IMG/VR virus record: IMGVR_UViG_3300033149_001584
Coordinates: 1 to 29,116 of that record
Length of the DNA: 29,116 bases
Direction: 5' to 3' (one strand)
Source of the DNA: a virus
Position 1 is the stretch's first letter. Every line of letters begins with the position of its first letter. The notes under the pieces are model-generated. The model did no database searches. It saw only the letters and a list, made by a program, of their open reading frames with translations, and was not told the origin of the DNA. The position numbers were made by a program, and so were the translations under genes. Shown piece by piece: positions 1 to 29,116 of the stretch.

Positions 1-67
1 CTCTCATTCTTCTTCATCCATAATCAGAACTGCGATATTATCTATCATACACTAATCAATATTACAT

Positions 68-508
68 ATGCCTGGCAGACCTAAAAAACCAACGGCAGTA
101 AAGAGGGCACAGGGCACATCTCGTAAATGCCGGGAGGTTGATAATGAGATGGTACCTGCTAGGGTCGATGGTCTGCCTTCACCGCCAGAGGTTTTGGCTA
201 AGAATAAAAAGGCTATGCAGCTGTGGGTTGAGTCTGTTCGCGAGTTGGATTCTTTGGATATGTTGCATACTGTTGACCTTCCAAATTTAGCCGCTTATTG
301 TCTTGAGATGGCGAACTATTTTAAGATGACTGCCTTTTGTGAGAAAAACGGCTATACTAACCAGGGTCGTCGTCGTCCTGAGGATATTATCCGGCGCGAT
401 TCTTTGGACCGGGCTAACCGTATAGCCCAGCAGTTCGGATTTGTTCCAGCTGCACGCACTAAGATTTCAATGGGAGGTAGTGATAAAGATGATTTTTTCG
501 ACGAATGA
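68..508 (+). CDS. terS: Phage terminase small subunit, P27 family
   Basis: This 146-residue protein should recognise the phage DNA end and recruit the large subunit for packaging. The basic N-terminus MPGRPKKPTAVKRAQGTSRK is typical of P27-type small terminases, which usually begin with a GRP-K-PT pattern followed by a basic stretch. A predicted helical middle (about residues 40-95) and an acidic C-terminus ending DKDDFFDE complete it, and the length fits the family. It overlaps the large subunit by 4 bases (ATGA), which indicates translational coupling. The 67 bases upstream carry no gene I can support; in many P27 phages an HNH endonuclease lies there, but it would be outside this window. 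The call rests on the N-terminal pattern and the position next to terL. Confidence 0.85.
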   Translation: MPGRPKKPTAVKRAQGTSRKCREVDNEMVPARVDGLPSPPEVLAKNKKAMQLWVESVRELDSLDMLHTVDLPNLAAYCLEMANYFKMTAFCEKNGYTNQGRRRPEDIIRRDSLDRANRIAQQFGFVPAARTKISMGGSDKDDFFDE

Positions 509-2067
509 TTAAATTTGACACTACAAAATATTACTACGACAAGGCGGCTGCCGAGAAAGTTATCACTTTTATCGAGCGGTATATTCATCATGTTAAGGGC
601 GACCTGGCGGGTAAGCTTATCAAGTTGGAGCGGTGGCAGAAGGAAGATATTATAAAACCTATCTTTGGGATTAAGAAAAAGAAAGACGGCAAGCGACGGT
701 TTAAATATATCTATGTAGAGGTGCCAAAGGGAAATGCTAAAAGTACGCTGGGTGCCGCTATTGCCCTTTACTTATTATTAGCTGATGGAGCAAAAGGTGC
801 GGAGGTATATGGTGCTGCCGGGGATAGAGAGCAGGCAAGAATAATTTTCGAGATTGCAGAGGGTATGGTTATTGAAGAACCGGAACTATCATCCAGGTGT
901 ACGGTTTATCAGCATAGTATAAAGAAAGATAAATCTTTAAATTTTTACAGGGTTATCTCAGCCGAAGCAAAGACAAAGCATGGTTTTAATCCGAGCGGGT
1001 TGATTTTTGATGAGCTTCATGTGCAGACTAACAGGCAGTTGTATGATGCATTAAAGCAGGGTGCTATCAAGAGGCCCGGTGGCTTCATAATGGTTATGTT
1101 CACAACTGCCGGTTATGATAAGGAGACTATCTGTTATGAGGTTCATGAGTATGCTAATAAGATTAAAAAAGGAATTATTAAGGATGATACTTTTTTGCCC
1201 GTTATTTATTCGTGCGATCCGGAAGATGATATTTTCAGCCCTGCCGTATGGCGAAAAGCTAATCCTGGATTTGGTTCTATTGTACATAAGGAATTTTTTA
1301 AAGAACAGATAAATGAGATTAAGAATAGGCCTGCACATGAAAGCACCTTCCGCAGGCTTCACCTTAACCAGTGGGTAGGATCTGCCGAGACGTGGGTCGC
1401 TGATGATGTGTGGATGAAAAATTCTGATGAGCCTATTTGCGAAGGTGTCTGTTTTGGCGGGCTTGACCTGGCCACTGTCCGCGATGTGGCTGCTTTCATA
1501 CTTATCTTTCCCGGTGAAAAGGTTTCTGTATGGTCCTGCTTCTTTGTACCTGAAGATGCTGTACTTGAAAGAAGCCATAAGGAGGGTATTAATTATGATC
1601 TATGGGTTAAGCAAGGTTTTATTATCCCTACTCCCGGCAATGCTATTGATTATGATTTTATCGAGGCTAAGATACGCGAGGTGTCAGAGAAGTTTACTAT
1701 TCGATCAATCGGTTATGACCGCTGGATGTCAACACAGATAATCAATAATCTTTTAGATGATGGCTTCCCGATGGAGCAATTCGGCCAGGGTTATGCTTCG
1801 ATGAGTATGCCGACAAAAGAGTTAGAGAAGCTAGCCGTGTCGGGTGGGTTGGCTCACGGTGGTAATCCTGTATTGAGGTGGATGATGTCTAACGTGCAGA
1901 TCGAGAGTGATCCGGCAGATAATGTCAAGGTAACAAAGAAAAAGTCACGCGAGAAGGTTGATGGCGTGGTGGCACTTATCATGGCCCTGGGGCAGTGGAT
2001 GACTATGCGTGATGAGCCGCGGAGCAGATATGAAGATGATCCTGAAATTGAAAGTATATTTTTATGA
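505..2067 (+). CDS. terL: Phage terminase large subunit (ATPase and nuclease)
   Basis: This 520-residue packaging motor pumps DNA into the prohead and cuts it. The ATPase half has a Walker A-like loop PKGNAKST at residues 74-81, a Walker B LIFDE at 166-170 and a coupling motif TTAG at 200-203. The nuclease half has acidic residues expected of the RNase H-like fold: D321 in GGLDLATVRD, D405 in IGYDRW and D486 in EKVDGVVA. The length and order match the Terminase_1/HK97-like family that pairs with P27 small subunits. Its start overlaps terS, and its stop overlaps the first glycosyltransferase gene by 4 bases, so the sugar cassette is probably translated from the same transcript. No key residue appears to be missing. 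Confidence 0.95.
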   Translation: MIKFDTTKYYYDKAAAEKVITFIERYIHHVKGDLAGKLIKLERWQKEDIIKPIFGIKKKKDGKRRFKYIYVEVPKGNAKSTLGAAIALYLLLADGAKGAEVYGAAGDREQARIIFEIAEGMVIEEPELSSRCTVYQHSIKKDKSLNFYRVISAEAKTKHGFNPSGLIFDELHVQTNRQLYDALKQGAIKRPGGFIMVMFTTAGYDKETICYEVHEYANKIKKGIIKDDTFLPVIYSCDPEDDIFSPAVWRKANPGFGSIVHKEFFKEQINEIKNRPAHESTFRRLHLNQWVGSAETWVADDVWMKNSDEPICEGVCFGGLDLATVRDVAAFILIFPGEKVSVWSCFFVPEDAVLERSHKEGINYDLWVKQGFIIPTPGNAIDYDFIEAKIREVSEKFTIRSIGYDRWMSTQIINNLLDDGFPMEQFGQGYASMSMPTKELEKLAVSGGLAHGGNPVLRWMMSNVQIESDPADNVKVTKKKSREKVDGVVALIMALGQWMTMRDEPRSRYEDDPEIESIFL

Positions 2068-2969
2068 AAAAGATTCTCATCCTTACCCCTATGTGGGGCC
2101 GGCCGGAGATAGTTAAATTATTCTTACAGGGCTACCAGCGGGTAAAAAAATACTACTCTGAGCTTGAATTGGTTTGTATTATCTCACCTGAAGATAAATT
2201 CCGCAATCAGATCCTTGAGATGATAATCGAATATGGGGGTGATGTGTGCGAGTATTCTAATCGTTGGCTAGGTGAGAAAAAAAACGCAGGGCTTGACTTT
2301 GCAGATAGATGGTATGAATTTGATTATCTCATGGATCTGGGAAGCGATGATCTTCTGAATCCTGAGATATTCAAGCTCTACAAACCATACATGGAAAAGA
2401 ATACTCCTTTCTTTGGGTTGAATAACCTGTATATCCATGACTGGGAAACCAAAAGAACACTGTATCTGCCTGATTATAGCAACGGGCATACATTCGGGGC
2501 GGGGCGGATGCTGCATAACGACTCACGAAAAATACTACCCTGGCCTGACAGGGAGAATGATAACCTGGATATGCTGAGCCGGAAGATATTAAAAAGGGTA
2601 GGCGTTCATGAGACGGTCATTAATTCGGGGCGCACTCCATATGTGCTGGATATAAAATCAGCTACTAACATAGGACATTTTGAGCTGTTGAAGAACTGGC
2701 ATAGCTCTGAGGCGGTTGAGTTCTCAGAGATAAGTCATTATTTCGGGCTGCCTATCTATGAAGATTGGATCCTGGCATTGCAAAATATTGGAGGCTATGC
2801 GGGTCATGTTGATGCGCTGAAAAAGAAGGGCAGGACAGATAAGGCAGCCTATAAGGAGGTAGAGAATATTTATAAAATGTATTTCGGTAAAACTAAATAT
2901 AAAGACTATGAAGTATTCAGGATCGCAAGGTACCGCAGTAAGCATAATAATTCCCTACCTGGAGGATAG
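2064..2969 (+). CDS. Glycosyltransferase-like protein, GT-A fold (first of sugar cassette)
   Basis: This 301-residue protein starts with a Rossmann-like beta strand (KKILILTPMWGRPEIVKLF) and has an acidic DLGSDD motif at residues 91-96, where GT-A enzymes place the metal- and nucleotide-sugar-binding DxD. I infer that it transfers a sugar from a nucleotide donor; the acceptor is unknown. The C-terminal third (about 200-301) is predicted helical and matches no domain I recognise. It overlaps terL by 4 bases upstream and the next glycosyltransferase by 62 bases downstream. It could instead be a nucleotidyltransferase-like protein of the same fold. Confidence is good for the fold and moderate for the activity. 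Confidence 0.7.
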   Translation: MKKILILTPMWGRPEIVKLFLQGYQRVKKYYSELELVCIISPEDKFRNQILEMIIEYGGDVCEYSNRWLGEKKNAGLDFADRWYEFDYLMDLGSDDLLNPEIFKLYKPYMEKNTPFFGLNNLYIHDWETKRTLYLPDYSNGHTFGAGRMLHNDSRKILPWPDRENDNLDMLSRKILKRVGVHETVINSGRTPYVLDIKSATNIGHFELLKNWHSSEAVEFSEISHYFGLPIYEDWILALQNIGGYAGHVDALKKKGRTDKAAYKEVENIYKMYFGKTKYKDYEVFRIARYRSKHNNSLPGG

Positions 2970-3549
2970 GGGTTTTCTGAGTGAGGCCATTGCGAGCGCC
3001 GAAGCCCAGGCATTTGATTCATTCGAGGTCATCATATGGCAGGGTGATCACTCACTGGGTAAGAATATCAATGATGCGTTGAAGGTGGCTAAAGGTGAAT
3101 GGATAAAGATTTTAGCTGAAGATGATCTTTTGCCCGTTACCTCAATAGCTGACCTCTGGCAATATGCAAAGCGGGGTACGTACGATTGGTTATGCGGTGA
3201 TGCTCATAACTTCGGATTACTGGGAAATGACTGGCAGGGTCATGACGAGTGGATAGGCCATAAGGTCAACCTGAAAGAGATGACTATCCGCAATCAGATT
3301 CACGGCGGGACGACGATGTATAAAAAAAGTATGCTCTTTGAGGTTGGCGGGTACGATGAGTGCATAACCACAGGTGAGGAATATGATTTACATTTACTGC
3401 TTTTAGATAAAGGTTACAAGTTAGGATACGTCCCGAAAGTAGTTTATGAATACAGGTTGCATGAATATAACAAATCTATGGATATGAGCGTTAAGGCCAA
3501 AGAACTGCGCAAGGCTTATATCCGTGAGATTGCAAATAGATATAAATAA
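2908..3549 (+). CDS. Family 2 glycosyltransferase
   Basis: This 213-residue protein has the family 2 pattern: first strand VSIIIPYLEDRGFLSEAI (about residues 11-28), then EAQAFDSFEVII, and the metal-binding acidic motif AEDD at 70-73. The segment GGTTMYKKSMLFEVGGYDE with the later EEYDLHLLLLDKG is typical of GT2 enzymes, in which a conserved acidic pair lies in the acceptor half. The ATG at 2908 is kept because the first beta strand begins only ten residues later; the cost is an unusually long 62-base overlap with the preceding gene. The stop shares its last base with the next start (TAATG). It probably adds a sugar to a phage or host glycan; the substrate cannot be read from the sequence. 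Confidence 0.85.
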   Translation: MKYSGSQGTAVSIIIPYLEDRGFLSEAIASAEAQAFDSFEVIIWQGDHSLGKNINDALKVAKGEWIKILAEDDLLPVTSIADLWQYAKRGTYDWLCGDAHNFGLLGNDWQGHDEWIGHKVNLKEMTIRNQIHGGTTMYKKSMLFEVGGYDECITTGEEYDLHLLLLDKGYKLGYVPKVVYEYRLHEYNKSMDMSVKAKELRKAYIREIANRYK

Positions 3550-4103
3550 TGGATACACTATTAATTGCAGGATATGCCCGCTCAGGACTGACACTTACCA
3601 TGCAGTTGCTTCACTATGGTGGCTATCCCTGTTATGGCACCCCTCCCGCTTTTGAGGATTATGGGCGTATTAATCAGATAGACTATGGCGAGGCCGAAGG
3701 TAAGGCTGTGAAGATACCTGATATTTATAATCACTTCCCGCCAAAGGGTGATTATCGGGTTATCCGACTAAGGCGCAATTACCAGGAGCAGGCAAAGAGT
3801 GTTATTAAATTCATGAGGGTTATCGTGGGTCAGAGGGTTTATGATAACCGGAAAACACGCAGGGAGATAATCAGGTCATTGAAAAAAGAATATCATATTA
3901 TTGATCGTTGGGCCAAAAAACAGACGGCCTTAATGATACTTGATTTTGAGGATATAATTAACGACCCTGAGCTGACCCTTGAAATTTTATCAGATTTTAT
4001 TAATTTCAAGCTCGACCGCAAGGCGCTGAAATGTGTTATAAAAAGAAATACTGAATGTTATAACGGATTTATTGAAGCGCAAATATTAAATAGAAAATTA
4101 TGA
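3549..4103 (+). CDS. Sulfotransferase-like P-loop protein
   Basis: This 184-residue protein begins with a P-loop of sulfotransferase type, GYARSGLTLT at residues 8-17, resembling the PAPS 5'-phosphosulfate loop (G-x-x-R-S-G-T-T). A second segment, RLRRNYQEQAKSVIKF (about 73-88), fits the 3'-phosphate-binding region, where an Arg and a Ser contact the nucleotide. LDFEDIINDP (131-140) matches the conserved strand-helix seen before the C-terminus of these enzymes. I infer transfer of sulfate from PAPS to a sugar hydroxyl, because the gene sits between glycosyltransferases. At 184 residues it is shorter than most sulfotransferases (about 250-300), so it may be a minimal form. A kinase-like role for the P-loop is possible but less likely. 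Confidence 0.65.
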   Translation: MDTLLIAGYARSGLTLTMQLLHYGGYPCYGTPPAFEDYGRINQIDYGEAEGKAVKIPDIYNHFPPKGDYRVIRLRRNYQEQAKSVIKFMRVIVGQRVYDNRKTRREIIRSLKKEYHIIDRWAKKQTALMILDFEDIINDPELTLEILSDFINFKLDRKALKCVIKRNTECYNGFIEAQILNRKL

Positions 4104-4780
4104 AACATTGGATTTTTACCAGATTTAATCGGTTAGACCGACACACATCTATTTATAATAATTCAGTTATCCCAAACCCTCATGTATGGATGTATAAAAG
4201 AATGAAATTATTTGAAGAGATTACCCTTCCGTCGGTCATGGCGCAAAGTGTAAAAAACTTTACATGGCTATTATCCTTTGACATGCAGACTCCCAGATGG
4301 ATAATAAAAGAATATTCCAAACTGGATAATGTAGAGATTATTTACGATTATCCGAAAGATCATTTAATTAGCTTATATGGAACGGTTCTAAATAAAGGAG
4401 ACTGGATTATCACCTCCCGATTAGATAATGACGATATTATCTTACCTGAATATATCGAAAAGGTACAATCGTATTTTAATGAGGAATTTTTACTTGTGGA
4501 TACCGATGGGACGCAGTTGGAATTATCCACAGGCAAGGAATACACCGTCGAGCGCAGGAGTCAAAACTCGCCTTTTATCTCATTGATTGAACAGGTGGGA
4601 ATGCCTTATCGCAGCGTGTCGAAAGATTTCATAATAGACGAACCTGTTAAGACAGTATACTATTGCTCACATACTAAAATGGAATGGCATTTCCCGAGCC
4701 TGAAGATTCCGCAGAGGCTTTATAAGATGGTGATTCATGATCATAACGTATCAAATAAAATAATAGGAAAAGAGATATGA
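4100..4780 (+). CDS. Putative rhamnosyltransferase-like glycosyltransferase
   Basis: This 226-residue protein resembles the putative rhamnosyl transferase family (PF11316-like). It has MKHWIFTRFN at the N-terminus, then LPSVMAQSVKNFTWLLSFD (43-61) and TSRLDNDDIILPEYI (105-119). The last segment holds the metal-binding LDNDD. This order of LPSV, a Trp-containing strand and a TRLDNDD motif is characteristic. The donor sugar is not certain: the family name is historical. The gene overlaps both neighbours by 4 bases (ATGA), so the cassette is tightly coupled. By eye it is more AT-rich than the terminase genes, which would suit acquisition from another source. Confidence 0.75.
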   Translation: MKHWIFTRFNRLDRHTSIYNNSVIPNPHVWMYKRMKLFEEITLPSVMAQSVKNFTWLLSFDMQTPRWIIKEYSKLDNVEIIYDYPKDHLISLYGTVLNKGDWIITSRLDNDDIILPEYIEKVQSYFNEEFLLVDTDGTQLELSTGKEYTVERRSQNSPFISLIEQVGMPYRSVSKDFIIDEPVKTVYYCSHTKMEWHFPSLKIPQRLYKMVIHDHNVSNKIIGKEI

Positions 4781-5445
4781 TTATAGCACAAATAGCACAA
4801 ATAGCAAGCATACCCGAAAGGGCGCAGATGCTTAAAAAAACAGTTGAGAGCCTTTATCCACAGGTGGATGAACTGAATGTGATGCTGAATAATTATTCAT
4901 ACATTCCTCCCTGGCTTGAAAAGGAGAATATTAATGTAGTCGAGCTGGATAATTCAAAGGGCGACGGGGCTAAGTTCTATGGTCTGGAAAATAAGGAAGG
5001 TTTTATCTTTACCTGTGACGATGACCTGATCTATCCGACCGACTATGTACATGAGATGACTATGAAATTGTACGATTATAAGATCAGCGCCATCCTGACT
5101 AATCACGGAAGGGTGATGAATGACAAGCCCGTGACAAGTATTTACATGGATCGCAAAGCTACATACCACTGCCTTGAGACCGTGACCGATGAAGTGCATC
5201 TGGATATTGGAGGTACGGGCGTGATGGCTTTTCATACTCGCTATTTCCGACCTGACTATAATAAGATCCTCATTAAGAATATGGCAGATGTATGGATTGC
5301 CAAATTCGCACATGAGCAGGGGTGTAAGATCGTAATGAATCCACATCATAAAGATTGGCTTACCTACCAGCATCCTGACTGGACTATTTGGGATGAAGAA
5401 ATCAGGGAGCATTCCTTCCAAACAGAAATTTATAATTCCTTTTAG
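4777..5445 (+). CDS. Glycosyltransferase-like protein, last of sugar cassette
   Basis: This 222-residue protein has the pattern of short phage and Pasteurellaceae-type glycosyltransferases: IASIPERAQMLKKTVESL near the N-terminus, QVDELNVMLNNY (about 29-40), and the acidic motif CDDDLIYP (80-87). A glycine-rich stretch, LDIGGTGVMAFHTRYF, follows in the acceptor half. The start is ATG 4777, overlapping the upstream stop by 4 bases. The first codons contain a 9-base tandem repeat encoding IAQ-IAQ-IAS, so this end may vary in length without changing frame. The stop codon TAG is followed in frame by TAA. A hairpin with a T-run follows at once, which ends the cassette. Donor and acceptor are unknown. 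Confidence 0.7.
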   Translation: MIIAQIAQIASIPERAQMLKKTVESLYPQVDELNVMLNNYSYIPPWLEKENINVVELDNSKGDGAKFYGLENKEGFIFTCDDDLIYPTDYVHEMTMKLYDYKISAILTNHGRVMNDKPVTSIYMDRKATYHCLETVTDEVHLDIGGTGVMAFHTRYFRPDYNKILIKNMADVWIAKFAHEQGCKIVMNPHHKDWLTYQHPDWTIWDEEIREHSFQTEIYNSF

Positions 5446-5467
5446 TAACATTTGTTACATCTTTTTT
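5445..5467 (+). terminator. Probable weak intrinsic terminator after sugar cassette
   Basis: GTAAC-ATTT-GTTAC (5445-5458) can form a 5-bp stem with a four-base loop, followed after three bases by six T. The stem is AT-rich and short, so termination may be partial. It lies between the last glycosyltransferase and the portal gene, in the only real gap (68 bases) in the first 10 kb. The same symmetry could instead be an operator. Confidence 0.4.
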
Positions 5468-5513
5468 GATCGGGCTGTTATATTATAAGTAGACGGTCAT
5501 TAAAGATGTATTA

Positions 5514-6758
5514 ATGAAGTTTGAACTAGACGGGACATTCCCATTTATTCACAAAGAGGGTTACAGGCAAAGGCTTATTTCCGGTTTAGCTGCCGAGATA
5601 AGGGCTACGGTCAACTGGCCGAGCGCCGGCCTTGATACGTGGTTCGGTGGTGGGTATGATACAACTACCGCAGGCGTTAAAGTAAATCAGGATACAGCCC
5701 TGAAGCACGCTGCATACTGGAGAGCGATTAATCTACTCAGCTCACAGATAGGCAGTTTTCCTGTTGACCTTTTTAAAAGGCTTCCCGACGGTGACACCCA
5801 GGAGATAAAAGATCATCCTGGACTTAATCTTATCACCGAGAAACCAAACAACGTAAGCACCCCTTTCGTTTACCGCGAATCCGTGCAGGCCAATATATTG
5901 ACCTGGGGCAACGGGTATTCGTATATAAAAAGGGATATGAAGGGGACACCCCTGAGTTTGCATATCCAAGATCCTGTTAAGGTAAAGCCAAAGAGCGACG
6001 GCGCTGATATTGTTTATGACATCGGAAATAATATAGGTATTGATCCATATTTTATACTTCACATCCCAGGGTTGAGTTATGACGGAGTAAAAGGGTTGGC
6101 ACCTATCCAGGTAGCTGCCGAAAGCATCGGAGGTGGGCTGGGATTACAAAAATATTCAAATGAATTTATCGCTAACGGAGCCAAGCAGAGCGGGGTATTG
6201 ACTCACCCGATGGCCTTGAGTGATAAGGCGAGGGAAGGATTAAGGAAATCTTATGATAAAAAAATGAAGGGGCCGGATGGCGGGACTATGATACTGGACG
6301 AGGGCATGAAGTACCAGCCATTGACTATCCCTCCCGACCAGGCGCAATTTCTGGAAAGCCGTAAATTTTCTGTTAATGACATAGCCCGGTGGTTCGGCAT
6401 CCCTCCTCATCTATTATATGAAGAATCCCGCTCAACATTTAATAACATTGCCGAGCAGGGCATCTCTTTTGTCACTTATACCCTGACGCAATGGGTTGTA
6501 AGGTGGGAAGATGAGCTGAACCGCAAGCTATTAACAGAGGAAGAGAAGGAAGATCATTTTTTTAAATTTAATATGAACGCCCTTATGAGGGGTAATGCAA
6601 AGGATCGTTTCGAGGCGTATCGTGTGGGCCTTGATCTGGGTGTTTATTCGATCAACGAGATACGCAGGATAGAAGAGCTTAACAGCATAGACGGAGGTGA
6701 TCAGCACTTGGTACAGATAAATCGTGAACCTATAAATAAAACTAATCAAGATGGATAA
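5514..6758 (+). CDS. HK97-family portal protein
   Basis: This 414-residue protein forms the dodecameric ring through which DNA enters the capsid. Family features are visible: ALKHAAYWRAINLLSSQIGSFPVDLFKR (about 62-89), an HPGLNLITEKPN segment, ILTWGNGYSYIKRD (about 128-141), and a C-terminal stretch around DIARWFGIPPHLLYEES followed by FNNIAEQGISFVTYTLTQW, which in HK97 portals forms the stem and wing helices. The length matches the family (about 390-430). ATG 5514 is the first start after the intergenic hairpin. It overlaps the protease gene by 8 bases. The short gap upstream could hold a promoter but I see no convincing consensus there. Confidence 0.93.
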   Translation: MKFELDGTFPFIHKEGYRQRLISGLAAEIRATVNWPSAGLDTWFGGGYDTTTAGVKVNQDTALKHAAYWRAINLLSSQIGSFPVDLFKRLPDGDTQEIKDHPGLNLITEKPNNVSTPFVYRESVQANILTWGNGYSYIKRDMKGTPLSLHIQDPVKVKPKSDGADIVYDIGNNIGIDPYFILHIPGLSYDGVKGLAPIQVAAESIGGGLGLQKYSNEFIANGAKQSGVLTHPMALSDKAREGLRKSYDKKMKGPDGGTMILDEGMKYQPLTIPPDQAQFLESRKFSVNDIARWFGIPPHLLYEESRSTFNNIAEQGISFVTYTLTQWVVRWEDELNRKLLTEEEKEDHFFKFNMNALMRGNAKDRFEAYRVGLDLGVYSINEIRRIEELNSIDGGDQHLVQINREPINKTNQDG

Positions 6759-7671
6759 AGAAATCAGATATTTAAGCGGTTACGCAAGAAAGTTTGCGGA
6801 TGATGTGGAATCTTCGCGGACGGTGGAATTTGTGATATCCACACCTGATAAAGATAGGCACCTCACCGTTCTAAATCCTGACGGTTGGGAACTTGAGAAT
6901 TATAAAAGGAATCCTATTGTTGGATACCAGCATAATGTCTATGGAGGTGATTTTTGTAATAAGCCTGACCCTGATGATATTATTGGAACTAGCAAGGTGT
7001 TTAAAGAAGATGACAATCTTATCGGGGCTGTTACTTTTGAGCCGGCAGAAGAGAATGAGCTGGCAGAAAAGATTTTCAGAAAAGTTCTCAGGGGCACGCT
7101 TCGCAGTGCGTCGGTTGGTTTTCTGCCTGTAGCTGACGAAAAAGGCAAGACAGGGAAGTATGGGAGCGAAGATGACGAAGAGCATCGGGGTGGAAAGAAT
7201 GAAACTTATTACTACAATGGGCAGGAGCTTGTAGAGTGGTCTATTGTGAATATCCCATCCAACGCAAAGGCGCAGGCCAAGTCATTAAAAAGACATACGG
7301 CCAACGCTTTGATATTCCTAAAAAAAGCACTGGGGATGTCCTTTACCGAGATCGAGTCATTGAGGATAGGAGAGGCGGTAAAGATGGTTGAGGGGACCGA
7401 GAAAAAAGAGGCTATAAATAAATCCGAACTGATCACCGAGCTGATCAGGGAGGCACTGGGCGACCAGTTTAATGAAGATGAATTTGACAAGCTCACCATA
7501 AAGGGGCTTTTCAATATACTGGAGGGCGGCGAGGCTGCCGAAGTGGAGGAGGCCGATACGGGCGAGGAAGTTGATACAGATGCCCGTGAGAAGCGATTGA
7601 ATCAGAAAAAGGCTATTAATAATTATTTAAACCAAGCGGAGGAATATAACAATGTTAGAAAAGAAATTTGA
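6751..7671 (+). CDS. Prohead protease, HK97 family (peptidase S78)
   Basis: This 306-residue serine protease removes the delta domain of the capsid protein during maturation. Likely catalytic residues are H61 in NPIVGYQHN and S121 in GTLRSASVGF, with E162 in ELVEWSIVNIPS a possible third member. The protease domain spans about residues 1-180. The remaining ~125 residues are acidic and helical (rich in Glu, ending NYLNQAEEYNNVRKEI), longer than a bare protease, and may act as a scaffold in the absence of a separate scaffolding gene. The gene overlaps the portal by 8 bases and the capsid gene by 20 bases, a typical S78-capsid arrangement. Confidence 0.92.
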   Translation: MDKEIRYLSGYARKFADDVESSRTVEFVISTPDKDRHLTVLNPDGWELENYKRNPIVGYQHNVYGGDFCNKPDPDDIIGTSKVFKEDDNLIGAVTFEPAEENELAEKIFRKVLRGTLRSASVGFLPVADEKGKTGKYGSEDDEEHRGGKNETYYYNGQELVEWSIVNIPSNAKAQAKSLKRHTANALIFLKKALGMSFTEIESLRIGEAVKMVEGTEKKEAINKSELITELIREALGDQFNEDEFDKLTIKGLFNILEGGEAAEVEEADTGEEVDTDAREKRLNQKKAINNYLNQAEEYNNVRKEI

Positions 7672-8851
7672 AAAGAAAGGAAATCTCCTGGAGCAACTGC
7701 GGGAAGCCGTAAATGCCGAGCCTGACAAATTCGACCAGGAGAAAGTGGATGCCATAAATGATGATATCCAAAAACTGTCAAATGAGATCGAGAGTATCGA
7801 GCGGGCCAACAAGCTGCTCAGTGAGAAGCAGGAGAGGGTGCTGGAGAAAAATGAAGATCCTGAAAAGCCTGATAACAGGGAGGCTCTTAATACATTTCTG
7901 AGGACCGGCGAGAATGGCCTTGTCGAGAGCGGCAATAAGAATAAAAGGGCGCTTGAGATCAGGGCTAACCAATTCTACAAGGGTACGGATAATAAGGGCG
8001 GATACCTGGTGCCTGATGAGATTTCCAACGTGATTGATTCTGCCAGGGCCTATGTCGGTGGCATGGTCACCCCGGGGGTTGTTTCATGGGACACCGTGTC
8101 GGACGGCCGTAAGATCGAATATCCCAATGTGGATGATACCTCAGTAAAAGCTGCCGTGATTGGAGAAAAAACAGATATGGCTTCCGGTACTGATGTTACC
8201 TATGGGATTTCAGAATTTGATTTCTATAAGATCACCACAAAGACAGTTAAGATTTCAAATGAGCTGATACAGGATGCTGCCTTTGATGTGGTTGGTCATG
8301 TACTGGGGCTGTTGATGGAGCGGATGATGAGAGGGCTGAACTATTATTTCACCGTTGGATCAGGATCTTCGATGCCTTATGGTATCAAGACGCTGAGTTC
8401 AGAAGGTGAGAGCGCAACTAAGAGGGGTATTACCAGGGCTGATATCAATAACCTGATCTATTCTGTCAATAGGGCATACAGACCGGGAGGGTTATTCCAG
8501 ATGAACGACTCCACGATAAAAGCCATCAGGGCCCTTTATGTCGGATCGGCCGACGCCAGGCCACTGTGGCAGGACTCAATGCAGGCCGGTGAGCCCGCAC
8601 TACTTGAAGGATACCCGGTAGTCGCTAACCCGGATATTGAAGAGATACATCCGACATACGATACCGTCTACTTTGGAGATTTTAAGAAATTCCAGGTATT
8701 CGAGGCACTACCGATGAAGATTATCCGGTTGGATGAATTATATGCCGAGACTGATGAGGTTGGATTTAATGTACTGGGGCGCTGGGCCAGTAATAAAGTA
8801 ACCTATACCTCGACATATCCATTTAAGCATATCCATCACGCAACTACTTGA
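7652..8851 (+). CDS. Major capsid protein, HK97 fold
   Basis: This 399-residue protein builds the icosahedral head. Residues 1-75 or so are a charged coiled coil (the delta-domain scaffold removed by the protease); the mature part probably begins around RALEIRANQFYKG (about 101). GGYLVPDEISNVI is the usual N-arm start, and the run from GVVSWDT through KTVKISNELIQDAAFDV is typical of the gp5 family. The C-terminus has RLDELYAETDEVGFNVLGR, a common P-domain ending. The start ATG 7652 is supported by AGCGGAGG about ten bases upstream, one of the few clear Shine-Dalgarno sites here, which fits the need for high expression. Confidence 0.95.
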   Translation: MLEKKFEKKGNLLEQLREAVNAEPDKFDQEKVDAINDDIQKLSNEIESIERANKLLSEKQERVLEKNEDPEKPDNREALNTFLRTGENGLVESGNKNKRALEIRANQFYKGTDNKGGYLVPDEISNVIDSARAYVGGMVTPGVVSWDTVSDGRKIEYPNVDDTSVKAAVIGEKTDMASGTDVTYGISEFDFYKITTKTVKISNELIQDAAFDVVGHVLGLLMERMMRGLNYYFTVGSGSSMPYGIKTLSSEGESATKRGITRADINNLIYSVNRAYRPGGLFQMNDSTIKAIRALYVGSADARPLWQDSMQAGEPALLEGYPVVANPDIEEIHPTYDTVYFGDFKKFQVFEALPMKIIRLDELYAETDEVGFNVLGRWASNKVTYTSTYPFKHIHHATT

Positions 8852-8853
8852 TC

Positions 8854-9096
8854 ATGAAAATAAAATTTAAGACAAGTATAGCTGGGCTTGATTTTGTGTA
8901 CGGCGGCGGGGAGGTCATTGATCTTCCCACTGCCGATGCGCAGTATTGGATCCGCGAGGGCTATGCCACGGAATTTAAGGAAGATAAAAAACCAGGGGCA
9001 CAGAGGCCATTGGAAGTGCAGGAAGTGAAAAAGGTGGATACGCGACCTGTAGCAAAAAAGGCAACGGCCAAAAAACCTGTAACAAAAAAGAAGTGA
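8854..9096 (+). CDS. Small head-region protein with lysine-rich tail
   Basis: This 80-residue protein is encoded between capsid and connector genes. The first 45 residues (MKIKFKTSIAGLDFVYGGGE onward) look like a small beta-rich domain: a strand, a Gly-rich turn, then a strand-helix ending YWIREGYATEF. Short phage proteins with this pattern often sit after the capsid gene. The tail is very basic, with repeated AKK/PVTKK units, so it may contact DNA. ATG 8854 is chosen over TTG 8848 because ATG is the stronger start and lies just after the capsid stop. The function is not known. It shares its general plan with the product of 10758-10910. Confidence 0.65.
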   Translation: MKIKFKTSIAGLDFVYGGGEVIDLPTADAQYWIREGYATEFKEDKKPGAQRPLEVQEVKKVDTRPVAKKATAKKPVTKKK

Positions 9097-9653
9097 AATT
9101 TCAACTGGTAACAATAGCGACTACATGGGCTATAACCCTTGCTGAGGCTAAGCTTCATTTGTTGAATCAGAATATAACAACGAATGACGATAATTATGTA
9201 ACGGAGCTTATAAAGGCCGCGCAACGTAAGGTAGAGGAAGAGGCTGATTTGAGATTGAGCACAGAGACATATAAGATGTTCCTGGATGATTTTCCTTCTG
9301 GAGATATTGAGCTATGGGTCTATCCAATTAATTCTATCACTCATGTGAAGTATTATGATGCGGATGGGAATCAGCAGACGGTATCTTCAGATGATTACAA
9401 AACAGACCTGGTAGGGCGACCGGCAAGGATAGTTGCTTATGACGGCTTCTCATGGCCCGATGTGAAGAGCAGTTATCCTAACAGTGTGGAGGTTCAATTT
9501 ATCACAGGCTATCCTAGTCCGGCCGTCGTGCCGGAGGATCTCGTACAGGCTATGTTCTTGCTCATTGCCGACTGGTATGTTAACCGTGAGGATAAAGGCA
9601 GGCGGTTTAACAGGGTTTCACAAATGATTATAAATAAATATAAATATATCTAA
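9093..9653 (+). CDS. Head-tail connector protein, gp6/phiE125 gp8-like
   Basis: This 186-residue adaptor is expected to bind the portal ring and start the neck. It has the family order: TLAEAKLHLLNQN with DDNYVTELIKAAQRKVEEEADLRL (helical bundle, about 15-56), then LDDFPSGDIELWVYPINSITHVKYYD (about 64-89), DLVGRPARIV, and VEVQFITGYPS, and it ends with AMFLLIADWYVNRED. This matches the phage conserved phiE125 gp8 / HK97 gp6-like group. The start is GTG 9093, sharing GTGA with the upstream stop. No ATG occurs in this frame before the conserved helices, so GTG is favoured. Confidence 0.85.
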   Translation: MKFQLVTIATTWAITLAEAKLHLLNQNITTNDDNYVTELIKAAQRKVEEEADLRLSTETYKMFLDDFPSGDIELWVYPINSITHVKYYDADGNQQTVSSDDYKTDLVGRPARIVAYDGFSWPDVKSSYPNSVEVQFITGYPSPAVVPEDLVQAMFLLIADWYVNREDKGRRFNRVSQMIINKYKYI

Positions 9654-9654
9654 G

Positions 9655-9900
9655 ATGGTACAAGGAAGCGCATTAAGGGTTAATCCAATTCATGCTGCGG
9701 TTATCACGCCAAGCGATACGACCGGGCTTGATGATGCATCGGTTCTGTATGTTGGCGAAGATGGCAATGTAGCCGTTACGACCGAGGGCGGTGATGAGTT
9801 GACATTTCAGGGAGTGAAAGCCGGGACCATACTGCCGGTCAGCGTCATTAAGGTCAAGGCTACAGGTACGACAAGTAATAATATTGTTGCAGCGTGGTAA
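9655..9900 (+). CDS. Small structural protein resembling spike-base (RCAP_rcc01079-like) domain
   Basis: The 81-residue protein has a recognisable pattern: ITPSDTTGLDDASVLYVGED, then GNVAVTTEGGDELTFQGVKA and GTILPVSVIKVKATGTT, ending NNIVAAW. This beta-rich unit, with a V-G-x-x-G-x-V run and a closing A-T-G-T-T, resembles the small domain annotated as spike base protein in gene transfer agents. Similar stand-alone proteins occur in phage neck regions. Here it lies between the connector and the gp10-like protein, so a decoration or neck role is likely. The ATG lies two bases after the upstream stop codon. The naming is by pattern only. Confidence 0.55.
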   Translation: MVQGSALRVNPIHAAVITPSDTTGLDDASVLYVGEDGNVAVTTEGGDELTFQGVKAGTILPVSVIKVKATGTTSNNIVAAW

Positions 9901-10385
9901 AGCAATATGCAGAAATAATAGGCATCAATCAGGTTCATGAAGTATTGGATGGGCTGCCAAAGAGACTGAATAAAAAACTATTAGGACAGGCAACACGCAA
10001 GGCGGCAAAGCCGATAATGATGGCTGCAAAGTCAAATGTCAGAGGCCATTCAAAGGTGGCCGAGGGGCAGGTAAAGACGTGGGCGCTGAAAAGATCATGG
10101 AGGGCGGGCGTTCATGTAGGATGGAAAAGGCCGAAGGGATCAGATATAGATAAATTTAATACCAGGGCGGAGAAAGCATGGGCTGCGATGGGTGCTTTCT
10201 GGTTGGAATATGGAACGTCGGGACGGAGGCGTTCAGGAGGAGGGGCACGAAGGATACCGGCTACCGGTTGGTTTCGCAGAGCTGTAGATACAAATATACA
10301 CAATGTTGAGCGTGATTTTAAAAAAGATTTACAATTTGTGATTAACAGGTTCCTTGACAAAGCGATAACACGACATGGTTGGTAA
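9894..10385 (+). CDS. HK97 gp10-like head-tail joining / tail completion protein
   Basis: The 163-residue protein fits the HK97-gp10_like family: INQVHEVLDGLPKRLNKKLL at the start, a basic helix ATRKAAKPIMMAAKSNVRGH (about 33-52), then AFWLEYGTSGRRRSGGGARR and IPATGWFRRAVDTN, corresponding to the usual (F/Y)-x-E-(F/Y)-G-T and P-A-x-x-(F/W)-(L/R)-R-(P/A) motifs. These proteins join the head to the tail tube during assembly. The GTG start at 9894 overlaps the upstream gene by 7 bases. The family link is clear from the motif pair. Confidence 0.85.
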   Translation: MVKQYAEIIGINQVHEVLDGLPKRLNKKLLGQATRKAAKPIMMAAKSNVRGHSKVAEGQVKTWALKRSWRAGVHVGWKRPKGSDIDKFNTRAEKAWAAMGAFWLEYGTSGRRRSGGGARRIPATGWFRRAVDTNIHNVERDFKKDLQFVINRFLDKAITRHGW

Positions 10386-10761
10386 TGCGATAGCAAATAT
10401 ACTGAGCGGAGTGACGCAGAATATTTTTCCCGGTGAGATACCGCACCGGCCGGGAGCCGAGTGGGTGATATACACAATGATAAGCCACATACCTAATAAC
10501 ACAAAAGATGGCACCGATTACGACCAGTACCGTTTTCAGCTAGATACTTACGCCCGCCAATATCCGGATATGGATACAAAGGCCGAGGCAGTGCGTACGG
10601 CGATGGATGGGTACCAGGGTACAGCTGCAGGGGTAAAAGTAGATAATATCTTCCTGGATAACAGCTTTGAAACGATGGAAGAGATAATTACTAATCCCGG
10701 TGATCGGGGTGAGAAGTATTGGAGAAGAAGTCAGGACTACATAATATTTATAAAAAAATGA
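10375..10761 (+). CDS. Tail terminator / completion protein, DUF3168-like
   Basis: This 128-residue protein lies directly before the tail tube region, where siphoviruses encode the tail terminator. PHRPGAEWVIYTMISHIPNN, YDQYRFQLDTYARQYPDMDT and AEAVRTAMDGYQG are in the order of the DUF3168 family, in which a central strand pair precedes an AE-x-V-R-x-A helix. It should cap the tail tube and bind the neck. It overlaps the gp10-like gene by 11 bases and the following small gene by 4 bases. The family call is fairly firm. Confidence 0.75.
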   Translation: MVGNAIANILSGVTQNIFPGEIPHRPGAEWVIYTMISHIPNNTKDGTDYDQYRFQLDTYARQYPDMDTKAEAVRTAMDGYQGTAAGVKVDNIFLDNSFETMEEIITNPGDRGEKYWRRSQDYIIFIKK

Positions 10762-10910
10762 AAGTAAAACTTATCAAAGACTGGAAGCTGCCAGGGGTAG
10801 GCACGATAAAAAAGTCAGGCACAGTGGTAAATGTACATCCCTCGATCATACCCCAGATGATAGAAGATGAAGTTATCAAGGGAAAGAAAAAAGAAGTTAA
10901 GAAACCTTAA
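10758..10910 (+). CDS. Small tail-region protein, function unknown
   Basis: This 50-residue product starts MKVKLIKDWKLPGVGTIKKS and ends in a lysine-rich tail. ATG 10758 overlaps the upstream stop (ATGA), which favours it over an upstream TTG at 10719. It has the same plan as the protein at 8854-9096: a short strand, a glycine-containing turn, a G-x-V-(V/I)-(N/D)-(V/L) strand, a helix ending in an I/W-I-x-(D/E/G) stretch, and a basic end. It may be a small neck or tail accessory. I do not recognise a named family with confidence. Confidence 0.55.
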   Translation: MKVKLIKDWKLPGVGTIKKSGTVVNVHPSIIPQMIEDEVIKGKKKEVKKP

Positions 10911-10920
10911 AAAATAAACA

Positions 10921-11328
10921 ATGGCTACAACGGGAAAGATTAACGGAAAAGATATGCTGCTGTACCTGGGAGGCACGGCAATATCTCACAGCGAAACTTG
11001 TTCCTTGAATTTTACTCAGGGTGAGGTTCCTGTCACAACTAAAGATTCAGCTAACTGGGAAGAGATCCTTCCCGGCGTAAGGAGCTGGACGATGGATTGT
11101 AATGGTATGGTTGCACTGGATGCGACCTATGGGCTGGATGAATTTTACGCCCTGATGAACTCACAGGCTAGTGCTACTTTGAAGTTCGCAACCGATGATG
11201 CAGCGGACAGGTTCTGGAGCGGTACGGCATATATCACCGGCGTAACCGAGGAGGCGCCCAACGAGACAGGCGTATCATTCAGTATATCCTTCAAGGGCAC
11301 GGGTAAACTTAAATGGAGTAAGACCTGA
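10921..11328 (+). CDS. Major tail tube protein
   Basis: This 135-residue protein should form the stacked hexameric rings of the tail. It begins MATTGKINGKDMLLYLGGTA and continues through CSLNFTQGEVPVTTKDSANW, a pattern typical of TP901-1-type major tail proteins (beta-sandwich with a conserved T-K-D-S/D-x-x-W). The later WTMDCNGMVA and NETGVSFSISFKGTG are the usual strand pair in this fold. The size is at the small end of the family. It lies right before the frameshifted tail assembly chaperone genes, as in most siphoviruses. Confidence 0.85.
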   Translation: MATTGKINGKDMLLYLGGTAISHSETCSLNFTQGEVPVTTKDSANWEEILPGVRSWTMDCNGMVALDATYGLDEFYALMNSQASATLKFATDDAADRFWSGTAYITGVTEEAPNETGVSFSISFKGTGKLKWSKT

Positions 11329-11660
11329 TGGATTATATCAAATTCGGTGGAGAGTCGAGGCCAGTGAAATATGGATGGAATGCACTATCTATGTTCAGCA
11401 AATTAACAGGCGCAGGGTTTCAAGACCTTGCGATGTTTGAAACCAATATGACCTTTGACCAGGTGCTAGCGCTTGTATATGTAGGATTGCATGAAGGGGC
11501 GAGGGCCGATAAGGTTAAGTTTGATTTGACGATAGAAGATATAGGGGATTTCCTTGATGATGAGGATTTTGAGAAAAAAATAGATGAGTTTATTAATGTA
11601 TTCACAGACCAGATGCCACAGTCAAAAAAGGCGAAAGCCCCTCCGGTGAAGGGGCAATAG
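11328..11660 (+). CDS. Tail assembly chaperone, short (gpG-like) form
   Basis: The 110-residue protein is the upstream chaperone between tail tube and tape measure genes, as lambda gpG is. It has a predicted beta start (MDYIKFGGESRPVKYGWNA), a helical middle with LTIEDIGDFLDDEDFEKKID (about 66-85) and a basic C-terminus. Its last codons carry the sequence A AAA AAG at 11624-11630, read in frame as tcA AAA AAG, followed by a hairpin. A -1 shift there would replace the last nine residues by 109 residues from the downstream frame. Chaperones of this kind coat the tape measure during tail assembly. The start overlaps the tail tube stop (TGATG). Confidence 0.8.
   Translation: MDYIKFGGESRPVKYGWNALSMFSKLTGAGFQDLAMFETNMTFDQVLALVYVGLHEGARADKVKFDLTIEDIGDFLDDEDFEKKIDEFINVFTDQMPQSKKAKAPPVKGQ
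11624..11655 (+). promoter_or_regulatory. Programmed -1 ribosomal frameshift signal (slippery heptamer plus hairpin)
   Basis: The heptamer A AAA AAG (11624-11630) has the right phase for a -1 tandem slip and is the same heptamer used in E. coli dnaX. A 6-base spacer (11631-11636) leads into a perfect 6-bp GC-rich hairpin GCCCCT-CCGGTGA-AGGGGC (11637-11655). The -1 frame is open from 11597 to 11959 with no stop, so the shifted product is 101 + 109 = 210 residues. All three requirements for -1 frameshifting (site, spacer, stimulator) and the expected gene position are present. Confidence 0.88.
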
Positions 11661-11671
11661 ACTTCGATTTA

Positions 11672-11959
11672 TTGCGGCAGATAGGAATGGGTCAGCTGGG
11701 TATGAGTGAGGATGAGTTTGAGGTGTGTACGCCCAGGGCGTTCTTTAATGCGGTTGAAGGGTTTGAGTTAATACGTAAGATGGATCTTGAGGTCATCCGG
11801 TTGCAGACCCTTTATTCTGTTAATATGTGGGCTAATAATCCTATAAGCGATCCTAAGAAATTATGGATGTATCCCTGGGAAAAAGAGTTGAAAGTTATTG
11901 ATATAAAAAAACAACGAAGTAAGGGCAGAAAACTAGCAGAGAAATGGCAGATAAAATAG
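11672..11959 (+). CDS. Tail assembly chaperone extension (gpT-like), made by -1 frameshift
   Basis: This frame holds the downstream half of the tail assembly chaperone. The only independent starts are weak (TTG 11672, or ATG 11687), with no ribosome site, and the frame runs open back to 11597, so it is best read as the extension of the 11328 gene reached by the slippery site at 11624. GMSEDEFEVCTPRAFFNAVE (about 9-28) is the C-D-(T/x)-P-R-x-F pattern often seen in gpT-like extensions, followed by a WxWEKE-like helix and a basic C-terminus. The final 16 bases overlap the tape measure gene. Fusion length would be 210 residues. Confidence 0.75.
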   Translation: MRQIGMGQLGMSEDEFEVCTPRAFFNAVEGFELIRKMDLEVIRLQTLYSVNMWANNPISDPKKLWMYPWEKELKVIDIKKQRSKGRKLAEKWQIK

Positions 11960-13389
11960 CAGGATTATTATTCAAGATCAGTGCCGATACAAAGGCGTTG
12001 CAGATGGGCATGAAAAAAGCCCAGTCGGCAGTTGGCAAGCTACAAGGCCAGATGAAGGCTTTCGGGGCTACTATGCTTGCGGCTTTTTCTGTTCGCGCTG
12101 TCACTAGCTTTCTAAAATCAACTGTTCAGTTATACGACGTACAAGCAAAGGCGGAGGCTAAGCTACTTACGGCCCTTAAAGACAAGGAAGATGTGCAGGC
12201 AAGGCTGATGCGCCAGGCCAGGGCACTGCAAGGGATAACCCTTTTCGGAGATGAAGAGACGGCCGACGCGATGTCATTCCTTGCTTCGATGCAACTTAAC
12301 GAGGTAGCTATTCGCAGACTTATTCCGCTTGTGCAGGATTTTGCCACAAGTAAAAATATGGCCTTGTCTGCAGCTGCAGACCTAGTGGCTAAATCTGTTG
12401 GATCATCCACGAATGCACTGTCAAGATATGGGATTGTAATAGAGGGCGCTGTTGGCAGTTCTGAAAGACTTGAAAGCGCTGTAGCAGCATTGACAGAGAT
12501 GTTCGAGGGGCAGGCAAAAGCTGCGGCTGAAGCAGGGACGGGTGCGGTAAAACAACTAGCAAATACATGGGGTGATCTAAAAGAGACTATCGGGAAAGGC
12601 ATATCTCCTGCATTGAATGAATTTGCCATAGTTACGAATAAATTTGTACAATCAATAAATAAGCTAAACGAAAGGAAGGTAGGTAAACTTATTGATTATC
12701 TTTCAATAGCTGCATTCATAGGACACAGAAGGCAGGCTAATCAACCACCTGCTACAACGTCATTAGGGCCGAGAGGTTCAGGGATAACAGCAAGGGCAGT
12801 AACGGCAGAGACACCAATACCCGCACCCGGTAGACCTGATCTTTCACTCGCTCCGATGGCTTCGATAGGAGCTACAAGCATAGGTGCAGCTATTCCGGGC
12901 GAAGGGATAAACCAGCTTAAACAAAGAGCGGAATCGATCAAGAATACTATGATCGATCTTGGAACGGTGGTTCAACAAACAATGATGTCAGTCGCAGATT
13001 CTATCGGGCAGGGCATCGAAAATTTATTTGCAGGCACGTCAGATCTTGAAAATGGGCTGGCGGGTATTGCTAAAGTGTTCGGGCGGTTCGCGCAACAGAT
13101 GGGTAAGCTGCTTATTTCTTACGGATTATCTATGATTGCATTCAAATCGGCTAAGCTGAATCCTGCTGCCGCTATCGCTGCTGGAGCTGCATTACTGGCT
13201 ATCGGTTCGGCTATCTCAGGGCTGGCAAGCAGGGGAGTATCGGGGGGTGGAGGTGCAATAATGACAGCCGGGGTGGCTGGCAGTAGTGGTATGTCGTCGC
13301 GGGCTATACGAGTAGAGGGTGTTCTACGAGGCAAGGATCTGTATATAGCTACACAAAGGGGATCATCAGATATGGGATCACGAACCTAA
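11944..13389 (+). CDS. Tail tape measure protein
   Basis: The 481-residue protein sets tail length. MADKIAGLLFKISADTKALQ followed by GMKKAQSAVGKLQGQMKAF is the classic tape measure start (I-S-A-D-x-x-x-L-x-x-x-L-K-K-A). The body is long, helical and Ala-rich, with hydrophobic segments around MLAAFSVRAVTSFLKS (about 44-59) and near residues 395-440 (LLISYGLSMIAFKS, AAAIAAGAALLAIGSAIS), as expected for parts that enter the membrane. At roughly 0.15 nm per residue, 481 residues would suit a short flexible tail of about 70 nm. It follows the frameshifted chaperones and precedes the distal tail gene. Confidence 0.88.
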   Translation: MADKIAGLLFKISADTKALQMGMKKAQSAVGKLQGQMKAFGATMLAAFSVRAVTSFLKSTVQLYDVQAKAEAKLLTALKDKEDVQARLMRQARALQGITLFGDEETADAMSFLASMQLNEVAIRRLIPLVQDFATSKNMALSAAADLVAKSVGSSTNALSRYGIVIEGAVGSSERLESAVAALTEMFEGQAKAAAEAGTGAVKQLANTWGDLKETIGKGISPALNEFAIVTNKFVQSINKLNERKVGKLIDYLSIAAFIGHRRQANQPPATTSLGPRGSGITARAVTAETPIPAPGRPDLSLAPMASIGATSIGAAIPGEGINQLKQRAESIKNTMIDLGTVVQQTMMSVADSIGQGIENLFAGTSDLENGLAGIAKVFGRFAQQMGKLLISYGLSMIAFKSAKLNPAAAIAAGAALLAIGSAISGLASRGVSGGGGAIMTAGVAGSSGMSSRAIRVEGVLRGKDLYIATQRGSSDMGSRT

Positions 13390-15338
13390 TGGCATATGTA
13401 ACAAAATATCAGCTTAATATTGCGGCCAATTATTTTGGCCAGGCGGTAGTATGTAATCTAAAAAAGCGGGATTATGCCGGGGCTTCGAGCTATCTAAAAG
13501 GTTCGGGTGACTCACCTATAATGCTTACTTATGATACGGCAAGCGATGATATTTTTAATCCTATAAACGGAACATACCTGACACTGAATATTATGGAAGA
13601 GGTCAGTTTTGCCCTTTCAGAACTTTATACGACCGACGCAAGGGAGTGGAGGGTTGAGTTATTGGTTGATGCCTCGACAGTGTTTGAAGGATTTATCCTT
13701 CCTGATATATTCCAGATGCCTTATAAAGATACACCATATCATATTTCTATCGTAGCGGCCGACCAGTTGGGGTACCTGAGGAATGTATATTTCGATCAGA
13801 AGAATATGTATGATAACTTACTTCTGATAAATATCATTGCGGCTTGTCTGGCAAAAACAGATCTGGGGCTTAATCTACGCGAGGCAGTAAATGTATATGA
13901 AGATGCCCAGGATTCAGGCAATGCTGATTCGCCGCTGGATCAGACATATGTTGACATGGAGGCTTATATCAATGATGACGGTACGATGATGGATTGCTAT
14001 ACTATACTGAGCGATCTGTTGAGAAATTTCCAGGCTATTTTACGACAGGTTAATGGTGAATGGCATATATGGAGGCCATCGGAGGCTTCAACTTCGTACA
14101 GGAGAAGGCTATGGACATGGGGCGAGGAAGCGCAAGGTTGGTTATACACATCAAATGCATTATATAATCCTGTCAAATCTACAACTTCTTCGAGCGGATC
14201 ACCACTTATCCGGATCATGGATAATGGTTCACTAATGACGATCCCTCCATGGAAGCAATACATATTAAAGAGACATTATAAGAAGAGGAAGAGCATATTA
14301 TTAAATCATAATTTTACAGACTGGATTGATTTTAATACACCAATGAACTGGACTAAGTCAGATAGTCCTACTGTTTCTCGACACGATAATGGCGTACTTA
14401 TCTATGCCGACACAGCCGCACCGTATGGGTTATTATTACAGACAGCGCCGATTAAAGTTATCACTCCAATGAGTGATTCGACATGGAAAATAAAAGTCAG
14501 GTACACAATATTTGTTCCAGGCACAAAAGAGGCTGATCTTTATATCACTATTTTGCTGTGGCCGACCGCACCGCTTGATCAATGGTCGTGGGTTGGTAAC
14601 GTATGGGGAGTATCAAATGACCCTATTAAATCAGTGGATAATTCAGGTAATGCGGGTGCATATTATGAATCATTTGATGCTGAATTTGTTATTAATAATT
14701 ATTCATCAGACTATGGAGAGGTGAATCTATCGGCAAGCATATCATTACATGGTGATGACGCAACGGCTTTTGCTATAGTTGAATATATTGAACTATCTAT
14801 CACTAACCATGAAAGTCAGTACGGTGACGCTCCTGAGAACCTTGAGCAACTTGTCACGGTCAATGATAATAATAACTACATTGCAGATGATATCAATCTT
14901 TTATCGGGTGAGCTTCCTGATTTGCTTGTATATGACCGACGCGGTGATACCTATACGCCTGTTGCAAATAAGAGGTTGATATACGGTAGTGGCTTTTATA
15001 ATGACGCTGCCAGGGATGATCTTTGTGAGGACTGGGAAGACCCGGATGCAACAGGACAGAAAAGCCTATTGTCATTATTAAAGGAAAAAATAGGTAATCA
15101 ATACAGATATCCGACAGAGATGATATCATGTGATATCCTGACGTCGCAGATAGTGGGTGACTCAACAATCCAGGAAATCAATAACTCGAATAATCTGTAT
15201 ATGATAAACCGGGATACATGGAATTTGAAAAGTGGGGTGCATACTATCGAGATGACACAAATCTACAATATCGGCAAATTACTATTAGAGACGGGTGATT
15301 TCTTATTAACTGAAGCGGGCGATAAAATTATACTATAA
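13389..15338 (+). CDS. Distal tail / baseplate hub-like structural protein
   Basis: This 649-residue protein follows the tape measure gene, where the distal tail and hub proteins lie. Its first ~140 residues (KYQLNIAANYFGQAVVCNLK, SFALSELYTTDAREWRVELL, FEGFILPDIFQMPYKDTPYH, SIVAADQLGYLRN) form a pattern seen in tail-tip proteins of Bacteroidota phages: a beta-rich domain with a G-(F/Y)-(I/V)-x-P-D motif and an A-x-D-x-L-G-x-L-(K/R) motif. The middle and C-terminal parts are beta-rich with many Asn and Thr and may include a carbohydrate-binding-like sandwich (about 305-480). There is no signal peptide, unlike the next five genes. It is more likely hub than fibre, but the exact role is inferred from order. 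Confidence 0.65.
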   Translation: MAYVTKYQLNIAANYFGQAVVCNLKKRDYAGASSYLKGSGDSPIMLTYDTASDDIFNPINGTYLTLNIMEEVSFALSELYTTDAREWRVELLVDASTVFEGFILPDIFQMPYKDTPYHISIVAADQLGYLRNVYFDQKNMYDNLLLINIIAACLAKTDLGLNLREAVNVYEDAQDSGNADSPLDQTYVDMEAYINDDGTMMDCYTILSDLLRNFQAILRQVNGEWHIWRPSEASTSYRRRLWTWGEEAQGWLYTSNALYNPVKSTTSSSGSPLIRIMDNGSLMTIPPWKQYILKRHYKKRKSILLNHNFTDWIDFNTPMNWTKSDSPTVSRHDNGVLIYADTAAPYGLLLQTAPIKVITPMSDSTWKIKVRYTIFVPGTKEADLYITILLWPTAPLDQWSWVGNVWGVSNDPIKSVDNSGNAGAYYESFDAEFVINNYSSDYGEVNLSASISLHGDDATAFAIVEYIELSITNHESQYGDAPENLEQLVTVNDNNNYIADDINLLSGELPDLLVYDRRGDTYTPVANKRLIYGSGFYNDAARDDLCEDWEDPDATGQKSLLSLLKEKIGNQYRYPTEMISCDILTSQIVGDSTIQEINNSNNLYMINRDTWNLKSGVHTIEMTQIYNIGKLLLETGDFLLTEAGDKIIL

Positions 15339-16783
15339 TGAAAACAATAAAATGGATTTTTCTTTTGTTGGCCTTTTGCCTTGCGGCTCAGGGTCAGGAC
15401 TCAAAAATTTCAGACTTAGCATCGGCTTCGCAGTCATTGAACGATGCCGACCTGTTTGTAGTTCTTCAATCGGCTACAACAAAAAAATATACTTTTGATA
15501 ACTTGCAGGAGGATGTATTTGAACAGATTCCTTTCCGATCAAATAACGCTGGACTTAATGAAAATATATTATTTGGTACAAATACTGGAGCCTCCTATAG
15601 TTCAGGAAACAACAATATAGGTATCGGAGTTGATATTTTTGACGCTCTAAATGGTGCTAATGGCAATATCGCAATTGGAAGTGATTGTTATGACAAAATT
15701 ACGACGGGTGATTACAATATTGGGTTAGGTCATAACACAGCCAACAATATTACAGATGGCATTGGTAATATATTCATGGGGCGATGGACTGCTTTAGTTG
15801 CCACATCACCCGATTATTGTATTGGATTAGGATATACAAGTTTATATAATTTATCCACGGCACAGGATGTTATCGCGATTGGTAGGTCATCATTGTATAG
15901 TGTTACGACAGGCAATTATAATATCGGAATAGGATTTGAAGCAGGAAAATCAATAACTACCAATACAGGCACATTTATTGGTTATCAGGCAGGAGAGCTT
16001 ACCACAGGCGACGGCAACACTTTTGTCGGAGAGGGGGCGGGAGATATAAATACATCTGGAGCAGCTAATGAGGCATTTGGAAAAAATGCTTTAGGGGCTA
16101 ATGTTACAGGTGGAAATAATGTAGCTATCGGAAGCTCAGCGCTTGCAGCAAATTTAAGTAATCAGAATACGGCAATCGGTTCAGGAGCAGCGGCAGCAGC
16201 AGTGGCAGCAGGGTGCGTGTATATAGGCTATCAGGCAGGATCAACCAACGAAACTAACAATCTGTTATTTATTGAAAATTCCAACACCCTGACAGATGTA
16301 TTGATTTTTGGTGACTTTACAAATGACGAGGTGATCATTAACGGGCAGGCATCTGATAACGCTAATAGCAGAACATTTTTCGTAGAGGGCACAGCAGGCG
16401 GTCTGGGGGTATGGAATAACGATTCAGATTCAACATTGAAAAAAGATGTATCAACGATTACCGGCGCATTGGATAAGGTGATGCAGCTGAGGGGCGTTAA
16501 TTTTAAATGGATAGATGAGCGCGAACCAGGCAATCAGGTCGGGTTTATAGCTCAGGAAGTCAACAGGGTTGTTCCTGAGATTGTTGTTGGTGAGTCAGGC
16601 ACGATGTCAATACAGACAGCTTCCATGACGGCGGTGCTTGTCAATGCAATGCAAGAGCAGCAAGCGCAAATACGATCTTTATCAACATTATTATATGTAT
16701 CTTTTGTATTAATTATAATATGCTTCTCCCTGATTGTTCTTTCATATAGAAGAAAAACTAATTATTTAAAAATAGAAAAATGA
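15338..16783 (+). CDS. Exported fibre-like protein: YadA-head-like repeats, S74 chaperone domain, C-terminal TM
   Basis: The 481-residue protein has four parts. Residues 1-19 are a signal peptide (KTIKWIFLLLAFCLAAQG) with Gln20 after the predicted cut. Residues about 75-300 contain a dozen or so repeats of the N-x-(I/V/A)-x-I-G-x-G type, like YadA head or other trimeric beta-roll fibres. Residues about 362-440 are an S74-type intramolecular chaperone: SDSTLKKDV has the usual Ser and Lys, followed by LRGVNFKWIDER and QVGFIAQEVNRVVPE. Residues 451-470 are a hydrophobic helix, followed by RRK. The fibre would trimerise, then self-cleave at or near Ser363. Export plus a tail anchor is not what I expect of a cytoplasmically assembled tail fibre. 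It might be a secreted adhesin. Confidence 0.75.
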   Translation: MKTIKWIFLLLAFCLAAQGQDSKISDLASASQSLNDADLFVVLQSATTKKYTFDNLQEDVFEQIPFRSNNAGLNENILFGTNTGASYSSGNNNIGIGVDIFDALNGANGNIAIGSDCYDKITTGDYNIGLGHNTANNITDGIGNIFMGRWTALVATSPDYCIGLGYTSLYNLSTAQDVIAIGRSSLYSVTTGNYNIGIGFEAGKSITTNTGTFIGYQAGELTTGDGNTFVGEGAGDINTSGAANEAFGKNALGANVTGGNNVAIGSSALAANLSNQNTAIGSGAAAAAVAAGCVYIGYQAGSTNETNNLLFIENSNTLTDVLIFGDFTNDEVIINGQASDNANSRTFFVEGTAGGLGVWNNDSDSTLKKDVSTITGALDKVMQLRGVNFKWIDEREPGNQVGFIAQEVNRVVPEIVVGESGTMSIQTASMTAVLVNAMQEQQAQIRSLSTLLYVSFVLIIICFSLIVLSYRRKTNYLKIEK

Positions 16784-17163
16784 AAAAGCTAATTTTTTTA
16801 CTGTTACTATTTACCCCGTTGATTATCAATGCTCAACGGGTGTACAAACTTGATTCTATCAGCGTACCAACGGGCACTGATACGACTGTCTATGTTAGGA
16901 TGTTTACAGATTATTCCTGGTCTATGCAGTTTAACTATAAAGATTTCGATGATACAGACGCTACGATTGACCTGGGGGCTGTATCTGAAACTGATAGTTT
17001 GCTGTTTGACCGCTTGGATTCATCTGATCTGCCTTATACTATGGCCGATTCAACTGTTGCTTTTCAGGATGACTATTATCCATATCGGTATATAGCTATC
17101 AAGCTGACTAAAGGATCCGTTACGGCGGGCAAAAAATTGTATTATTGGATAACTAAACAATAG
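16780..17163 (+). CDS. Small exported protein of fibre block, unknown function
   Basis: The 127-residue product begins with a signal peptide (KKLIFLLLLFTPLIINA, predicted cut after Ala18, then Gln19). The mature part is ~109 residues, predicted mostly beta, with YKLDSISVPTGTDTTVYVRM and a C-terminal RYIAIKLTKGSVTAGKKLYY. I see no named family. It starts inside the end of the S74-fibre gene (ATGA overlap), so the two are coupled. Small size and beta content suggest a fibre-associated or surface-binding partner. Its export signal is the firmest reading. Confidence 0.6.
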   Translation: MKKLIFLLLLFTPLIINAQRVYKLDSISVPTGTDTTVYVRMFTDYSWSMQFNYKDFDDTDATIDLGAVSETDSLLFDRLDSSDLPYTMADSTVAFQDDYYPYRYIAIKLTKGSVTAGKKLYYWITKQ

Positions 17164-17168
17164 AAAAA

Positions 17169-18558
17169 ATGAAACGACTACTGATATTTATAGTTTTTCT
17201 GCTTCCTACCTTAGTGTGGGGGCAGGTAGTGATTGACCTTAGTGATCCAACATCACAAGCATCTGTGACCATCGGACTCCCTAATCTTAGAGAACCTTGC
17301 ATCAGATAACCTCGTAGTACTTAATCCCACTGCGACTGGCAAAGTAGATACGACCGAGACGACCGACATAACCGAGATCACCCTCGACACCCTTGATGTT
17401 GATTACATTGAGGCGAATAGCAGGATTGTTGTTGATCCTGATGTGACAGGTTCGGCCGCTGCACCTTCCCTTGCTTTTGGTGATGGTAATACGGGGTTTT
17501 ATGAATCAGCTGATAATGTTTTAGGAATAAGTTTTTCAGGGAATCAACGATGGGAATGGACAGCAGCAACTTTGGAGAGTGAAACAAATAATGGCGCAGG
17601 AATAAAACGATCGGGAGCAACATCCACGACTCCAGTTTTTTTCTTTCATGGTGACGATAATGTAGGTATAGGTAGGGCAGGTGAAGACTCCCTATCCCTT
17701 ATCGCAGGCGGCGTTGAAGGCATCCGAGTAGCCGAGGGTGGTGGAAAAGTGAAAGCAACCGTAACCGACACGCTGGAAATAAAAGGTGCCGGGACATTGA
17801 GCTTGCACGAAACAACCACACCGGGGGCAGTAGATGATTACGGGAAGATTTACACCAAGTCAGATAATGAGCTGTATTTTCAGGACGGCGGAGGCACTGA
17901 GCATATGATTATGTTCGGCGCAAGTGATTACGGTGAGATGGGAAACGTCTACGGGTCAAGTGCTACGGAAGTACTGCATTCAGCAGATGAATGGCACGCA
18001 ATGTTCCATGCAAATATTACAGGCACCTCACCACACCTTAACTCAGGGTTTACTTTCGTGGCAGGAAAAGAGGGATCAGGAAATATCACCACAGCGCAAG
18101 GAGGTAGTTCAATCAACATAGCAGATACGGATCACGGGCTGGCAACGGGTGATTACGTAACCGTTCAATCAGCCAACCACAACGGAGTGGGTACGGTGTT
18201 GTACGTGGATGCCAATAATTTTGAAGTTGATATTACTTATGTAGGTAATGAGGCATCAACGTGGCAGATGGGAAGTTATTTATTGGTAGCAACCACGGGG
18301 GTATATAAAGGCACATGGAGTGCTTCATTCAGTCAGTCGGATAATGCTACACGGGTAAGTATAATCTCTCCATTCTTGAATACCACACAAGCAACTAAGG
18401 CAACCGCTTCACGGGCTTTAGACAATAATACAGATGAGGGCTCGATAGGCGGAAATGGGATCATGTCATTTACTGCAGGCGATAGGATTTGGTTTGCCAC
18501 ACAAAGCAGTGATCCTCAGACATTAACATTCACGATTAGAAATATATCAATTAGATGA
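17169..18558 (+). CDS. Exported fibre-like protein split by a +1 frame change
   Basis: ATG 17169 opens a frame with a signal peptide (KRLLIFIVFLLPTLVWG, then Gln19) that stops at 17307-17309. A second frame, open from 17269 and coding to 18558, continues with ENLASDNLVVLNPTATG and then SAAAPSLAFGDGNTGFYES, common fibre text. It has no ATG, GTG or TTG before GTG 17443, so the second frame seems to be the rest of one protein. A +1 shift near 17286-17292 (CTT AGA G) would give 462 residues. The C-terminal ~190 residues (GEMGNVYGSS to the end) look like a beta-rich, jelly-roll-type tip. Either a real frameshift, a recent indel, or an assembly error explains the break. If broken, a shorter product could start at 17443. 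Confidence 0.65.
17286..17292 (+). other. Candidate +1 frame-change site CTTAGAG in fibre gene
   Basis: Reading CTT (frame of 17169) and skipping one base gives GAG AAC CTT, joining the signal-peptide frame to the fibre frame as NL-ENLASDN. The sequence resembles the Ty1 yeast heptamer CTTAGGC in form only. The zero frame ends soon after, at a TAA (17307-17309). I cannot tell a programmed shift from an indel by eye. Confidence 0.35.
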
Positions 18559-19775
18559 AACGCTTAACGATACTTTTATTTGCTTTACTATTCGGGTTTG
18601 CCTCATTCGGTCAGAAGGTGATAACTGCTGGTGAATTGTTGGGGCCTGAGCTGGTAACTTCATTTGTAAATAGTGTAGCCAATCCATTTGAAACATTGGT
18701 AACATCTGGCAACGCTATTACATCTGCTATAAATACAGCAGCTAATGGATCTGCTTATTGTGCCTTAACAGGTACGACTATATTAACTGGGGAAAGGTAT
18801 AGGATAACTTATGATTTTGTTCAAAATAGTGGGTCTACTCCAAACCTTGTCATTGTTGCTGATGGTGATGCAATTGCAGGTACAAAATCAAATTTTATTG
18901 ATCCTACTACTGGTTCGTTTAGTCAAGTATTTACTATTTCATCAGGACAAGTTGATCCAGATCTTTGCATATGGGACAATGCAAATACTGATTTTTCATT
19001 CATTAATATTTCACTAAGGAAGATATTATCTGAAGCAGATAGTTATGTATTGACCATGTACGACCGCAACCAGCCGTTGAATATCTCTGAGACTTGTGAA
19101 TTTTGGTTTGACGGATGGGACGCCTCGACCTTTACCCTTGACGGCACCTCAGTCGACCAATGGAACGATAAGTCAGGCAACGGGCGTCATGTTAAGAATA
19201 CCAACAATGATGCCACACGACCGACGTACAATGCTACAACGGGCAGGGTGACATTTACCGCTGCTAATAGTACATTTTTAAAGATAGATGAATTTGCCGG
19301 CGCAGGATTAACTCAGCCGAATACTATTTTCATTGTGGCTAAATTAACAGGAGCATTGGATGCTAATGCTGCTTTTTATACAGGCAAAGGTACAGGGCAA
19401 AGAAATCAATTATATACAACGACCGCAGCTTCTGGAACTTATTTTATATTGGCGGGTACGGCGTTAAGTATTGGTGCGGCTGATGCAGATGATAATATCC
19501 ATGCTACGGAATTTAATGGAGCAAGTTCTAAACATTGGATTAATGGATCGTTAGCGGGGAGTGGAAATGCGGGGGTAAGTAATTTAGATGGGTTCCAATT
19601 AGGGGCTTTAGTTTGGGGGGCGACATATTTTGCCGACATCGAAATCATGGAAGTCATCGGATATAACGCAACCCTCACAGAAGCAGACAGGGACAAGATC
19701 ACAGGCTACCTTTCAGACCGATGGGGCATTGCAGCTACAACGGGGCATGAGGGGTATATTTTAACGGATCAATAA
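18555..19775 (+). CDS. Exported fibre/receptor-binding protein with LamG/ConA-like domain
   Basis: The 406-residue protein has a signal peptide (KRLTILLFALLFGFASFG, then Gln20). Residues about 30-156 look like a carbohydrate-binding-type beta-sandwich (an YRITYDFVQNSG strand, ending FINISLRKI). Residues about 175-395 look like a LamG/concanavalin-type lectin domain: CEFWFDGWDASTFTLDGTSV, WNDKSGNGRHVKN, then EIMEVIGYNATLTEADRDKI and TGYLSDRWGI, a pattern typical of that domain in phage fibres and Bacteroidota surface proteins. I infer binding of a surface glycan. It shares 4 bases with the upstream gene, ATGA. Confidence 0.72.
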   Translation: MKRLTILLFALLFGFASFGQKVITAGELLGPELVTSFVNSVANPFETLVTSGNAITSAINTAANGSAYCALTGTTILTGERYRITYDFVQNSGSTPNLVIVADGDAIAGTKSNFIDPTTGSFSQVFTISSGQVDPDLCIWDNANTDFSFINISLRKILSEADSYVLTMYDRNQPLNISETCEFWFDGWDASTFTLDGTSVDQWNDKSGNGRHVKNTNNDATRPTYNATTGRVTFTAANSTFLKIDEFAGAGLTQPNTIFIVAKLTGALDANAAFYTGKGTGQRNQLYTTTAASGTYFILAGTALSIGAADADDNIHATEFNGASSKHWINGSLAGSGNAGVSNLDGFQLGALVWGATYFADIEIMEVIGYNATLTEADRDKITGYLSDRWGIAATTGHEGYILTDQ

Positions 19776-19786
19776 AAACAAACAAT

Positions 19787-20248
19787 ATGAAAAGATTAAT
19801 TTTTCTTTCAATCGCAATTGCCTTAACCCTGACGGCAACCGCTCAGGTATGGGAAAAATACGATAACACAACGGTAACGCTTGAGCCGGACCTGACAGTC
19901 AAGTGGGTACCTGTAAAAGATACCGTGTGGACAGACACGTTAGGACATTTTGAACTTGTAGACAGACAGCAACCGGACAAAACGGATATCATTTCGCCTT
20001 ACCTGTATTATTCAAATGAAGTGCTGAGCATTGTACCACAGGGAGCGCAACTGATAGTTACGCATAAAGGATACGCACGGGGGTTTGAATGGATGGGAAT
20101 GATCGTGTACCGTGAAATATACGCAGTGGTAAAAGGTAAGATGGAAGTAGTGAAGGTAACAGATGGGAAATATGTACCTCCGGTAACGATTCCTGAGAAA
20201 AAAGAATTTCGGGAGGTGATAGCTGAGCCTGTAATAATTGAGAAATGA
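19787..20248 (+). CDS. Small exported protein of fibre block, unknown function
   Basis: This 153-residue product has a signal peptide (KRLIFLSIAIALTLTATA, then Gln20) and a mature domain with VWEKYDNTTVTLEPDLTVKW and repeated Asp/Thr/Val strands. Pro-rich segments close it (PPVTIPEKKEFREVIAEPV). It has no recognisable enzyme motif. ATG 19787 follows a short A-rich leader. It overlaps the first lysis-region gene by 4 bases. It may be a fibre-linked or periplasmic protein; the sequence shows only that it is likely exported. Confidence 0.55.
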   Translation: MKRLIFLSIAIALTLTATAQVWEKYDNTTVTLEPDLTVKWVPVKDTVWTDTLGHFELVDRQQPDKTDIISPYLYYSNEVLSIVPQGAQLIVTHKGYARGFEWMGMIVYREIYAVVKGKMEVVKVTDGKYVPPVTIPEKKEFREVIAEPVIIEK

Positions 20249-20622
20249 TACTGATACTTTACATACTTTCGATCTTTGGCGGTGCTGCAGGTGACGGGTT
20301 GCATCACAGGGGTAACAAGCTACTGGCACACCCTTTGAAATTACTGCAGCCTGTGGCACTATTGATATTGGTTGTTCTGACATTGATAGTCAGACCGGAT
20401 TACGATGGGTATCAATTGGCACTGATAGCATACAGCTACTTTATACTTCGGTTCTCATTATTTGATTACATCTGGAATTTGTTTGCAGGTGAAGATATAT
20501 TTTACATCGGCAATTCATCACTTTATGATAAGGTGTGTCAACGAATAGCTCCGGCAATGTTGCATTTTATTAAGGTAGTAAGCGGATCAGTTATTATTTA
20601 CTGTCTAATTACAAAGCTATGA
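20245..20622 (+). CDS. Small multi-pass membrane protein of lysis region
   Basis: The 125-residue protein has about three hydrophobic segments: residues 1-16 or so, LLQPVALLILVVLTLIV (about 33-49), LALIAYSYFILRFSLFDYIW (about 58-77), and a C-terminal MLHFIKVVSGSVIIYCLI. Position, just before the coiled-coil and holin-like proteins and the endolysin, suggests a role in lysis or membrane function. No family name is justified. Start and stop both overlap neighbours by 4 bases (ATGA), indicating coupling. Confidence 0.55.
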   Translation: MILILYILSIFGGAAGDGLHHRGNKLLAHPLKLLQPVALLILVVLTLIVRPDYDGYQLALIAYSYFILRFSLFDYIWNLFAGEDIFYIGNSSLYDKVCQRIAPAMLHFIKVVSGSVIIYCLITKL

Positions 20623-20885
20623 ACAAAGATGATAAGGATTATCTGGACCTTGCTTTCAAGGGCATGAAGGCAGACATCAAAGCAGACCTGAATATGGTAG
20701 GTTATAAGGTGGATGAGCTGATCGAATATCAAAAAATACAGAACGGCAGGATCGGAAAACTGGAAAAGGAAACAAGGATTTTTAGGCTTATACACCGCAA
20801 CCCGAAAATATCAGGTGCTATCATTATACTGATTATTATTGGCGGATTAACGATGTGGCCGTTAATTCTTAAAGCAATATTTTAA
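20619..20885 (+). CDS. XhlA-like coiled-coil membrane protein (lysis accessory)
   Basis: The 88-residue protein has a charged helix (about residues 1-58, including IEYQKIQNGRIGKLEKETR) that could form a coiled coil, then a basic hinge (HRNPK) and a single C-terminal transmembrane helix (ISGAIIILIIIGGLTMWPLI). This plan matches XhlA/hemolysin-type phage lysis accessories, which cooperate with a holin. Position between two membrane genes and ahead of the endolysin supports it. The family name is by architecture. Confidence 0.55.
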   Translation: MNKDDKDYLDLAFKGMKADIKADLNMVGYKVDELIEYQKIQNGRIGKLEKETRIFRLIHRNPKISGAIIILIIIGGLTMWPLILKAIF

Positions 20886-20898
20886 AAATCAAATAATT

Positions 20899-21129
20899 AT
20901 GGAAAAGAAAACACGATTTTTGGAAGAGGCTCCCGGGGTGAAAAGCTCGCAACGGTTGATGAGCTTTATACTGCTCATCGGATTACTAGGATTTGATATT
21001 ATCTGGTCATTATCAGTTGATTTTCAGGCCGGTATGTTACTTGAATTTGGCACCTTTAATCTGATGATGCTGGTAGGTGTATTTACACCTAAATATTTAC
21101 ATAAGCTGGCAGAGGGAAAAAATGATTAA
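20899..21129 (+). CDS. Putative holin, two transmembrane segments
   Basis: The 76-residue protein has two hydrophobic helices, LMSFILLIGLLGFDIIWSL (about 20-38) and MLLEFGTFNLMMLVGVF (about 46-62), and a charged C-terminus (KYLHKLAEGKND). Size, topology and position right before the endolysin fit a class II-like holin, which would make holes to release the enzyme. Other small membrane proteins look similar, so this is a positional call. ATG 20899 follows an A-rich spacer. It overlaps the endolysin gene by 8 bases. Confidence 0.6.
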   Translation: MEKKTRFLEEAPGVKSSQRLMSFILLIGLLGFDIIWSLSVDFQAGMLLEFGTFNLMMLVGVFTPKYLHKLAEGKND

Positions 21130-21556
21130 CAGATTATCAATGTTCCTTCTTGCTATGGAATTTTACGGACTGCGTGAGATTTCAGGCAATGAAGATAATC
21201 CTATTATCGTAGGTTGGTTTCGTGATATTGGCCATTCATGGGTAAAGGATGACGAGACGGCATGGTGCTCATGCTTCATTAACTGGCTAGCCTGGAAACT
21301 CAATCTTGAACGCTCCGGCAAACTGGATGCCCGCAGCTGGCTCGAATGTGGTACATTTATTCAAAAACCTGAGATTGGTGATGTGGTCATATTCTGGCGC
21401 GAATCAATAAATAGTTGGAAGGGTCATGTTGGATTATTCGCCGGCAATGATGAGAATCATATCTATTGTCTGGGAGGTAACCAGTATAACTGTGTAAATA
21501 TTAAGCCTTACCCGAAAGATAGGGTATTGGGTTACCGTAGATTGTCACAGCTATGA
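21122..21556 (+). CDS. Endolysin, CHAP-like TIGR02594 family
   Basis: The 144-residue protein carries the family order MEFYGLREISGNEDNPIIVG, then DDETAWCSCFINW with the likely catalytic C49, LDARSWLECG, a GDVVIFWRE strand, GHVGLFAGN with likely catalytic H102, and GGNQ with N120. This pattern is typical of TIGR02594/CHAP-type peptidoglycan amidase or endopeptidase used in phage lysis. There is no signal peptide. ATG 21122 is taken over an upstream in-frame ATG (21077) because the extra 15 residues match nothing in the family and lie inside the holin-like gene. It overlaps the spanin by 4 bases. Confidence 0.85.
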   Translation: MINRLSMFLLAMEFYGLREISGNEDNPIIVGWFRDIGHSWVKDDETAWCSCFINWLAWKLNLERSGKLDARSWLECGTFIQKPEIGDVVIFWRESINSWKGHVGLFAGNDENHIYCLGGNQYNCVNIKPYPKDRVLGYRRLSQL

Positions 21557-22077
21557 GAAAAATTGTCTTATTATTGATTATAATAATCCTATTCGCAGGA
21601 TGTCATCCTTGCAAGCGATTAATGAAACGATGCCCTCCACAGATAAAAGATTCATTGATTTATATCGAAACGATCACAGAGGATCCGGCATACACTATCC
21701 CTGATTCAGTATTTTGGAGCTTTGTCATAGAATGTGATTCAAATTATCAAGCGATTTTAAAGCGATATAACGAATCCAATACCGGAATGAATACGGAGGT
21801 CGAGATAAAAGAGATCGTTAAATATGTAAAGGACAATAAGCAGATAAACCAACTTATAATAGATCTGTCAGCTTACACCGATTCAATAGAGGTCAAGAAT
21901 AAGTTAATCGAGAAATTAAGGGCAGAAAAAACTACTGTATTTGTACCTGAACCGTATCCTGAAAAATATACTCCCAGGTGGATTAAATGGATAGTTATAA
22001 TATTCTTTGTCGAGAATGCCCTGCTGATATTCCTGATCGTGCGCAAATTTAAAAATAAACTCCTTTTCTGGAAATAG
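21553..22077 (+). CDS. Unimolecular spanin (outer-membrane lipoprotein with C-terminal inner-membrane helix)
   Basis: The 174-residue protein has a type II signal peptide with lipobox LFAGC (cysteine at 17), a soluble segment of about 120 residues with helical repeats (residues 85-120), and a C-terminal transmembrane helix WIKWIVIIFFVENALLIFLIV (about 143-163) ending with basic residues. That is the plan of T1 gp11-type u-spanins, which span the periplasm and fuse inner and outer membranes at the last lysis step. Position after the endolysin fits. The sequence itself is not similar to T1 gp11 that I can see; the call rests on architecture. Confidence 0.8.
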   Translation: MRKIVLLLIIIILFAGCHPCKRLMKRCPPQIKDSLIYIETITEDPAYTIPDSVFWSFVIECDSNYQAILKRYNESNTGMNTEVEIKEIVKYVKDNKQINQLIIDLSAYTDSIEVKNKLIEKLRAEKTTVFVPEPYPEKYTPRWIKWIVIIFFVENALLIFLIVRKFKNKLLFWK

Positions 22078-22100
22078 TTTTTCTCCTGCCATTCCTTCTT

Positions 22101-22130
22101 AAAAGGTCATCATAATTGGTGGCCTTTTTT
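22101..22130 (+). terminator. Strong rho-independent terminator ending the late region
   Basis: AAAAGGTCATC (22101-22111) pairs with GGTGGCCTTTT (22118-22128) around the loop ATAATT, with two G-T wobbles, and the T-run continues to 22130. Together with position, 23 bases after the spanin stop, this marks the end of the late operon. The stem begins with A and ends with T, so it may also work on the opposite strand. Confidence 0.8.
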
Positions 22131-22138
22131 GATTTGCG

Positions 22139-22264
22139 TTATTTAGAATCAATATTTATAAGCACATTTAACCATATATTATGAAAATAATTCATTAAAT
22201 ACTTGCATAGTATGTGAAATAGCCATATATTTACACTATAAAACAAATCAAAAAAACCAGAGCC
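22139..22264 (+). promoter_or_regulatory. Early promoter block 1 (related to block 2 at 22677)
   Basis: This 126-base AT-rich gap holds a candidate Bacteroidota promoter: TTGC (22203-22206), 19 bases, then TATATTTA (22226-22233), compared with consensus TTTG-N19-21-TAnnTTTG. Four blocks, TTATTTAGAAT (22139), AATTCATTAA (22189), CATATATTTAC (22224) and ACAAATCAAAA (22243), recur in the same order at 22677-22766. The last looks like an A-rich 5' leader before the ATG at 22265. Confidence 0.55.
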
Positions 22265-22468
22265 ATGAAAGCAATAATCAACATTCAATCAGTAGTTCGC
22301 GAATCAGAAAAAGCTATGTTAGTAAGATTTAACAACTCAACAACTGGATGGCTTCCTAAGTCACAAATAGATTACACCATTGAGAATTTAAGTGAATCAG
22401 TTGAGATGCCTCAGTGGTTAGCTTATAAATTAGTTGATGCAGGTAATATTTCAAGAATAGATTTCTAA
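22265..22468 (+). CDS. Small early protein, unknown function
   Basis: The first gene of the early region makes 67 residues: MKAIINIQSVVRESEKAMLV at the start and a short helix-rich C-terminus (PQWLAYKLVDAGNISRIDF). It resembles small Bacteroidota phage early proteins, but I know no family name. It is preceded by a promoter-like block and followed within 20 bases by another small gene, so both are probably co-transcribed. No catalytic motif is visible. Confidence 0.6.
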   Translation: MKAIINIQSVVRESEKAMLVRFNNSTTGWLPKSQIDYTIENLSESVEMPQWLAYKLVDAGNISRIDF

Positions 22469-22488
22469 ACCAATTAAAATCAAAAATC

Positions 22489-22671
22489 ATGAAAAACGAA
22501 ACATTCACAATTGTAAAAAAAGGCACGGATACCCATTTTGATACCAATGACAGACGTTTTTACGCTGGCAACTGGGATCGCACCGGAGATACCAGGGAGT
22601 ATCTTGAAATGTTAATGAGCAATGATCCTGAGAAATTCGAGGGATGCGAGATTGTTGATAATAATCTCTAA
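22489..22671 (+). CDS. Small early protein, unknown function
   Basis: This 60-residue acidic product (MKNETFTIVKKGTDTHFDTN onward) has no recognised domain. It lies 20 bases after its neighbour with the same A-rich leader type (AAATC before ATG). It ends directly before the second promoter block. The reading frame is full length with no alternative start, but a short ORF of this kind could be a false gene; co-orientation and spacing favour it. Confidence 0.5.
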   Translation: MKNETFTIVKKGTDTHFDTNDRRFYAGNWDRTGDTREYLEMLMSNDPEKFEGCEIVDNNL

Positions 22672-22676
22672 TCATA

Positions 22677-22774
22677 TTATTTAGAATAGTTATATATAAC
22701 ATATAAAATGTAATTAATTCATTAATATTGATAATTAATTCATATATTTACTTCGACAAATCAAAACAACGATT
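22677..22774 (+). promoter_or_regulatory. Early promoter block 2 (related to block 1 at 22139)
   Basis: This 98-base stretch repeats the four blocks of the upstream promoter region: TTATTTAGAAT (22677), AATTCATTAA (22716), CATATATTTAC (22741) and ACAAATCAAAA (22756). TATATTTA (22743-22750) is the presumed -7 region; no clear TTTG lies at the right distance. It drives the HTH gene at 22775, and its similarity to block 1 suggests shared control. Confidence 0.5.
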
Positions 22775-22960
22775 ATGAACCTACACGAAATTTGCCGTAA
22801 AAAACGCAGGGAGATCAACATGAGTCAATCAAGATTAGCCGAATACACTAATATTGATCAGGCTGCAATAAGTAAATTTGAAAACGGACATGGCGGAATC
22901 TCCATGAAATCCGTTCAGAAAATTATTGACACACTGGAAATTAATATATCAGCATCATGA
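22775..22960 (+). CDS. HTH_3/Xre-family regulator (Cro/CI-like)
   Basis: This 61-residue protein is a single helix-turn-helix of the Cro/CI type: RKKRREINMSQSRLAEYTNI, then DQAAISKFENGHGG, with the recognition helix at about residues 28-38, followed by a helix MKSVQKIIDTLEI. It has no oligomerisation domain. As the first gene behind promoter block 2, it is a likely regulator of that block or of block 1, but no operator can be proven from the sequence. Stop and next start overlap (ATGA). Confidence 0.85.
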   Translation: MNLHEICRKKRREINMSQSRLAEYTNIDQAAISKFENGHGGISMKSVQKIIDTLEINISAS

Positions 22961-23115
22961 ATTTTTTAGAACTTTCCGGTATTTTATTTTGGGTCTGCAT
23001 TACTATTTGCCTTGTGATCCTTTATTTCTCATCACGCAAAGCAACCACAACAGATGACTCAGTAACTTTCGGCAAGCCATATAATCAGATGACTGATGAT
23101 GAAATAAACGATTAG
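22957..23115 (+). CDS. Small single-pass membrane protein
   Basis: ATG 22957 overlaps the HTH stop (ATGA) and gives 52 residues. The first half is one transmembrane helix (LELSGILFWVCITICLVILY, about 4-23), and the tail is polar and acidic, ending DDEINDstop. The ATGA coupling supports it as a real gene. Function unknown. A small anti-defence or membrane-signalling role is possible but unsupported. Confidence 0.55.
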   Translation: MNFLELSGILFWVCITICLVILYFSSRKATTTDDSVTFGKPYNQMTDDEIND

Positions 23116-23117
23116 CC

Positions 23118-23336
23118 ATGCAAAAACCAATTATCAAACTAACAAAAATCGCAGTCAAGGGCAACATCGCAACTGCAATGGTGAAAATTTCATGCAACAG
23201 CGAGGGCAAGCGATTTGACTCATTCGGTACACTGACTTACACGCTTGATGACCCTGAATATTTTGACGCTCCCGTTGAAACGATTGAGCCTGTTATCAGG
23301 GGCTATGTATTAATCATGCTTAATAATTGTTTGTAA
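23118..23336 (+). CDS. Small early protein, unknown function
   Basis: This 72-residue protein starts with a basic beta-like segment (MQKPIIKLTKIAVKGNIATA) and has no recognised fold. Its 3' end carries a 14-base exact repeat (ATGCTTAATAATTG, 23316-23329), which recurs in frame at the start of the next-but-one gene (23664). Two bases separate it from the membrane protein upstream. The end encodes MLNNCL. Confidence 0.5.
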   Translation: MQKPIIKLTKIAVKGNIATAMVKISCNSEGKRFDSFGTLTYTLDDPEYFDAPVETIEPVIRGYVLIMLNNCL

Positions 23337-23347
23337 AAATAATAATT

Positions 23348-23656
23348 ATGAAAAATATAAGAAAAGTAATTTGCTTAGACTGCAACCACAAATTTGAAGG
23401 TTACGGGAATTGTCCGAAATGCCAAAGTGCAAACGTGGATTTACTTGATATTAAACTACAAAAAGGTGAAATTTATCAAGTTAATCACAGCAGAAAGGGT
23501 GTATTTAATTTGCTAGTTGTTAACCAGGGAAGTGATTTTGTAACCGGAATAATTGTTAAAGGAAAAGCAATGGCAATGCTTAAATATAATGAACGTAAGC
23601 AATCTGATAGTATCACAATAAGAAAAAGCTTGTGTGAATTTCATATTGTCAATTAA
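23348..23656 (+). CDS. Small zinc-ribbon-type protein
   Basis: The 102-residue protein has two cysteine pairs, C9-x2-C12 and C22-x2-C25 (CLDC and CPKC), in its first 26 residues, typical of a zinc ribbon or rubredoxin-like knuckle. The rest (DIKLQKGEIYQVNHSRKG onward) is beta-rich. ATG 23348 follows an A/T-rich spacer and is preferred to TTG 23327. It may bind nucleic acid or protein; no named family. It lies between two copies of a 14-base repeat. Confidence 0.6.
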   Translation: MKNIRKVICLDCNHKFEGYGNCPKCQSANVDLLDIKLQKGEIYQVNHSRKGVFNLLVVNQGSDFVTGIIVKGKAMAMLKYNERKQSDSITIRKSLCEFHIVN

Positions 23657-23663
23657 ACAAAGT

Positions 23664-23975
23664 ATGCTTAATAATTGCTTTTTAATGGAAACACCATATT
23701 TATTAAAGATATACGATTCGGTAGAGGTTAAAATTAATGCACGGAATCATTTAGTGTGCGATCGAACAATTGGTGACTTGTATTATTTTCGACACAGGTT
23801 TTTATGGGAAATTGATGAGCTTGGATCATTAGGCAAGTTGGACGGTGTAATATTAAAGAGATATAAAAACATGGTGCTTGTCGAACGGGGTTACTCATTC
23901 AAAAGGGAATCCATTGAGGGTATTGCATCTATTGCCTTAAAATTATTTAGTTATCCTATTAAAAATAAAAAATAA
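23664..23975 (+). CDS. Small early protein, unknown function
   Basis: The 103-residue product starts at ATG 23664 (MLNNCFLMETP); ATG 23685 (METPYLLKIYD) is an equally good alternative and would remove the shared repeat sequence from the protein. The middle (VEVKINARNHLVCDRTIGDL, YYFRHRFLWEIDELGSL) is mixed alpha/beta. No family is evident. It overlaps the next small gene (TAATG at 23973-23977). Confidence 0.5.
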   Translation: MLNNCFLMETPYLLKIYDSVEVKINARNHLVCDRTIGDLYYFRHRFLWEIDELGSLGKLDGVILKRYKNMVLVERGYSFKRESIEGIASIALKLFSYPIKNKK

Positions 23976-24139
23976 TGGAGACCCCCGACAATCAGCACCC
24001 CCTTTACGCCTTATCCGGTTGCCTTTACTCAGAGGCCGATATCCCGAAATGCGTTGAGTGCAAATGTGAGATACACCCGCGCAATGAGTCTGATGATCCT
24101 GGGTTTTGCATTGACTGTTATAAAATAAATAAATCATGA
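23975..24139 (+). CDS. Small Cys-rich, zinc-finger-like protein
   Basis: ATG 23975 overlaps the upstream stop (TAATG) and its own stop overlaps the next gene's start (ATGA), so this 54-residue frame is well supported by coupling despite its size. The C-terminal half has five Cys: KCVECKCE (C26, C29, C31) and FCIDC (C45, C48), a zinc-binding pattern. It could act as a small nucleic-acid or protein-binding factor. No family name. Confidence 0.55.
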   Translation: METPDNQHPLYALSGCLYSEADIPKCVECKCEIHPRNESDDPGFCIDCYKINKS

Positions 24140-24501
24140 GAGTAATAAAATTTAGAGCATGGTATGAAGGGGAAATGAGTGAGGTGTATAGTTATTCCCT
24201 AAGTGATAATAGGGTAACGATAGGACTAAGTAGGTTTCCATATAGCCATCAAGTATATCCTGAATCTATAATGCAATTCACCGGACTTCTCGATAAGAAC
24301 GGAAAAGGGATTTACCACCATGATATTTTTAGAAGTAATAAGGGTAAATTATTTGAAGTGGTTTGGTCTAACAAAAAACACGGATGGGCAGTTCATTATA
24401 TAGGGAATCCTGACCATAATCCCTATAAGTCTATGAATTGGGCAATTAATAATGGTGAAATCATTGGCAATATTTACGAGAATCCCGAACTACTAAAATA
24501 A
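24136..24501 (+). CDS. YopX family protein
   Basis: The 121-residue protein has the YopX pattern: KFRAWYEGEMSEVYSYSL near the start, IMQFTGLLDKNGKGIYHHDI (about 45-64), which is the family signature around QFTGLxDKNGxxIYxxDI, and a beta-rich end closing in NGEIIGNIYENPELL. YopX proteins are common in phage early regions of Firmicutes and Bacteroidota; their function is unknown. It overlaps the upstream small gene by 4 bases. Confidence 0.9.
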   Translation: MRVIKFRAWYEGEMSEVYSYSLSDNRVTIGLSRFPYSHQVYPESIMQFTGLLDKNGKGIYHHDIFRSNKGKLFEVVWSNKKHGWAVHYIGNPDHNPYKSMNWAINNGEIIGNIYENPELLK

Positions 24502-24507
24502 ACTATC

Positions 24508-24711
24508 ATGACTCACGAAGATTTAATAATATCAGTGACCACTGAGGGGCTTTCAATCCTTGCCATGATCGAATATGATGAGCTGGCTGATCCTCCTCCG
24601 AACTATTCCTTCCGGCCGGATATTGATTACTGCACCAGGAATATGGTTGCCGACCTGGCGACATTGCTGAATGATATGGATAATGTATATTTTTTACGTA
24701 TCTCAAATTAA
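24508..24711 (+). CDS. Small early protein, unknown function
   Basis: The 67-residue, Asp/Leu-rich product begins MTHEDLIISVTTEGLSILAM and has two predicted helices ending VYFLRISN. It lies six bases after the YopX stop, in the same orientation. It has no recognised family. The sequence is short, so confidence rests on spacing and orientation. Confidence 0.5.
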   Translation: MTHEDLIISVTTEGLSILAMIEYDELADPPPNYSFRPDIDYCTRNMVADLATLLNDMDNVYFLRISN

Positions 24712-24742
24712 TAACTAAAACACTTTGCAAAATATATTTATC

Positions 24743-24916
24743 ATGATTAAATATCTGACAGTCAATCTTGACCACTCAATACACGATAGGATCGAGGACA
24801 TACAACATGCCTATAATAAAAAGCACAATACCAGGCTACGAAAGGATACTATTGTTATTGGTCTGATAACATACGGGATGAAATCATTTTGTGAACAACA
24901 TGATTTAAAAATATAA
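24743..24916 (+). CDS. Small ribbon-helix-helix-like protein
   Basis: ATG 24743 gives 57 residues: a short strand (IKYLTVNLDHS) followed by two helices (IHDRIEDIQHAYNKKH and RKDTIVIGLITYGMKSF), the plan of an Arc/MetJ-type ribbon-helix-helix DNA-binding protein. An upstream TTG at 24725 would add six residues. The fold is inferred from spacing of hydrophobic residues, not from a motif. Regulation of nearby early genes would fit. Confidence 0.5.
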   Translation: MIKYLTVNLDHSIHDRIEDIQHAYNKKHNTRLRKDTIVIGLITYGMKSFCEQHDLKI

Positions 24917-24920
24917 CCAA

Positions 24921-25085
24921 ATGGAACTTACAAAGCAGGAACAAATAGATATTTATATGGCCATATTAGCCAGGATGTCATTTGTAACGGAATTAATAGC
25001 GATATCTAAAGAGGGTGACAGGCAAGAATATTTAAAGGAATTTGAGCGGCTATCACTTCTTAAAAATCGTTTTCAGCTAGGTTGA
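24921..25085 (+). CDS. Small helical early protein, unknown function
   Basis: This 54-residue frame (ATG 24921) starts four bases after its neighbour. It is almost wholly helical (QIDIYMAILARMSFVTELI then EYLKEFERLSLLKNRF). It has no named domain. It sits before a 52-base AT-rich gap and the exonuclease gene, and may be translated together with the small genes before it. Confidence 0.45.
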   Translation: MELTKQEQIDIYMAILARMSFVTELIAISKEGDRQEYLKEFERLSLLKNRFQLG

Positions 25086-25137
25086 CCAACAATCCTATTT
25101 AGCATAATAATGATTATAGGACAAAAAAAGTGCCATT

Positions 25138-26118
25138 ATGTCAGTAGAAAAATTACCCTATATCTCCGGTCCGAACGAAATCACGAATAACGATTATCAT
25201 AATGGGGATAAGTACAATGATTTCCTGTCCTCTACCAAATTAAAATATTTCCTTACCAGCCCAAAATGGTATAAATGGCTTGAAGATCACCCGGAAGATG
25301 AGGAGGTAAATTTAGCCTATCAATTCGGAGGGCTATATCATTCGATGCTCGCCTCAATCGTGAATACCGGTGATCTGAATGGCTTTAAAGATGATCATGC
25401 GATCTTTATCCCTCCTATAAATCAAACAACAGGCAAGCCGTATGGGATTACTTCAGGGGCCTATCTGACCGCTTATAATTTTGCCAAAGAACAATCCGGG
25501 GGTAAAGAACTTTGCACCCAGGATCAGATTGACCTGGCACAGATAATGATCAATGAGCTGATGGACGGCAACCCTCACCTGTCAAAAGATATACAATTCC
25601 TGATCCGCAATGGCAAGGCGGAGGAATCCGGGTTCTGCGAATACCAGGGGTATAAATTCAAGTACCGTACGGACCTTAAAACAAAATCGAAAATAGTAGA
25701 CTGGAAAACATGTGCAAAGGATGCGGCGCACCCTGAAGAGATACACCGGCAGATAATAAAATTCAATTATCACATCTCAGCTGCATTCTATCAATTCTTT
25801 GATTTCCAGATCACCGGTAAATGGAAACCCTTTTTTTGGATTTTTCAGGAAAAAGAAAGCCCATTTGATTTCCTGATCGAGTCGGCTGATAATTGGGCTT
25901 TTGAGATCACTAAGAATGATGACGGATCACAGATCGCTTTACCTAAATGCGGGGCCGTTACCTTTATTAAATTAATGGAGCAGTATATCCTTTGCCGTGA
26001 ATCGGATATATGGCCTGGTTATTCGATATTCGTACAGCCTGGATTCCGTAATCAACGGATCAATTATTCACAGCCCCCGGGATACTATAAAAAGCTAATG
26101 TTTAACTTTTTTAATTAA
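25138..26118 (+). CDS. Exonuclease VIII-like PDDEXK nuclease (RecE C-terminal / DUF3799-like)
   Basis: The 326-residue protein should degrade one strand of dsDNA ends for annealing-based recombination. LSSTKLKYFLTSPKWYKW (about 30-47), FGGLYHSML with H68, and ESGFCEYQ then KFKYRTDL with D179 and IVDWKT with D188 and K190 form the PDDEXK core in the order seen in RecE/DUF3799 nucleases. The next part, KFNYHISAAFYQ, resembles the QxAxY motif. Length suits the family. It is followed by a probable annealing protein, as in lambda Red or RecET pairs. Confidence 0.85.
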   Translation: MSVEKLPYISGPNEITNNDYHNGDKYNDFLSSTKLKYFLTSPKWYKWLEDHPEDEEVNLAYQFGGLYHSMLASIVNTGDLNGFKDDHAIFIPPINQTTGKPYGITSGAYLTAYNFAKEQSGGKELCTQDQIDLAQIMINELMDGNPHLSKDIQFLIRNGKAEESGFCEYQGYKFKYRTDLKTKSKIVDWKTCAKDAAHPEEIHRQIIKFNYHISAAFYQFFDFQITGKWKPFFWIFQEKESPFDFLIESADNWAFEITKNDDGSQIALPKCGAVTFIKLMEQYILCRESDIWPGYSIFVQPGFRNQRINYSQPPGYYKKLMFNFFN

Positions 26119-26129
26119 ATAAAACAAAA

Positions 26130-26984
26130 ATGGAAAATCAAAACGAAAATGAATCTATCCAAGTAATCGAGCAGGATGTATCTACATACCTGTTGGCACA
26201 AAAAGCACAGATTGACACCCAGATTGCAACGGCTCACGCTTTTCCCAGGAACCTGCGCCGGTGCATGGATAATGCAGTAACAACGGTTACACTATCAGAG
26301 GAGACCGCCAAATCATGTATTTATGAACTACCCAGGGCCGGTAAAAAACTCAGGGGTGCATCGGTTCATCTGGCATCAATACTGGCTCAGTCATATGGTA
26401 ATTTCAGGGCAGAGGCAAGGGTTAATGAGGTATCTGATAAGTACGTATCTGCCGAATCCGTGGCGCTGGATCTGGAAACTAACTTCGCAGTTAAGGTTGA
26501 GGTACGCAGGAAGATACTGAAAAAGGACGGATCCAGATTTAATGACGATATGATTAACACGACCGGACTGGCGGCGGCGGCGGTAGCTTATCGGAATGCC
26601 GTTTTAAGGGTCATCCCCAGGGCTATTACTGATCATGTATATAATGCTGCCATGAATAAGATCACCGGCGATTTATCTGATGAGCAGAAACTACTGGCTG
26701 CCCGTACAAAATGGATCAAGTATTTCAAGAAAACATACGAGGCCACTGAGGAAGAGATTGTCACGCTTTGCGGCGTTAAGACAATATCAGGCATTAATGC
26801 TGATCAGATTGCAACACTGATCGGGACGGACCAGGCTATTAAAGAAGGAACCACGACCGCCGATGAGGTACTTGACCGGGAAAAGGGAGAGAATAAAAAT
26901 GGTGAGGCAGTTGCTGAAAAAGGCAAAGATTTCTATCAGGATGAGAAGGGTCCTGTTGATGAACTGCCATTGGATAAGAAATAA
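26130..26984 (+). CDS. Probable single-strand annealing protein (RecT-like role)
   Basis: The 284-residue protein lies next to the exonuclease, where phages encode the annealing partner. Its sequence has QIDTQIATAHAFPRNLRRCM, SCIYELPRAGKKLRGASVHL, a SYGNFRAEARV strand, GSRFNDDMINTTGLAAAAVA and YRNAVLRVIPRAI, a pattern I know from phage genomes beside recombination nucleases but whose family name I am not sure of. It is not an obvious RecT or ERF. Acidic Glu/Lys-rich C-terminal residues (about 240-284) may bind partner proteins. Function is inferred from pattern and neighbour. Confidence 0.65.
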   Translation: MENQNENESIQVIEQDVSTYLLAQKAQIDTQIATAHAFPRNLRRCMDNAVTTVTLSEETAKSCIYELPRAGKKLRGASVHLASILAQSYGNFRAEARVNEVSDKYVSAESVALDLETNFAVKVEVRRKILKKDGSRFNDDMINTTGLAAAAVAYRNAVLRVIPRAITDHVYNAAMNKITGDLSDEQKLLAARTKWIKYFKKTYEATEEEIVTLCGVKTISGINADQIATLIGTDQAIKEGTTTADEVLDREKGENKNGEAVAEKGKDFYQDEKGPVDELPLDKK

Positions 26985-26990
26985 TTAATT

Positions 26991-27079
26991 GGATCAGGAA
27001 AAGCACTCAATGAGCGTTAAACCCGTAGCCGGAAGGTGCTGAGTCGTTGAGGTGATACGGTAAGCGGTATCCCTGATTC
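26991..27079 (+). ncRNA. Candidate structured RNA element A (5' leader of 27095 gene)
   Basis: GGATCAGG (26991-26998) pairs with CCTGATTC (27072-27079) with one wobble. Inside are AGCAC/GTGCT (27002-27006 with 27036-27040) and GATAC/GTATC (27054-27058 with 27067-27071, 8-base loop). A TGAGG segment precedes the last hairpin, which abuts the closing stem. It ends 15 bases before the next ATG. Element B repeats the scheme. No coding frame of note lies here. Confidence 0.45.
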
Positions 27080-27094
27080 TTTAAAAATAGTAAA

Positions 27095-27274
27095 ATGGAA
27101 GAATTAAAATTTAATCCTACCTGTTTAATAACTGGGAAAAAAGTTAATTTAGTAATGAAAGCAATTCGTGATGATAATGACAATATGATTGGATGGGTAT
27201 TCCTGCATGAAGATGTTAAAGTTGAAGGATTGAATGCTGTCATTAATTGGGAATGGAAGGCTAATGTGAAATAA
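27095..27274 (+). CDS. Small early protein, unknown function
   Basis: ATG 27095 gives 59 residues: MEELKFNPTCLITGKKVNLV, then acidic residues RDDNDN and WVFLHEDVKVEG, ending WEWKANVK. It is flanked on both sides by structured RNA elements. I know no family. It is predicted beta-rich. Its place just downstream of element A suggests control at the RNA level. Confidence 0.5.
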   Translation: MEELKFNPTCLITGKKVNLVMKAIRDDNDNMIGWVFLHEDVKVEGLNAVINWEWKANVK

Positions 27275-27280
27275 CTAACC

Positions 27281-27342
27281 GAGGCCGGGGAATTAATTAA
27301 CTTAGATTACTGAGGTTGATCTGGTGTTGGATCTCCGGCCTC
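27281..27342 (+). ncRNA. Candidate structured RNA element B (5' leader of 27356 gene)
   Basis: GAGGCCGGGGA (27281-27291) pairs with TCTCCGGCCTC (27332-27342) with one wobble. Inside, TGAGGTT leads to GATC-TGGTGTTG-GATC (27318-27333), a 4-bp hairpin with an 8-base loop that abuts the closing stem, as in element A; a weak TAAT/ATTA stem may be the counterpart of A's second arm. It ends 13 bases before the ATG at 27356. No T-run follows, so it is not a terminator. Confidence 0.45.
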
Positions 27343-27355
27343 TAACCTTAAAACG

Positions 27356-27547
27356 ATGACATCACAAAACGAACTTATCTTAAATTACCTGAAATCTGGC
27401 AAGTCAATTACTGCCCTGGATGCGCTAAACAAATTCGGTTGTTTTCGCCTTGCCTCCCGGATCAATTTTTTACGGAATAAAGGCCATAATATCACCGTTG
27501 AGATGGTCGGAAAAGAAAAGCGATTCGCGTGTTATAGTTTGAAATAG
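27356..27547 (+). CDS. HTH_39-like helix-turn-helix protein
   Basis: The 63-residue protein has the pattern of HTH_39-type phage regulators: QNELILNYLKSGKSITALDA, then ALNKFGCFRLASRINFLRNK and GHNITVEMVGKEKRFACYSL, a winged helix with a recognition helix RLASRINFLR and a small beta-wing. Proteins of this kind are frequent in Bacteroidota phages, of unknown target. It is preceded by element B. The family call is by pattern and fairly firm. Confidence 0.75.
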   Translation: MTSQNELILNYLKSGKSITALDALNKFGCFRLASRINFLRNKGHNITVEMVGKEKRFACYSLK

Positions 27548-27579
27548 TTTTGTTTTTGTCCTGAATAGTTGTATATTGC
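27548..27579 (+). promoter_or_regulatory. Candidate Bacteroidota promoter before replication gene
   Basis: TTTTG (27548-27552), 19 bases, then TATATTGC (27572-27579) resembles the TTTG-N19-21-TAnnTTTG promoter form, with the last two -7 bases differing. A start around 27586-27590 would place the leader ORF at 27601 near the 5' end of the transcript. Confidence 0.4.
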
Positions 27580-27600
27580 ATTCGAGTAAACTGCAATTCT

Positions 27601-27699
27601 ATGAACAGTATTAATAATTTGGCGCATTCAGATGTCTACCTTCCTTCGGGATTGTGGTTTACTCCATCGGTTTGCGCCTTTTTTTATTGTTATGGCTAA
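27601..27699 (+). CDS. Possible leader peptide ORF over the attenuator-like hairpin
   Basis: ATG 27601 opens a 32-residue frame (MNSINNLAHSDVYLPSGLWF then TPSVCAFFYCYG) that runs through the terminator-like hairpin and its T-run and stops at 27699, eight bases into the replication gene. It may be a leader peptide, or simply a chance frame. Its overlap with both hairpin and main start is what makes it worth noting. Confidence 0.3.
   Translation: MNSINNLAHSDVYLPSGLWFTPSVCAFFYCYG
27621..27685 (+). terminator. Terminator- or attenuator-like hairpin with T-run in leader of replication gene
   Basis: GGCGCA (27621-27626) pairs with TGCGCC (27673-27678), followed directly by seven T. Inner pairs GATG/CATC (27631-27634 with 27665-27668), ACC/GGT and a C-TTCG-G tetraloop (27644-27649) would stabilise it. 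It lies between a candidate promoter and the ATG at 27692. It may end upstream transcripts or act as an attenuator. Confidence 0.55.
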
Positions 27700-28264
27700 G
27701 CGATTCATAGGAACCGAATTATTCAATGATCCCTGGTTTATGGATTTATCAGTAGAGGGTAAAGTGTTTTTTATTTATATAATTACAAGTTGTGACCATG
27801 CAGGGATTATTAAATTTAACTGGAAATTAGCTGAATTTCAGATCGGAATTAAAGACTTAGCTAATAGTTACGAAACCCTTATAAAAGAGTTTGGGGATAA
27901 ATTAGTTAAATTGAAAAATGAATATTATTGGATGCCTAAATTTCTTGAGTATCAATACCCGCAATTTCCTAACAGTAACGTAAAAGCGCAAAGTAGTGCT
28001 ATCCGTATTTTATTAAGTTTTGGTATTTCCTCTTATAATAATTTAACCCTTACCCAACCCTTAACTAAGGGCTATGGTAATGGCAATGAATATGGTTATG
28101 GTAAAGGCAATAAGAAAGGGGGGTCTGGGGGGAAAACACAGAAAGACTTAATAATCATGAAATTACGCGAGAAAGGAATCAATGATACAGATATAAATGA
28201 AATATTAATGAAACACAGTCATGATTATTTTCTTATTGGTCAGAAGTATTTATCAAAAAATTGA
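27692..28264 (+). CDS. Replication protein, DnaD/replisome-organiser-like
   Basis: The 190-residue protein (from ATG 27692) has the N-terminus of phage replication initiators of Bacteroidota: MAKRFIGTELFNDPWFMDLS, then EGKVFFIYIITSCDHAGIIK, where the C-D-x-A-G-I motif and winged helix are typical. A glycine-rich linker (GYGNGNEYGYGKGNKKGGSGG-type, about 140-162) leads to a C-terminal helix (LREKGINDTDINEILMKH). An in-frame ATG at 27632 would add 20 residues, but these lie inside the hairpin and look untypical. The candidate origin downstream agrees with this role. It should bind the origin and load helicase. Confidence 0.75.
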   Translation: MAKRFIGTELFNDPWFMDLSVEGKVFFIYIITSCDHAGIIKFNWKLAEFQIGIKDLANSYETLIKEFGDKLVKLKNEYYWMPKFLEYQYPQFPNSNVKAQSSAIRILLSFGISSYNNLTLTQPLTKGYGNGNEYGYGKGNKKGGSGGKTQKDLIIMKLREKGINDTDINEILMKHSHDYFLIGQKYLSKN

Positions 28265-28285
28265 ACTACCAGGAAATTCAAGGAG

Positions 28286-28396
28286 ATGATAATTGTAAAC
28301 TATATATTTTGTGAGCAATGCCACTGGATTGGAAGCTATGATGATCAGACCTCAACCGGCCGATGCCCTGAATGTGGTTATTTTAAAGTAATTTAA
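28286..28396 (+). CDS. Tiny zinc-ribbon protein
   Basis: ATG 28286 directly follows AAGGAG and opens a 36-residue frame with two cysteine pairs, FCEQC (C9, C12) and CPECG (C27, C30), a zinc ribbon. It is too short for most gene callers. The Shine-Dalgarno sits closer than normal to the ATG. Its real existence is likely because of the intact Cys spacing. Confidence 0.5.
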   Translation: MIIVNYIFCEQCHWIGSYDDQTSTGRCPECGYFKVI

Positions 28397-28418
28397 AAAC
28401 AACAAAAATTAAACAACA

Positions 28419-28667
28419 ATGAAAAAATTTAAATTAGGACTAACAGTAAAAGACAAAATTACTGGATTCACAGGAGTATTAATGGGACACGCCAATTATT
28501 ACACTGGATGTGATCAATATCTTTTGCAGCCAAAAGCAAATAATAGTGATAAATATCCTGAGTCCCTATGGTTGGATGAAGGGCGACTGGAAATTATAAA
28601 AGAACCGAAAGCTGAATCTGCTAAAGGTAAAAGAAAAGGATGTGATTATTCTCCGCCAAAAAAATAA
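28419..28667 (+). CDS. Conserved small phage protein, unknown function
   Basis: The 82-residue protein starts MKKFKLGLTVKDKITGFTGV and continues MGHANYYTGCDQYLLQPKAN and PESLWLDEGRLEII, a pattern I know from many phage genomes (a G-x-x-V-K-D-x-I-T-G-F-x-G start and Y-T-G-C-(D/N)-Q-Y centre), though its role is unknown. The basic C-terminus (KGKRKGCDYSPPKK) may be unstructured. It is preceded by an A-rich leader. It is the last gene I can support in the window. Confidence 0.75.
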   Translation: MKKFKLGLTVKDKITGFTGVLMGHANYYTGCDQYLLQPKANNSDKYPESLWLDEGRLEIIKEPKAESAKGKRKGCDYSPPKK

Positions 28668-28769
28668 AACAACATCAGATTATCAGTCATATCAATTTAT
28701 AACCATTCTTAACCCTAATTTGAGTAAATTGCTTTATGGATTACCAGGAATTTTTACAGACAAAAAAAC

Positions 28770-29093
28770 CAACTTCTCAATTCAATATTTACACAATGAG
28801 ATTAAATCTTCATAAATAACAGAATATGCCCCTAAAACGCCCTGAATATAGGGCTTATAGGGGTAAGTGAATTTTAAAGTTGATATTTTGGCAATAAATA
28901 AATATTTAAAAATATTTTCAGAGATATAAAAAAACGGTCAAAAAAACAACTTCTTTTTTGATAATAGTAAGTTGAGAAACTAACAGAAAATTTACATCTA
29001 TATTTCAACTTTATTTTTAAAAAAAGTTTTTCAGAAATAGACAGGATTTTGACGGGAGTTTTTAAGGTTTGGATTTTAAAAAAGAAGTTGAGA
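28770..29093. repeat. Alternating inverted CAACTT repeats (iteron-like)
   Basis: Cores lie at 28770 (+), 28877 (-), 28947 (+), 28969 (-), 29006 (+) and 29085 (-). Longer matches extend to CAACTTCT (28770, 28947, and 29083 reversed) and TCTCAACTT (28969 and 29085 reversed). The orientation alternates along the region, which suggests paired binding sites. Confidence 0.55.
28829..28863 (+). repeat. Two-stem inverted repeat (hairpin or cruciform)
   Basis: CCCCT (28829-28833) pairs with AGGGG (28859-28863), and GCCCT (28839-28843) with AGGGC (28850-28854) around the loop GAATAT. A few A-T pairs lie between, with one bulge. No T-run follows on either strand, so it is not an ordinary terminator. 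Confidence 0.7.
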
Positions 29094-29116
29094 TTTATCA
29101 GGAAAAAAGACGGGAG

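Follow-up and report, generated by a model that had tools for sequence, protein, structure and literature searches.

Glycosylation of the virion is already known in phages. Mycobacteriophages use their own glycosyltransferases to glycosylate the capsid and tail tube (PMC12363180), with Che8, Corndog, and Myrna as examples (Freeman et al. 2023, as reported in PMC12363180 and PMC11256854). In a cluster F1 relative the glycosyltransferases are reported to be near the 3' end of the genome (PMC11256854). The cassette described here would be a form of such a system. Phage-encoded glycosyltransferases are common to both, as are capsid or tail proteins as the proposed target, but in the present case there are four different glycosyltransferases and a sulfotransferase, and these lie between terL and the portal gene.

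Sulfotransferase-domain genes are present in OM43 phages and in Synechococcus phage S-SRM01, where their role is stated to be unclear (PMC10580990). These genes are phage-borne, as is the sulfotransferase gene here, but they are not reported beside glycosyltransferases (PMC10580990). Gtr-type serotype conversion differs in that the cassette here has no membrane flippase or membrane-anchored glycosyltransferase. Neither a phage cassette with this composition nor a sulfated virion came up in searches of the literature.

Organisation of the locus

The window, which is the whole stretch of 29,116 nucleotides that was analysed (IMG/VR record IMGVR_UViG_3300033149_001584), has five overlapping + strand genes between terL and the portal gene, at 2064-5445. 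The features are as follows.

505..2067, +, terL, large terminase (PF20441 6.9e-39, PF03354 2.2e-20, phrog_9 1.6e-160)
2064..2969, +, gene 1, predicted GT-A glycosyltransferase (AlphaFold model and VIA; GSDD motif)
2908..3549, +, gene 2, predicted GT2 glycosyltransferase (PF00535 3.8e-8)
3549..4103, +, gene 3, predicted single-domain PAPS-type sulfotransferase (PF00685 2.2e-5)
4100..4780, +, gene 4, PF11316 putative rhamnosyltransferase (GT-A; 6e-18)
4777..5445, +, gene 5, predicted glycosyltransferase of the KfiA/PmHS2 GlcNAc-transferase family (phmmer 3e-19 to PmHS2 8vh7)
5446..5513, +, intergenic hairpin with promoter-like TATATTATAAGTAGA at 5479-5493 (shuffle z about -5; motif kept in L005 and L006)
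5514..6758, +, portal protein (PF04860 1.5e-98)

An earlier sequence-only reading had placed a cassette of four GT-A-type proteins and one sulfotransferase-like protein between terL and portal. The ORF coordinates and the flanking Pfam and PHROGs identities agree with this, the overlaps that it gave are all exact in the ORF calls (terL/1, 4 bases; 1/2, 62; 2/3, 1; 3/4, 4; 4/5, 4), and all five classes are supported by Pfam, predicted fold, or sequence relation. The identities of terL, portal, protease, and major capsid protein were confirmed with Pfam and PHROGs. None of the cassette proteins has a membrane-like segment (maximum KD19 0.72-1.04). A search of the window with Rfam and for tRNAs gave no matches, and tblastn of the five cassette proteins and homologs against 50,697 phage records gave zero matches.

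The hairpin that had been thought to close the cassette is a real fold, in that the region 5446-5515 has a more stable fold than its shuffled versions (z -4.8 to -5.1), but it lacks a T-run and is not terminator-like, so its identification as a terminator is unsupported. The conserved element at this hairpin is the promoter-like TATATTA..AGTAGA, common to L005 and L006.

The glycosyltransferases

Gene 1 belongs to a family without a Pfam or PHROG name. Its AlphaFold model (pLDDT 80) matches WrtF 9omh (VIA Z 17.8) and 6p61 (17.6), which together with a GSDD motif supports its assignment as a GT-A glycosyltransferase. Relatives of gene 1 were found in 139 viral contigs. Its C-terminal residues, approximately 232-296, match what in other phages is a small ORF of its own, located upstream of portal. 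A 69-aa ORF in L010 was considered as a decayed remnant of gene 1 and dropped, as the same small ORF is separate, upstream of portal, in L107, L108, L111, and L116.

Gene 2 scores 33.9 bits with Glycos_transf_2, against a Pfam cut-off of 23.3, and its orthologs in L106 and L105 are 61% and 56% identical, the L106 copy matching PF00535 at 1.2e-13. The match of gene 2 to chondroitin synthase is only weak (E 0.05). Gene 4 scores 65.6 bits with Rhamno_transf (PF11316), above the curated Pfam cut-off of 23, and has orthologs in L105 (56%), L106 (53%), L115 (45%), and L041 (38%). Sequence searches of the PDB with gene 1, gene 3 alone, and gene 4 as queries returned no usable match.

KfiA and PmHS2 are the GlcNAc-transferases of heparosan synthesis in E. 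coli K5 and Pasteurella. Gene 5, which has no Pfam match, aligns nearly full length with the GlcNAc-transferase domain of PmHS2 (8vh7, query residues 8-212), with a phmmer value of 1.2e-11 to KfiA 5z8b and a profile search value of 1.2e-37 to the KfiA/PmHS2 family, and it keeps the TCDDD, HG, GTG, and MAD motifs in common with PmHS2. By sequence it belongs to this family, and its relation to the solved KfiA and PmHS2 makes it a GT-A enzyme. It differs from them in being a stand-alone protein among phage head genes, and neither a KfiC-like partner nor any sign of a heparosan polymer was found. Homologs of gene 5 are present in 42 viral contigs, and in 395 Bacteroidia genomes hardly any members of the gene-1 and gene-5 families lie outside phage-like contigs.

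The sulfotransferase

Gene 3 scores 24.4 bits with Sulfotransfer_1, above the curated Pfam cut-off of 22. That the product of the ORF starting at 3549 has a sulfotransferase fold was a point on which the sequence-only reading could have failed, and it holds: the model (pLDDT 84) aligns over 171 residues with SULT7A1 5x2b (VIA Z 13.9, rmsd 3.1), and sulfotransferases fill all of the top rows of the fold search. The PAPS-binding residues R11, S12, G13, R76, and S84 are invariant in an alignment of 17 phage homologs, as is K55; in the PRSGTS motif, P is replaced by A and T by L. The fold and the retained residues binding the 5'-phosphosulfate and 3'-phosphate support a PAPS-type sulfotransferase with predicted activity. 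Gene 3 shares fold and cofactor loops with the PAPS-dependent sulfotransferases (PF00685/PF13469), but it is a short single domain of 184 aa. The closest cellular relatives found are the C-terminal domains of phosphodiesterase-TPR proteins of about 870 aa in Bacteroidia, approximately 28% identical.

The same site in related phages

When the same site was looked for in relatives, the order terL-gene1-gene2-gene4-gene5-portal was found in four other uncultured phages, L041, L105, L106, and L115, the last with extra genes after gene 5. In all four, the junction between gene 2 and gene 4 has no sulfotransferase. Across eight phages, the divergence of gene 5 tracks that of the portal (r 0.967, p 2e-4) and of the major capsid protein (r 0.956); portal against major capsid protein gives r 0.934, so gene 5 tracks the head genes equally tightly.

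Because the order is shared in these four phages and the divergence is in step with that of the portal, the four-glycosyltransferase cassette is a long-standing component of the head module. The description of the cassette as inserted therefore fails for the four glycosyltransferases and survives for the sulfotransferase, by these comparisons the sole new member, at the gene 2/gene 4 junction. Recent insertion of the entire cassette is ruled out by synteny and co-divergence. An assembly join is likewise ruled out by the same order in the four relatives and by a second IMG/VR contig, identical over 14,755 bases except base 9, which may not be independent.

Homologs in other head modules

In 21 of 58 distinct loci a homolog of gene 1 occupies exactly the slot between the genes for the head-tail connector (PF05135) and for head completion (PF05521), and in 11 of the 58 it comes immediately after terL. 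A gene-5 homolog immediately precedes portal in 10 of 40 loci, and several gene-5 homologs are far from the terminase. Location within three genes of a head marker is no better than for random ORFs (46 versus 41.6; 21 versus 18.6), a control drawn from the same short, marker-rich contigs and uninformative there; the argument therefore rests on exact slots and order.

The juxtaposition of a phage sulfotransferase with glycosyltransferases had been called unusual, and indeed there is one other case among 116 related loci. This is L063, an unrelated phage with a different terminase and portal type, where the order is head morphogenesis, a 122 aa ORF, a sulfotransferase-like gene scoring below the Pfam cut-off, gene 5, gene 1, scaffold, and major capsid protein, with 1-base overlaps in the trio of sulfotransferase-like gene and gene-5 and gene-1 homologs. 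Elsewhere, small phage sulfotransferase homologs are directly after a P22-like portal (L080, L081) or directly before terL (L085) or a pectate-lyase/collagen fibre gene (L084), and in L089 the homolog precedes portal with one minus-strand ORF call between. No glycosyltransferase was seen near the sulfotransferase in L080, L081, or L085. L042 has radical-SAM, fucosyltransferase-like, and methyltransferase-like genes.

Possible functions of the cassette

Since relatives keep the same four sugar enzymes at the same place, it is probable that the particles of this phage carry a sugar chain added by its own enzymes, also sulfated in this lineage. From anatomy and genomics we infer late co-expression, sugar identities, step order, the virion target, sulfate on the glycan, and the benefit. 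The cassette would be a cytosolic, late-expressed pathway building a glycan on virion proteins, sulfated in this lineage (probability roughly 0.55). The four GT-A enzymes would draw on the sugar nucleotides of the host and assemble a short oligosaccharide directly on at least one virion protein (head, portal, connector, or tail). The sugar added by gene 5 is most likely of the GlcNAc type, and gene 4 perhaps adds a deoxysugar of the rhamnose type. Gene 3, in this lineage, would transfer sulfate from host PAPS to the glycan or, less likely, to the protein itself. Particles would thereby gain a negative, variable coat, with possible effects on adsorption, on stability, or on their recognition by antibodies or receptors. 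None of the four can be named as a priming O-glycosyltransferase. A sulfated GlcNAc-containing glycan made on the virion by this head-module operon, with its KfiA-type GlcNAc-transferase, three other glycosyltransferases, and PAPS sulfotransferase, is a tentative proposal; a truly glycosaminoglycan-like sulfated chain there would be a special case of far lower probability, hardly to be expected.

Three targets had been offered, the virion, the host surface, and DNA, of which the virion appears best supported, given the late head-module location, the occurrence in other head modules, and the lack of membrane or flippase genes. A phage location alone is not proof of a virion target, and late-operon glycosyltransferases could act on the host surface: by changing its lipopolysaccharide or capsule, in infection or in lysogeny, they would block superinfection or switch serotype. 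Phage glycosyltransferases commonly have this role, the KfiA and PF11316 families are known from the synthesis of capsules or surface polysaccharides, and PHROGs gave a weak GtrB-like match for gene 2 (0.0027). It is nevertheless unlikely for a cassette that has no flippase, polyprenol-linked membrane glycosyltransferase, or membrane segment, that is coupled to terL within the packaging/head module, and whose homologs are nested among head-completion genes, with the gene-1 and gene-5 families so rare in host genomes. Virus-encoded glycosyltransferases also modify DNA (cited in PMC12619734), and the cassette adjoins the terminase, which would fit the glycosylation of modified phage bases with sulfate as an extra decoration. 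This is very unlikely, as the cassette is associated with genes for head, portal, and connector rather than for replication, and among the scanned proteins of the window, in a record that may be partial, there is no base-hydroxymethylating or similar enzyme.

It might also be that the glycosyltransferases act on virions and gene 3 elsewhere, for example on virion-protein tyrosines or a host small molecule. The sulfate acceptor is not readable from sequence, and the sulfotransferases of L080, L081, and L085 adjoin portal or terL without a glycosyltransferase seen nearby. This is improbable, as gene 3 lies inside the glycosyltransferase operon, overlapping its neighbours by 1 and 4 bases, and a similar arrangement recurs in L063. 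The G+C of gene 4 (36%) is below that of its neighbours, as might be seen in a passenger cassette or an assembly artefact that has no function here. Such an origin is extremely unlikely in view of the order conserved in five phages, the active-site motifs kept, and the near-identical second contig.

Implications and host

If virions are glycosylated by this cassette, the genes for glycan decoration belong to the conserved head module of an uncultured phage group. In that case a core of four enzymes has persisted through deep divergence, joined by an addition that can be exchanged: sulfate here, and in L042 the radical-SAM, fucosyltransferase-like, and methyltransferase-like genes. Sulfation of the virion would then be a surface chemistry new to phages, with a bearing on recognition by antibodies, on binding to mucus or particles, and on adsorption to the host. 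It would also provide phage sulfotransferases with a role, their function being stated as unclear (PMC10580990). The gene-1 and gene-5 families together would likewise be a genome marker for finding glycosylated phages.

A host in the Bacteroidota is tentatively favoured. The best named matches of TerL are to phages of Firmicutes, at 44%, and homologs of gene 5 are present in phage-like contigs of one Bacteroidia MAG.

Gene content of the terL-portal interval

The interval between terL (505-2067) and the portal gene (5514-6758) of the window is occupied by five ORFs:

2064-2969, + strand, gene 1, GT-A-type glycosyltransferase (GT)
2908-3549, + strand, gene 2, GT2
3549-4103, + strand, gene 3, sulfotransferase
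4100-4780, + strand, gene 4, PF11316
4777-5445, + strand, gene 5, KfiA/heparosan-synthase GlcNAc-transferase family

The window is an IMG/VR virus record of 29,116 bases. The successive overlaps from terL through gene 5 are 4, 62, 1, 4, and 4 bases, as the sequence-only reading had it, and Pfam and PHROGs confirm TerL, portal, prohead protease, and capsid. The contig IMGVR_UViG_3300033153_004979 matches window positions 1-14755 across all 14,755 compared bases, base 9 excepted. The two contigs share their starting position, a little upstream of terS; this may mark a physical end of the genome or a branch point in the assembly. At 15338-16783 there is a tail-fibre-like protein with an S74 endosialidase-chaperone domain.

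That four of the products are of GT type is upheld. Genes 2 and 4 exceed the Pfam cut-offs, as a GT2 and as a putative rhamnosyltransferase (PF11316), respectively. Gene 1 has no match in Pfam, PHROG, or NCBIfam; its model (pLDDT 80) is GT-A, with Z of 17.8 to WrtF and 17.6 to 6p61. Gene 5 has nothing significant in Pfam and matches heparosan synthase 2 and KfiA among solved structures, at 3e-19 and 1.2e-11 in a single-sequence search and 1.2e-37 and 1.6e-27 in a profile search. KfiA is an alpha-UDP-GlcNAc glycosyltransferase (cited in PMC12834895); we can only infer the identities of the sugars handled by the cassette GTs.

The sulfotransferase fold suggested for gene 3 is likewise found, with a Sulfotransfer_1 score narrowly over the Pfam cut-off and a model, built from 17 phage homologs (pLDDT 84), whose best VIA matches are all sulfotransferases (Z 13.9, rmsd 3.1, 171 residues). 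Residues R11, S12, G13, K55, R76, and S84 are invariant across the phage set.

Age of the cassette

The cassette had been read as an insertion, and was sought at the same site in loci of uncultured phages. The order terL-gene 1-gene 2-gene 4-gene 5, followed by portal, is present in L041, L105, L106, and L115, with further genes between gene 5 and portal in L115. All four lack a sulfotransferase: genes 2 and 4 overlap by 14 bases in L106 and L115, are 12 bases apart in L105, and are separated by three small ORFs (67, 59, and 52 aa) in L041. Between L106 and the window, identity is 63% for TerL, 51% for portal, and 48% for capsid, and 47%, 61%, 53%, and 57% for genes 1, 2, 4, and 5. Across eight phages, which represent few clades and so fewer than eight independent points, gene 5 identity rises and falls with portal identity (r 0.967, permutation p 2e-4), a fit as close as that of portal to capsid (r 0.934). 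By gene order and co-divergence, the four-GT cassette is old at the terL-portal site; the simplest account of the sulfotransferase is that the window's lineage acquired it. Insertion thus fits the sulfotransferase, and not the four GTs.

In L005 and L006 (portal approximately 60%) the upstream part is cut off, and gene 5 precedes portal in both. The interval in L042 holds a bigger cassette (radical SAM, gene 1, a fused GT/gene 5, GT25-like, GT11, and more), spanning 2784-8349, one of whose genes is methyltransferase-like. Between terS and terL, L042 also has an ORF resembling a DNA methyltransferase. After terL in L011 (TerL 48%) there is a different set of GT-like and methyltransferase-like genes, assigned by reading the unscanned sequence.

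Such a cassette was not found described in the literature, and tblastn of its members against 50,697 phage records gave no match. Phage-encoded virion glycosylation is already known as a kind; what makes this case new is its conserved place between terL and portal, together with the KfiA-type enzyme and the sulfotransferase.

Expression and proposed target

Three phages share a conserved promoter-like block, TATATTA[T/C]A(A)GTAGA, in the gap from gene 5 to portal:

window 5479-5493, promoter-like block
L005 601-614, promoter-like block
L006 644-657, promoter-like block

Its conservation suggests that the cassette closes a transcription unit. A similar ...TATRTTAAGYRATATAG block lies upstream of portal in L050, L059, and L068, and L006 has a tRNA-Met gene (674-748) between its gene 5 homolog and portal. 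Coupling to terL and placement before portal suggest that the cassette would be expressed late.

Membrane-like segments are absent from all five cassette proteins, and neither a flippase nor a gene for making sugar nucleotides was seen, which would make the pathway cytosolic, supplied with host sugar nucleotides and the sulfate donor PAPS. A virion protein is the favoured acceptor, a target described for mycobacteriophages (PMC12363180). The host surface or DNA might be the target instead.

Distribution of the gene 1 and gene 5 families

Gene 5 homologs occur in 42 viral contigs and gene 1 homologs in 139, 80 of which were fetched. Among 58 distinct gene 1 loci, the gene lies exactly between a gp6-like connector and a head-completion gene in 21 and directly after terL in 11; gene 5 is directly upstream of portal in 10 of 40 distinct loci. 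A cruder measure, a distance of at most 3 genes from a head marker, shows no excess over random ORFs of the same short contigs. Both families are nearly absent across 395 Bacteroidia genomes, except in one MAG (G005), where two contigs are phage-like. Phage-like contigs from a Bacteroidia MAG encode fusions of the KfiA-like domain with another GT domain (L018 4717-6288, L019 577-2811).

The C-terminus of gene 1 is matched (z 8-13) by an ORF of 66-88 aa just upstream of portal, a small protein or domain that recurs but is unnamed:

L010 2671-2880, small ORF
L107 4230-4460, small ORF
L108 1990-2190, small ORF
L111 7606-7854, small ORF
L116 1-264, small ORF

The gene 5 homologs L050 1511-2161 and L068 3743-4399 are 77.7% identical in DNA, with the identity varying along the gene, against 89% over 2.9 kb of the adjoining portal region (portal protein 98%), which suggests recombination or diversifying change.

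Sulfotransferases elsewhere

Small phage homologs of gene 3 occur in 18 contigs. A single-domain sulfotransferase lies directly downstream of a P22-like portal in L080 (3104-3685), where Pfam confirms it, and in L081 (2208-2825), where the layout is the same, with no GT recognised nearby. Other homologs are directly upstream of terL (L085), portal (L089), or a pectate-lyase/collagen fibre gene (L084).

Of 116 loci that carry gene 1 or gene 5, L063 is the only one in which a further sulfotransferase was found. There, sulfotransferase-like, gene 5 (KfiA-like), and gene 1 homologs (8480-10358), each overlapping by 1 base, lie between a head-morphogenesis gene plus one 122-aa ORF upstream and scaffold plus capsid on the other side, in a phage whose terminase, portal, and capsid types differ from those of the window. 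Its sulfotransferase has a weak Pfam match (E 0.014) and matches the cofactor half of the phage profile (hhalign 93%, E 3e-7). In Bacteroidia genomes (L023-L037), proteins of approximately 870 aa combine phosphodiesterase-like, TPR-like, and C-terminal sulfotransferase parts.
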